Part shown: positions 1 to 41,902 of the stretch, in pieces
How positions within the stretch are numbered: position 1 is the first letter of the stretch
How the letters are laid out: every line of letters begins with the position of its first letter
Virus record (IMG/VR): IMGVR_UViG_3300041410_000014
Span: 1 to 41,902 of that record
Source: a virus
Length of the DNA: 41,902 nucleotides
Reading direction: 5' to 3' (one strand)
Program-made: the position numbers and the translations under genes
The notes under the pieces: model-generated
Told to the model about the DNA's origin: nothing
Database searches by the model: none
Seen by the model: the letters and a program-made list of their open reading frames with translations, nothing else

Positions 1-232
1 GGAGAGGCAGGTGAGCGTGGTGGTCCGCCGTTGCCGGGCCGGTTCCTGGGGCGACCGCAGACACTGGGAGATCTTCCTGGGTCCGGCTCGCGTGCACCGG
101 TGGTGCGCCGGGGCACCGTGCCACCTGGTCAGCACCTCGCACCATCCGATCAGCGTCTCGCTACGACGTCACACCCCGCCGGGTTTCCCGCTCGGCGGCC
201 CGATCAGTGACAGGATCCGTGGAAGGAACAGT

Positions 233-391
233 ATGGCCAAGAAGACCCGATTCCTCGGCCGCGAGTCCGGCAGCGGTCCGGGGGGACCGCAATGGCTGTC
301 CCCCCAGAGCCCGCAGACCGGCGATGGCAAGACCAGGCGCACCATCTTCGACAAGGTCTCGGTGCTGTTCAAGAAGGCTGACGAGAAGTAG
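233..391 (+). CDS. small basic protein, unknown function
   Basis: Encodes 52 residues starting MAKKTRFLGRESG, rich in Lys, Arg, Gly and Ser, with no membrane segment or recognised domain. The ATG at 233 is chosen because GGAAGGA precedes it by a suitable distance; the frame stays open further upstream but without a ribosome site or protein-like composition. It is one of the few plus-strand genes and is followed at once by a strong hairpin terminator, so it is probably a monocistronic unit converging on the HNH gene. I do not recognise the family; a small nucleic-acid-binding or phage accessory protein would fit the charge, but that is only inference. Confidence 0.6.
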   Translation: MAKKTRFLGRESGSGPGGPQWLSPQSPQTGDGKTRRTIFDKVSVLFKKADEK

Positions 392-410
392 CAACCCCCG
401 TGAACAGTGA

Positions 411-443
411 ACGACCCGGACCATCGAGGTCCGGGCCGTTCGT
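411..443 (+). terminator. hairpin terminator after the 52-aa gene
   Basis: The arms CCCGGACC and GGTCCGGG, extended by ACGA/TCGT-type flanks, enclose a short ATCGA loop 20 bases after the stop codon. No long T run follows, which is usual for high-G+C genomes. It may also serve the opposite strand. Confidence 0.6.
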
Positions 444-531
444 CCATCTCAGCCCGAGATCGGACAACAGGCTTCAGACTAGCGGACGTTGCCGCTGGCC
501 GGGGAGACCGGCACCGGGTCGGCCGCTGGGG

Positions 532-1014
532 TCACCTAGGTTTTACACCCTTTTCGCGCCGGGTCCTTCGAGCCCTCTCCGTGGCGCAAGCCCTACAGGC
601 TCTTGTTCCGTTAGGCCTGATACGGGTGTTTTTTACGTCAAACTCATGGCCCCGCAAGCACTCAGTCTTGGCAGCGTTTATCGAATTCACGGTGTTGGGG
701 CTGGACAACAGGTTGTCCCGGGGAGTCACCGGTTTCAGGTGTCGCACCCAGTTCACACATCTGCGATGAGGGCATGACGGACCGCCGGGGCACCCGCTGT
801 TGTTGTGACATGAGTGGTCGATCTGCATCCCTCGGGGGATAGGTCCAACCATCGCCTTGTATACGGCCCGATGGGCTACGTGCTCCCTCTTCCCAGCAAT
901 CCCGTACCCCTTAGAGGGGTCTATAGACCCGGGCCATGGCCAGCAGGCGTCGGGGTCAGAGGTGTCGATCCGGGATACCCAGTAGCCCAGGCTCCCTCGT
1001 GTAAGGTCTGTCAT
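532..1014 (-). CDS. HNH endonuclease
   Basis: 160-residue HNH nuclease of the phage/homing type. The central region carries HRAVYKAMVG, then IDHSCHN with a Cys-rich insert (CPGGPSCPHRRCVN), RHLKPVTPRDN, and a further CLRGH...CRACA zinc-binding pair near the C-terminus. The DH pair and the later N are the expected catalytic residues, and the cysteines resemble the structural zinc site of HNH_3-type enzymes. The ATG at 1014 follows AAGGAG by five bases; an upstream in-frame start lacks this. It lies downstream of the lysis genes at the left end of the minus operon. Free-standing HNH genes in phages are either homing endonucleases or packaging-associated nucleases; the distance from terminase makes a mobile homing role more likely. 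Confidence 0.88.
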   Translation of the reverse strand: MTDLTRGSLGYWVSRIDTSDPDACWPWPGSIDPSKGYGIAGKREHVAHRAVYKAMVGPIPRGMQIDHSCHNNSGCPGGPSCPHRRCVNWVRHLKPVTPRDNLLSSPNTVNSINAAKTECLRGHEFDVKNTRIRPNGTRACRACATERARRTRREKGVKPR

Positions 1015-1089
1015 GTTGGCTCCTTCCAAGCCGACCAACACCCCGGGCCTGTTGACGCAGGCGCCGGGGTTCTCTCGATCCTACCGTCT

Positions 1090-1428
1090 TCAGTTGGTCG
1101 CAGTCTTAGGCTCGACTTGAGGCCTGATACCGAACAGCGCGAACCCGGCCAGCACGATGGTCCCCAGGCCGGTCACGGCCTCCTCGGACCAATGCAGCTG
1201 ATACGCGGCGGCGAGAGCCGCACCGGCGGAGATCACGCCGACGAACAGCGCCGGGGCCCACGGCCGGGTGGTCAGCGCGATCACCCCGGCGGACAGGAAC
1301 GTGATCAACGCCGTGGACTGACCGGCGCTGAACTGGTCGAACCCGAGCGTGGCGATCCACGACAGGACGGCGCCGACGGCACCCATGATCAGGGCGGGTT
1401 CCCGCCCGAACAGTTTCACCTGGCTCAC
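1090..1428 (-). CDS. holin-like membrane protein
   Basis: 112 residues with a short N-terminus followed by about three hydrophobic helices (around residues 11-27, 32-46 and 50-64, then 76-96) and a polar C-terminus. Such a small multi-span protein immediately after an endolysin is the classic holin arrangement: it would form lesions in the cytoplasmic membrane that release the endolysin. The start is GTG at 1428, overlapping the endolysin stop as GTGA, with AGGGGAG upstream; the coupling supports one lysis cassette. Function is inferred from topology and position only; two other small membrane proteins at 22985-23526 are alternative holin candidates. Confidence 0.75.
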   Translation of the reverse strand: MSQVKLFGREPALIMGAVGAVLSWIATLGFDQFSAGQSTALITFLSAGVIALTTRPWAPALFVGVISAGAALAAAYQLHWSEEAVTGLGTIVLAGFALFGIRPQVEPKTATN

Positions 1429-2153
1429 GGCTGCTCCCCTTCCAGGGCCTCGGCCAGCTTCTTGACCCGCTCGGCCACGTCGCCGAGAAGGATCCACGCG
1501 CTGGTCCGCTTGCCCTCGAACACGTTCGGGACACCCTGCTGCCACGAGTTGTGGCCCACCGGGGTGGAATAGGTCCCGTCCGGGTCGCCGTCCGGGCCGG
1601 TGAGGACGGTAGGCCGGGTGAGTTCGTCCACCCGGGCATCGACGATCCGCGTCACCTCGGCGGAGATCCAGTTCTTGTCAGCGGGTGTCAGTGCCACCGG
1701 AAGTACCCCTGTCCTGATCTTCTGGGCCACGGCCCTCACGGCGATGGCGTTCCTGTTGATCTCGAAGTGCATGTCGTCGGGGCGGCCCGAGTAGTCGCCT
1801 CCCCATCGGACCACGCCGTCCAGGTCTTTCAGGATCGCCCGGATGCGTTCCTGATCCGCCTCGCTGTAGGTGTCGCGCCTGCCCATCGGGTGAGCAGGCG
1901 CGTTGTAGTCGATCGCCGTCCCCGAGGCGTGGTTGCTGATCGTCTGGGACCCCTCGATCTTCTTGACGAACCACCCCCAGCAACCACCCCGGTCGATCGG
2001 CTCCACCTCGTCGTCCAGGCGCTCGATCAGGTAGGTGAACACCGTGTCCACGTCACCCTTGAGCCACCCGTTCGGGAACTCGACCCCCCGGACCGCGCGA
2101 TCCACCACCGCGCTCTGGCCGACCACGGGCCAGCCATTCTGTGATGTCGCCAT
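1425..2153 (-). CDS. endolysin, M15-type L,D/D,D-peptidase
   Basis: 242-residue peptidoglycan peptidase of the VanY/M15 family. The zinc site is visible as SNHASGTAIDYN (His75, Asp82) and DDMHFEI (His129), the HxxxxxxD...H pattern of the family. The catalytic domain occupies about residues 1-150; the remaining ~90 residues probably bind the wall. It would cleave peptide cross-links of the host cell wall at lysis. The ATG has GGAAGGGAG upstream and a CTG-TAAGGT -10 element just before that, so lysis genes may have their own promoter. The stop overlaps the holin start by four bases. No signal peptide is seen, consistent with holin-dependent release. Confidence 0.88.
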   Translation of the reverse strand: MATSQNGWPVVGQSAVVDRAVRGVEFPNGWLKGDVDTVFTYLIERLDDEVEPIDRGGCWGWFVKKIEGSQTISNHASGTAIDYNAPAHPMGRRDTYSEADQERIRAILKDLDGVVRWGGDYSGRPDDMHFEINRNAIAVRAVAQKIRTGVLPVALTPADKNWISAEVTRIVDARVDELTRPTVLTGPDGDPDGTYSTPVGHNSWQQGVPNVFEGKRTSAWILLGDVAERVKKLAEALEGEQP

Positions 2154-2169
2154 CCGTCACTCCCTTCCA

Positions 2170-2175
2170 ACCTTA
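2170..2175 (-). promoter_or_regulatory. -10 element upstream of endolysin
   Basis: On the minus strand CTG-TAAGGT matches the -10 consensus of this phage, about 17 bases before the endolysin ATG. The -35 (GGTCAC at 17-base spacing) is poor, so it may be weak or activator dependent. Confidence 0.4.
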
Positions 2176-2184
2176 CAGTAACAG

Positions 2185-2370
2185 CTACCGGCGTGACCTC
2201 CGAGTCCTAGCGGCACGGCGTGCCATCCGGGATCGCTGAGCATGTGTGACCCCCGCATTCGCGATCCGGGCCGCCTTCTCCTTGCTGGCCCCCTTACGCC
2301 GCAGAGCCTTGTAAACCCGCTGACGGCTCTTCGCGACGTAACCACGTCTTCCCCCGGCGTCCGACACCAT
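2185..2370 (-). CDS. small Arg/Lys-rich phage protein
   Basis: 61 residues, strongly basic, with the core VAKSRQRVYKALRRKG followed by an Ala/Arg-rich tail that ends in RSRR. Short proteins of this pattern occur in many actinophages near lysis genes, with no established function. The ATG at 2370 is preceded by AGGAGG at eight bases. It could bind nucleic acid through its basic helices; that is inference from charge. It lies downstream of a terminator hairpin (2420-2442) and before the endolysin. Confidence 0.7.
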   Translation of the reverse strand: MVSDAGGRRGYVAKSRQRVYKALRRKGASKEKAARIANAGVTHAQRSRMARRAARTRRSRR

Positions 2371-2419
2371 GGTCACCACCTCCTGCCTCCATGATCTACC
2401 CGGGCCGAGACGGCAGAAA

Positions 2420-2442
2420 GCCCCTCAGCACCAGCTGAGGGG
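2420..2442 (-). terminator. hairpin terminator after XRE gene
   Basis: Minus-strand stem GCCCCTCAG/CTGAGGGGC with a six-base loop, followed by TTTCTG, lies just past the stop codon of the 2458-2709 gene. Confidence 0.7.
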
Positions 2443-2443
2443 C

Positions 2444-2461
2444 GTGACTCTGAAGTGTCAA
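2444..2461. promoter_or_regulatory. 18-bp inverted-repeat site 1
   Basis: GTGAC-TCTGAAGT-GTCAA. It overlaps the stop codon of the XRE gene and precedes its terminator, a stoperator-like position. Confidence 0.55.
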
Positions 2462-2709
2462 TCCTTCTCGGGGAACATCGGCTCCAGCGTGCCGTCCAGG
2501 GCGGCCAACCACTGGACCAGGGTGCCGAAGTTGGGCATCGACGTGTTGTTCTCCAGCACGGCCACGAAGTCCTGAGACCGGCCCATCCGCTCGGACAACT
2601 GGACCTGAGTAAGCCCCATCTTCATCCGGCGCTGTTTCATCTGTGTCCGGAACACCTCCCACCGGATGACGACCCAGTCCGGCACCTCGTACCGGGACCG
2701 ATCGGCCAT
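2458..2709 (-). CDS. XRE-family DNA-binding protein
   Basis: 83 residues with a Cro/CI-type helix-turn-helix: helices around MKMGLTQVQLSERMG and QDFVAVLENN, with the typical recognition-helix pattern ending at about residue 56. It would bind DNA as a dimer and regulate transcription. Its ATG overlaps the preceding stop as TAATG, so it is translated as the fourth gene of a coupled accessory cluster (3951 to 2458). Its own 3' end carries one of the 18-bp inverted repeats, making it one candidate for the protein that reads them; the HTH proteins at 22010 and 36524 are alternatives. Too small to carry a cleavable repressor domain. Confidence 0.85.
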   Translation of the reverse strand: MADRSRYEVPDWVVIRWEVFRTQMKQRRMKMGLTQVQLSERMGRSQDFVAVLENNTSMPNFGTLVQWLAALDGTLEPMFPEKD

Positions 2710-3104
2710 TACGAGCGGACCCGGACAGCCAGGGTGAAACCCCGGGCCTCCAGTCCCTCCAGCATGACGCGAGCCCGTCGGTGGATCGGGCCATCCTCGC
2801 TCTGGGTCTCGTACAGTGCCTCGCTGAGCGCTTTCTTGCCGCCGGTGTGGTCGGCCTCCACCAGTTGATCCATGCCTATCATCCGGGCGAACCAGTCAGC
2901 GGCCGTGCCGACACCGGTACCTCCACGCGGACCGGTGTACTTCTCCCCGATGGCCGCGATGATCGCCCGGTCCAGCGACGGGTAGTACTCACGGATCCTG
3001 GGAGTCTCATCGTTCACCTTCTCGAACCCGTACGACGGCTTGCCGTGGTCCCACACCTCCCAGAACGTCCAGTCCCCGAGCCGGGCCAGCAACATACGCC
3101 TCAT
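2709..3104 (-). CDS. phage protein, unknown function
   Basis: 131 residues, mixed alpha/beta composition, with aromatic-rich N-terminus (LGDWTFWEVWDHGKPSYGF) and a helical middle (AADWFARMIGMDQLVEA). No catalytic motif, membrane segment or known fold is recognised. The ATG at 3104 overlaps the upstream stop as ATGA, with GAGGAGG seven bases before it; its own stop overlaps the XRE start. This places it in a tightly coupled four-gene cluster that starts from the promoter at 3959-3987. Confidence 0.72.
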   Translation of the reverse strand: MRRMLLARLGDWTFWEVWDHGKPSYGFEKVNDETPRIREYYPSLDRAIIAAIGEKYTGPRGGTGVGTAADWFARMIGMDQLVEADHTGGKKALSEALYETQSEDGPIHRRARVMLEGLEARGFTLAVRVRS

Positions 3105-3541
3105 CGCTTGTCCTCCTCTGCCTGACCGGTCTCCGGGAGGGGAAACTCCAGCAGGCCCAGCTCCCGGGCCGCGTCGTTGATCATGTTGCGGATATCGCCC
3201 GGGGTGAATGAGCGCCAGCACTCCTCACCCCGGTTCTCGTCCCGATGACCCAGCGCCTCGTGGTTCTCCCGGCCGCCCCTGATCCAGTCGTCCAGCACCG
3301 TCCAGACGATGGCCAGCGCCTGGCTCTTGTCGGCCTGCCGCCCCAGGTATCCCGAGGCGCTTGGAGTGCCGACCACCTTGGGATACGACTCGCACACCAT
3401 CTCGCCCGCCGGTCCGTGGCACGAGGCCTTGTGCTGGTGCCCCGGGATCAATGCCCGAGGCAGTTGCCTTGGGATATCCCGCTCCCGGACCAGAGCGTCC
3501 CTCATTTCCTGGAGCGTGTTGATCATCGTTTCCCTGTCCAT
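3101..3541 (-). CDS. phage protein, unknown function
   Basis: 146 residues beginning MDRETMINTLQEMRD. It contains several His and Cys (GHQHKASCHG, CESY, CWRSF), possibly a metal site, and a C-terminal helix ending EEDKR. No family is recognised. The ATG at 3541 overlaps the preceding stop as TGATG, which decides the start over the in-frame GTG three bases upstream. Second gene of the accessory cluster. Confidence 0.72.
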   Translation of the reverse strand: MDRETMINTLQEMRDALVRERDIPRQLPRALIPGHQHKASCHGPAGEMVCESYPKVVGTPSASGYLGRQADKSQALAIVWTVLDDWIRGGRENHEALGHRDENRGEECWRSFTPGDIRNMINDAARELGLLEFPLPETGQAEEDKR

Positions 3542-3951
3542 CACGACCCCTCCCCATCTTTCAGACCAGCGCTGATGATGTCGGCCAGCTCGACCTCACG
3601 GTCGCGCCACAGAGAATGAGACTCGATGGTGATCCCCTGCTCCCGGAGGAATCCAAAGGCCCAGCGCCGGGTTTCGTCCCACTCGAACTGTTCGATAGTG
3701 GCGAACGAGGCGTTACTCCCGGAGTACGGGGTGTCCTCTCTCTGGGTGTCCCGGCGCATCCGCCACTCGATGATCTTCTCGGTGGCAGACAAGGTCGCCC
3801 ACACCCGGGCAGCCTTGACCACCACGGCCGGGATGGTGCGGTCCTCGGGATCACGCCGCCGCATGTCGTTAGGCGACCGGTAGACGATCACCTTCTGTCC
3901 CGGCTTCAGCTCCCCCAGCTCAGGCCGGGGTCCGTATCTCGTTGCGCTCAT
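3541..3951 (-). CDS. phage protein with beta-barrel-like N-terminus
   Basis: 136 residues. The N-terminal part (LKPGQKVIVYRSPNDMR, then TIPAVVVKAARVWATLS) reads like a small SH3- or Tudor-like barrel; the rest is helical and charged. Function unknown. It is the first gene after the promoter at 3959-3987: the -10 box TAAGGT ends seven bases before the ATG and no Shine-Dalgarno sequence fits between, so the mRNA is predicted to be leaderless. Translation of the next three genes appears coupled to it. Confidence 0.72.
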   Translation of the reverse strand: MSATRYGPRPELGELKPGQKVIVYRSPNDMRRRDPEDRTIPAVVVKAARVWATLSATEKIIEWRMRRDTQREDTPYSGSNASFATIEQFEWDETRRWAFGFLREQGITIESHSLWRDREVELADIISAGLKDGEGS

Positions 3952-3958
3952 ACCGACT

Positions 3959-3987
3959 ACCTTACAGCCTTGACGGCAAGGTGTCTA
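3959..3987 (-). promoter_or_regulatory. promoter with overlapping inverted repeat (leaderless)
   Basis: TAGACA-N17-TAAGGT on the minus strand, with CTG before the -10. The -35 starts inside the terminase stop codon TAG. The 18-mer at 3970-3987 is a near-match to the inverted repeat (TTGAC-N8-GTCTA), so a bound protein would occlude the -35. Drives 3951-2458. Confidence 0.7.
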
Positions 3988-5457
3988 CCGGGATCCGAGT
4001 GGGCTCATGCTGGTGCTGGGCATGGTGCCCTGGGGGAGGACGAACGTGCCGCTTCCGGCCCGGTCCGCCCACATGGCCATGGCCACCGCGTCACCCCGGT
4101 CGGGACTCCGGCCGAGCCGTTCCATCACCTTGTCCTTGGGCTCCACCTGGATCCGGGGCGGTACGCCGCTGGTGATGGTCCACTTCGGCGTGGTCAGGTC
4201 CGAGATCATCAGGTCGTCCGGGGGGAGCATGAGCACCGGGTCATAGGCCGGATCCAGCAGCTCACGGAGGTGGTAGTACGCCGCGCTCCGGATGTTGGTG
4301 AACCCGTATTTGCCGGACCGGTCGCGCACCAGGGCCTTACCGGCTCCCACGTACGCGATCGCCTTGATGTCCAGCTCACGCGCCCGGTCGTAGACTCCGG
4401 CACCCACCCCGATCACGTCGATGATCGGCCGCTCATCGAGCCCCTGGAGCATCGACACCGTGCTCATCGTGTCCCGGCGCCGGTGGCCCTCCAGCCAGAG
4501 AGCAGGCCCGTCCCGGTGCGCCAGGACCGACTCGTCACCACCCCGGCCGACGTCCACCCCGACCCAGAGTGGACCGCCTTGTCCCGGGCGTCCCGCCGTG
4601 TCCCAGACGTGCCACCGTTCGATGGCCGCTTCCAGCCACGCCAGCGGGATCACCGCGTCCTCGTCACCGGCGTGGAACAGTCCGAGCACGCGGTTGTGAT
4701 AGACCGCGCTGTCCTCCCCCCATTGGAGCTTGCGCTGTTCGGCCCAGGTCCGGGAGATCCGGCCCGCCTCGATCGCCTCCTCCAGCGAGACGCTGCGAGT
4801 CCACCAGTCTTCATAACCGGGGGCGCGCCGGTGGATGTCGTAGAACCTGCCGGAAGGTGCTCCCGGCGTACTCATGGCGAACGCGTACGCGTTGTCGGCG
4901 GTCTCAGGACCGGCGTTGGAGAACGCACCCTCGATGGAGTCCCAGGTCCCAGGGGGGACGATCTTTGCCTCGTCAAGCAAGTACAGCAGTTCCTCGGCGT
5001 GCGCACCCTCGATGCGCTCCGGCTGGTTGCTGGCTACCGCCGTGGCCGCCCCGTGGTACAGCTTGAGCCGGAGGTCCATCAGCTCCTTGCCGGGCTTGAA
5101 CGGAGCGCGGCCCAGGGTCTCGAAGTCGATCCGGTGCGCCCACTTGTGGATCTCCGGCCACAGGTAGACCTCCAGGTGCCGCCAGGCGGACGCCGTGGTG
5201 ATGATCTTCCAGTCTCGGCCCATCAAGTCCCGGGTGGTCGCGAACCAGTTGACCAGCGTGGCACCCATGAACGACTTGCCCAGGCCGTGCGGTCCCTTGA
5301 CGGCCACCCGGCGGCGACGGGGGAGAGCGTCCAACACCTCGCCCTGGTAACCAGCCAGATTGACCCGCATGCAGTCGCGCGCCCAGGCCACCGGCGAGTC
5401 CCTCCACCGGTCCAGCTTGCTCCGGCTGAGCACCTTGGCCGCCAGGTCGATCCTCAC
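3985..5457 (-). CDS. terL: terminase large subunit
   Basis: 490-residue packaging ATPase-nuclease. Walker A GPHGLGKS at 55-62, Walker B LLYLLDEAK at 157-165 with catalytic Glu163, a coupling-type stretch AFAMSTPG near 192-199, and the RNase H-like nuclease domain beginning GVDVGRGGDE (Asp302) with late acidic residues in SPDRGDAVAMA. It pumps DNA into the prohead and cuts the concatemer. The start is GTG at 5457, overlapping the stop of a 31-residue gene as GTGA; the longer in-frame extension reads through that small gene and is rejected. The gene ends exactly where the next promoter begins. Confidence 0.93.
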   Translation of the reverse strand: MRIDLAAKVLSRSKLDRWRDSPVAWARDCMRVNLAGYQGEVLDALPRRRRVAVKGPHGLGKSFMGATLVNWFATTRDLMGRDWKIITTASAWRHLEVYLWPEIHKWAHRIDFETLGRAPFKPGKELMDLRLKLYHGAATAVASNQPERIEGAHAEELLYLLDEAKIVPPGTWDSIEGAFSNAGPETADNAYAFAMSTPGAPSGRFYDIHRRAPGYEDWWTRSVSLEEAIEAGRISRTWAEQRKLQWGEDSAVYHNRVLGLFHAGDEDAVIPLAWLEAAIERWHVWDTAGRPGQGGPLWVGVDVGRGGDESVLAHRDGPALWLEGHRRRDTMSTVSMLQGLDERPIIDVIGVGAGVYDRARELDIKAIAYVGAGKALVRDRSGKYGFTNIRSAAYYHLRELLDPAYDPVLMLPPDDLMISDLTTPKWTITSGVPPRIQVEPKDKVMERLGRSPDRGDAVAMAMWADRAGSGTFVLPQGTMPSTSMSPLGSR

Positions 5458-5549
5458 TTCATCACGTCCCGGAAGTACCAGACTAGCCACACATACACGG
5501 CTACCGCCCCTATCACCGCACCACACAACATGGCGCCCACGATCTTCAT
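5454..5549 (-). CDS. 31-residue single-span membrane microprotein
   Basis: Encodes MKIVGAMLCGAVIGAVAV followed by YVWLVWYFRDVMK: one continuous hydrophobic helix with a positively charged end. The ATG at 5549 follows GGGGAGGAC; the start overlaps the previous stop as ATGA and the stop overlaps the terminase GTG as GTGA, so it is coupled on both sides. That double coupling and the ribosome site are the evidence for a real gene. The product would insert in the cytoplasmic membrane. A role in membrane association of packaging, or simply a translational coupler, is speculation. Confidence 0.7.
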   Translation of the reverse strand: MKIVGAMLCGAVIGAVAVYVWLVWYFRDVMK

Positions 5550-5737
5550 CGGTACGTCCTCCCCATGATCCGGGCGAACTCCGCCACCCGGGCCGCCACG
5601 TCCTCGCGCTGCCGACGCAGCGTCAACCGGCGTGCCGCGCTGTCAGCGGCCTTGGCCGATCGCCCTGGCCGCCAGTGTTCACACCCCTCGGTGGCCGGGA
5701 CCAGGGCACGGCACGCCCCACACGGACGCCGGATCAC
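5546..5737 (-). CDS. 63-residue Cys-containing protein
   Basis: Begins VIRRPCGACRALVPATEG and has CxxC plus a later CEHW, a possible zinc ribbon, followed by a basic helical segment (RRLTLRRQREDVAARV). GTG at 5737 overlaps the preceding terminase small-subunit stop as GTGA; its stop overlaps the next ATG. It could be a DNA-binding accessory of packaging; no family is recognised. Longer in-frame upstream sequence lies antiphase within the terminase small subunit and is not protein-like. Confidence 0.7.
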   Translation of the reverse strand: MIRRPCGACRALVPATEGCEHWRPGRSAKAADSAARRLTLRRQREDVAARVAEFARIMGRTYR

Positions 5738-6444
5738 GGTTGCTTGCCGTCGGTTATCGCGGCCATACCCTCCATGTCGATCGACCCGAGGTGCGTCTGG
5801 AGCAGGAGCGGAACGAGGGCCTGCTGATCCTCGGTGAGTCCTAGCGCGTCCAGCATGGTGGCGATCCGGCTTGCGACGATGTCCCCCCAGTGCTCGGCCA
5901 GCGACGTCAGCCGGTTGGAGATCCCCATGTCGTGCGCCGTCTTGGCGAACTTGACGACCCGGTCCCGCTCGGCCGCCTCCAGTGTCACCAGGGCCCGGAC
6001 CTCTTCGGTCTGGACGTAAACGATGCCGTCCTTGCCGCCCATCCCGTACCGGTGCCCGATCAGGCCGGAAGCGTCCGGAGCATCGTCCTCCCGGGGGTCT
6101 CCGGCCGTATCGCCGTCGACGACCACCTGACGACGGAGCAGATCGGAGTACATGCCGAGACGCAGATAGGTCATCTGGAGTACGGCCAGCACGGCGGCCC
6201 CGGCGTCGATCTGGCTGGCCGGTCCGTCCGGGTTCCACGCCGTGATGCGCGCCTCGCCCTGGGCCTTGGTCACCTCCCGGCGGAAGCCGCTGTGCATGCG
6301 GCACGCGTTGGCTCCCCGGATCGCCAGCTGATGACACGGTCCCCGGCCCTTGGTCCGGTTCTTCGTGCATTCGAGCCGGTTGTGATCTTCACACCACCGG
6401 GCGTGTCCGGGGTTGAACTCCCGGTTGGTGTACGTCTTGGCCAT
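5734..6444 (-). CDS. probable terminase small subunit
   Basis: 236 residues. The N-terminus has a Cys/His cluster (CEDH...CTKNRTKGRGPCHQ...CRMHSGF) resembling the zinc-finger and HGAP/CRMH motif seen in small terminase or HNH-adjacent phage proteins; the remainder is helical with acidic stretches. It would recognise phage DNA and recruit the large subunit. Position directly upstream of terL, in a four-gene coupled run, is the main evidence. The ATG lies six bases after a TAGCAT -10-like box with no Shine-Dalgarno sequence, suggesting a leaderless message. A different role for the Cys/His domain cannot be excluded. Confidence 0.68.
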   Translation of the reverse strand: MAKTYTNREFNPGHARWCEDHNRLECTKNRTKGRGPCHQLAIRGANACRMHSGFRREVTKAQGEARITAWNPDGPASQIDAGAAVLAVLQMTYLRLGMYSDLLRRQVVVDGDTAGDPREDDAPDASGLIGHRYGMGGKDGIVYVQTEEVRALVTLEAAERDRVVKFAKTAHDMGISNRLTSLAEHWGDIVASRIATMLDALGLTEDQQALVPLLLQTHLGSIDMEGMAAITDGKQP

Positions 6445-6507
6445 ACCGTCATGCTATCCGGTGACCGGGTGACATCTCACACCTGGCCGCCATGCCTGGA
6501 AAGCAAC

Positions 6508-6550
6508 GAGCCCCAGCTCTCGGACGGGGAGGTCAAGAGGTGGGGCTCGT
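6508..6550 (-). terminator. long hairpin in 6445-6603 spacer
   Basis: Arms CGAGCCCCA/TGGGGCTCG plus an inner CTCT/AGAG pairing form a long stem. On the minus strand it is followed by TTGCTTTCC, so it probably ends transcription of the 6604-6870 gene. No gene is seen in the rest of this 159-base spacer. Confidence 0.6.
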
Positions 6551-6603
6551 GCTGGACGGCGAGGGCAACATCCCGGGAAACCCCGGCCGCATACGTCAGG
6601 CTA

Positions 6604-6870
6604 CTACCTGCCTTGCAGGTGTGCACTCCCGCTGACCACCGGCGCCGGGGTCATCGGCACGGCCGGGGCAGGGGTACCGCACGACGCGACCACCAGGCCG
6701 GTGATGCCGAGGGTGGCCAGCATGCCGCGCCAGGTCACCGTGGACCGGGCCCGGTGACGGCCGCGCCCGTTCACCCACGGGGGCCGCTCGTCCGTGGCAC
6801 TGTGGCGCGCGAAGCGCTCCCAGGGGTCCGGGGTTTCCTCCCCGTGGCTCCCCGTCTGAAACTCGTTCAC
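6604..6870 (-). CDS. small single-span membrane protein
   Basis: 88 residues: a ~50-residue hydrophilic, Arg-rich N-terminus, then one hydrophobic segment (MLATLGITGLVVASCG) and a Pro/Ala-rich tail (TPAPAVPMTPAPVV). The Cys after LVVAS looks like a lipobox but is too far from the N-terminus for a normal lipoprotein signal; a type II single-span protein is more likely. GTG at 6870 has AAGGGA at a suitable distance, preferred over an upstream ATG at 6891 without one. Transcribed from the promoter at 6909-6938. Function unknown. Confidence 0.62.
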   Translation of the reverse strand: MNEFQTGSHGEETPDPWERFARHSATDERPPWVNGRGRHRARSTVTWRGMLATLGITGLVVASCGTPAPAVPMTPAPVVSGSAHLQGR

Positions 6871-6908
6871 GTTGTGTCCCTTCAAGATCATCGATGGAAT
6901 TGCGGCGA

Positions 6909-6938
6909 ACCTTACAGTACTGACGTCCAAGTTGGCAA
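6909..6938 (-). promoter_or_regulatory. promoter for 6604-6870
   Basis: TTGCCA-N18-TAAGGT, spacer ending in CTG. The -35 directly abuts the terminator hairpin of the upstream gene, insulating one unit from the next. Confidence 0.65.
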
Positions 6939-6967
6939 GGTGCCCGGGATCCCTCGTCCCGGGCACC
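6939..6967 (-). terminator. hairpin terminator after 6984-7337
   Basis: Perfect 11-bp stem GGTGCCCGGGA/TCCCGGGCACC with a seven-base loop, 17 bases beyond the stop codon. No T run; the next six bases are the -35 of the following promoter. Confidence 0.75.
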
Positions 6968-6969
6968 CT

Positions 6970-6987
6970 TTGACACTCACGTGTCAG
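6970..6987. promoter_or_regulatory. 18-bp inverted-repeat site 2
   Basis: TTGAC-ACTCACGT-GTCAG, overlapping the stop codon of the 6984-7337 gene, between it and its terminator. Confidence 0.55.
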
Positions 6988-7337
6988 TTCTCCCGGCGGT
7001 ACTGGCCGAAAGCCCGAAGCTGTGCCGGGGTCAGCGCACCGAGTGCGCTGAACAGCTCGCCCTGAAGATTCTGGAGCCTGGTCCGGAGGGTGTCCCCATC
7101 CTGGGCCATCTTGTCGGCCGCGAAACCGCCCCGGTAGGCCGAGCTGATCAAGCCGGACTCGATCGCCCGGACGGTCCACTTCGTGTTGGCGACCTTCTCC
7201 TCCAGCTTGAGGATCTTGCCGAACAGCTCGCCGTCTCCGGCCGGGCATTCGTGACCCAGGGTCTCGGCAACCGTCGCGTACCGGCTGTTGCAGCAGGTCA
7301 TCGTCACGATCTTCTCGGTACCCTGGGTCTCGATCAT
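6984..7337 (-). CDS. phage protein, unknown function
   Basis: 117 residues beginning MIETQGTEKIVTMTCC. The N-terminal third has three Cys (TCCNS, HECPAG) that could bind a metal; the rest is a charged, coiled helical region (FGKILKLEEKVANTKW and TLRTRLQNLQGELFSAL). No family recognised. The ATG follows GGGGAGACGGAA. It is a single-gene unit with its own consensus promoter (7372-7400) and terminator (6939-6967), an arrangement typical of a separately regulated early gene. Confidence 0.72.
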   Translation of the reverse strand: MIETQGTEKIVTMTCCNSRYATVAETLGHECPAGDGELFGKILKLEEKVANTKWTVRAIESGLISSAYRGGFAADKMAQDGDTLRTRLQNLQGELFSALGALTPAQLRAFGQYRREN

Positions 7338-7371
7338 TTCCGTCTCCCCATCTCATCGGCTTGTAGGGACT

Positions 7372-7400
7372 ACATTACAGTCTTGACTGTGAAGTGTCAA
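7372..7400 (-). promoter_or_regulatory. consensus promoter for 6984-7337
   Basis: TTGACA-N17-TAATGT, spacer ending in CTG: the best match to the phage consensus, together with the copy at 22356. The -35 lies immediately after the polymerase stop codon and is contained in an inverted-repeat site. Confidence 0.85.
7383..7400. promoter_or_regulatory. 18-bp inverted-repeat site 3
   Basis: TTGAC-TGTGAAGT-GTCAA, both half-sites perfect, covering the -35 of the promoter at 7372-7400. Confidence 0.75.
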
Positions 7401-10400
7401 CTAGCCCTTCTCGTAACACTTGCTCCAGTCCGTGCCGGGACGGCTCACGTCCGCCAGGATGGGCACCCCGCGCCACTCGAACGAGAGCGCCTCGACCACG
7501 ATCCGGCCGATCTCTTCGGACATATCAGACGGAACGGACAAAACGATCTCATCGTGGACCTGGGCACGAAGCATCGGCAGGATCTCGGCGGGGAGCCGGA
7601 GCAGACCTTCCATCATCAGGTCCCGGGCCGCGCCCTGGCCCATCAACGCCGGACCCTGAGTGTGGGCGCGCTGAGGGTCGGGCCGCATCTTGCGGCCGAA
7701 ACCGTTGTCCAGCAGTGCGCCGGAGGACGCTAGCGCGCGGACCTCCTCACGCCACTCGACCAGCCGGGGGAACCGGTCGCGCATCGACTGGTCGAACTTC
7801 GAGACGATCGCCGGATCAATGTCGTTGTCCCGGGAGATCCGCTGTAGCGACTCCCCGTAGTTCCACCCGTGGCCGATGGCCTTGGCCTCCTCCCGGTAGT
7901 CCTTGCTGCCGAACAGAGCGATGGCCAGCTCGGAGTGTGGATCCTCGGACCTCAGCATCTCGATGTATGCCTGGTCCTGGCTCAGCCCGGCGACAGCCCG
8001 CATGTCGACCTGGGAGAGGTCGGCGCTGATAATCACCTGGCCCGGGTCGGGGAGCAGGACGGCCCGCTCCACGTGACGACCGCCACGCTTGCCCAGCACG
8101 GTGAGGCCCGGGGAGGTGACCGACCAGCGACCGGTGGCCTGGTCGAATCCGACCTTGGGGTGGACCCGGCCGTCCGGCATGGTGTGGTTCGCGATCGTCT
8201 CGTAGACCGAGCGGGCCGACACGATCCGGTAGACCGCCGTACACAGCTTCCGGAGGTCCGGCGAGTTCTGGCCGTACTCCCGGCCGTAGAACCGCATGGC
8301 GTCCGCCGAAAGCTGAAGATCCTTCGCCTTCTCTGTGCGCCATAGCGCCTTCTCCGGCACGCCCAGGGCCAGCAGCGCCTCCCCGATCGCCTGCTTACCG
8401 GCCTTGGTCGCCAGCGGGCTTTTGTACGGCTCACCCTTGGGGGTGGTCAGTGGCACCCCGAACCGGGCGGCCAGATAGGTGATGGCCTGCTCCTTGGTCC
8501 GCTGGACCTCGGTGACCCGTTCGGCCAACAGGGCCTGATCCACCAGGAACCCGTTGTGCGTGATCTGGGCGGCGATCGCGGCTACCCGGTGCTCCCGCTT
8601 CACGTACTCCGGCACCGTGCCGTCCAGATCCTCCAGGAGGCGCGCGTGGAGTGCCCGGCTCAACTTCACGTCCTGGACCATGTACTCCTGGAACAGTTTG
8701 GCGTCAGCCGCCCGGACCGGATCCGGGTCGGTCGTGTCGATCGGGATCTCACCCCACCCGCCGTACTTGCGGTCCAGGCCGTGGTGGATCTTGCTGCCCA
8801 GGCCGTACCTGGCACCTAGGGTGTCTAGGTCGTACTTGCGGGTTGCGTCCACACCCTTGTCCCGGGCCATCGGCGGATCCAGGTACCGGGCACCGATCAG
8901 CGCGTCGAACACCCGGCCGTCAGCCGTCATGTCGTGGACCGCCTCCATGGTCAGCACACCGGCGCGGACCAGGGCGGGGAGGTCGAAAGCCATGATGTTG
9001 TGGCCGGTGATTGTCTGGCCTTGTGTGATCTCGTGAGCCACGTACTGGGCCACGCGCTTGGTCGTGTGCGCGTCCACGTCCTGATCGTCCCGGGCGGTCG
9101 CACCGATCCGGACGTAGGTCTCCGGGTCGGCCCGGTAGAGGTCACCGGCGTCGCCGGTCTCCAGGTCGAACGTGACCACCTGAATGTCTGTCTTCACAGG
9201 CTCGACTTCCCCAGGTGAGGGGTTGTCCACAGGGTTGTCCACAACCTGTGGACTGTCCACGGTTGTGTCCACCATCCCGGCCACCAGCGCCTCCAGCTCA
9301 TCCGTGATGCTCGGGGGCTGGTCGGTCTCCCTGCCGGTCAGGTCGGACTCGTCCGCGCCACGTGCGTCCCCGTGCTCGTTGTGCGGCGCCGGGTCCGGCT
9401 CGGGGATTGACATGTCAGTGTCATCCCAGGGCGGGGGCTCGGCCACCGGCGGCGCCGGGGGGAGGTCACCGTCCATGAACACCCGGTACACACTTACGTG
9501 GCCGTGGGCCGATCCGACACGCTCCAGCCAGAAGTCCCCATACCTCCGGCCCCGGATACGCCCATACGCCTCCCCGAGGGACTTGCCGTAGGTCTTCTCG
9601 CTCGGGTCGTCCAGCTTCGGGGGAGCGAGATAGGAGGCCGGATCGGTCTGTGCCTTCTCCTTGACCTGAGCCGTCCGGAACGAGCGATCGGCGAACTGGT
9701 CACGCAGCCAACCCAGGTGGCCGATCCAGTACTGGGAGTCGAAGTCGGATTCGGAGCGCCAGACCTTGAGATTGCCCAGGAAGTTAGGCAGACCGGCGGT
9801 CTCCACGATGCCGCCCACCATCCGCTCCCAGACCTCGAACGAGCCGAAGCTGACCCCCCGCTTGGGGTACGGGCAACCAGCCGCGTACCACGCCCGAACC
9901 AGGGTGAGGATCGCGGTCAGTAACTCCTTGCGGTTCTTGCGAGTCCAGCTCAGCAGGTCGAGACCGGACTGGCCCGGGTGCCGGAAGGAGGAGGCGGCCC
10001 GGTCCTGGGGGTTGGCGTACTTGGGCCTCAGCGCGATCCGGTACACCCGGCGGCTCAGGTCCCCCTTGACCTGGACGTTGTTGCCGAGCGACATCCACGT
10101 GACGCGGTTCGGGAAGTTGGCCATGGTGCTGACACCCAAGATCCGGTCCTGCCACGTCTCAGCGGTCAGCGCCTGGGCCAGGGCGGCACCATCCAGGATC
10201 GGCGCCTCGTCGAAAACGAAGAACTCGGCGCCGGTACGGAAGGCCGATGTGATCTGCTTCCGCAACTCGTCCGGCTCGTTGACCCAATTCATCGGCTGAG
10301 CCGCGTGGCCGGTGAACACGGTGAGGATCGAGTCGGCCAACAGGTTCTTACCGACACCCATCTGCAGGCCGTCGATCACGGCCAGCGGGGCACGCGGCAT

Positions 10401-11699
10401 CATGCCCCGGATGGTGGGGGTCACCACCAGACCCAGCAAGTTGGCCCGGTCCGCGTCGCTGTCCACCGGGAAGTCCCCCAGCCACTCCTCCATGATCAGC
10501 TTCCGTGCGGCAGTCACCTGCTCCGGCGTAGGACTCTCCGGCACTTCTATACCGGCGAACACCTCGTCAGGCATCAGGATGGACCGGGTCGCCTCGTCAT
10601 ACCCGGGCTCAGTGACGATCGTCCCGTCGGGGCGGACGAACGGTGCGTGCGCCAACCGGTCTAGTCGTGCGAACCGGTCCGCCCGGCTCATGGTTGCGGC
10701 CATGGTGCCGGAGTCCGGCCACGCGAACGATCTGGTGGGACCCTGGGCACCGTCGTTCTCGTTCATCGTGATCACGGTCATCTGCACGATGTCGTGAAAC
10801 GACCCCCGGTCCACAGGGCTCATCGTGTCGTTCTGCCGACGCGAGATCACCCCGCCGTGGTTGAACAACTGGGTGGCGTCCCATCGCTTGAGCAGTGCGT
10901 CCGTGAGCTTGTTGATCACGTCGTACCGGTCCTCGTTGACGATGAGGACCTCCCGGCCGTTGCTCCCCGTCGGCATCGGTCCCCCCCTCTTGCGTGCCTT
11001 GGGCGCGCGGTCAGCAGGCTTGGGTTTGGCCCCCTCGATCAAGCGGTTCATGAACACGGCCCGGCGGTTGTCCGGGCGACTCGCCAGGATGTCATCGAGG
11101 CCGGACTTGCCGCCCCCAGGGAGGCGGCCAAACAACACCTTCTCGGCACCCTCCATGGCGAGTGCCTCAGTCAGGCCGACCCCGGCGCCGTAGACGTCCG
11201 GGTTGGTGGCCGCGTCCGCATCCAGGACGATGATCACCTTCTTGCCGTCCAGAACGGCCAGGTCGGGGATTGGCACCCCGTCGATCTGCCACATCCGGCA
11301 TCCGGCGATCGAGTAGACCGACACTCCGGCGGGTGCGTAGCTGGCTCCCGCCAACCCCTGCTTGGTGCCCTCGATGATCAGCGCGGTGTCCGCGCCGTCC
11401 ACCTCCCGCAAGGCCCACAGGACCGGCGTCGCTCCCCGGCCGAACACATATTTGCGAGGCTTGCCGCTGTTGTCCACGGTCGGATTGTCCGGCCGCGCCT
11501 GGAACATGACCCGGCCGTCAGGGGAGGTCCAGGGGAAGAGGATGGCGGGGAAGTTGGCGAAGTTGACCCAGTTGTCGTCGCCGGTCGCCTCCATGTCGGC
11601 GCGGCTGTTCACGGTGCGCACACCCAGCTTCTCGGCCAGGTCGGGGTCAACCGCCTGGGAGATCAGGTATGCCCGGTGCCCGGTGCTGAGGTTGGTCAC
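7401..11699 (-). CDS. primase-helicase-DNA polymerase A fusion
   Basis: 1,432 residues combining three replication activities in one chain. (1) Residues ~1-240: Toprim-type primase-like domain, LIIEGTKQG (Glu110) and VLDADA (Asp160/Asp162). (2) ~250-740: AAA+/SF3-like helicase, Walker A GLQMGVGKN at 444-452 (Asn in place of Ser/Thr), Walker B FFVFDE at 493-498, sensor-like LGNN at 538-541 and SRR at 549-551. (3) After a Pro/Asp-rich linker (744-840): proofreading exonuclease FDLET 844-848, HNIMAFD 900-906, YMVQD 1006-1010, then family A polymerase with motif A ADLSQVDMR, motif B from Arg1269 to Tyr1281, motif C VHDE 1381-1384. The residue aligning with E. coli Pol I Phe762 is His1277. GTG at 11699 follows AGGAGGG by seven to eight bases. 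It should copy the phage genome with few host factors. Confidence 0.93.
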   Translation of the reverse strand: MTNLSTGHRAYLISQAVDPDLAEKLGVRTVNSRADMEATGDDNWVNFANFPAILFPWTSPDGRVMFQARPDNPTVDNSGKPRKYVFGRGATPVLWALREVDGADTALIIEGTKQGLAGASYAPAGVSVYSIAGCRMWQIDGVPIPDLAVLDGKKVIIVLDADAATNPDVYGAGVGLTEALAMEGAEKVLFGRLPGGGKSGLDDILASRPDNRRAVFMNRLIEGAKPKPADRAPKARKRGGPMPTGSNGREVLIVNEDRYDVINKLTDALLKRWDATQLFNHGGVISRRQNDTMSPVDRGSFHDIVQMTVITMNENDGAQGPTRSFAWPDSGTMAATMSRADRFARLDRLAHAPFVRPDGTIVTEPGYDEATRSILMPDEVFAGIEVPESPTPEQVTAARKLIMEEWLGDFPVDSDADRANLLGLVVTPTIRGMMPRAPLAVIDGLQMGVGKNLLADSILTVFTGHAAQPMNWVNEPDELRKQITSAFRTGAEFFVFDEAPILDGAALAQALTAETWQDRILGVSTMANFPNRVTWMSLGNNVQVKGDLSRRVYRIALRPKYANPQDRAASSFRHPGQSGLDLLSWTRKNRKELLTAILTLVRAWYAAGCPYPKRGVSFGSFEVWERMVGGIVETAGLPNFLGNLKVWRSESDFDSQYWIGHLGWLRDQFADRSFRTAQVKEKAQTDPASYLAPPKLDDPSEKTYGKSLGEAYGRIRGRRYGDFWLERVGSAHGHVSVYRVFMDGDLPPAPPVAEPPPWDDTDMSIPEPDPAPHNEHGDARGADESDLTGRETDQPPSITDELEALVAGMVDTTVDSPQVVDNPVDNPSPGEVEPVKTDIQVVTFDLETGDAGDLYRADPETYVRIGATARDDQDVDAHTTKRVAQYVAHEITQGQTITGHNIMAFDLPALVRAGVLTMEAVHDMTADGRVFDALIGARYLDPPMARDKGVDATRKYDLDTLGARYGLGSKIHHGLDRKYGGWGEIPIDTTDPDPVRAADAKLFQEYMVQDVKLSRALHARLLEDLDGTVPEYVKREHRVAAIAAQITHNGFLVDQALLAERVTEVQRTKEQAITYLAARFGVPLTTPKGEPYKSPLATKAGKQAIGEALLALGVPEKALWRTEKAKDLQLSADAMRFYGREYGQNSPDLRKLCTAVYRIVSARSVYETIANHTMPDGRVHPKVGFDQATGRWSVTSPGLTVLGKRGGRHVERAVLLPDPGQVIISADLSQVDMRAVAGLSQDQAYIEMLRSEDPHSELAIALFGSKDYREEAKAIGHGWNYGESLQRISRDNDIDPAIVSKFDQSMRDRFPRLVEWREEVRALASSGALLDNGFGRKMRPDPQRAHTQGPALMGQGAARDLMMEGLLRLPAEILPMLRAQVHDEIVLSVPSDMSEEIGRIVVEALSFEWRGVPILADVSRPGTDWSKCYEKG
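9223..9261. other. cluster of DnaA-box-like sequences
   Basis: TTGTCCACA at 9223-9231 and 9235-9243, an inverted GTCCACA at 9247-9253 and CTGTCCACG at 9253-9261, plus another GTCCAC at about 9267. TTGTCCACA is the preferred Streptomyces DnaA box. It lies within the linker-coding part of the polymerase gene, where it encodes VDNP-like repeats, so it may be only a peptide repeat. Confidence 0.4.
9407..9424. promoter_or_regulatory. 18-bp inverted-repeat site 4 (intragenic)
   Basis: TTGAC-ATGTCAGT-GTCAT, inside the linker-coding region of the polymerase fusion, 150 bases from the DnaA-box-like cluster. Confidence 0.45.
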
Positions 11700-11723
11700 G
11701 CTCGGTCCCTCCTGATGAAACAA

Positions 11724-11747
11724 CCGGGCCACCCGGAGGTGGCCCGG
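11724..11747 (-). terminator. hairpin terminator after coiled-coil gene
   Basis: Perfect 10-bp stem CCGGGCCACC/GGTGGCCCGG with a four-base loop followed by TTGTTT on the minus strand: a canonical intrinsic terminator. Confidence 0.82.
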
Positions 11748-11764
11748 TCCGTCGTTGTCCAGTG

Positions 11765-12640
11765 TCACGCGAGCGTTTCGAGAGCCTTGCCGATGGCGCC
11801 CGACAGTCGTACACCCCCGGTCGTTACGACGTTGGTCCGAGCCTCGTTAACCTCGGGGCTGGACAGGATCTCCCGGGCGTTGTCGATCTTCGTGGTCGCC
11901 GCCCCCAGAAGCCGGTCACGAGCCTCGATCGACTGCTGAGCTATCCGGACTTCCCGATCCAGCTCCCCGACCCGTGTCAGCGCCTTGTCCCGCTGATCCT
12001 GGAGCGTCTTGATCTCCTTGTCGTCCGCCTGACGACCTTCTTCCAGCTCAGTTACCCGATTCTCCAGCTCGATGATCCGGGTCCCACGTTTGGCCAAACG
12101 CTCGGCCGTCACCTGGCCGTGCGTTTTCATCCGCTGGTTCAGCTCGATCCGCCCCCGATCGAGGCAGTCCCGCTCCTTCACCAGGCTGTCTCTCTGGGTC
12201 TGCGTGTTGGCCAGGTCGGACTCCAGATCCTTGACGCGGCGCTCCAGTTCTCCCGCACGGCGCCGGAACGTGTCCGCATCCTTCTCCCGCAACTCCAGCT
12301 TTCCGGCGCACATGGAGTGCTCCCGGGTGACCCGGTCCGCGCGCTCCCTCTCGGTGTGCCGGTCCTCGTCATACCCCTGGACCTGGCGCTGGATCGCATT
12401 GGCCCTAACCCGCTCCTTGACCAACTTCTCTTCCATCTCGTTGATCCGCTTCTGGAGCGGACCGGACACCAACTGGGCCTCGGACGCCTGAGCGTCGGCC
12501 ACCTCATCAGAAGTGAACAGGTGCTCCCGACTTGACACCTCGCCGTCAACGATCTCGATCTCGGCTCGCTGGCCCGGCGCCACCTCGACGGTCACCCGCT
12601 CACTGCGGAACTCGTCGATGGTCCTGATTCTGATCTCCAT
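11765..12640 (-). CDS. long coiled-coil protein
   Basis: 291 residues. Residues ~1-40 form a beta-rich N-terminus (MEIRIRTIDEF, then VTVEVAPGQRAEIEIVDGE); about 60-245 are nearly continuous heptad-like, highly charged helix (RINEMEEKLVKERVR, LEDRVTELEE-type repeats); the C-terminus is short and Gly/Ala-rich. The structure suggests a homo-oligomeric rod or scaffold. Lying between an SF2 helicase and the replication fusion, it may organise DNA-processing complexes, but no domain shows this. ATG has GGGGAG upstream. It is a single-gene unit bounded by the promoter at 12698 and the terminator at 11724. Confidence 0.75.
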   Translation of the reverse strand: MEIRIRTIDEFRSERVTVEVAPGQRAEIEIVDGEVSSREHLFTSDEVADAQASEAQLVSGPLQKRINEMEEKLVKERVRANAIQRQVQGYDEDRHTERERADRVTREHSMCAGKLELREKDADTFRRRAGELERRVKDLESDLANTQTQRDSLVKERDCLDRGRIELNQRMKTHGQVTAERLAKRGTRIIELENRVTELEEGRQADDKEIKTLQDQRDKALTRVGELDREVRIAQQSIEARDRLLGAATTKIDNAREILSSPEVNEARTNVVTTGGVRLSGAIGKALETLA

Positions 12641-12697
12641 GGACTCCCCGTCCTGTTGTAGCGGTGAGGGGACCTTAGTCCCCCCGCCTGCAATCTT

Positions 12698-12727
12698 ACC
12701 TTACAGCCTTGCCTACCTGGTCGGCAA
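12698..12727 (-). promoter_or_regulatory. promoter for coiled-coil gene
   Basis: TTGCCG-N18-TAAGGT, with GGCTG before the -10; the -35 lies in the 3' end of the helicase gene. TTGCC...GGCAA flanks form a loose inverted repeat. Confidence 0.65.
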
Positions 12728-14425
12728 GAGGCCCATCTTCTTCAGCGCGTGACGGCCGGTGATCCGGGTGGACAGATCAGATGCCTCGCCCATCGTCTTG
12801 ACTAGGTGGAGCTTGCTCTCCGGGAAACCCTGGCGCAACAGGCGTGACTTCTGGGCCTCGCTGGCCCGGCCCTTGCGCCATCGCGCGGTCCGTTCGACCA
12901 GCCTCTGAAACGCTTTGGCCCGGTCCTCCCCGATGCCCATGGCCCAGTCGGCCGGGACCTCGTCCTGGATGACCGTCAACCGGTTGCCCTCATACGCGGC
13001 CAGCTTCCACGTGTCGGTCCCGAGCGGCGCCATCACCACGACCTCCTTACCGGCCCCGAGACAGTACGCGCCGCCGGGGAGGGGGAGCCACGCCAGCCGG
13101 GACGTGCCGAACACATCGACCTTGCCGCCACCCTGGGCGCGGCAGTTCACGTGCCGGGTGCCACCGGCCGTGGTGACGGACACCGGCAGATACCGCTTGC
13201 AGAGCTTGCACCGGTGCCAGTCCGGGAATCCGCAGTCGGCGGACTTGCACGTCGGGCATTGCATCCTCTCGGACTCGTCGCCCGGCTTCTTGCGCGGATC
13301 GTCCATGTCCAGCCCGAGGTCCACCAGGCCCACGAGTTCATGACGGTTGCTGGCGCCCACGATGTCCAGGACCATCAGATCGTTCTTGCCCGGGTACAGA
13401 CGTGTACCCCGGCCGACCATCTGCACGTAGAGCCCGTGGAACTTGGTCGGCCGGGCCACGACCACACACGAGATCGAGGGTTCGTCGAACCCTTCGGTGA
13501 GCACGGCGCAGTTGACCACGACCTGGGTCTCTCCGGTCTTGAGACGCCGGAGGATGGCGCGCCGGAGTTCGGTCTCGGTGTTGCCGTCCACCGCCTCGGC
13601 CGGGATGCCGCGCTTGCACAGCTCGGCCGCCAGGTGGTGTGCCGTGGCGATCGTCGGGGTGAACGCCACCCCCTTGCGGTCCCGTGCGTGTTCCGCGTAC
13701 GCGTCGGCGATCTGCTCGATGGCTCCCGCGTCTTCCATGGCCTTACCCAGGTCGCCGCCGGAGAGATCCCCGTCCGACCCCTTGCGGACCTTGCTCATGT
13801 CCATCTTGGTCTCGACGACCACGGCCGGGAGGATCGGGACGAGGTAACCCCCCTCCTCGTCCTTCTTGCGGTCGCCGTAGATGGCCTCCCGGATTGACAT
13901 GTACGAGACAACCCGCTCCCACACGCCCAAGGTCTTGTTGTCCCGCTCCGGGGTGGCCGTGAACCCGACGGTCAGCGGACCGTATTCCGACCAGGAGCCC
14001 ATCCCCTGGAGAACCTTGGTCCAGGTCGGCGCTGGTGCGTGATGAGCCTCGTCAACGATCAAGGTCCCGAACGGGGAGCGGCGACCACTCTCGATCAGCT
14101 CAGCCAGACGCTTGTCCCGGCTCACGGTCTGAACCGAGGCCACGACCACATCCGCGTCGAGGTCGTTGCGGTCCGCCTTGACGATGCCGGTGCTCAGCTC
14201 CGGCGCGATCCTCTGGATCTTGTCGACCGTTTGAGCCGCCAACTCCTCCCGGTGCACGAGAACCAGGGAGCGGCCCCGGTCGGCCCGCTCCGCGATCGCG
14301 TGCGAGAAGATCACGGTCTTGCCGGTACCGGTCGGGTAGACCAGTAGAGGACGACGCAGACCCTCACGCTCGGCCTGCTCGATCGCGTCCAGGGCGCGCC
14401 GCTGGTACGGGCGAACGCTGAGCAT
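12713..14425 (-). CDS. SF2 DEAD/DEAH-box helicase
   Basis: 570 residues. RecA-like domain 1: Walker A YPTGTGKT (30-37), VHREEL motif Ia region, DEAH box VDEAHH (124-129), motif III FTATP (155-159). Domain 2 ends with motif VI QMVGRGTR (335-342). A Cys-rich insert follows (CPTCKSADC and CKLCKRY, about 390-412), probably a zinc finger, and a ~150-residue C-terminal domain. It resembles the UvrB/type III restriction/XPB-like translocases common in phages, likely unwinding or remodelling DNA for replication or recombination. The ATG overlaps the upstream stop as TGATG. The C-terminal region is atypical compared with short phage SF2 helicases. Confidence 0.9.
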   Translation of the reverse strand: MLSVRPYQRRALDAIEQAEREGLRRPLLVYPTGTGKTVIFSHAIAERADRGRSLVLVHREELAAQTVDKIQRIAPELSTGIVKADRNDLDADVVVASVQTVSRDKRLAELIESGRRSPFGTLIVDEAHHAPAPTWTKVLQGMGSWSEYGPLTVGFTATPERDNKTLGVWERVVSYMSIREAIYGDRKKDEEGGYLVPILPAVVVETKMDMSKVRKGSDGDLSGGDLGKAMEDAGAIEQIADAYAEHARDRKGVAFTPTIATAHHLAAELCKRGIPAEAVDGNTETELRRAILRRLKTGETQVVVNCAVLTEGFDEPSISCVVVARPTKFHGLYVQMVGRGTRLYPGKNDLMVLDIVGASNRHELVGLVDLGLDMDDPRKKPGDESERMQCPTCKSADCGFPDWHRCKLCKRYLPVSVTTAGGTRHVNCRAQGGGKVDVFGTSRLAWLPLPGGAYCLGAGKEVVVMAPLGTDTWKLAAYEGNRLTVIQDEVPADWAMGIGEDRAKAFQRLVERTARWRKGRASEAQKSRLLRQGFPESKLHLVKTMGEASDLSTRITGRHALKKMGLLPTR

Positions 14426-14637
14426 CAGTGGTGCCCCCTCTGGATCTCCACGGTGTGCATCCGGTAGGCGTGGCCCCGGTACTTGCCGCCGTCCGGCTCG
14501 TGCCCGGCGGTCTTGGATCCGGTCAGTTCTTCCAGCCGGGCTCGCATCCGGTCGGCCGTCTCCCGGGGGATCAAATGATGAGTGATCCCGTTGTCCATCG
14601 CGTCCCGGATCATCGCGTCCAGGTTCGTTGTCGTCAT
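14425..14637 (-). CDS. small protein upstream of helicase
   Basis: 70 residues, N-terminal helices (MTTTNLDAMIRDAMDNG, RETADRMRARLEEL) and a His-rich C-terminus ending RGHH. No family recognised. The -10 box TAACCT of a TTGACA promoter ends seven bases before the ATG, leaving no room for a Shine-Dalgarno sequence: predicted leaderless. Its stop overlaps the helicase start by one base, so it may serve to start helicase translation as well as act itself. Confidence 0.68.
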   Translation of the reverse strand: MTTTNLDAMIRDAMDNGITHHLIPRETADRMRARLEELTGSKTAGHEPDGGKYRGHAYRMHTVEIQRGHH

Positions 14638-14644
14638 GACTGCG

Positions 14645-14674
14645 AGGTTACTCGGTCTACCTGCCAGGTGTCAA
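14645..14674 (-). promoter_or_regulatory. promoter for 14637-12713 (leaderless)
   Basis: Perfect TTGACA, 18-base spacer, TAACCT; the ATG follows after seven bases. Only half of an inverted-repeat site is present. Confidence 0.7.
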
Positions 14675-14690
14675 TCCGGGGCGGTAGGGT
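14667..14690 (+). promoter_or_regulatory. possible plus-strand promoter for I36-like gene
   Basis: TAGGGT at 14685-14690 is a plausible -10; the -35 is weak (CTGCCA at 18 bases, 14661-14666, just outside this span). It overlaps the divergent promoter at 14645-14674, so the two may interfere. Confidence 0.4.
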
Positions 14691-14721
14691 GACCTCACAG
14701 GAAAGCTGACGAGGAGAGACC

Positions 14722-15111
14722 ATGATAAAGAAGTTCCTAGCCACGCTGGCTCTAGCGGTCGTCCTGACCGCCGGTGTCACCGTGCCGTCCGCTCCGGCCC
14801 AGGCCGCGTGGTCTGACTGTGGTAACTACCCGGGCACTGTCTGCCTGTTCGCTCACGGGAACTGGGGTCTGCCGATCTGGCGCCAGACCGGGGAGCAGGT
14901 CTACAACGCTCCGGGTCACTGCCGTAACCTGACCGGCTTCGACAACGTGACGACCATGGTGTCCAACAACACGTCCCACTACGTTCTCATCGTCTGGCGG
15001 TACATCGGTTGCACCGGCGATTGGTTCCAGGCGGACACGGGACAGTATTACGACCTGTCCGGCGGATGGTGGAACGACAAACCGAGTTCCGTCAGCGTCA
15101 TCGCTCTCTGA
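14722..15111 (+). CDS. secreted peptidase-inhibitor I36-like protein
   Basis: 129 residues with a clear signal peptide: MIKKF, a hydrophobic stretch (LATLALAVVLTAGV) and a cleavage site after APAQA near residue 28. The mature part has DCGNYPGTVCLFAHGNWG, paired Cys, and Trp/Tyr-rich strands (WRYIGCTGDWF), matching the peptidase inhibitor I36 / beta-gamma-crystallin-like family of actinobacteria. GAGGAG lies upstream of the ATG. It stands alone on the opposite strand with its own promoter and a strong shared terminator, as expected of a moron or lysogenic-conversion gene. Inhibitor activity is inferred from family only. Confidence 0.8.
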   Translation: MIKKFLATLALAVVLTAGVTVPSAPAQAAWSDCGNYPGTVCLFAHGNWGLPIWRQTGEQVYNAPGHCRNLTGFDNVTTMVSNNTSHYVLIVWRYIGCTGDWFQADTGQYYDLSGGWWNDKPSSVSVIAL

Positions 15112-15125
15112 CAGTCCAGTGTCAG
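15108..15125. promoter_or_regulatory. 18-bp inverted-repeat site 5
   Basis: CTGAC-AGTCCAGT-GTCAG, overlapping the stop codon of the I36-like gene and touching its terminator. Confidence 0.55.
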
Positions 15126-15158
15126 AACGGCCCGGCACCGTATGGTGCCGGGCCGTTC
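15125..15158. terminator. bidirectional terminator
   Basis: Perfect 15-bp stem GAACGGCCCGGCACC with a GTAT loop, between the convergent 14722-15111 and 15160-15480 genes. Serves both. Confidence 0.88.
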
Positions 15159-15159
15159 G

Positions 15160-15480
15160 TTACCGGTGGGGGAGGTCGTAGTACGACGGCCGCTCATCCC
15201 AGATCACTTGGGCAGCCCGCTCCCCCTCGACCCTCAGGGGGTAGAGGTCGGCCCACTCGGTGGCCACCTTGACCCACAGCACGATGCGCCCATCCTTACC
15301 GAGCCACCGGTTGATGGCCGACCAGGAGGCGGACACCGGCCCGTTCCCGGTGGCGTACCACAACCCTCCGGCCTTGAGGACCGCGTACGTCCACACCTTG
15401 TCGGTGGTCTGACCCTCGTACTGGATGCCCAGGGTCAGCACGGTGCCGTCCCGCACCTGGGAGTCGTCAAGCTTGAACAC
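15160..15480 (-). CDS. phage protein, unknown function
   Basis: 106 residues beginning VFKLDDSQVRDGTVL. Beta-rich with many Trp (VWTYAVLKAGGLWYATGNG, ASWSAINRWLG), and similar in pattern to the middle of the 17827-18240 protein (IAYKVDGFWFVTGKRG), suggesting the two share a small domain. Function unknown. GTG at 15480 is chosen for GAGAGGAG upstream; the longer frame runs through the upstream terminator. Confidence 0.68.
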   Translation of the reverse strand: MFKLDDSQVRDGTVLTLGIQYEGQTTDKVWTYAVLKAGGLWYATGNGPVSASWSAINRWLGKDGRIVLWVKVATEWADLYPLRVEGERAAQVIWDERPSYYDLPHR

Positions 15481-15503
15481 GTCATCTCCTCTCCGAGAAA
15501 AAC

Positions 15504-15538
15504 GGAACCCCTGCCCGGTCACAGCGGGCAGGGGTTCC
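15504..15538 (-). terminator. strong intrinsic terminator
   Basis: 14-bp stem GGAACCCCTGCCCG/CGGGCAGGGGTTCC followed on the minus strand by GTTTTTC, downstream of the 15608-16060 gene. Confidence 0.9.
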
Positions 15539-15607
15539 CTCTCCCTGGTGAAACCCTGATCTACGGCCTCAGGCAGCCTGTTACAGGAACCGAGACACCG
15601 GGGAAGA

Positions 15608-16060
15608 TCACCTCTTGTGCTTCACGGCCACCGAGAAATGCTTGTACATCTTCCCGGCGAACTTGCCCTTCTTGATCGGCTTCTCGCCCCAGTACTTCAC
15701 GGCGATCAGATCGTTGATCTGGGGGGCTGCGTCCTGGAGTTCACGCTTGAGCACCGAGCCGTACCCGATGATCCGGTACTTGTCGCCGCCCTTGGTCTGG
15801 ACGGTCACGGTCGGGCACATCGCGTCGTCCTCGGAGGTGGCGAAGTCGGACCGGGTCTCCCCGACCTTGGTCACCACACCGGAGATGGCCTCACCGCGCT
15901 CCGTCGGGACCCAGCCCTCCGCGTCGTCCTCCTGGACGGAGTTGAGCAGGTCGTCCGCGTCCTCGAAATCGGTGTCGGTGGTGCTGGCGCCGTCGGGACC
16001 GAGCAGGTCGTTGGCCTCAGCGAAATCGGCGTCCGTCGGGGTGGTGGTCTTGCCTGCCAT
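15608..16060 (-). CDS. OB-like protein, possible ssDNA-binding role
   Basis: 150 residues: an acidic, low-complexity N-terminus (repeated DFxxAxDLL at about 12-20 and 31-39) and a beta-rich C-terminal part (GVVTKVGETRSDF, PTVTVQTKGGDKYRIIGYG, LIAVKYWGEKPIKKGKF) with a basic end KHKR. This could be an OB-fold that binds nucleic acid; it sits in the recombination/replication region next to a YqaJ exonuclease, where an ssDNA-binding or annealing protein would be expected. That is inference from pattern and context. ATG at 16060 has AAGGAGCACAG upstream. Confidence 0.65.
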   Translation of the reverse strand: MAGKTTTPTDADFAEANDLLGPDGASTTDTDFEDADDLLNSVQEDDAEGWVPTERGEAISGVVTKVGETRSDFATSEDDAMCPTVTVQTKGGDKYRIIGYGSVLKRELQDAAPQINDLIAVKYWGEKPIKKGKFAGKMYKHFSVAVKHKR

Positions 16061-16104
16061 CTGTGCTCCTTGTGCGTTCAGTGGAGTAGTGCGTTGTTGG
16101 TGCG

Positions 16105-16138
16105 GCCCGGCGGGGACCTGATTGGTCTCCCGCCGGGC
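16105..16138 (-). terminator. hairpin before 15608-16060 gene
   Basis: GCCCGGCGGG/CCCGCCGGGC stem with further inner GACC/GGTC pairing. It could terminate the tRNA-like transcript or act as an attenuator for the gene 45 bases downstream. Confidence 0.5.
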
Positions 16139-16249
16139 GTCTCTCCGAACCGTCACGCCTCGTGGATAGGGCGTTCATCAGGGTTTCCACGCGTCCGGCT
16201 CAATTTCGTCCGGTCCGACCTGCCGTTCACCCCAAACCCGTCTCGGTCG

Positions 16250-16320
16250 CGCCCCGACGTGGACTCGAACCACGTTCACCCTCCCGGTACCGAAGGGCTG
16301 ACAACTGCCTATCCAGGGGC
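16250..16320 (-). tRNA. degenerate tRNA-like element
   Basis: On the minus strand CGTGG-TTCGAGT-CCACG is a perfect T-arm, preceded by a five-base variable loop and an anticodon-like arm CCTTC-GGTACCG-GGAGG. The D-arm region TAGGCAGTTGTCAGCC is recognisable. The acceptor GCCCC..GA pairs with TCGGGGC only with two bulged bases, and loop position 33 is G rather than T (formal anticodon TAC), so aminoacylation is doubtful. It may be a decayed tRNA, a tRNA mimic or an att-site relic. Confidence 0.4.
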
Positions 16321-16395
16321 CGCCGGTCCCAGGCGGATAATCCGCCGTGCTTTCGCCCCTATCGCCACCACGTGACTTCGGGACTGACGAATCTT

Positions 16396-16424
16396 ACCTT
16401 ACAGGGTTGCCGGTAATGTCGCAA
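16396..16424 (-). promoter_or_regulatory. promoter for tRNA-like RNA and 15608-16060
   Basis: TTGCGA-N17-TAAGGT with CTG before the -10. The start site would lie near 16389, about 70 bases upstream of the tRNA-like 5' end. Confidence 0.65.
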
Positions 16425-16426
16425 TC

Positions 16427-16444
16427 TTGACGCTTACGCGTCAG
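16427..16444. promoter_or_regulatory. 18-bp inverted-repeat site 6
   Basis: TTGAC-GCTTACGC-GTCAG, overlapping the stop codon of the YqaJ gene and immediately upstream of the promoter at 16396-16424. Confidence 0.55.
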
Positions 16445-17609
16445 GAAGCTTGTACTGCTTCGGCACCCGGATGGTCATCCGCCGGTACCGGCTGCTGACG
16501 GTAACAGCCTCGGCTACCTCCGGGTAATCGCGCTTCAACGCTTCCACGTCGATGCGCTTGGTAGAAACCTCGGGGTAGCCCACGATCTTCTCGTCACCCA
16601 GGTACGCCGCGCCAGCGTCCCCGGTCCAGGACCGGAATTCGTTCTTGATCGCGGTGAACTCGGCCTCGGCCTCCTCGTGCCGCTTCTTGGCCCGCTGGTA
16701 GTCCTTAATCCACTCCTCCGCCAGGTCGGGCAGATCGGTGGAAGGAGACAGCACGGTCGGGTGCTGCTCCTTCAACAGGCCCTCGGTGATCGGGTGCCGG
16801 AAATCATGGAGCGGGATTTCATCCCCCAGGATGTTGTCTTCCCAGAAGTCGTCAGCCGTTTCCATCATCTCGCCGAACCAGTCGGCATCGAAGTGGACCT
16901 CTACCGTGAAGAACTGGCGCGACCGGTCGATGTGGAAGCACCCGAGGTAACCCACAGGGAGACCGAGAATGCCCATCTGCCACTGAATCTGGGCCTGATA
17001 CCCCAGGGGAGCCGAACCTGTCCCCTTGCCACCGGGCCGGATGGTGCCGGACTCCCAGTGCTCGTCATCCCCCGCCGTCTTGCACTCGATGACGGCCTCG
17101 GCCTTCCAAGACCGAGGCTTGCACCCGAACCGGTCCGGCGTGACCCGGATGTGCTCCTTGCCGTTCATCGCCCAGAGCCCACCCCCGAATCGGGAGACCA
17201 GGCCGATCTCCTCGGCCGTCTTCTGGGCTACCACGTCTTCCAGCCGGTGACCCCACTCGATCGGCGCACCGGTCAGCTCCACGTCCGGCTCGGTCCGTTT
17301 CTTCTTGGACCAGATCGACATGGCCGTCTCGTGCTCGTTCACCCCGATCAGGGCGCCGACCTCAGACCCGCCGATGCCCTCCTTGCGTGCGGCGAGCCAC
17401 GCCGCGCGCCCGGCACACTCGGGGAGGATGAGACGACTCGGCGCCTTGCGGGGGCTGGCGAACCGGTGCGCCGGGTGTGGGCACCCGAGCTTGCCGCCCG
17501 AGCGGGCCAGGTACATCTCTACCTGGCCCCTCAGGTACGCCTTCTCCTGCTCAGTCTTCCTCTCGGCCATCTCGGCCTCGGCCGGGAAATAGGCCATGGG
17601 CTCAGTCAT
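16434..17609 (-). CDS. YqaJ-family viral exonuclease/recombinase
   Basis: 391 residues. Lambda-exonuclease-like PD-(D/E)XK fold: GIGGSEVGALIG (79-90), a helical Glu in IEWGHRLED (~118), catalytic VTPDRF (Asp159) and VIECKTA (Glu175, Lys177), then the Gln of YQAQIQWQM near 205. Residues ~300-345 are a charged helical region. It would resect double-stranded DNA ends 5' to 3' for single-strand annealing recombination. No RecT-like annealing partner is recognised next to it; the OB-like protein at 15608 is the nearest candidate. ATG at 17609 overlaps the preceding stop as ATGA. Confidence 0.9.
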   Translation of the reverse strand: MTEPMAYFPAEAEMAERKTEQEKAYLRGQVEMYLARSGGKLGCPHPAHRFASPRKAPSRLILPECAGRAAWLAARKEGIGGSEVGALIGVNEHETAMSIWSKKKRTEPDVELTGAPIEWGHRLEDVVAQKTAEEIGLVSRFGGGLWAMNGKEHIRVTPDRFGCKPRSWKAEAVIECKTAGDDEHWESGTIRPGGKGTGSAPLGYQAQIQWQMGILGLPVGYLGCFHIDRSRQFFTVEVHFDADWFGEMMETADDFWEDNILGDEIPLHDFRHPITEGLLKEQHPTVLSPSTDLPDLAEEWIKDYQRAKKRHEEAEAEFTAIKNEFRSWTGDAGAAYLGDEKIVGYPEVSTKRIDVEALKRDYPEVAEAVTVSSRYRRMTIRVPKQYKLPDA

Positions 17610-17824
17610 CGCGTGGTGTCCCCCGGCTCGACCGGCGTGAGGTTGATCGACGTGGGCCACTCGATCGTGAGGGTGATCGACGTGGGCCACTCCCCGTTGA
17701 TCTTCTCTAGGTGCTCCTTGTTGATGTAGACCTGGCCGACGGGCAGGGACTTCAGGTTGCTCACGGCGTAGACCACCGTGTTCTCGGTCTCCCGATCGAA
17801 CGGAAGGATGACTCGGATAGCCAC
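17606..17824 (-). CDS. small beta-rich protein with internal duplication
   Basis: 72 residues beginning VAIRVILPFDRETENT. Its C-terminal part contains a duplicated peptide, EWPTSITLTI and EWPTSINLTP, from two 19-base copies 30 bases apart (17644-17662 and 17674-17692). Function unknown. GTG at 17824 follows the previous stop by two bases, with GGGGGA upstream; its stop overlaps the YqaJ start. The first ~55 residues look like a small barrel or sheet domain, perhaps an accessory of the exonuclease given the coupling. Confidence 0.65.
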   Translation of the reverse strand: MAIRVILPFDRETENTVVYAVSNLKSLPVGQVYINKEHLEKINGEWPTSITLTIEWPTSINLTPVEPGDTTR

Positions 17825-17826
17825 GG

Positions 17827-18240
17827 TCAGATCCCCCGTCCGCTGGCCTCGTCGTAGTCCGAAGCCGTGGACCGGCGCTCGGACAGGCTGCTCAGGAGAC
17901 CGTCCAGGGCCGCGCCCAGGTCGAACACTTCCACGGTCTCCACCTGGAACTCGGCCAGCACCTGGGCGTGCCGGAGGTGACGGCCGCCAGACATCAGCCA
18001 CTCGGCCAGCGCGTCCGAGGTGGCGCCATCCGGGCCGCGCTTGCCGGTGACGAACCAGAACCCGTCCACCTTGTACGCGATCATCGGGTAGCCCCGGCTC
18101 GGGCCGAACGTGACCACCAGGCCCAGGACGGTCCCGTCGGCCAACATCCCGAAGTCCGGCATGGCCTCCAGGCTCTCCAGGTACCGGGCCTTGCGCTCGA
18201 TCTCCCGGCGCAACTCTTCCTTACGCTTCTCCAGGCCCAC
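17827..18240 (-). CDS. phage protein, unknown function
   Basis: 137 residues: an N-terminal coiled helix (GLEKRKEELRREIERKARYLESLEA), a beta-rich middle with MIAYKVDGFWFVTGKRG that resembles the 15160-15480 protein, and an acidic C-terminus. Start is GTG at 18240 with GGAGG eight bases upstream. Lies between the RuvC-like and YqaJ genes. No function assigned. Confidence 0.7.
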   Translation of the reverse strand: MGLEKRKEELRREIERKARYLESLEAMPDFGMLADGTVLGLVVTFGPSRGYPMIAYKVDGFWFVTGKRGPDGATSDALAEWLMSGGRHLRHAQVLAEFQVETVEVFDLGAALDGLLSSLSERRSTASDYDEASGRGI

Positions 18241-18243
18241 AGC

Positions 18244-18753
18244 CTAAACCTCCATCTTGATCTTGGACAGTTGGTTCCTGTGAACCTCGGGGAGTTTGAA
18301 CACCGGACGGCCGACGAAGTCATTGATCATGACCCACAACCACCAAGCGTCACACTCGTTGTCGTTCGTGAACTCCACGCCGCCACGCTTGAAAGCGGCC
18401 AGCGCCATGTCCGTCTTGCTGGCGCTCCCGGACCCGGTGGCGTACTTCTTGAGACAGGTCGGCGGGACTGTGCCGTACGGGATCTCCGCCTGGATCAGAC
18501 CCTCCCGGACAGCACCGTGCACCATCCCGGTGGTCCCGGCGCTGTACGACTTCTCCAGGTATCCCTCTATCAGGACCAGTTCAGGTGCACCGAAAAGACC
18601 TAGAACCTGGTGCCGGATATAGGTCAGGCGCCGGTCACCCTTGGCGGCTCCAGGCTTGATCAGGTGCGTGCACGCGGTCCCATCGACCCCGGTGTGGGCC
18701 AGACCCGGCGCCGTGATGGACAGGTCCAGGCCCGCGACCTTCCTGACACTCAC
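18244..18753 (-). CDS. RuvC-like Holliday-junction nuclease
   Basis: 169 residues with the RNase H-like order of acidic residues: VAGLDLSITAPG (Asp10), LVLIEGY (Glu63), and TNDNECDAWWLWVM (Asp131/Asp135). A conserved-type loop LKKYATGSGSASK (~101-113) sits between, as in phage RuvC enzymes. It should cut branched recombination or replication intermediates before packaging. Start is GTG at 18753, overlapping the upstream stop as GTGA; no Shine-Dalgarno sequence, so translation is probably coupled. A longer upstream frame lies antiphase in the previous gene and is rejected. Confidence 0.87.
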   Translation of the reverse strand: MSVRKVAGLDLSITAPGLAHTGVDGTACTHLIKPGAAKGDRRLTYIRHQVLGLFGAPELVLIEGYLEKSYSAGTTGMVHGAVREGLIQAEIPYGTVPPTCLKKYATGSGSASKTDMALAAFKRGGVEFTNDNECDAWWLWVMINDFVGRPVFKLPEVHRNQLSKIKMEV

Positions 18754-19205
18754 TTGTGCACCGGGCACATCGGGTGCGGCCCGAGTTCCGGGGCACGAAA
18801 CCCGCACTTGCATTTGCTCAGATCGACCTTTCGAACAGGGCAGTCCAGCAGGCATGGCCGGTCGTCGTCCTGGTCGTCGCACTCCTTGGAGTGAGGCGGC
18901 AGGTATCGGTCCATCGCGGCGACATGACCACCGGTGTCCGAGTTGTGGAACGGGTCCCGGACGTGCCGCATGGCCTCGTCCACGACCCGGCTCATCTCCC
19001 GGAACGTGGCGACCAGGTTCAGCCCCATCAGCAGGACGGACACCTTAGACACCGGCATCTCGACGTGCCTCTCCTCCCCCTCATGCATGAGGAGCAGGCA
19101 CGCGCGGCTAGCGCCATCCGGGATCTCGTAGCTGGCCTGGAGCATCCTCTGGGCCTGCTCCCACTGGTCCGGAGTCAGTTCGTCGATCTCTACCTTGAGC
19201 CGCAT
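18750..19205 (-). CDS. phage protein with Cys/His-rich C-terminus
   Basis: 151 residues starting MRLKVEIDELTPDQWEQA. Residues ~1-95 are alpha/beta; the C-terminal part has HSKECDDQDDD, CLLDCPVRK, CKCGF and HPMCPVHK, enough Cys/His for one or two zinc sites. No family recognised. GGAGGG precedes the ATG, and the gene is first after the promoter at 19233-19262. Start of the recombination sub-operon (19205 to 16434). Confidence 0.72.
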   Translation of the reverse strand: MRLKVEIDELTPDQWEQAQRMLQASYEIPDGASRACLLLMHEGEERHVEMPVSKVSVLLMGLNLVATFREMSRVVDEAMRHVRDPFHNSDTGGHVAAMDRYLPPHSKECDDQDDDRPCLLDCPVRKVDLSKCKCGFRAPELGPHPMCPVHK

Positions 19206-19232
19206 CGGCGGCCCTCCTTCCTTCTGGCTGAA

Positions 19233-19262
19233 ACCTTACCGTATAGACTGCAAGGTTTGCAA
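19233..19262 (-). promoter_or_regulatory. promoter for recombination genes
   Basis: TTGCAA-N18-TAAGGT upstream of 18750-19205; the triplet before the -10 is CGG rather than CTG. Confidence 0.6.
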
Positions 19263-19294
19263 CAGGGGGAGGAGGACCGCCGCATTTTCGCAGG

Positions 19295-19447
19295 TCAGTG
19301 CTGGAGGCGGATACGGTGCCAGGTCTGATCCAGGCGATAACCAGCCATCACCCATCGGCCCGCCCGGATCCCACAAGAGTGGATACCGACCCGGTTCGCG
19401 TACCGGGCACGCTTGGATACCAGTCGGCGCCTACGAGACCGGTTCAT
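19295..19447 (-). CDS. small Arg-rich protein
   Basis: 50 residues beginning MNRSRRRRLVSKRARY, net charge strongly positive, with one Cys. The ATG overlaps the previous stop as ATGA. Possible nucleic-acid-binding or charge-neutralising protein; no family recognised. The longer in-frame extension lies antiphase within the preceding gene. Confidence 0.58.
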   Translation of the reverse strand: MNRSRRRRLVSKRARYANRVGIHSCGIRAGRWVMAGYRLDQTWHRIRLQH

Positions 19448-20169
19448 CTCGGGATGCTCTGGGAGCTGTACGGCCGGGCAGGGATGTGCTGGTTGTTGTA
19501 CGGCCGGGTGCGGATCCACACTCCGTCACCGGCCGGGTTGAGCGTCAGCCGGTCGCCGATCCAGTTCGATCCGGTGTTCTCCCCGTTCAGCCAGCGCCGG
19601 AGCTGGGCGGTCTCAGCCGCGTTCAGCTGGACGATGTGCTCCCGGTCCGGGATGACGCGCGCCAGGGTGGCCCGGTAGACGGCCTCGGCCACGGCCTCGG
19701 CCGCCAGGATGCCGCCGGACCCGGCGTCCTCCCAGGACACCCGGGCCACCTCCCACCGGTTGCTCCCCATCTTCACGACCAGGTCCCGCTCGGGGGTGTG
19801 CTCGGTGTGCAGCGCCAGGCCGTGGTGCGGGCTGTGCAGCGAGATCCGGCGCTCGTCCTCCGGCCACGGGTAGGTTAGGACGGCCGCCAGCTCATACTCG
19901 GCGCCGTCCGGCACGCCGTTCTGATTCCAGGTCTCCAGCAACCGCGTCAGCGCGTCCACCAGCGTGGTCGGCTGGCCCTCGGTGAGGTCCAGGACGGCCT
20001 CGTCATCCATGGCCGCCTGAGCGTCCAGGGACTCGGCGACGACCTCCCGGCCCTGACCGGTCCGCGCCATGCCGATCCGGATCTCCCGCTCCCGCTCCAC
20101 GGCGCGGCTCACCGCGTCCAGGTCATCGACCCCGGACAGGAAAACCTTCAACGCCCTGATCTCTTCCAC
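19444..20169 (-). CDS. phage protein, unknown function
   Basis: 241 residues. N-terminal helical region with Glu/Arg-rich segments (AVSREVEREREI-type), an acidic middle and a C-terminal portion with sheet-like pattern (RRISLHSPHHGLALHTEH, DLVVKMGSNRWEVARV, ending with repeated RPYNNQ/RPYSSQ motifs). Function unknown. GTG at 20169 follows GGGGAGGAAG. It is first after the promoter at 20211-20239. Confidence 0.7.
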   Translation of the reverse strand: MEEIRALKVFLSGVDDLDAVSRAVEREREIRIGMARTGQGREVVAESLDAQAAMDDEAVLDLTEGQPTTLVDALTRLLETWNQNGVPDGAEYELAAVLTYPWPEDERRISLHSPHHGLALHTEHTPERDLVVKMGSNRWEVARVSWEDAGSGGILAAEAVAEAVYRATLARVIPDREHIVQLNAAETAQLRRWLNGENTGSNWIGDRLTLNPAGDGVWIRTRPYNNQHIPARPYSSQSIPR

Positions 20170-20210
20170 GTTCTTCCTCCCCTAACGGCAGGCCTCTCCC
20201 ACCATCCATA

Positions 20211-20239
20211 ACCTTACAGCATTGCCTACAAAGTAACAA
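20211..20239 (-). promoter_or_regulatory. promoter for 20169-19295
   Basis: TTGTTA-N17-TAAGGT with GCTG before the -10. The -35 overlaps the last two bases of the upstream terminator hairpin. Confidence 0.65.
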
Positions 20240-20263
20240 CCCCCGGCCGGTCGGCCGGGGGTT
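20238..20263 (-). terminator. hairpin terminator after metallopeptidase gene
   Basis: 12-bp stem AACCCCCGGCCG/CGGCCGGGGGTT with a two-base apex, 12 bases past the stop codon. Confidence 0.75.
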
Positions 20264-20274
20264 GCTCGGGGGGG

Positions 20275-21534
20275 TCATTCCTTCTCGGTGAACAGCTCCT
20301 CACAGTCGTCACACCTGACCACCATCTTGTCCGCCACCTTCTTGGACGCCCGGATGATGTTCGGCTCCTCGCACAGGCACGTCAGCTTGACGTTGCTCGT
20401 GCTCTTGGTCTCGGTCCCCTTGGGGGCCTTGCCCATGTTCTCGCCGCCGTTGCTGTCCTGGTCGTCCTCCGAGCCGCCCAGCCATCCGGGGAGGCGGACC
20501 ATGAGGCAGATCTCCTGTTCCAGTTCATCGATCAGGTCGGCATATTCCGTGATCGTGCTGGGTGTCAGGGTTACTGCCGAGAACCCCAGGGCCTTGTCCG
20601 CCTTGTCGCCTCGGTACTCCAGGCCCAGCTCCTTGGCCGTCTTCAGGAACACCTGGTTGTGCCAGCGGCCCTGACGGCTCGTGTCCTTCTCGCCCCGGTG
20701 CTCGGCCAGTGCGTGCGCCGACTCGTGGAGCATGGTCTGGAGCACCTGGTGGGCACCCTTGGCCAGGGTCTCCCCTGCCATGAACATCTCGTGGACGTGG
20801 GCGGAGGTCTCGCCGTCCCGAGTAATCCAGCCCTGGGGGCGGAAGTGGCCCCACTTGTTGCTGCTCCCCATTCCGATCCCGGCGCCGGTCACGATCACGA
20901 CCTCAGGCACCTCCGGGTGGTTCTGGCGGATCCGTTCGTGGACCCGCTCCAGAAGCTTGACCACAGCCGAGCCGGTCAGCTCCCGGACGACCTCAGGGGT
21001 CTCATCCTCGTCTTTGAAGGCTTCCCGCATCTCGCCCAGCGAAGTACCCGGCACACCGGCCACAGGGAGGTGAGCATCGTTGTCAGCGCCCAGGGTCTCG
21101 ATGTGCTGGGTCAGCTTGCCCGCCAGCCAGGGGGACAGCGCGGCGGCATCTGCCAGGTCTGCGTCCACAGCCAGGGTCTCGGTGTCGTTCATGTCGGCCT
21201 CCCCGCCGTCGTTGGCCTTGATGATGTTGCGCTCGTTCTCCTCGTCCACAGCCTCGGCGTACGCTCGCTTGATTCCGGCCGCGTCCTCCGGCGCCAGCCA
21301 CATGGTCTGGATCGGGGCCGCCTCGAACGATCCGGCGGAGGTCTCGATGACGTACTTGCCCCGAGCCTCGTACGGGCCAGCGGCCCGCACCCCCTTGTCA
21401 ATGACCCGGGCAACCTGAACGCCCTCCCCGGTCTTGGTGGCGCTCGGCCCGACCGTGCCGTCCACACTGACCTTGACGATGATCCGGTCGTTGATCTGAA
21501 CCTTGCTGGCGTTGATCTTGCCCTTGGCGGTCAT
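20275..21534 (-). CDS. SprT-like metallopeptidase-domain protein
   Basis: 419 residues. Residues ~1-95: a small beta-rich module (KVQINDRIIVKVSVDG) like those in other phage proteins. After an acidic linker, ~180-340 form a zinc-peptidase-like domain with LHESAHALAEH (His270, Glu271, His274) and a possible third ligand His292 (RWHNQVF). The C-terminus ends in a zinc ribbon (CLCEEP and CDDCEE). The layout of HExxH, further His and ribbon resembles SprT/Spartan-type proteases, which remove proteins cross-linked to DNA. ATG at 21534 follows GGGAG. It is transcribed alone from the promoter at 21576-21604. Confidence 0.78.
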   Translation of the reverse strand: MTAKGKINASKVQINDRIIVKVSVDGTVGPSATKTGEGVQVARVIDKGVRAAGPYEARGKYVIETSAGSFEAAPIQTMWLAPEDAAGIKRAYAEAVDEENERNIIKANDGGEADMNDTETLAVDADLADAAALSPWLAGKLTQHIETLGADNDAHLPVAGVPGTSLGEMREAFKDEDETPEVVRELTGSAVVKLLERVHERIRQNHPEVPEVVIVTGAGIGMGSSNKWGHFRPQGWITRDGETSAHVHEMFMAGETLAKGAHQVLQTMLHESAHALAEHRGEKDTSRQGRWHNQVFLKTAKELGLEYRGDKADKALGFSAVTLTPSTITEYADLIDELEQEICLMVRLPGWLGGSEDDQDSNGGENMGKAPKGTETKSTSNVKLTCLCEEPNIIRASKKVADKMVVRCDDCEELFTEKE

Positions 21535-21575
21535 CGCTGTCTCCCTTGCTTGCCGTTGTCCTGCTGACACGACAA

Positions 21576-21604
21576 ACATTACAGCCATGACTCTGAAGAG
21601 TCAA
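21576..21604 (-). promoter_or_regulatory. promoter for metallopeptidase gene
   Basis: TTGACT-N17-TAATGT, GGCTG before the -10; divergent to the plus-strand promoter at 21640. Confidence 0.8.
21587..21604. promoter_or_regulatory. 18-bp inverted-repeat site 7
   Basis: ATGAC-TCTGAAGA-GTCAA, covering the -35 of the promoter at 21576-21604. Confidence 0.7.
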
Positions 21605-21619
21605 CCCTACAGCTGTGCC

Positions 21620-21635
21620 TGTGAAGTACTTCACA
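21620..21635. promoter_or_regulatory. 16-bp perfect palindrome between divergent promoters
   Basis: TGTGAAGTACTTCACA, centred between inverted-repeat sites 7 and 8. It shares the GTGAAGT core with the 18-bp repeat, so may be a variant or overlapping site; a weak GAAGTA-N17-TAGGGT minus-strand promoter also runs through it. Confidence 0.55.
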
Positions 21636-21639
21636 GTCG

Positions 21640-21657
21640 TTGACTCTCAAGTGTCAT
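21640..21657. promoter_or_regulatory. 18-bp inverted-repeat site 8
   Basis: TTGAC-TCTCAAGT-GTCAT, covering the -35 of the plus-strand promoter. Confidence 0.7.
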
Positions 21658-21668
21658 GACTGTAAGGT
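21640..21668 (+). promoter_or_regulatory. promoter for plus-strand 56-aa gene
   Basis: TTGACT-N17-TAAGGT, ACTG before the -10. The first 18 bases are also an inverted-repeat site. Confidence 0.78.
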
Positions 21669-21714
21669 TGAATACATCGAGGCGCACGGCCCCGGGGAGC
21701 GAGAGGACGAGATC

Positions 21715-21885
21715 ATGGAGTGCCGGATCAAGAGCAAGGGCATCAACCACAGTGACCCGAAGACAGACCCCGAGATGTTCACCATCTACGGGATCCGGAG
21801 GGCGGAGACCACCGTCACCGCCTGCCTGGCACACGCCATCATCGCTGAGGCTCGTGGTCACAAGGTGGACGTCATCCTCTCCTGA
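21715..21885 (+). CDS. 56-residue protein, unknown function
   Basis: Begins MECRIKSKGINHSDPK and ends HKVDVILS; mixed composition with one internal helix (LAHAIIAEARG). The ATG at 21715 is chosen because the frame upstream of it passes through the promoter, and GAGGACGAG gives a possible ribosome site. It is a monocistronic unit with its own consensus promoter, operator-like site and terminator, facing away from the metallopeptidase. Small, separately controlled genes in such switch-like regions are often regulators or anti-host proteins; nothing in the sequence decides this. Confidence 0.65.
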   Translation: MECRIKSKGINHSDPKTDPEMFTIYGIRRAETTVTACLAHAIIAEARGHKVDVILS

Positions 21886-21896
21886 GGACAGAGAAA

Positions 21897-21929
21897 GACC
21901 CCCGGGGAGAGTGCCCCTCCCCGGGGGTC
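21897..21929. terminator. bidirectional terminator
   Basis: Perfect 12-bp stem GACCCCCGGGGA/TCCCCGGGGGTC with a nine-base loop, between the 21715-21885 and 22010-22261 genes, which converge. Confidence 0.82.
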
Positions 21930-22009
21930 AGTCCCCCTCGGCGCAGTAAAGATCTGGTAGGTCCCGGAGCGCCAACTCCGGGAACCCGTCGCCCCACTTC
22001 AAGAGCGAG

Positions 22010-22261
22010 TCATGCGCTGGCCGCCAGGAGATCGGTCCGGGCGCCCTGGCCCGGCCTGCTCTCCTTCCAGCGATCGAGTTCGGCCCGGGTGAATACGGGC
22101 TTGTTGTACTGGTCAACCACCTGATGGCGGTTGACCTGGGGACCGATGCCGCGCGCCGCGTAGGACGAGAGCGTGTTCCGCTTGAGGCCCAGGTACCTAG
22201 CGGCCGGGCCATAGCCGACGAACTCCTCCGGCGCCTCGGTCGCATTGTCCGGGGTCATCAC
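22010..22261 (-). CDS. AlpA/MerR-type helix-turn-helix protein
   Basis: 83 residues with the short excisionase-like winged HTH pattern: FVGYGPAARYLGLKRNTLSSYAARG, then PVFTRAELDRW. Such proteins act as small transcription regulators or as excisionases (directionality factors). No integrase is seen in the window, so a regulatory role is as likely. GAGGAG lies before tandem GTG-ATG starts (22261 or 22258). It faces the plus-strand 22433 gene across a 170-base spacer that holds promoters for both, a layout typical of a genetic switch. Confidence 0.8.
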   Translation of the reverse strand: MMTPDNATEAPEEFVGYGPAARYLGLKRNTLSSYAARGIGPQVNRHQVVDQYNKPVFTRAELDRWKESRPGQGARTDLLAASA

Positions 22262-22300
22262 GGTTTCACTCCTCCTCAGATTATGGGTACTTCACTCGCG

Positions 22301-22330
22301 ACTATACAGTCACGCCGTTTCCTGGCACAA
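22301..22330 (-). promoter_or_regulatory. promoter for AlpA/MerR-like gene
   Basis: TTGTGC-N18-TATAGT, with ACTG before the -10; weaker -35 than other phage promoters. Confidence 0.5.
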
Positions 22331-22355
22331 GCCAGAGATTCGCTGGTCGCCCTCG

Positions 22356-22373
22356 TTGACACTTCACAGTCAA
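22356..22373. promoter_or_regulatory. 18-bp inverted-repeat site 9
   Basis: TTGAC-ACTTCACA-GTCAA, both half-sites perfect; the reverse complement of site 3. Covers the -35. Confidence 0.8.
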
Positions 22374-22384
22374 CGCTGTAATGT
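22356..22384 (+). promoter_or_regulatory. consensus promoter for 22433-22924
   Basis: TTGACA-N17-TAATGT with GCTG before the -10. Nearly identical to the promoter at 7372-7400. Confidence 0.87.
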
Positions 22385-22432
22385 AGTGGATGTGAGGGGG
22401 ACACGCCCCTCCACAAGGCCAGGGAGGCCACC

Positions 22433-22924
22433 ATGAACGTCACCACCGCTCACATCACCGAGACCTCCATCCTGGTCGTGGCGTTCGACGCCACTTTCTC
22501 CCGGTCCTCGACGGTGGCCACCGAGGCCCGTCCGGCCACGTTCGCAGAGGCGGACACGGCGCTGGCGTTCTACTCCTTCCGCCGGACCTCGGCATGGGAG
22601 CTGGGCCCGGCCGGATCGGTGTCCGCCACCGTGGCGCCGGTGGACAACCGGTTCAATGGGACCGTAGCCGCTCGGCTGGACCAGGCCGTGGGCACCACTC
22701 ACGAGGAGTTCGAGACCATGTTCGCCCACCAGGCCCAGGACGGGGACCTGATCGGGGACATGGAGCTGTGCGGGTGGGCCGTGGTGGCGGGCTCCCGCCG
22801 GGAGGGCGACACCATGCGCGTCCACATGGTCAGTGAGGGCAATACCTGGGCCGAGCGGTACTCCACCGACTTCCCGGCTCACCAGCTCGTCAAGGTCGCG
22901 CGCAAGTACGGCCCCCGGCACTGA
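22433..22924 (+). CDS. 163-residue protein, unknown function
   Basis: Begins MNVTTAHITETSILVVAFDATF. Beta-rich first half, a helical stretch (HEEFETMFAHQAQDG) and a basic C-terminus. No transmembrane segment or catalytic motif is recognised. CAGGGAGG precedes the ATG. It is transcribed alone from the strongest promoter in the window and bounded by a strong terminator, so it is likely expressed highly or early and under the control of the 18-bp site. Function unknown. Confidence 0.72.
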   Translation: MNVTTAHITETSILVVAFDATFSRSSTVATEARPATFAEADTALAFYSFRRTSAWELGPAGSVSATVAPVDNRFNGTVAARLDQAVGTTHEEFETMFAHQAQDGDLIGDMELCGWAVVAGSRREGDTMRVHMVSEGNTWAERYSTDFPAHQLVKVARKYGPRH

Positions 22925-22930
22925 CCGGCA

Positions 22931-22961
22931 GAAAGCCCCGGCCGAATCGGCCGGGGCTTTC
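22931..22961. terminator. bidirectional terminator with T/A tracts
   Basis: Long stem GAAAGCCCCGGCCG/CGGCCGGGGCTTTC followed by TTTG on the plus strand, shared by convergent 22433-22924 and 22985-23254. Confidence 0.9.
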
Positions 22962-22984
22962 TTTGTAGCCAGGACTGTAGCGTT

Positions 22985-23254
22985 TCAACAGTTCAGAGTC
23001 TCCCTGTACACCTGCATAGCAGCGAGCACCGCCCGTCCCCGGTCTCCCGCCGGACCGGCCACCGGCTCAGGGCCGGATACCAGGATGTCGAGCATCGCGC
23101 ACATCGCTCGATCCTGCTCTCTCTCGGACTCCCACAGCTGGTACGCGAAGAGACCGGCCAGCATCAGGACGGCCAGACCCCAGCTCATGAGCACGAGCCA
23201 GACTCTCCGGGGGATCTCCCAGACCTCAGCGGTAGGGCGCTCAGGTTCGGTCAC
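22985..23254 (-). CDS. single-span membrane protein
   Basis: 89 residues: polar N-terminus, one transmembrane helix (VWLVLMSWGLAVLMLAGLFAYQLW, about 19-42), then a charged helix (ESEREQDRAMCAML). N-in/C-out topology with an extracytoplasmic helix resembles i-spanin or accessory lysis proteins, but distance from the lysis cassette makes that uncertain. GTG start overlaps the preceding membrane-protein stop as GTGA. Last gene of the surface-modification operon. Confidence 0.7.
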   Translation of the reverse strand: MTEPERPTAEVWEIPRRVWLVLMSWGLAVLMLAGLFAYQLWESEREQDRAMCAMLDILVSGPEPVAGPAGDRGRAVLAAMQVYRETLNC

Positions 23255-23526
23255 GGTCGATCAGCCCCCGATTCCGGACTGGACGGCCCAGAGGACAAGG
23301 AGGGCTGCGGCCCCGACGGCTCCTCCGGCGGCAACGAAAGCCTGGCCCCGGTACCGGGCCCGGAGAGCCAGAGTCGCAGAAACCCCGGCCCCATCATCGT
23401 TGCCGCGCTGATCAGCATGATCGGCCACGGCCCTCCGCTGTACGCCGTCCACGTTCCCCATGTCCCGCCCAGAACGAGAAAGAATATGTCCCGTCCCAAG
23501 GGGGGCAAAACCCGCCGTGTGGTCAC
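23251..23526 (-). CDS. small two-span membrane protein
   Basis: 91 residues with hydrophobic stretches DIFFLVLGGTWGTWTAY and WPIMLISAATMMGPGFLRLW and a Pro/Ser-rich tail. Preferred over the other frame of this stretch because its stop overlaps the next gene as GTGA and its hydrophobicity is protein-like. GTG at 23526, with GGAAAGGTAGGG upstream. It forms a membrane pair with 22985-23254; a role in surface modification or superinfection exclusion is possible but not shown. Confidence 0.68.
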   Translation of the reverse strand: MTTRRVLPPLGRDIFFLVLGGTWGTWTAYSGGPWPIMLISAATMMGPGFLRLWLSGPGTGARLSLPPEEPSGPQPSLSSGPSSPESGADRP

Positions 23527-23536
23527 GCACTGGTCC

Positions 23537-24277
23537 CTACCTTTCCGGTGCGAAGCGCCTGTGTAGCGAGACTACCTGCCGGTTCGCTGAAGGTCCCGAC
23601 CTCGGCCCCCGCGCACGTGTGTACGCAGGGTCACGAACCACCGGCCCACTCCAGGACAGCTCCAGCGCTGAGCCCTGATGATGTCTGACCGCGCGCCGAT
23701 CGGCCGCACGGTGTTTGGTGATGGACGCTACGGGCCGATGGTCCACCAGAGACGGCCAGGTGTACCAGACCTCGCCCCCCCGGCGCTTGGTCCATCCGGC
23801 AACCCTCATGTCGTCCGGCACCCGGTGCATGGTGTCGGCACGCACGATCATGTCCGGGATGAGCGCGACGGGGAGGCAGATGGCAACCCCCCACATCAAG
23901 CTCTGTGAAACCACGAACGAGGCTTGCCGCTGATCGGCCATCGCACCCATGGTCATCCACTTCCGGGGTGCGGCTCCCCCCCGGCCCAGGTACGGGCATA
24001 CCGTGGCGTCCATCGGGACATACTCCAACGCGCGCTCCAGCCCGGATAGGAAGTCCGGGCAGGGGAGCGCATCGTCCTGGATCAGGACGTGCCAGTCAGC
24101 CTCAGGGTCATGCAGCTGCCAAGCCCCACGAGCCACGCGCCAGACCCGGTCACCGTTGCCGGACGGCTTACCCTCCGGATCCCAGTGGACCGGCACCTCC
24201 CGGCCGAGCCGGTCCTGGAGATCGCTCACCAGGTCGACCCGGTCCGGGTGGGCCATCACCGAGACCGAGAGCCTCAC
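23537..24277 (-). CDS. glycosyltransferase-like protein
   Basis: 246 residues beginning with MRLSVSVMAHPDRVD, a GT-A type N-terminus, and containing WHVLIQDDALPCPDFL: the DD pair corresponds to the metal/nucleotide-sugar DxD motif of families such as GT25/GT2. A Trp-rich region follows. It would transfer a sugar to phage virion proteins, host surface or modified DNA. GTG overlaps the upstream stop as GTGA. Part of a cluster with two more glycosyltransferase domains. The C-terminal ~50 residues are basic and low complexity. Confidence 0.75.
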   Translation of the reverse strand: MRLSVSVMAHPDRVDLVSDLQDRLGREVPVHWDPEGKPSGNGDRVWRVARGAWQLHDPEADWHVLIQDDALPCPDFLSGLERALEYVPMDATVCPYLGRGGAAPRKWMTMGAMADQRQASFVVSQSLMWGVAICLPVALIPDMIVRADTMHRVPDDMRVAGWTKRRGGEVWYTWPSLVDHRPVASITKHRAADRRAVRHHQGSALELSWSGPVVRDPAYTRARGPRSGPSANRQVVSLHRRFAPER

Positions 24278-26028
24278 GTGCCATCCCGGAGAGCCTGGAG
24301 CATGGCGTCCCGCTTGTCCTTGCGGGCGCCCAGCGTGATGCCCCGGTACCTGGCCAGAGCGCGAAGCTGGACAGTGTTCAGCTCCTCGATCGGCGTACCG
24401 GATTCCACGTCCCCCAGTTCGTTGAACTGGACGTACTCCCGGCCGAAGTCTGACGCTGAAGTGTCAGGTTCGGGGTCGGTCATCCAGTCCTCGTGGCCAC
24501 CAAGGACGGAATGGTCCCGGTCGATCTGAGCATCTACCGGGGAGGGTGAGACTCCCTCGCTCGTGATGGCCTTGGGCTGGTTGCCGGTGTCCAGCCGGGT
24601 CACGGCCAACCGGTCGTGGTAGATCTCGACCGGCGCCAGGAAGCCCTCGGCCACCAGCTCGTCCACGGCCTCCTTGACCCCGGGCCAGTCCGGGTGCCCG
24701 TAGTCGTCGACTGCGATGGTCGCGCCTGGCGCCAGATGCGGTGCCCAAGCCTCGATCGCCCGGCGCGCACCGGCATACGAGTGATCGTCGTCGACGAACA
24801 ACAGGCCCACCTTCTTGGGGTTCTCCCCGTCGTCGGTGCGTCCTCCCCAGTCCTCGGCCACCTCATGAGAGAACGCCTGAACTAGGGAGATCTTGTCGGT
24901 GTAGCCCAGCTCCCGGATCCGATACTGTGCCCAGGTCTTGGACTCTGCCTCGTTGAACGGCGGTCCGTAGGTGTTGCCGGGGAGGTCCCAAGCGTCGATC
25001 GCCGTGACGTGCGCGCCGTGACCCTGCTTCGCTCCCCAGGCCAGGATCAGCGCGGTCCGGCCCTGGAACACGCCCAGCTCCACGATCTCCTGATCGGCCG
25101 GGACCTGGGTCGCCAGATCGGCCAGCGTCATACCGATCTCGTCCGGTGTCGCTCCCCGGACCTCCTTGAACTCCCGTGAGAACGGGAAGCCCTTGCTGCT
25201 CATGATGCCCTCCACCTTTCTGCGTGTCGGCCCTGACCGGCGGACAGGACCACGGACGGCCCGGACCGGGCGCGGCTTGATCCTGGCCGCCGGTTCGTCC
25301 GGCATCCCGGCCCGGAGCGCGCGAACAGCCGCGATGTGATCCGCTTTGGACCGCCGAGTCCAAGTGTTGTAGGCGACCTCGTCCTTGCGGAACTGCTCCC
25401 GGGAGTTGACCCGCTTGTACTGGTCGTCCTCCGCTGCCTTACCAACGATCGGATGCATGTGCTCGATCCGCACCTGGGGGAGGTGACGCGCGGCTCCAGC
25501 ACCGTCCATCAGATCCAGGATCGAGACGTCCGAGTACATGTGCTCGACCGGCGCCGGAACCATCCGGCCCAGTGCCCGCACCACGTCCGAGGTGACAGCC
25601 CACTCGGTGCAGAGGTTGCGGCCCTGGTACCCGTCATCGCCGTAGACCAGGCCGGTGCCCATCTCCTTGAGCGCGGTCAGGTAGGTCTTGGCCCAGTCGA
25701 TCGTCTGGGGGAGGTGATCGTCACCGGCGAACCCGATGGCGAAGTACTTCCGGCTCTCGGCCACCGCGACCGCCACCCGGTCCAGCTTGTGGACCATCGG
25801 TAGCCACGTGCTCTGGATCGCCACGGAGAACAGGGGGTCTCCGGTGTCCGGGTGCTCGGACTCCTCTCGCAACCGCATGTACCCGTCGTACTCCGGGTCG
25901 TCCGCGTCGATGGCCAGGATCAAGTCCGCCACGTCCCACGCGTTCGTGAAGTCCCAGGCGCTGATCACCTTGCGGATGTTCTCCGGCCGTCCCCGGGTCG
26001 GGACAATCACGGCCAGTTCAATGGGCAT
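24274..26028 (-). CDS. glycosyltransferase-methyltransferase-SAP-like fusion
   Basis: 584 residues in three modules. ~1-250: GT2-type glycosyltransferase (AVIVPTRGRPENI, LILAIDADDPEY, GFAGDDHLP). ~276-480: class I SAM-dependent methyltransferase of the Methyltransf_24 type (VELGVFQGRTALILAWG binding loop, VGLLFVDDDHSYAGARRA, PGATIAVDDYG). ~545-584: SAP/HeH-like DNA- or protein-binding tail (LNTVQLRALARYRGI...RDAML). The join contains an ATG at 25203 after GGTGGAGGG, a plausible internal start producing the methyltransferase alone. Likely decorates a glycan then O-methylates it. The ATG at 26028 overlaps the previous gene by 11 bases. Confidence 0.82.
   Translation of the reverse strand: MPIELAVIVPTRGRPENIRKVISAWDFTNAWDVADLILAIDADDPEYDGYMRLREESEHPDTGDPLFSVAIQSTWLPMVHKLDRVAVAVAESRKYFAIGFAGDDHLPQTIDWAKTYLTALKEMGTGLVYGDDGYQGRNLCTEWAVTSDVVRALGRMVPAPVEHMYSDVSILDLMDGAGAARHLPQVRIEHMHPIVGKAAEDDQYKRVNSREQFRKDEVAYNTWTRRSKADHIAAVRALRAGMPDEPAARIKPRPVRAVRGPVRRSGPTRRKVEGIMSSKGFPFSREFKEVRGATPDEIGMTLADLATQVPADQEIVELGVFQGRTALILAWGAKQGHGAHVTAIDAWDLPGNTYGPPFNEAESKTWAQYRIRELGYTDKISLVQAFSHEVAEDWGGRTDDGENPKKVGLLFVDDDHSYAGARRAIEAWAPHLAPGATIAVDDYGHPDWPGVKEAVDELVAEGFLAPVEIYHDRLAVTRLDTGNQPKAITSEGVSPSPVDAQIDRDHSVLGGHEDWMTDPEPDTSASDFGREYVQFNELGDVESGTPIEELNTVQLRALARYRGITLGARKDKRDAMLQALRDGT
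24450..24467. promoter_or_regulatory. 18-bp inverted-repeat site 10 (intragenic)
   Basis: CTGAC-GCTGAAGT-GTCAG, within the 3' part of the fusion gene. Confidence 0.5.
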
Positions 26029-26242
26029 CGGAACCCCCAGGGATCGAGACGAGGAACGCCTGGGCCTCGGCTACCGATAGCCCCTGAACAGACAGTTCGT
26101 AGACCTGGATACCGTCCGGTTCGCCGGACGAGATCGTCCCGCTGTATTGAGCACCATGAGGGATATCGGAGATCAGATCGTCCACCTGGCCCGGACTCAT
26201 CTCCCCTTCAACTGAGATGGTGACCACGGGTTTCTTAGGCAT
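26018..26242 (-). CDS. small acidic protein between glycosyltransferases
   Basis: 74 residues, MPKKPVVTISVEGEMSPGQVDDL..., a beta-alpha-beta-like pattern. Starts inside the end of the upstream gene (8-base overlap) and ends inside the next (11-base overlap), so it is translationally coupled. No family recognised; perhaps an accessory of the glycosylation complex. Confidence 0.65.
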   Translation of the reverse strand: MPKKPVVTISVEGEMSPGQVDDLISDIPHGAQYSGTISSGEPDGIQVYELSVQGLSVAEAQAFLVSIPGGSDAH

Positions 26243-26912
26243 CGGTGCTCCAGGTGAAGTGAGGGTGTTCGATCACCGAGCGCTCGTGCCCGGGGTGGAT
26301 CTTGCTCGGTGCCTGCCAGCGGGAACCGATGCCCGCCGTCCGGCTGGTCGAGAACAGGTAGTGGTACATGATCCGGTCGATCACCACCTGGGTCTTGAGC
26401 TTGCCCCCGTGGCGTAGCTGCTGGACCCAGGCCCGATCCTCGGGCTGACCAGGCTTGGCACGCCGGAAATCCGCCTGCCTGGCGATCGAGGCGCGGATCG
26501 GATTGATGTGCGAGATGTCGCGGAGGTACCGATCGGGGAGGTTGGTCCAGCCCTTGTGCTCCAGGGAGTGGTACGAGACAGCCGTAGGCACCCCGTCCGA
26601 GTAGCACTGAACCTGCCATCCGACGTAATCCGGCCCCTGCTCCAACGCGTGCATCGTCTCGTCCACGAAGTACGGGGGGGTCATGTCGTCATCATCGACG
26701 AACGACAGGTAGTCGGACGTCGTACTGGCAACCATGTACTGACGGATCGTGGGAAGCCCTGGGGCGCCGTTGTTGTAGTGGCCGACCACCTTGACCCGGC
26801 CCTCATACGGTTCGGTCTGGGGGAGCAGCGCACTCATCAGCCGCTCAAACAGGGGTCGTCGTTCGCCCAGAGTCGGGACCAGGATGGTCCACGTTGGCGG
26901 CATGGCTGTCAT
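26235..26912 (-). CDS. GT2-family glycosyltransferase
   Basis: 225 residues. WTILVPTLGERRPLFERL is the N-terminal nucleotide-binding strand; LSFVDDDDMTPPYFV carries the DDDD metal/UDP-sugar motif; a later ERSVIEH is a possible catalytic region. It would transfer an activated sugar to an acceptor in the cytoplasm. First gene of the surface cluster. ATG at 26912 lies seven bases after TACGCT, a possible -10, with no good Shine-Dalgarno sequence; a second ATG nine bases on is an alternative. Confidence 0.82.
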   Translation of the reverse strand: MTAMPPTWTILVPTLGERRPLFERLMSALLPQTEPYEGRVKVVGHYNNGAPGLPTIRQYMVASTTSDYLSFVDDDDMTPPYFVDETMHALEQGPDYVGWQVQCYSDGVPTAVSYHSLEHKGWTNLPDRYLRDISHINPIRASIARQADFRRAKPGQPEDRAWVQQLRHGGKLKTQVVIDRIMYHYLFSTSRTAGIGSRWQAPSKIHPGHERSVIEHPHFTWSTDA

Positions 26913-26961
26913 GTCTCTCAGCGTATCAGGTCGGCCAGCACCTCGGGAGCCCGGATCAGAC

Positions 26962-27093
26962 GGGGGAGCGGGGGGAGCGGGGACAGCTCCTCAGAGGCTC
27001 CCGCGTGCGTGCACGTGCGCCCGCCCCCGCGCTCAGATCTAAGGAGAGTGTCCCCCCAACGTGTATAGGGTAGGGGCTCCCCCCGCTCCCCCC
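26962..27093. repeat. G-rich inverted repeats flanking 97-base loop
   Basis: The 17-mer GGGGGAGCGGGGGGAGC at 26962-26978 is the exact reverse complement of 27076-27092. The 97 bases between contain a near-palindrome around GTGCGTGCACGTGCGC. This fills most of the 199-base gene-free spacer between the tail and glycosyltransferase operons; it may be a terminator/attenuator or a recombination or structural site. Confidence 0.7.
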
Positions 27094-27111
27094 AGTTCCT
27101 CACTTACTTCG

Positions 27112-27789
27112 TTACTGGGGTAGGACGATGACTTGGCGCCGGTTGAATGCTGCTGTACCTGAGACAGCCGCGTGGTACCCCAGCGTGACGTTGTAGACCA
27201 CACCAGGGGTCAATCCTGAGATGAGGTCCGAAGCCACGATGGTGCCCTGCTGGTTGGCCGTACCGGAGCGGATCACCCCGGCAGTGTCCTCACTGACGTT
27301 CCGGAAGATCGTGCCAGCGTTGACCGTGGATCCGAGCCGGACCTGAAAATCCAGGACCGCATACGAGTTGGCCGTGTCGTTGAAGGCCGCCGCTTTACAG
27401 GTAACCGTCACTCTTCCCGACGGCGGGGCGACGAACGCCACCCCCCATGAGGCGGTTCCCCCGGACAATGCGGTGATGAACGACGTGTTGGTAGTCGTAC
27501 CGGTGTCGGCGCTGCCGCCAGTCGCCGAGACAGCTTGAGCAACCGGCAAGCCGCTCCCCCCGAGAACCAGTAGCGAGCCCCGGTAGCTGAGCACCTGGAC
27601 CGTCTGCCCGACGATGAACTGAGCTGAGCCGAGACACGGCACGTCGGCAATGGTGGTGCCGTTCAGCGTGATGTCCACCGTGCCGTCCGCAGCGATCGCG
27701 GACACCACCCCCACCTTGAGCCGGAGCACATCCTGACCGTCCGGCGGAGGGTTGATCTTCTTCTTGATCTTGGAGAGGTCGATCGGCAT
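27112..27789 (-). CDS. minor tail protein
   Basis: 225 residues. N-terminal LSKIKKKINPPPDG and a beta-rich domain with a conserved-looking VGVVSAIAADGTVDITLNG, then a jelly-roll-like C-terminal half (VTVTCKAAAFNDTAN, FQVRLGSTVNAGTIF). The pattern is that of actinophage tail-tip proteins following a hub. It overlaps the upstream hub stop by one base and is the last gene of the tail operon. Probably an assembled surface protein at the tail end; a receptor-binding role is possible. Confidence 0.72.
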   Translation of the reverse strand: MPIDLSKIKKKINPPPDGQDVLRLKVGVVSAIAADGTVDITLNGTTIADVPCLGSAQFIVGQTVQVLSYRGSLLVLGGSGLPVAQAVSATGGSADTGTTTNTSFITALSGGTASWGVAFVAPPSGRVTVTCKAAAFNDTANSYAVLDFQVRLGSTVNAGTIFRNVSEDTAGVIRSGTANQQGTIVASDLISGLTPGVVYNVTLGYHAAVSGTAAFNRRQVIVLPQ

Positions 27790-28865
27790 TAGCCCAGCTC
27801 CCGAACCTGTAGAGAGGTGTCACCGGTGAGGTTCACCGTGACGGCGTCCACGGCCAGGATCGCCCCTCCCACAGCCACCACGTCTCCGGCCGAGATGGTC
27901 GGGTCGTAAGGCACGGTGAGTGCGTACGTGGCACCGGCACCGACCTTGGACGCCAGGATCGTCTCGGCCGCGCTCTGTGCCTGGGCCAGGGTCGTCAGGA
28001 GAGGAGAGGCGTAGAAGTAGGTCACACGCCCGTACGGGCTCGTTCCCGGCCCGGTACCGGCATAGGTAGGGGAGGAGGGATCGGTGTCCATGGCGACCGC
28101 TTGAACCGGCGTGGTGCCGTTCTGGTTCTCGCCCCGGGCCACCACCACGTTCGGTGGCCGGGTGTCGAAATCGGCGGACAGGGTGGCCAGCGAGGATATC
28201 GGATAGGCCGAGTCGGTATCCGGCGTGATCACTCCGATCTGGATGTCCCCTACCCGGTCGTACCAAGCGGTCCGACTGAACCCGGCCAGGACATCCAGAA
28301 TCTCGGACCACGGCCCGGTTCCGGTGTCCAGTCCGAAAGTCCGCGCGGCACCGAGGGAGACACCTACCGGACTCACCCCCGGGTTGATGCCGGTTCGGTT
28401 CGAGATCACCGTGTTGACCATGGTCCCCAGGTCGGTCCCGGCGGCGATCACCAGGGGGTTCTCGAACCGATAGCGCTCGATGATGCCGGACAGATCAGAG
28501 AGCGAGACGTCCACGACCCGGGACTCCGCCGACACACGAGTCCCGACGGAACTGATCTCGTAGACCCCGTAGGGCACCGTTGACACTGAACCGTCAAGAA
28601 GTTCCAGCCCCAGCTCAACAGTGACCAGCGTGCCAAACGGGGTCAGGATGTCACTCGGCCGGGTGGGTAGGAGGTCATCGCCGACGAACTGGAGACGGCC
28701 GTCCCACCGGCCCTCACGCCGGTTGTCCTGGGTGAGGGATCCACCCACCGGCTCCAGGTCAACCGAGTCACCTCCCCGGCTGGCCGTGAACCGAGTCCAT
28801 CTCCGGTACCCGGTGGGAGTGGCGAGAACGGCCTGATGGCGAGCGCTATCGAACAGGGTAGGCAT
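27789..28865 (-). CDS. tail hub / minor tail protein (Gp37-like)
   Basis: 358 residues. Region ~1-120 resembles the DUF5047/baseplate-hub N-terminus (SARHQAVLATPTGYRRWTRF..., GRLQFVGDDLLPTRPSDILTPFGT); the C-terminal half has LAQAQSAAETILASKVGAGATYALTVPYDPTISAGDVV, a hub-like repeat fold. It should form the ring at the end of the tail tube. Starts with ATG at 28865 following the previous stop and overlaps the next gene by one base. Confidence 0.8.
   Translation of the reverse strand: MPTLFDSARHQAVLATPTGYRRWTRFTASRGGDSVDLEPVGGSLTQDNRREGRWDGRLQFVGDDLLPTRPSDILTPFGTLVTVELGLELLDGSVSTVPYGVYEISSVGTRVSAESRVVDVSLSDLSGIIERYRFENPLVIAAGTDLGTMVNTVISNRTGINPGVSPVGVSLGAARTFGLDTGTGPWSEILDVLAGFSRTAWYDRVGDIQIGVITPDTDSAYPISSLATLSADFDTRPPNVVVARGENQNGTTPVQAVAMDTDPSSPTYAGTGPGTSPYGRVTYFYASPLLTTLAQAQSAAETILASKVGAGATYALTVPYDPTISAGDVVAVGGAILAVDAVTVNLTGDTSLQVRELG
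28580..28597. promoter_or_regulatory. 18-bp inverted-repeat site 11 (intragenic)
   Basis: TTGAC-ACTGAACC-GTCAA, both half-sites perfect, inside the hub gene. Confidence 0.6.
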
Positions 28866-28868
28866 CAG

Positions 28869-29111
28869 TCATCCCCTCCCCCAGCAGATACAGCAGTTGG
28901 TACCGTCGGGAATCGCATGCCCTTTTGCGCGTAGTTGAGAGATGCACCCCCAGGACGGACACGGGTGTTCGTGGGAGTCGGTCTTGTCTCGGTCGAGAAC
29001 AAGGATGCCGTGATATCCGAGAGCATCGAGAACTTCACCGATCTCCCGCTCAGACACATCGCCATCGGTAGCCAGGACCACATAGAACCGTTGCGTATCC
29101 ACATCTTCCAT
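28869..29111 (-). CDS. small Cys/His protein in tail operon
   Basis: 80 residues, MEDVDTQRFYVVLATDGDVSE..., an acidic alpha/beta start resembling a ferredoxin-like fold, then EHPCPSWGC and NCCICWGRG, a likely zinc-binding set. Its third-codon positions are less G/C-rich than neighbours, hinting at a separate origin. An alternative frame in this spot (28865-29142) has tidy stop/start overlaps but an implausible Met/Trp/Ser-rich composition, so the present frame is preferred. No strong ribosome site is seen. Confidence 0.6.
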   Translation of the reverse strand: MEDVDTQRFYVVLATDGDVSEREIGEVLDALGYHGILVLDRDKTDSHEHPCPSWGCISQLRAKGHAIPDGTNCCICWGRG

Positions 29112-29139
29112 AGACGTCGCATCGGCCGAGTCTGTCCGG

Positions 29140-31947
29140 TCACAGGAACTCCTCCGGGTCGGCAGTGCTCGGCCACGGCTGATCGATCATCGTCACCTGT
29201 ACGACCCAGACACCCGGCGCCGGACGGTTGACCGTCCAGCCACCCGGGGCGAACCACCCGGATGTTCCACCGAGCGGTGACCAGTACAACCGGTCCGAGG
29301 CCAGCAGATCTTCCAGCGCCTCGATCGCGGGGAGGCCTTCTACCGCCACGGTGAGGCCCAGATTCTCCCCGGGTTCGGTCGTGCTCACAGTGTGCAGACC
29401 ACCGTCCAGCGGTGTGGAATCGGCCACGAGCCGGGGGAACGTGCTGGACCGGTCCGTCACCACGGCCAGCACGGTGTCCAGGCTGGCCAGCCGATCCATA
29501 CCATCGGTGTAGGTCAGAGCTGGGACCGTCGTGGACGAGAACTCCGAGATCTTCAGCTCCGGCACGGGGAGCGGTCCACCCGAGATGGTTCCGTCCAGCC
29601 GGACGAAATGCGCCTCCTTGTACGGCGGGACGTGACTGCCGGACCCTGAGGTCCCGGCTCCATTGCTGGTCAGGGAGGGGGTGGTGGATCCGGTGTTCCC
29701 GCTGGAGTGGTCGTGACTGGTCGTCGGCGAGTCGCCCAGGTCACCGAACGAGGGCGCCTCGTAGGAGGTCGAGGTGGAGGCCAGGACGTTGGTCGTGTGG
29801 GAGTGGCTGCCCATTGTGTGCGTGTGGTTCGGCACCGAGTGCGTGTGCGTGCTGGAGCCACCCGTGGAGTTGACCGAGTCGGATCCGGTGTCCCGGGCGA
29901 AGTAGGTCCGCATGTCCGGCGTGCCGTTCGACCCGTCGCACAGGGTCAGCAACGGGTCAAGGTCCGCGACGGCACCGGTGTACAGACCGATGACCCGAGT
30001 CTGAGTTCCGCCACCGGTGTTCTGCAGCACGCGCAACCGTCGATGCGGAGGTTCCAGGGTGGCAGACCCCGTGGTCCCGCCGGTTCCGGTACTGGTGTTC
30101 CCGGTGCTGGCCGAACCCACGTCCATCGGGTGGGTGTGCCGGGGCAGCCATCTTGGAGTGCTGGATCCGTCACCCGCCTCTTGAGAGCTGGACGGGTTGG
30201 ACAGCGAGGTGGACCCAAGACTGTGATCGTGGGTACTGCCGGTGTGGGAGTGTGAGCTGACGGTGTGGGTGTGCGTACTGGAACCAGAGGTCCCCCCGCC
30301 GTTACCCGCTGCCGCCGCGCCCTTGAGGTACCGGCCGAGAGCGGCGGCATAGGTGTCCCACCCGGACACACTCTCCGTCGCCCACCCCACACACCCGGTT
30401 GGGTAGTTGGCCTGGGATCCGTCCGACTCAATCCAGATGACATCCAGGGCCGGAGGTGTGTTGTTAGCCGATCCGGTACCAGGCGCTGTAGCTCCGGTGA
30501 ACACGGCTGCTGCCGATCCGGTCGAACTAGGCCGGGTGTGCGAGTGTGGCTGGTCTGCTTGGGGCTGACTTGCGCCGTTGAACCGGGCGGACGTGGTGCT
30601 GGAGTTGCTGGTCCCCGTCGACCCGCCGACCGAGTGCGAGTGAGCGCCGATCTGGTGGCCGTGGTTCGGGGTGGTGTGAGTGTGGCTGGTCGTACCACCC
30701 GTGGCGACCGGCGCGCCCGTGCCGCTGGCTCCCCGGGGGAACACGCCATCGAGACTGGTCACCCGGGTCCAGCCAGACGGGATGGTGCCGACCGTGCTCG
30801 GCCAGCCCAGGATCATGTCCGCCGGGATGGTGTCCGGGAGTTCGACCGTGGTCGAGACGTACCCCAGGTAGCGCACCCGGTATGTGATGTCGCAAGCCAG
30901 GCTTGACTCTTCACAGTCAGGACCGCTGGGGATCGGGTCGAGCTGAGGAATGGCCAGGTCCAGGTACGAACCGTTGAGCCCGTCCGGCACGGTAGCGATC
31001 CGGGCCGACCCGTTGCAGTCGTCGCGCCAGACCTCGGCTACGGCGTAATCGTCATCCCATGCCTGCCCCCCCGGATTCTCCCAGCTCACCAGGTAACCCC
31101 CTGAGCTTTCGGTGACGGTCACCAGGGGAGGAGACGGGGGAGGAACGGTGTTCGCGACCGAGAAGGAGATCGAGTCCGTGACCTCGAACGCATCTGCTCC
31201 CCGGATGGTCGAGGTCACCGAAAATATCGCCGTGTACGCGCCGTTGGCCAGGTTGGAGGAGACCATCACGCTGACCGGCGGAGCACCGGACCCGGAGGAC
31301 GAGAAGACACTGTCGCTGACAGCGTCGAGGACTTCGACGGACCACGAGGCAGCGGGCAGACCGTCATAGTCCACCGCTCCGATAAACAGGGTCGGCTGAG
31401 TCGTGTCAGTGACCGTGCCACCGCTCTGGTCGGCACCTGCCGCGTCCCTGACCTCGGCCGCGTACTGAGGCCCTAGTCGGCAGTCAATATCGATGTAGCA
31501 CTCGGCAGTGCGGACCTCTGCCGCCCCCGAGACATCCGATAGATAGCCACCCCCGATATTCAAATCGGAGAGAGCGCCTACGGTGTTCAGCCCGAACGTC
31601 GACTCTTGAAACCACGAACTGGTGATCTCCTGGAAGGTGCTGGTCACTGTGACCGTGCTGTACCGGAGATAGTCATTGACTCCCCGGCCGACGTCGATGT
31701 CATCCGACAGCGTCCCGGCATCGGTCCGAGCGCGGATACGACCCCTCACCGCATGACGCTGATAACCAGTCGCCAGGGTGTGGGACGCTACCCGGAGATT
31801 CCAGCTGTTCGTACTCGGCGCGTTGACATCGATGTAAGTGGCGTCCGAGTCGTCCGAGGTGACGGACGCCAGAGTGCCGGACGGGACCGCTGTTCCGGCA
31901 CCTGTCTTACGAACCGATACCGGCCGGAGGACATCAATGACAGCCAT
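29140..31947 (-). CDS. tail fibre with three His-rich collar modules
   Basis: 935 residues. ~1-240 match the neighbouring 495-residue protein (ILRP-like start, SGTLASVTSDDSD, VTDTTQPTLFIGAVD). A fibronectin-type III-like stretch follows (~290-390). From ~395 to ~770 come three tail-collar-like modules, each with clustered HxH motifs: SHTHTTPNHGHQIGAHSHS, STHTHTVSSHSHTGSTHDH, and STHTHSVPNHTHTMGSHSH. HxH clusters in T4-type fibres bind metal ions in trimeric tips. The C-terminal ~130 residues again resemble the neighbour's C-terminus. Likely the host-binding fibre. ATG at 31947 with GGAAGGA upstream. Confidence 0.8.
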   Translation of the reverse strand: MAVIDVLRPVSVRKTGAGTAVPSGTLASVTSDDSDATYIDVNAPSTNSWNLRVASHTLATGYQRHAVRGRIRARTDAGTLSDDIDVGRGVNDYLRYSTVTVTSTFQEITSSWFQESTFGLNTVGALSDLNIGGGYLSDVSGAAEVRTAECYIDIDCRLGPQYAAEVRDAAGADQSGGTVTDTTQPTLFIGAVDYDGLPAASWSVEVLDAVSDSVFSSSGSGAPPVSVMVSSNLANGAYTAIFSVTSTIRGADAFEVTDSISFSVANTVPPPSPPLVTVTESSGGYLVSWENPGGQAWDDDYAVAEVWRDDCNGSARIATVPDGLNGSYLDLAIPQLDPIPSGPDCEESSLACDITYRVRYLGYVSTTVELPDTIPADMILGWPSTVGTIPSGWTRVTSLDGVFPRGASGTGAPVATGGTTSHTHTTPNHGHQIGAHSHSVGGSTGTSNSSTTSARFNGASQPQADQPHSHTRPSSTGSAAAVFTGATAPGTGSANNTPPALDVIWIESDGSQANYPTGCVGWATESVSGWDTYAAALGRYLKGAAAAGNGGGTSGSSTHTHTVSSHSHTGSTHDHSLGSTSLSNPSSSQEAGDGSSTPRWLPRHTHPMDVGSASTGNTSTGTGGTTGSATLEPPHRRLRVLQNTGGGTQTRVIGLYTGAVADLDPLLTLCDGSNGTPDMRTYFARDTGSDSVNSTGGSSTHTHSVPNHTHTMGSHSHTTNVLASTSTSYEAPSFGDLGDSPTTSHDHSSGNTGSTTPSLTSNGAGTSGSGSHVPPYKEAHFVRLDGTISGGPLPVPELKISEFSSTTVPALTYTDGMDRLASLDTVLAVVTDRSSTFPRLVADSTPLDGGLHTVSTTEPGENLGLTVAVEGLPAIEALEDLLASDRLYWSPLGGTSGWFAPGGWTVNRPAPGVWVVQVTMIDQPWPSTADPEEFL
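30903..30920. promoter_or_regulatory. 18-bp inverted-repeat site 12 (intragenic)
   Basis: TTGAC-TCTTCACA-GTCAG, inside the fibre gene; its core is one base from the perfect site 9. Confidence 0.6.
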
Positions 31948-32091
31948 GACTGCATCCTTCCACATCCGGGGTTGCACAACCTTGCAGCCATGCGATAGCG
32001 TCGTGGTCAGAACGAAGGAAGGCCCCGGGGTTATCGTTCGCCCCATACAACGAGGTACCACCCGGGATTATCGTTGGTCCCGAGTTCATGA

Positions 32092-33579
32092 TCATGTGCC
32101 CACGTCGGCCAGTTGTGGCGACGGTTGCGGACCGGTAGCGATGAAGTCTGCAGTCACCTGACGGATACGACCGATCTTCACCACACGGACGGACGAGGCC
32201 ACGGGCGCGGCCCAGACCTCCGGTATGTCACTGGGGGAGATGAGCACGAGGGGGCGGGCCAGGACGGCTTTCAGCTGGACCAGATCGGCCTCGGACTCCA
32301 CCGCAGCGACCATCTGCACGTTCCTGCCACCCGGCGGAGCACTGGTGACGAACCGGCTCCCCATGACTCCGGTGGCCACGGTGAAAGGACGGTCCCTGTC
32401 CCAGGTGATCAGACCTCCCACCTGGGACCACATCGGCCCGTCAGGGCCCTCGGTCCGGATGAGGTGATAATCCTCGTCCCAGGTCAGACAGACCGGATCC
32501 TGTTCATCACTCCAGGTACTGACCAGGAGCTGGCCATCCACCCTGCCCAGGGTTCGAGCACGATAGTACGAGCAGCACGGTTCAGGGTCATGGGTGCACG
32601 TCGCACCCACCCCGGTCCGGGGGAAGGAATAATCGGTGTACGTGGCGCACTCATCGGTGGCCAGCGGACCCAGGATGGCGACGGTCACCGTGCCGTCACA
32701 GTCCACCCGCTGGATCTCCAGGTATGACACGTCATCGTCAAACCCGCTGGAGTCCGGAGCACAGACCTCGATCCCGTAGAAGGCGGTGCCGGGGACAGGC
32801 GTCACGGTGGGAGCGTCGGGTTCAGGAACCACCCCGACGGACACCGTGAACGACAGGGTCTCCTCGTCACTGGAGTACTCGGTATTGCTCCCCACCGTCG
32901 ACCAGACCAGCAGGTGAGCTACGTACGATCCGTTCTCCAATGCCTCGGTCTGCCGATCGGCACTGGGACCAGCGACGATCCCCGTGTCCCAGACGATGTC
33001 GGCCCCGGAGGTGACCCAATAGCGGTACTGCCGTGCGGTCAGGTCATCGAGATCCACATCCGACGCACGGATCGTCGGCTGAGCCGTATCCGTGATCGTT
33101 GTGGTGACGGCACCTGATCCATCGACTGTCTGAGGCGTGAACGTCGGCGCCAGCCGGGAGTCCACGTCCAGGTACAGCTCTTGGACCCGTACCCCGGTGC
33201 TCTGGCCCGTCACGTACGCGCTCAGGATCGACGACCCGTCGGCCGGTACCCCGGTTCCCCAGGAGCCGGTCACGGTGGCAGGGGAGGACGGAAGGGTGGC
33301 AGAAACACCGGCCACGAGGCCGCCGGTAGCCAGCCGGACGGCGCCCCACACGTCTCCGTCCTCGCCCCGGATCCGCAAGCGAGCCTGGTGACGGCGCTCG
33401 CCTGTGGGAGGAGCGTCGACGGGTGTCGCCAGGATCAAGGCCGAACCGGACCCGGACCACAACGCATAAGTGCTGTCCGAGTCGTCGCTGGTAACCCCGT
33501 GCAACGTGCCCGAGGGTGTAGCCGTCCAGCCCACCCCGGAGGAGGTGGCGGACGGCCGGAGAATGGTGATCGTGCCGAT
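32092..33579 (-). CDS. minor tail/fibre protein, probable ATC start
   Basis: 495 residues if translation starts at ATC 33579. The frame has no ATG, GTG or TTG before GTG 33534. Reading from ATC gives IGTITILRPSATSSG, which aligns residue for residue with the start of the paralogous fibre protein (MAVIDVLRP), and GGGGAGG lies five bases before the ATC. The domains are a beta-rich N-terminus with SGTLHGVTSDDSD, an ITDTAQPTIRASDVD repeat region, a Cys-rich fibronectin-like middle (CSYYRARTLG) and a C-terminal sheet domain. It belongs to the tail tip next to the tape measure. If the non-canonical start is wrong, the protein begins at 33534. Confidence 0.75.
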   Translation of the reverse strand: MGTITILRPSATSSGVGWTATPSGTLHGVTSDDSDSTYALWSGSGSALILATPVDAPPTGERRHQARLRIRGEDGDVWGAVRLATGGLVAGVSATLPSSPATVTGSWGTGVPADGSSILSAYVTGQSTGVRVQELYLDVDSRLAPTFTPQTVDGSGAVTTTITDTAQPTIRASDVDLDDLTARQYRYWVTSGADIVWDTGIVAGPSADRQTEALENGSYVAHLLVWSTVGSNTEYSSDEETLSFTVSVGVVPEPDAPTVTPVPGTAFYGIEVCAPDSSGFDDDVSYLEIQRVDCDGTVTVAILGPLATDECATYTDYSFPRTGVGATCTHDPEPCCSYYRARTLGRVDGQLLVSTWSDEQDPVCLTWDEDYHLIRTEGPDGPMWSQVGGLITWDRDRPFTVATGVMGSRFVTSAPPGGRNVQMVAAVESEADLVQLKAVLARPLVLISPSDIPEVWAAPVASSVRVVKIGRIRQVTADFIATGPQPSPQLADVGT

Positions 33580-33591
33580 GGTGACCTCCCC

Positions 33592-36471
33592 TTAGTCCTG
33601 GGCGTTCGCGAGCGCTTCCAGTAGAGCCTCGGCCGCTTCCTGTCCGGCCTCGGCACCACTGCCGTTGATCACGATGGCACCGGGGGCGATCGTGACATTC
33701 ACCGTGCGCCCGTTCACCGGCATGTCCACGCTGGCGCCGTCCCCACCCCGGACCGTACCGGTCGGCATGCTGACCGCCGGGAGGTCAGCGGTCAGACCGG
33801 CCAATTTCTTCTCGATAGATCCGAACCTTGAGACCATGCCGTCCCCGAATCCGTCGATCACCATCCGGCCGGAATCGTGGAGGATCTTGCGGTCCACCTC
33901 AGCTGGGCCCTTCCAGTCCGGCAGCATGCCGGTCAACTGGTTGAGCAGGCCGCGCACCCGGTCGAACCCGGATTGAATCCCCCGGATCAGGCCGTCGATG
34001 ATCTGGCGTCCGGCGTTGACCAGCCAGCTGGCAGCCCCGGACAGCGCGTTGACAGCGGTGGATCGGACCCGCTGCATGATCGAGCTGATCCGGCCGATGG
34101 CGTTGGAGATCCCGTTGACCAGGCCGGTGATCGCGTTACGACCCGCGTTGATCAGCCAGGATGCGGCCGAGCTGGCAGCCGACACGATCGCGTTACGGAC
34201 CGAGGCGATGGAGGACGAGGCACGGCTGACACCGGCGGAGACCAGCGACTTGAGGAAGTTGGACGCCAGCGTCTGACCGGCGGAGAGCATGGCTCCCGTA
34301 GCCCGCAGCAAGCCGGACACGATGGCGAGCGTGATCTTCCCGATGGACGCCAGGATGCTGGGGATCGCTCGGACGAACCCTTCGATCAACTGTCCGATCA
34401 ACTCGATGGCAGCACCGAGGATGCTTGGCCCGTTCGCAATCAGGAACTCGACGAACTTGGGGATCAGCGTCACGTGCACGAATTCGGCTACCTTGCCGAT
34501 TCCGTTGATCAGCCCAACAGCCAGCTTGGTCATCATCTCGACGCCGGACTGGATGATCTGGGGGTTGTCCCGGAAGAACTGGGTGATACGAGGGAGCAGG
34601 GTACCGCTGATGAACTGAGCGATTTTGCCAAGGCCCTGGAAAAAGCCTTCCGCCAATTTCTCCAGGATCCCGATTCCGGCCTCTATGATCGCCGGAGCAT
34701 TCTCGAACAGCCGGGCTATAGCCGGGAGAACGGTATCAGTGATGACGGAACCGATGGTCCCGACATTATCGGTGAACCCCTGAATGAATTGGTTAAGCGC
34801 CTCCTTTCCCTGCTCCAGGAGTTTTGGTCCCTCGGTTTTGAACGCATTCACCAGGGCCGGGAATACCTGAGTCTGGAATGCGGCGATCAGCTGAGGGATC
34901 GCGTTAGTGAGCCCGGCGATGATGGCTATCAGGATGTTCGTACCGAGAAGCAACAGCTGAGGGAGAGCCGTCAGGAACGCCGAGATGATTTGAGGGACGG
35001 CTTGAATCAGCGCCGTCGCCAGCGAGGGGAGCGCACCTAGGATCCCCTCGATCAGACCCTGGATCAACCGGAGACCGGTGTCGATCAGCTGAGGGACCAG
35101 GCCCAAGACACCCTGAACCAAGATCACGCCCAGCTCGATCAGTGCCGGGAGGACGGTGGGCAGGGCGGCCAGGATGCCCTCCGCCAGGCCCTGGATCAGC
35201 GCACCAGCGGCAGCAACCAATTGAGGCGCGGCAGAGACCAGGGTCGTCACCAGACCGGTCACCAGTTGAACCGCGCCATCGATCACCATCGGGATCAGAG
35301 TGGGCAGCGCCGTCGCCAGGCCGGAGACCATTTTGAGGAGTGCGTCCGTCACCATCACCCGGAAAGAGATGATCTTCTCGACGATCGCGGGGAGGTTCTC
35401 CGCCAGGTATTGCAGTCCGTTAGTGACCAGGTCCTGGATTGCCTGGCCGATCCGGTCGAATACCTCCCCGGCGGAATCAGCGCCAGCGAATAGATTACGG
35501 ATGGCGACATAGGTCCGCGCCGACCAGTTGATGAATTCACCCATCTTGACGATGATGAATTCCAGGCCGTTGAAGAAATCGCCTAGGAAGACGGCGAGTT
35601 CCGGGCTGGCGGATGCGATGTCGTCGAACATCGAACCCAGCGCTTCACCGATTCCGCTCAATCCGTCGGCGAAAGCCTTGGTGATAGGACCGCTGTCCTG
35701 GACGAGATTGACGAATGCGGGGAGCGCGTTCTCCACCAGGCCGACCAGACCCGAGGTCAAGACGGCGATCTGGGGGGCCAGACCCTGGAACATGGTCCGG
35801 AGCTGAGGGGCGATGCGTTCGGCCAGCTTCTCGAACTCGCCGAGCGCGTCGACAAGCGGCTGGAGAATCGGTTGAGCGGCAGCGGTGAACTCGGCTTTCA
35901 CCGTGTCCGTCAATCGCTTCGCCGCGCTCTTGAGTTCTGGCTCGTTCTTGAGCAGGACCGCGCCCAGGCCGATCGCCCCTAGGACACCGCCGGTGGCGAT
36001 ACCGGCGCCGATCAGGGAGCCGATCGCGGGTACGGCGGCAGCCGCGATCCCTGCCGCGATGCCGAGACCAGCCGTGATCAGTGCCGGTCCAGCCACCTTG
36101 GGGAGGACTCTGAGGCCGCCAGACAGCGCCTTGACGAGTGGTCCGATTCCGAACCCGATTCCGATCCCATCGCCGAACGACCTGCCCGCCGACTTACCCC
36201 CTTTTTCAGCGGCTTTAGTCCAGTCCGTGACGAACTTCCCCCGCGCGTCACGAAGCTTGCCGTCCGCTCCCCGGGTGATCCCTTCGCCGAGTTGTTCACC
36301 GGCCTTACGGGCTCTGTCAGCGTCTATCGGCACATCCACCGGATCGACCTTGACCCGGGACAGCGCGCGGTTGAGGTCCCGTTCCGTCTGACGGGCGAAG
36401 TTACGGACGTCCCCCGTGACTTCTACTCTGGCCGCTCCCACGTCTGTCACGTGACCAGCGTAGATGACCAT
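33592..36471 (-). CDS. tape measure protein
   Basis: 959 residues, mostly hydrophobic helix with recurring LP-x-LI and GL-IEGI-like segments (for example TVLPALIELGVILVQGVLG, then AVPQIISAFLTALPQLL) from ~320 to ~760, a Gly/Ala-rich transmembrane-like region near 120-190, and a helical N-terminus (VRNFARQTERDLNRALSRV). Length and composition are typical of siphophage tape measures; at ~1.5 Å per residue it suggests a tail of about 140 nm. The start is either ATG 36471 or GTG 36450 (V-TDVGAARVEVTGDV); neither has a Shine-Dalgarno sequence. Inverted-repeat site 13 covers the ATG. Confidence 0.9.
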   Translation of the reverse strand: MVIYAGHVTDVGAARVEVTGDVRNFARQTERDLNRALSRVKVDPVDVPIDADRARKAGEQLGEGITRGADGKLRDARGKFVTDWTKAAEKGGKSAGRSFGDGIGIGFGIGPLVKALSGGLRVLPKVAGPALITAGLGIAAGIAAAAVPAIGSLIGAGIATGGVLGAIGLGAVLLKNEPELKSAAKRLTDTVKAEFTAAAQPILQPLVDALGEFEKLAERIAPQLRTMFQGLAPQIAVLTSGLVGLVENALPAFVNLVQDSGPITKAFADGLSGIGEALGSMFDDIASASPELAVFLGDFFNGLEFIIVKMGEFINWSARTYVAIRNLFAGADSAGEVFDRIGQAIQDLVTNGLQYLAENLPAIVEKIISFRVMVTDALLKMVSGLATALPTLIPMVIDGAVQLVTGLVTTLVSAAPQLVAAAGALIQGLAEGILAALPTVLPALIELGVILVQGVLGLVPQLIDTGLRLIQGLIEGILGALPSLATALIQAVPQIISAFLTALPQLLLLGTNILIAIIAGLTNAIPQLIAAFQTQVFPALVNAFKTEGPKLLEQGKEALNQFIQGFTDNVGTIGSVITDTVLPAIARLFENAPAIIEAGIGILEKLAEGFFQGLGKIAQFISGTLLPRITQFFRDNPQIIQSGVEMMTKLAVGLINGIGKVAEFVHVTLIPKFVEFLIANGPSILGAAIELIGQLIEGFVRAIPSILASIGKITLAIVSGLLRATGAMLSAGQTLASNFLKSLVSAGVSRASSSIASVRNAIVSAASSAASWLINAGRNAITGLVNGISNAIGRISSIMQRVRSTAVNALSGAASWLVNAGRQIIDGLIRGIQSGFDRVRGLLNQLTGMLPDWKGPAEVDRKILHDSGRMVIDGFGDGMVSRFGSIEKKLAGLTADLPAVSMPTGTVRGGDGASVDMPVNGRTVNVTIAPGAIVINGSGAEAGQEAAEALLEALANAQD

Positions 36472-36481
36472 TAAGTGTCAC
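36464..36481. promoter_or_regulatory. 18-bp inverted-repeat site 13
   Basis: ATGAC-CATTAAGT-GTCAC, in the short gap between the divergent tape-measure and HTH genes and covering the upstream tape-measure start codon. Confidence 0.55.
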
Positions 36482-36523
36482 TGCCATCAGAAGCAAGAGG
36501 ACATTTGGACTAGGATAGCCGTC

Positions 36524-36979
36524 GTGGATGTCTCGCGCGCACAACTGACCAACCTGGGGAACACGGTTGTCTTCAACGACCCGTCGTTTCCGTGGAGTGT
36601 CCAGGTGCGTCTCTCCGGAGACTCGGATCGTCCCGCCATCACAGAGATGGTCGTCCGCTCACGGAAGGATGACCCGGTCACATCGTCGATGCTGGCCCAG
36701 TTACCGATCAGGCAGATAGCCGGTGTCGCCGCCAGCGTGCTTCTCGGGGAGGGGGAGGCTCTCTATCGGATGCTGGCCAAGCCTCGCCCCGCCGGGACCC
36801 GGAGCTGGCCGCTGGACCATTTCGAACGGGTGGTCAGGGTTGCGTCTTGGGCGCGCCGGATCGGCCGTCCTGGCGGGGCGGGCGGGGCCGTGTCCGAGTT
36901 CTGGTCCGTGGACTACCGGACAGCCCGGCGCTGGCTTTCCCAGGCAAGGGAGCTGGGGCTGGACGGGGACCGGCCATAG
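36524..36979 (+). CDS. HTH-containing protein antisense in tail operon
   Basis: 151 residues beginning VDVSRAQLTNLGNTV. The C-terminal ~40 residues, VSEFWSVDYRTARRWLSQARELG, form a helix-turn-helix typical of small actinobacterial/actinophage DNA-binding proteins; the first ~100 residues are a mixed alpha/beta domain. GTG at 36524 lies seven bases after TAGGAT, a possible -10, with no Shine-Dalgarno sequence: possibly leaderless. It is a plus-strand gene in the middle of the minus-strand late operon, and its last 146 bases overlap the end of the 36834-37490 gene. It could regulate late genes or the 18-bp sites. Confidence 0.75.
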   Translation: MDVSRAQLTNLGNTVVFNDPSFPWSVQVRLSGDSDRPAITEMVVRSRKDDPVTSSMLAQLPIRQIAGVAASVLLGEGEALYRMLAKPRPAGTRSWPLDHFERVVRVASWARRIGRPGGAGGAVSEFWSVDYRTARRWLSQARELGLDGDRP

Positions 36980-37490
36980 CCTCGAACTCCTCCACGATCT
37001 TCTGACTCGGGGTGCGCTTCCTGCCCGGTTGAGAGATGGTCTCGTTCTCCAGCATGGTCAGGAACTTCGCCCGGTTCTCCTTCTCCAGGCTCCCGACCAC
37101 GATGTTGTAGACCGCGTCCAGGGCAGCGCCGATCGGCTGGACGTCCCACCGGAATCCCTCCCTGGCCATCTGTCCACCGACCATCGACCATGCCGAAGTG
37201 GCCACGGTGGCTAGAACGAAAGAGGCATGAGCGGATCGGCCGGTGGCCTCCTCGATGGCATCGGTGATCGCCTCGGAGAGATCAGCGCCAGATACGGTGC
37301 CGTCCAGGAGCATGCAGTCCAGGTCGGCACCATCGGTTGACTTCAAGATGTCAACGATCTCGGAAAAGTTGCCGGACACGAGGATGGGCCACCAGTCCAC
37401 GGCCGGAAGGGCCGGTATATCGAACTCCCGGCCCCCCAGTTCCACGGTGATAGCCCAGCACCTCATCGAGGCCAGTGGGTCAACGTCCAT
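36834..37490 (-). CDS. tail assembly chaperone-like protein
   Basis: 218 residues beginning MDVDPLASMRCWAITVELGGREF. The N-terminal ~160 residues (PALPAVDWWPILVSG, GALDAVYNIVVG) match the pattern of actinophage proteins annotated as tail assembly chaperones just before the tape measure. The last ~50 residues are a low-complexity Pro/Arg/Thr tail lying antisense to the 36524-36979 HTH gene. It starts 11 bases inside the end of the preceding small gene. It likely helps tape-measure or tube folding. Confidence 0.68.
   Translation of the reverse strand: MDVDPLASMRCWAITVELGGREFDIPALPAVDWWPILVSGNFSEIVDILKSTDGADLDCMLLDGTVSGADLSEAITDAIEEATGRSAHASFVLATVATSAWSMVGGQMAREGFRWDVQPIGAALDAVYNIVVGSLEKENRAKFLTMLENETISQPGRKRTPSQKIVEEFEAMAGPRPAPAPLPGKASAGLSGSPRTRTRTRPRPPRQDGRSGAPKTQP
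37337..37354. promoter_or_regulatory. 18-bp inverted-repeat site 14 (intragenic)
   Basis: TTGAC-TTCAAGAT-GTCAA, both half-sites perfect, inside the chaperone-like gene. Confidence 0.55.
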
Positions 37491-37614
37491 TCAACAGCTC
37501 CACCAGCGCCTTGATGTGCTCGGGAACAAGCATCCGGGACGGCTCTGCGCGCTCCTGCTTCCGGGCGCGCCGCTCAGCCGCTCGGCGCTCTACCCGCCGT
37601 CCCCGGCTCTTCAC
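37480..37614 (-). CDS. 44-residue basic protein
   Basis: VKSRGRRVERRAAERR..., then a helix HIKALVELLNGR. GTG at 37614 overlaps the previous stop as GTGA; its end overlaps the next gene by 11 bases. The tight coupling is the main evidence that it is real. Function unknown; possibly part of the tail-assembly set. Confidence 0.6.
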   Translation of the reverse strand: MKSRGRRVERRAAERRARKQERAEPSRMLVPEHIKALVELLNGR

Positions 37615-38159
37615 TTCCCGGCTTCCTGCTTCTGGGCCACGAGGTGGGCCACGCCCAGCAGCCGGGAGACGGTCTCGTCCGGACCGGCACCGTCCCATTT
37701 CGGGGCGTGCTCCAGCTCGGGCACGGCCGCGAAATCGTCCCAGTGCTCCAGGTTGTAGTGGTACGTGATCGTGCCGTGAACAGGGAGGTTGAGGCCGACG
37801 ATGAACGACTCGTCGAACATCGGGCCGTCCTCGGGGTGGTGACGCTTGCTCCGCCATGAGTCTCCGGCACTCGCCGCACCAGCGGCCAGCACGGCGGTCA
37901 GCGCGCGCCGGTGGTCGTAGAGATCCTGGAATGTGTGGTAGCCGTCCGAGATCTTCTCGGCCCCACCCGGGAGCGCGCGGAGCGTCTGGGTCAGCAGTGC
38001 CCGGAGCGTTTCCACACCGTACGGGCTCCCCACACGGAGGTTCAGCGGATCCAGCGACGTGGCAACGACGAACGCGTACGGCATCCCGTTTGCCAAGGTC
38101 TCCAGTACGCGGCCTTCGGCGTCACCCTCAGGAGCATCTACCTCGGTGTAATCAGCCAT
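37611..38159 (-). CDS. WDGHTP-like tail-region protein
   Basis: 182 residues. The C-terminal half has SKRHHPEDGPMFD, NLEHWDDFAAVPELEHAPKWDGAGPDETVSRL, matching the WDGHTP-type domain found in tail operons of many actinophages. The N-terminal part is helical. Exact role is unknown; context suggests tail assembly or regulation. ATG at 38159 with GGGGAAGGG upstream. Confidence 0.72.
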   Translation of the reverse strand: MADYTEVDAPEGDAEGRVLETLANGMPYAFVVATSLDPLNLRVGSPYGVETLRALLTQTLRALPGGAEKISDGYHTFQDLYDHRRALTAVLAAGAASAGDSWRSKRHHPEDGPMFDESFIVGLNLPVHGTITYHYNLEHWDDFAAVPELEHAPKWDGAGPDETVSRLLGVAHLVAQKQEAGK

Positions 38160-38206
38160 GGCTTGCCCTTCCCCGCCGAGACTTTCCCGGCGTGACTGCT
38201 AGGTTA

Positions 38207-38635
38207 TCACGCCTGGGGGTTGTCGCGGACCTTCCGGTAGACCGGCGGATTGTCCTGAAGCTGAATCGGAGGACCGACGGGGAGACCGAAGTTCGGGCCG
38301 ATCCGGTTGTCGATCAGGGGAGGGTCGACCACCTCAGCCGGACGCGGGACCGGACCCGGGCGCCCCTGGTCCGAGCGGATACCGGCACGGACTGCCCAGT
38401 CCTTGGCCTCCACCATCGTGTTCAGCGCGGTGGTCAGCTCGGCCGAATCCTTGATCTCGTGAATCAGGTCCATGGCGGTCATATAGAACGGCCGGGAGAA
38501 AGGCTGGAATCGAGCGGGCAGATGCGAGAACGTCAGCCACGCCATAGCCGTGACAACGCCGGGGTGACGTCCCTGGGTGATGGCCGCCGCATGCTCGGGC
38601 GTGCCGATGGCAGGGGGATAGACGGACTGTGTCAT
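38207..38635 (-). CDS. probable second tail chaperone-type protein
   Basis: 142 residues, MTQSVYPPAIGTPEHAAAITQG..., with a helical core PARFQPFSRPFYMTAMDLIHEI and EAKDWAVRAGI, a pattern common in the actinophage gene after the first tail chaperone. Its ATG overlaps the previous stop as ATGA. The same frame stays open for about 190 bases upstream within the previous gene, so a -1 frameshift product (G-GT type) is possible, but no classic slippery heptamer is seen. Coupled re-initiation is the simpler reading. Confidence 0.65.
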   Translation of the reverse strand: MTQSVYPPAIGTPEHAAAITQGRHPGVVTAMAWLTFSHLPARFQPFSRPFYMTAMDLIHEIKDSAELTTALNTMVEAKDWAVRAGIRSDQGRPGPVPRPAEVVDPPLIDNRIGPNFGLPVGPPIQLQDNPPVYRKVRDNPQA

Positions 38636-39057
38636 GAGGAAGTGCTCGCCTTCTTCCGGGCCGCCTTCTTGGCAGGTGTCTTCTTGGCCGCCGTGCGCCG
38701 ATCCTCCCGGTTGCCCTCCTCCTCCTCGGCCACCTTGGCGAACGCTTCGATGACGAGGGTGATGAACGGGGTCAGGGTCCGGAAGTTCACGCCGCCGGTG
38801 AGGAACTGATCGTCCAGCCACTCGACATCGGTTTTGTTAGCCATGAGGGAGTTGATGATCTTGAGCAGACGTTCCAGCGCGGTCATCACTTCTGACCCCG
38901 TCCAGGAAGCATTGGTCGGCGCCTCCTGGAGACGCTTGACCGTGCGCTGCCACACGAGGAGCTGTTCCGGGGTCGGCATCCGGGCGTAGATTTCCCGGCC
39001 CAGAAACATCACCGGGACTTCGGGAACGGCCAGAGCCGCCTCTTCCTGATCGGTCAT
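38632..39057 (-). CDS. tail assembly chaperone (G-like)
   Basis: 141 residues. MFLGREIYARMPTPEQLLVWQRTVKRLQ and VEWLDDQFLTGGVNFRTLTPFITLVIEAF resemble actinophage tail assembly chaperones; an acidic stretch is followed by a Lys/Ala-rich tail (TAAKKTPAKKAARKK). Such proteins chaperone the tape measure during tail assembly. The gene follows the gp10-like protein; no major tail protein is seen between them, so the latter must lie elsewhere. Confidence 0.75.
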   Translation of the reverse strand: MTDQEEAALAVPEVPVMFLGREIYARMPTPEQLLVWQRTVKRLQEAPTNASWTGSEVMTALERLLKIINSLMANKTDVEWLDDQFLTGGVNFRTLTPFITLVIEAFAKVAEEEEGNREDRRTAAKKTPAKKAARKKASTSS

Positions 39058-39089
39058 GGTGTCACGGTACCTGATTCCGACAGGACATC

Positions 39090-39503
39090 TCAGCGGGACG
39101 ATACCCGGAACCCCTCGCGAGTCGCGACCTCCACCAGCGCGGTCCGGAGGTAGGGGCGTCCGGCCCTAGCGGGCTGATGTACCTGACGCGCGTAGACCGT
39201 CTGGCCGTCCACCACGAACTTCAGCCGTCCATTGCCCTTGGCCCGGATGGTCAGGGCGCGCCGTCCCTCATGCACAGCGGCGGCATAGCGCGCCGTGTAC
39301 TCCACAGCGCCGGACACAGTCAGGCCGGATGTAGTCGGCCCGCTCATCTGGCCGGTGGCCCGGAGGTTGCCCGTGTCCACCGGGCACAGCACCTGGGAGC
39401 GGTTGAACGTGCCGCGCGTGACACGTGCTACCGCACGGCGCGCCGTAGTCACCCCCTGCCCGTTCAAAGCAGACCGGTCGAGCCGAAGGTTATAAGTCGC
39501 CAT
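39090..39503 (-). CDS. HK97 gp10-like tail completion protein
   Basis: 137 residues. LCPVDTGNLRATGQ and VEYTARYAAAVHEG are the signature of the HK97 gp10/minor capsid family, ending with RAGRPYLRTALVEVATREG. It joins or completes the head-tail interface. GAAGGAGACGTC precedes the ATG at 39503. Confidence 0.85.
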   Translation of the reverse strand: MATYNLRLDRSALNGQGVTTARRAVARVTRGTFNRSQVLCPVDTGNLRATGQMSGPTTSGLTVSGAVEYTARYAAAVHEGRRALTIRAKGNGRLKFVVDGQTVYARQVHQPARAGRPYLRTALVEVATREGFRVSSR

Positions 39504-39525
39504 GACGTCTCCTTCCCACGACCCA

Positions 39526-39555
39526 TTGTGATCACGGCAACTACGGCTGTAAGGT
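39526..39555 (+). promoter_or_regulatory. promoter-like sequence antisense to head-tail genes
   Basis: TTGTGA-N18-TAAGGT with GGCTG before the -10, on the strand opposite to all genes here. A hairpin follows 18 bases later (39573-39602). Confidence 0.45.
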
Positions 39556-39572
39556 CAGGTCAAATGGCGCTG

Positions 39573-39602
39573 GCGGGGGACGAGGTAGGGCTCTCCCCCG
39601 CT
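39573..39602. terminator. hairpin in 39504-39611 spacer
   Basis: Stem GCGGGGGA/TCCCCCGC with an ~11-base loop and flanking GCTGG/CTAGC partial pairs, 10 bases beyond the stop of the 39612-40163 gene on the minus strand. Confidence 0.6.
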
Positions 39603-39611
39603 AGCTGCTGT

Positions 39612-40163
39612 CTAGGATGAGACATCCCCCGCATCGGCACAGTCACAGGCCGGACCCATGAGAGTGACCGGTATGAACCCACCGACACACCCACCCTGGG
39701 CAGATATCGGCTGCCACTGGCCGGGGAGGACACGTTGCGCCCGGAGTTGAGGCTCAGCATCGATGAAACAACAGATGGCGCGCCGCATGGCCGCACCCGC
39801 GTCCATCACTGCTTGGGTGACCTCGTCCCACTCCTCGTTGCTGGGAATGGAGTCGGCATCCGGGGTCGGTGCGCACTGGACGTACCCCATCTCCAGCGTG
39901 ACTGCCCATGCGCGTGTGCCCTGCTTCTGAGTGATCGTGTCCTGGTTCGGGAAGGCCGTCGAGCTGGGATAGAACCCGTCTGGCCGAATCCAGGCCAGGC
40001 CCGAGCAGCACTCGTCATCTGACATTGACATGAAGAAGTCAACAACGGTTCCGGGCCGGAGACCGATCGAAGCCGGGGGACTCTCCAGCTTGGCCAGCTC
40101 GGTCTCATAGCAGGCGAGCAACTCTCGGGCCAGCGGCATCACCAGCGGGTCTGACACCGGCAT
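39612..40163 (-). CDS. head-tail joining protein
   Basis: 183 residues, MPVSDPLVMPLARELLACYETELAKL... then WIRPDGFYPSSTAFPNQ and GYVQCAPTPDADSIPSNEEWDEVTQAV, with several Cys. Its size and position after the connector, before the gp10-like gene, fit a head completion or tail terminator protein. Starts one base after the previous stop; inverted-repeat site 16 covers the start codon. Assigned mainly by context. Confidence 0.65.
   Translation of the reverse strand: MPVSDPLVMPLARELLACYETELAKLESPPASIGLRPGTVVDFFMSMSDDECCSGLAWIRPDGFYPSSTAFPNQDTITQKQGTRAWAVTLEMGYVQCAPTPDADSIPSNEEWDEVTQAVMDAGAAMRRAICCFIDAEPQLRAQRVLPGQWQPISAQGGCVGGFIPVTLMGPACDCADAGDVSS
40025..40042. promoter_or_regulatory. 18-bp inverted-repeat site 15 (intragenic)
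   Basis: TTGAC-ATGAAGAA-GTCAA, both half-sites perfect, inside the head-tail joining gene. Confidence 0.55.
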
Positions 40164-40168
40164 GTCAA
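40151..40168. promoter_or_regulatory. 18-bp inverted-repeat site 16
   Basis: CTGAC-ACCGGCAT-GTCAA, spanning the stop of the connector gene and the start codon of the next. Confidence 0.55.
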
Positions 40169-40977
40169 CTACCCCCGACCCAGACGGTGAATCGGTCGCA
40201 CGTCTCGGGGAGGTCGAGCGACATCACGCGTGGTGGCTGGCGGAGTCCGCCCGGGTTGAGCGAGAACACGGCGTCGTCTACTGCTTTGATCCCGGTGAAA
40301 CCTTGAGCCGGATCAGGCGGAGCAACCTCCACCTCTACGCCCTGGCGGGACAGTCGCGTCATCTTGGCGGGGAGAGAGCACGTCCCGCCGGTCAGGTGCT
40401 TGGCGTATTCGCACGCCAGGATGGCGGTGGCGATGGCCAGCGCCTCGGGCACACACGTGCCCAGGCCATAGGTCACCTCGAACGTGTCCGCTTCGCTAGG
40501 ATCAGCGGTCATGTTCTGGCAGACCGGCCAGCACTCGCCGTCTGTACGGACCAACAGCCACGCGCCCTGGACCACGTCTACCCGGTAGGACGAGGGGGGA
40601 ACCTCCTCCCCGTCCACCATGACCTCGGTGACCTCGGCCACCGGGCCGCGCAGCACCACGGCACACGCAGACGTCCCGCAGCATGCGGTGGTACACCCGG
40701 CGTTGAACCATCGACCGGCGAACAGGAACGGGCCACCGGGCACGCCCAGGCTCTCGGTTCCAGGAACCACCGTGAACGTCTGGTAAGCCACTTCGCCCCG
40801 GTTCGACTGGTTCGGCCGAACCGTCACCGGGCACACTCCGTACCGGCGGCCAGTAGCTCCCCACAACCAGGTGGATGCCAGCCAGAGCGCGGAGTTCTGC
40901 GTGCCCTCCGGGTAGCTGTCCCAGGTCGAACAGAGATTAGCTGGAACCGTCACATCCCAGGCGCATGGAATCGTCAT
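40165..40977 (-). CDS. head-tail connector/adaptor
   Basis: 270 residues, many Cys (CTTACCGTSACAVV, CWPVCQNM). The C-terminal half (TYGLGTCVPEALAIATAILACEY followed by GIKAVDDAVFSLNPGG) has the helical pattern of gp6-like connectors that bind under the portal. The N-terminal half is beta-rich and unusually long for a simple adaptor. ATG at 40977 overlaps the previous stop as TGATG, with AAGGAG upstream. Confidence 0.72.
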   Translation of the reverse strand: MTIPCAWDVTVPANLCSTWDSYPEGTQNSALWLASTWLWGATGRRYGVCPVTVRPNQSNRGEVAYQTFTVVPGTESLGVPGGPFLFAGRWFNAGCTTACCGTSACAVVLRGPVAEVTEVMVDGEEVPPSSYRVDVVQGAWLLVRTDGECWPVCQNMTADPSEADTFEVTYGLGTCVPEALAIATAILACEYAKHLTGGTCSLPAKMTRLSRQGVEVEVAPPDPAQGFTGIKAVDDAVFSLNPGGLRQPPRVMSLDLPETCDRFTVWVGGS

Positions 40978-41902
40978 CAGCAGCAACTCCTTCCCGGGAA
41001 CGACCTTACAGCCCGAGGGGTCCAGGGGTATGCCGGAACGGGGCATCCCACCTCCCCGTTAGATCCCTCAGCGGCGACGGTCAGGATCAGCGTGAAGGCC
41101 GCTGATCCGGAGGACTGGCGCGACCCTGATCCGGCCAGTGCCAGGTCCAAGACGAATGACGCCGATCCCTCGTTCGGATCGACAGCCGGGGTAACACCGG
41201 TTCCGGAGACGGTGACGGCCAGCGGAAAGTCTGCCGCTCCGTCATTCGGGGGGACCGCTGGAGCATCACCGGTAGCCACCAGCGTGAAGATCATGCCGAA
41301 TGCCGCCGTGCCCTCGTTCGGCGGGACCACCGGAGCGTCACCGGTACTGGCGAGTGCCAGATCGAGAACGAATGCCGCCGAACCCTGGTTCGGCTCGACG
41401 TCGGGGGATTCACCGGTCCCGGACAACATGAAGACCAGTGGGAAGTCCGCTGCCCCCTCGTTCGGCGGAACGACCGGAGCGTCACCGGCACTGGCCAGTG
41501 CCAGGTCCAGGACGAATGCCGCCGCCCCCTCGTTCGGCGGGACGACCGGAGCATCACCCGTGCTGGCCAGAGCTAGATCCAGGGTGAACGCCGCCGTGCC
41601 GGACGGCGCGGCCTCCTCGAACACGAGGTCGGGGAAGTAGTTGCCGCCGTTGATAGTGCCCTGGGGAGGGGAGAATGAATCGGATCCGAACCGGCCGTTA
41701 CCGATCGCCTCGGGGTCATCGACACTGGCCGGTGCTGTAAGAGGACCGCTGGTGATACCCGCCGATCCGGCGCCGGTAGTGAAGAACTCGGTGGTGGCAA
41801 CGTAACGGTCCGGCGTGCCGATCCAGACCAGGACGTTACGCGGAGCACCGATGACTACCGGCCCCGTCTCTTCGCCAGACGCTACTAGCGCTTCCTCGAC
41901 CC
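40977..41902 (-). CDS. virion protein with seven 24-residue repeats (5' end missing)
   Basis: At least 307 residues; the frame is still open at the window edge (41900), so the start is lost. After a non-repeat part (NVLVWIGTPDRYVATTEFF...), seven units of about 24 residues follow: short beta strands (AAFVLDLALAS, AADFPLVFMLS) alternating with GDAPVVPPNEG-type turns. Units alternate between a LDLALA type and a DFPL type, giving a higher-order period of about three units. A C-terminal segment of ~40 residues is non-repetitive. Position before the connector suggests a capsid decoration or neck-associated fibre. Repeat number could vary by recombination. Confidence 0.7.
   Translation of the reverse strand, partial: VEEALVASGEETGPVVIGAPRNVLVWIGTPDRYVATTEFFTTGAGSAGITSGPLTAPASVDDPEAIGNGRFGSDSFSPPQGTINGGNYFPDLVFEEAAPSGTAAFTLDLALASTGDAPVVPPNEGAAAFVLDLALASAGDAPVVPPNEGAADFPLVFMLSGTGESPDVEPNQGSAAFVLDLALASTGDAPVVPPNEGTAAFGMIFTLVATGDAPAVPPNDGAADFPLAVTVSGTGVTPAVDPNEGSASFVLDLALAGSGSRQSSGSAAFTLILTVAAEGSNGEVGCPVPAYPWTPRAVRSFPGRSCC
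41003..41008 (-). promoter_or_regulatory. -10 element upstream of connector gene
   Basis: GGCTG-TAAGGT on the minus strand, about 26 bases before the connector ATG, inside the repeat gene; no good -35 (TACCCC). Confidence 0.35.

What the first reader, a model, noticed from the sequence alone, without database searches (positions are those of the whole stretch)
7401..11699. Primase, AAA+ helicase and proofreading family A polymerase in one polypeptide
Toprim (Glu110, Asp160/162), Walker A/B and sensor/arginine-finger-like residues, three exonuclease motifs and polymerase motifs A, B and C are collinear in a single 1,432-residue frame. Phages usually encode these as separate genes or as primase-helicase pairs; a three-part fusion with proofreading would be a near-complete replisome in one chain.
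Basis: partly seen in the sequence, partly recalled or inferred. Interest (0 to 1): 0.8.

Follow-up and report, generated by a model that had tools for sequence, protein, structure and literature searches.

The report
One-chain phage primase-helicase-polymerase
This phage gene encodes one 1,432-residue protein joining a Toprim (primase-type) domain, a ring-type SF3 DNA helicase and a proofreading DNA polymerase; the join is real and shared by over 30 relatives, but a published Actinoplanes phage already carries it, and the malaria parasite and hot-spring viruses have comparable fusions.

Summary
Window 7401-11699(-) is one intact 1,432-codon frame, with AGGAGG 8 nt before its GTG start. Domains, in order: Toprim (DUF3854 type), SF3/D5-type AAA+ helicase, flexible linker, 3'-5' exonuclease, family A polymerase. 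AlphaFold models (pLDDT 89 and 92) match D5/NrS-1/AsfvPrimPol-type helicases and Klenow/T7/DpoZ polymerases; the expected catalytic residues are present and conserved.

It is not an artefact: 35 distinct fused ORFs, including isolated Actinoplanes phage phiAsp2 (Pas55), keep both halves in one frame through hypervariable linkers (3,413 linker codons, 0 stops, against 63 and 126 in shifted frames).

It is not unique: Pas55 is annotated only as a putative DNA polymerase, and PHROGs family phrog_17 spans almost the whole protein. Plasmodium PfPREX and Pyrovirus helicase-polymerase polyproteins are architectural parallels.

New here: the same polymerase clade carries different primase-helicase halves (Toprim+SF3 here; Toprim+D5 on Streptomyces plasmid pS1D4-14.2; AEP Prim-Pol+D5 in one IMG/VR contig), or separate neighbouring genes in Streptomyces phages, and has His at the E. 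coli Phe762 position. Primase and helicase activity, and whether the chain stays uncut, are inferred, not shown.

The parts
7401..11699 (-). Whole gene: Toprim - SF3 helicase - linker - 3'-5' exonuclease - family A DNA polymerase, 1,432 aa, GTG start
11708..11713 (-). Shine-Dalgarno AGGAGG, 8 nt before GTG 11699
   Evidence: sequence printed
11723..11748 (-). Perfect 11-bp hairpin followed by TTGTTT, terminator-like, between the upstream gene and this one
11010..11699 (-). N-terminal Toprim module, residues 1-230; Glu110, Asp160, Asp162; beta-alpha order of a Toprim fold in the model
   Evidence: AF2 secondary structure; DUF3854 in 28 of 45 relatives, Toprim_3 in 3; conservation
9510..10967 (-). 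SF3/D5-type AAA+ helicase module, residues 245-730; Walker A 444-452, Walker B 494-498, sensor Asn540, Arg550/551
   Evidence: AF2; Foldseek PDB
9180..9458 (-). Flexible acidic/proline-rich linker, residues 748-840, hypervariable among relatives but always in frame
   Evidence: pLDDT below 50 for model residues 747-770
8604..9179 (-). 3'-5' exonuclease domain, residues 841-1032 (DLE, HNxxxFD, YxxxD)
   Evidence: AF2; Foldseek
7404..8603 (-). Family A polymerase domain, residues 1033-1432; motif A DLSQVDMR, motif B RxxxKAIGHGWNYG (His at the E. coli Phe762 position), motif C VHDE
   Evidence: PF00476; Klenow alignment
12713..14425 (-). Separate SF2 (ResIII/DEAD) helicase gene of the same replication cluster
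16434..17690 (-). RecE-like (YqaJ) exonuclease gene of the same cluster
18244..18882 (-). RuvC-like Holliday junction resolvase gene of the same cluster

Best explanation
It is the phage's own DNA replicase, made as one chain. SHOWN by sequence, families and predicted structure: a Toprim module of DUF3854 type, an SF3/D5-type ring ATPase, a flexible linker, and a Klenow-like exonuclease-polymerase with intact catalytic residues, all in one frame that relatives keep intact. INFERRED: the SF3 part forms a hexamer that unwinds the phage DNA, the Toprim part lays primers on the exposed strand, and the polymerase, tethered by a long flexible linker, extends the primers with proofreading. Covalent linkage would keep priming, unwinding and synthesis together without separate docking contacts. 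The fusion most likely arose by joining neighbouring primase-helicase and polA genes, a pair still separate in Streptomyces phages, and the primase-helicase half appears exchangeable.
For: PF00476 E=5e-26; phrog_17 over residues 26-1454; full-length colinear homologues phiAsp2 Pas55 64.5% and IMG/VR contigs at 62-82%. AF2 of residues 1-777 at pLDDT 89.4, matching AsfvPrimPol, NrS-1 C-terminal region, MPXV E5, SaPI5 and PriRep1 primase-helicases at E 1e-8 to 1e-5. Polymerase half at pLDDT 91.8, pTM 0.90, matching Klenow, T7 polymerase, DpoZ and phage G20c Pol I with TM about 0.72 over the whole exo-pol. DUF3854 matched by 28 of 45 relatives, Toprim_3 by 3 and Toprim by 1. Catalytic residues conserved. 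35 fused ORFs: 3,413 linker codons with 0, 63 and 126 stops in frames 0, +1 and +2. Adjacent separate genes annotated DNA primase and DNA polymerase I in Streptomyces phages. Context: SF2 helicase, RecE, RuvC and TerL genes nearby.
Against: No biochemical data. No zinc-binding primase domain. HHalign of the Toprim region against DnaG puts both catalytic motifs in register but is no better than a control (E 0.035). The window's own Toprim and helicase parts hit no Pfam model directly. Residue 452 after the Walker A Lys is Asn instead of Ser/Thr (Asn in 37 of 45 rows). Domain orientation within residues 1-777 is uncertain (pTM 0.60).
Confidence: 0.66

Rival explanations
1. The chain is translated whole but cut in the linker into a primase-helicase and a polymerase, as reported for Plasmodium PfPREX; the fusion then only fixes equal amounts.
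For: The linker is long, disordered and hypervariable. PfPREX fragments so that the polymerase module separates from primase-helicase (PMC7341739). Separate-gene arrangements exist in related phages.
Against: The linker sequence is not conserved, so no conserved cleavage site is visible; no phage protease gene was recognised among the genes scanned.
Confidence: 0.2
2. The Toprim part does not prime (it lacks a zinc-binding domain): the protein is a helicase-polymerase primed by the host DnaG or by recombination ends.
For: No CHC2-type zinc domain. DnaG similarity not significant. The phage also has RecE and RuvC genes that could support recombination-primed synthesis.
Against: Glu110, Asp160 and Asp162 are kept in nearly all relatives that have the region. 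DUF3854 modules sit in front of D5/SF3 helicases in several contexts, and most D5-like helicases in multidomain proteins are fused to AEP or DnaG-type primases (PMC2579912).
Confidence: 0.25
3. The polymerase half is also made alone from an internal start in the linker.
For: The window has GGAGG 5 nt before an in-frame GTG at residue 806.
Against: Only 10 of 35 fused relatives have any Shine-Dalgarno-like site with an in-frame start in the linker.
Confidence: 0.1
4. Assembly or sequencing artefact that joins two genes.
For: The record is a metagenomic virus contig.
Against: Same unbroken frame in the isolated phage phiAsp2 and in some 33 further contigs from many samples.
Confidence: 0.01

Closest known systems
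Actinoplanes phage phiAsp2 Pas55 (YP_024841.1); PHROGs family phrog_17 'DNA polymerase'
   Same: Nearly the same length, same domain order and gene neighbourhood; 64.5% identity over 98%; best BFVD structure match
   Different: Only sequence divergence. The record names it hypothetical/putative DNA polymerase, similar to Bxb1 gp41; the primase-helicase half is not annotated
Plasmodium PfPREX (apicoplast replication enzyme)
   Same: Primase, helicase, 3'-5' exonuclease and family A polymerase in one chain
   Different: From general knowledge its helicase is T7 gp4/Twinkle-like (SF4 RecA-type), here SF3/D5 AAA+; PfPREX is nuclear-encoded and is cleaved. No sequence comparison run
Pyrovirus (TOSV) PolA polyprotein, 1,606 aa (3173 PolA)
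   Same: Viral fusion of a helicase/primase-like region with a proofreading PolA; fused in some members, split in others; accompanied by a DEAD helicase and a nuclease gene (PMC7689252)
   Different: N-terminal part is described as DUF927, not Toprim-DUF3854; hosts are Aquificae. No sequence comparison run
Streptomyces phages phiSAJS1, Mischief19, Xkcd426 (Woodruffvirus): DNA primase + DNA polymerase I
   Same: Homologous Toprim region and PolA, adjacent and in the same order
   Different: Two genes; in Mischief19, the one scanned, the helicase is of the D5_N/DUF5906 type
TV-Pol + D5 helicase (Sputnik V13) and phage NrS-1 primase-polymerase-helicase
   Same: SF3/D5 helicase fused with a polymerase in one chain
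   Different: The polymerase is TV-Pol or AEP and stands before the helicase; no Toprim and no Klenow-type exonuclease
Actinobacterial plasmid Prim-Pol and helicase proteins (pCM32; Streptomyces sp. NBC_01335 plasmid), phrog_19930
   Same: Same SF3-type helicase family (30-36% identity)
   Different: Primase is an AEP Prim-Pol; no PolA

Membership tests
phiAsp2 Pas55 / phrog_17 family | Colinear match over the whole chain | tested here: met
   phrog_17 residues 26-1454, E=5e-159; Pas55 98% coverage
Family A DNA polymerase with 3'-5' exonuclease | Motifs A, B, C and DnaQ-type Exo I-III residues on a Klenow fold | tested here: met
SF3 (D5-type) helicase | Walker A, Walker B, sensor Asn, Arg finger and D5-like AAA+ fold | tested here: met
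   Foldseek PDB; residues (Walker A ends in GKN)
SF3 (D5-type) helicase | Hexamer formation and ATP-dependent unwinding | not testable with these tools
   No biochemistry or complex prediction available
Toprim (DUF3854) domain | Glu after strand 1, DxD after strand 3, beta-alpha repeat; match to Toprim-type models | tested here: met
   Residues, secondary structure, DUF3854 in 28 of 45 relatives, above Pfam cut-off in L042, L043, L058 and pS1D4-14.2; the window's own sequence alone does not reach it
DnaG-type primase | Significant profile similarity to the DnaG catalytic core | tested here: inconclusive
   HHalign register correct but E 0.035, equal to a control
DnaG-type primase | N-terminal zinc-binding domain | tested here: not met
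   No CHC2-like cysteines or family match in the N-terminal module
PfPREX-like one-chain replicase | Primase-type domain + helicase + exonuclease + PolA in one chain | tested here: met
   Architecture only
PfPREX-like one-chain replicase | SF4 (Twinkle-like) helicase | tested here: not met
   Helicase matches SF3/D5 structures
Pyrovirus PolA polyprotein | DUF927 region before exo-pol | tested here: not met
   No DUF927 match in the window protein or its relatives
DpoZ (aminoadenine polymerase) | NCBIfam DpoZ model above cut-off | tested here: not met
   64 bits against a cut-off of 500

The most novel reading that the evidence does not exclude
A modular class of one-chain replisomes in actinobacterial phages, prophages and plasmids: one polymerase clade (His at position 762, Asp at the steric gate) has repeatedly captured different primase-helicase modules (Toprim+SF3, Toprim+D5, AEP Prim-Pol+D5), and the intact chain replicates DNA as a single self-contained machine.
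Probability: 0.4. Interest if true: 0.72.

Novelty: new variant of a known kind. Interest (0 to 1): 0.55.

Why it matters
If the whole chain is active, one purified polypeptide might prime, unwind and copy DNA with proofreading: a minimal replisome for work on how helicase and polymerase are coupled, and a possible isothermal amplification enzyme. The family also offers a natural experiment: relatives with the same modules fused, split or swapped allow a direct test of what covalent linkage contributes. Annotation would improve too, since current records call these proteins only 'DNA polymerase' or 'primase'.

Tried and rejected
Assembly or frameshift artefact: rejected by 35 fused ORFs and the linker stop count. 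Start at GTG 11768 (1,455 aa): rejected in favour of GTG 11699, because of the Shine-Dalgarno site and the hairpin. DpoZ and 2-aminoadenine DNA: rejected, score far below cut-off. Sequence search of the PDB with the primase-helicase profile gave nothing useful. HHalign against DnaG was first run with wrong-frame rows, then repeated with corrected DnaG cores; still not significant. Conserved internal start for the polymerase: not supported. Search of species genomes with the single sequence found no relative; the alignment query found six. A search for relatives of the AEP fusion L090 found only itself, so that case rests on one contig. Literature searches for His at position 762 and for DUF3854 found no paper on either.

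Full report
WHAT IS THERE. The window is a whole 41,902-base IMG/VR virus record. On the minus strand one frame runs unbroken to the stop at 7401-7403. Residue numbers below use that start (number from GTG 11768: subtract 23).

DOMAINS. Polymerase: PF00476 E=5e-26. An AlphaFold model of the exo-pol half (pLDDT 91.8, pTM 0.90) matches phage G20c Pol I, DpoZ, Klenow and T7 polymerase at E about 1e-21 with TM near 0.72; all exonuclease and polymerase catalytic residues are present. The phmmer alignment to Klenow puts His1277 opposite Phe762 and Asp1232 opposite the steric-gate Glu710 (E. coli numbers from general knowledge). Helicase: residues 1-777 model at pLDDT 89.4, and the best PDB matches are SF3/D5-type primase-helicases: AsfvPrimPol, NrS-1 C-terminal region, MPXV E5, SaPI5, PriRep1, E 1e-8 to 1e-5. 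Toprim: the model shows the beta-alpha order with Glu110 at the end of strand 105-110 and DxD160-162 after strand 154-158; 28 of 45 relatives match DUF3854, 3 Toprim_3 and 1 Toprim, and some exceed Pfam's cut-off. That DUF3854 is a Toprim relative is my own knowledge, in line with the residues. A direct HHalign comparison with DnaG placed both motifs correctly but without significance.

IS THE JOIN REAL. Yes. Full-length colinear homologues exist in the isolated phage phiAsp2 (64.5%) and in many IMG/VR contigs. In 35 distinct fused ORFs, window included, the linker varies greatly in length and sequence (57 to 197 residues as delimited) yet over 3,413 codons has no in-frame stop, against 63 and 126 in the other frames. 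In all eight pairs of relatives compared, linker differences are most frequent at third codon positions, though less strongly than in the domains. An in-frame start with a Shine-Dalgarno-like site in the linker is found in only 10 of 35.

RELATIVES AND HISTORY. Streptomyces phages of the Woodruffvirus group carry a homologous Toprim region and PolA as neighbouring genes in the same order, but with a D5_N/DUF5906 helicase where tested. The window-type primase-helicase occurs without PolA in the same ORF in L042, L043, L047, L048 and in Micromonospora, Blastococcus and Brevibacterium genomes; its helicase family also serves actinobacterial plasmid Prim-Pol systems. Three further fusions carry the same kind of PolA: L090 (AEP Prim-Pol + DUF5906 + exo + PolA, 1,680 aa, one contig only), Streptomyces plasmid pS1D4-14.2 (DUF3854 + D5_N + DUF5906 + PolA, 1,446 aa) and a Knoellia genome (L058, window-type front half, PolA without exonuclease, 1,304 aa). 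In the PolA tree the pS1D4-14.2 protein groups with separate-gene Kradal (SH-aLRT 96), so fusion probably occurred more than once; L090 falls inside the Toprim-fused group (SH-aLRT 98-99), which would mean a swap of the front half, but a test holding the Toprim-fused rows together is borderline (p-AU 0.053). In the primase-helicase tree a split form (L047) groups with a fused one (L040; SH-aLRT 99), so the halves have partly separate histories. These are quick trees with some long branches.

HOW IT PROBABLY WORKS. Inference: SF3 proteins of this type form hexamers, so the ring would unwind the phage DNA, the Toprim domain would make primers, and the tethered polymerase would extend them with proofreading. 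The same cluster also carries an SF2 helicase, a RecE-like nuclease and a RuvC-like resolvase, much as Pyrovirus genomes pair their PolA polyprotein with a DEAD helicase and a nuclease (PMC7689252). Not shown: any activity, oligomeric state, or whether the chain is cut.

KNOWN OR NEW. The protein belongs to the phiAsp2 Pas55/phrog_17 family, already in databases as a polymerase. One-chain replicases are known: PfPREX harbours primase, helicase and polymerase activities and fragments in the organelle (PMC7341739); Pyrovirus PolA is fused to a DUF927 helicase region in some species and split in others (PMC7689252); the TV-Pol family is fused to D5 helicases (PMC2579912). I found no paper describing the Toprim-SF3-exo-PolA chain, but the paper library is incomplete. 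A survey of phage PolA describes Phe, Tyr and Leu at position 762 (PMC6302109); the passages read do not mention His. I rate it a new variant of a known kind, interest 0.55.

Noticed in passing
L090 (IMGVR_UViG_3300036857_000341) 1764-6803: 1,680-aa chain with AEP Prim-Pol, DUF5906 SF3 helicase, exonuclease and PolA; only one contig found.
   Followed up: partly
L160 (plasmid pS1D4-14.2, NZ_CP041606.1) 1541-5881: WP_181360814.1, annotated P4-family primase, is a 1,446-aa DUF3854-D5-DUF5906-PolA fusion on a Streptomyces plasmid.
   Followed up: partly
L058 (Knoellia sp. Soil729) 5779-9690: Fused chain of 1,304 aa whose PolA lacks the exonuclease domain.
   Followed up: partly
window 7869-7871 (residue 1277) and residue 1232: His at the E. 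coli Phe762 position and Asp at the steric gate, shared by the fused family, L090, L094 and L058; His also in several Streptomyces phage and mycobacterial prophage PolAs.
   Followed up: partly
Linkers of L001, L002, L004, L016, L026, L028, L036: Several linkers carry Cys-containing insertions (L036 has 13 Cys), possibly small zinc-binding knuckles; absent from the window.
   Followed up: no
L002 PolA motif B: KYRGSRRKPSVGWNYG replaces the family pattern, as from two compensating frameshifts; probably an assembly error.
   Followed up: no
window 23537-26912 (-): Cassette of glycosyltransferase, methyltransferase-type and glucosyltransferase genes, also in phiAsp2 (pas33-35).
   Followed up: no
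window 29140-32061 and 32092-33534 (-): Two neighbouring genes match the same tail-protein family phrog_5795, suggesting a partial duplication.
   Followed up: no
L060 (Brevibacterium sp. RIT 803) 5866-8244: Primase-helicase relative whose Toprim Glu and first Asp are replaced: a degenerate Toprim.
   Followed up: no
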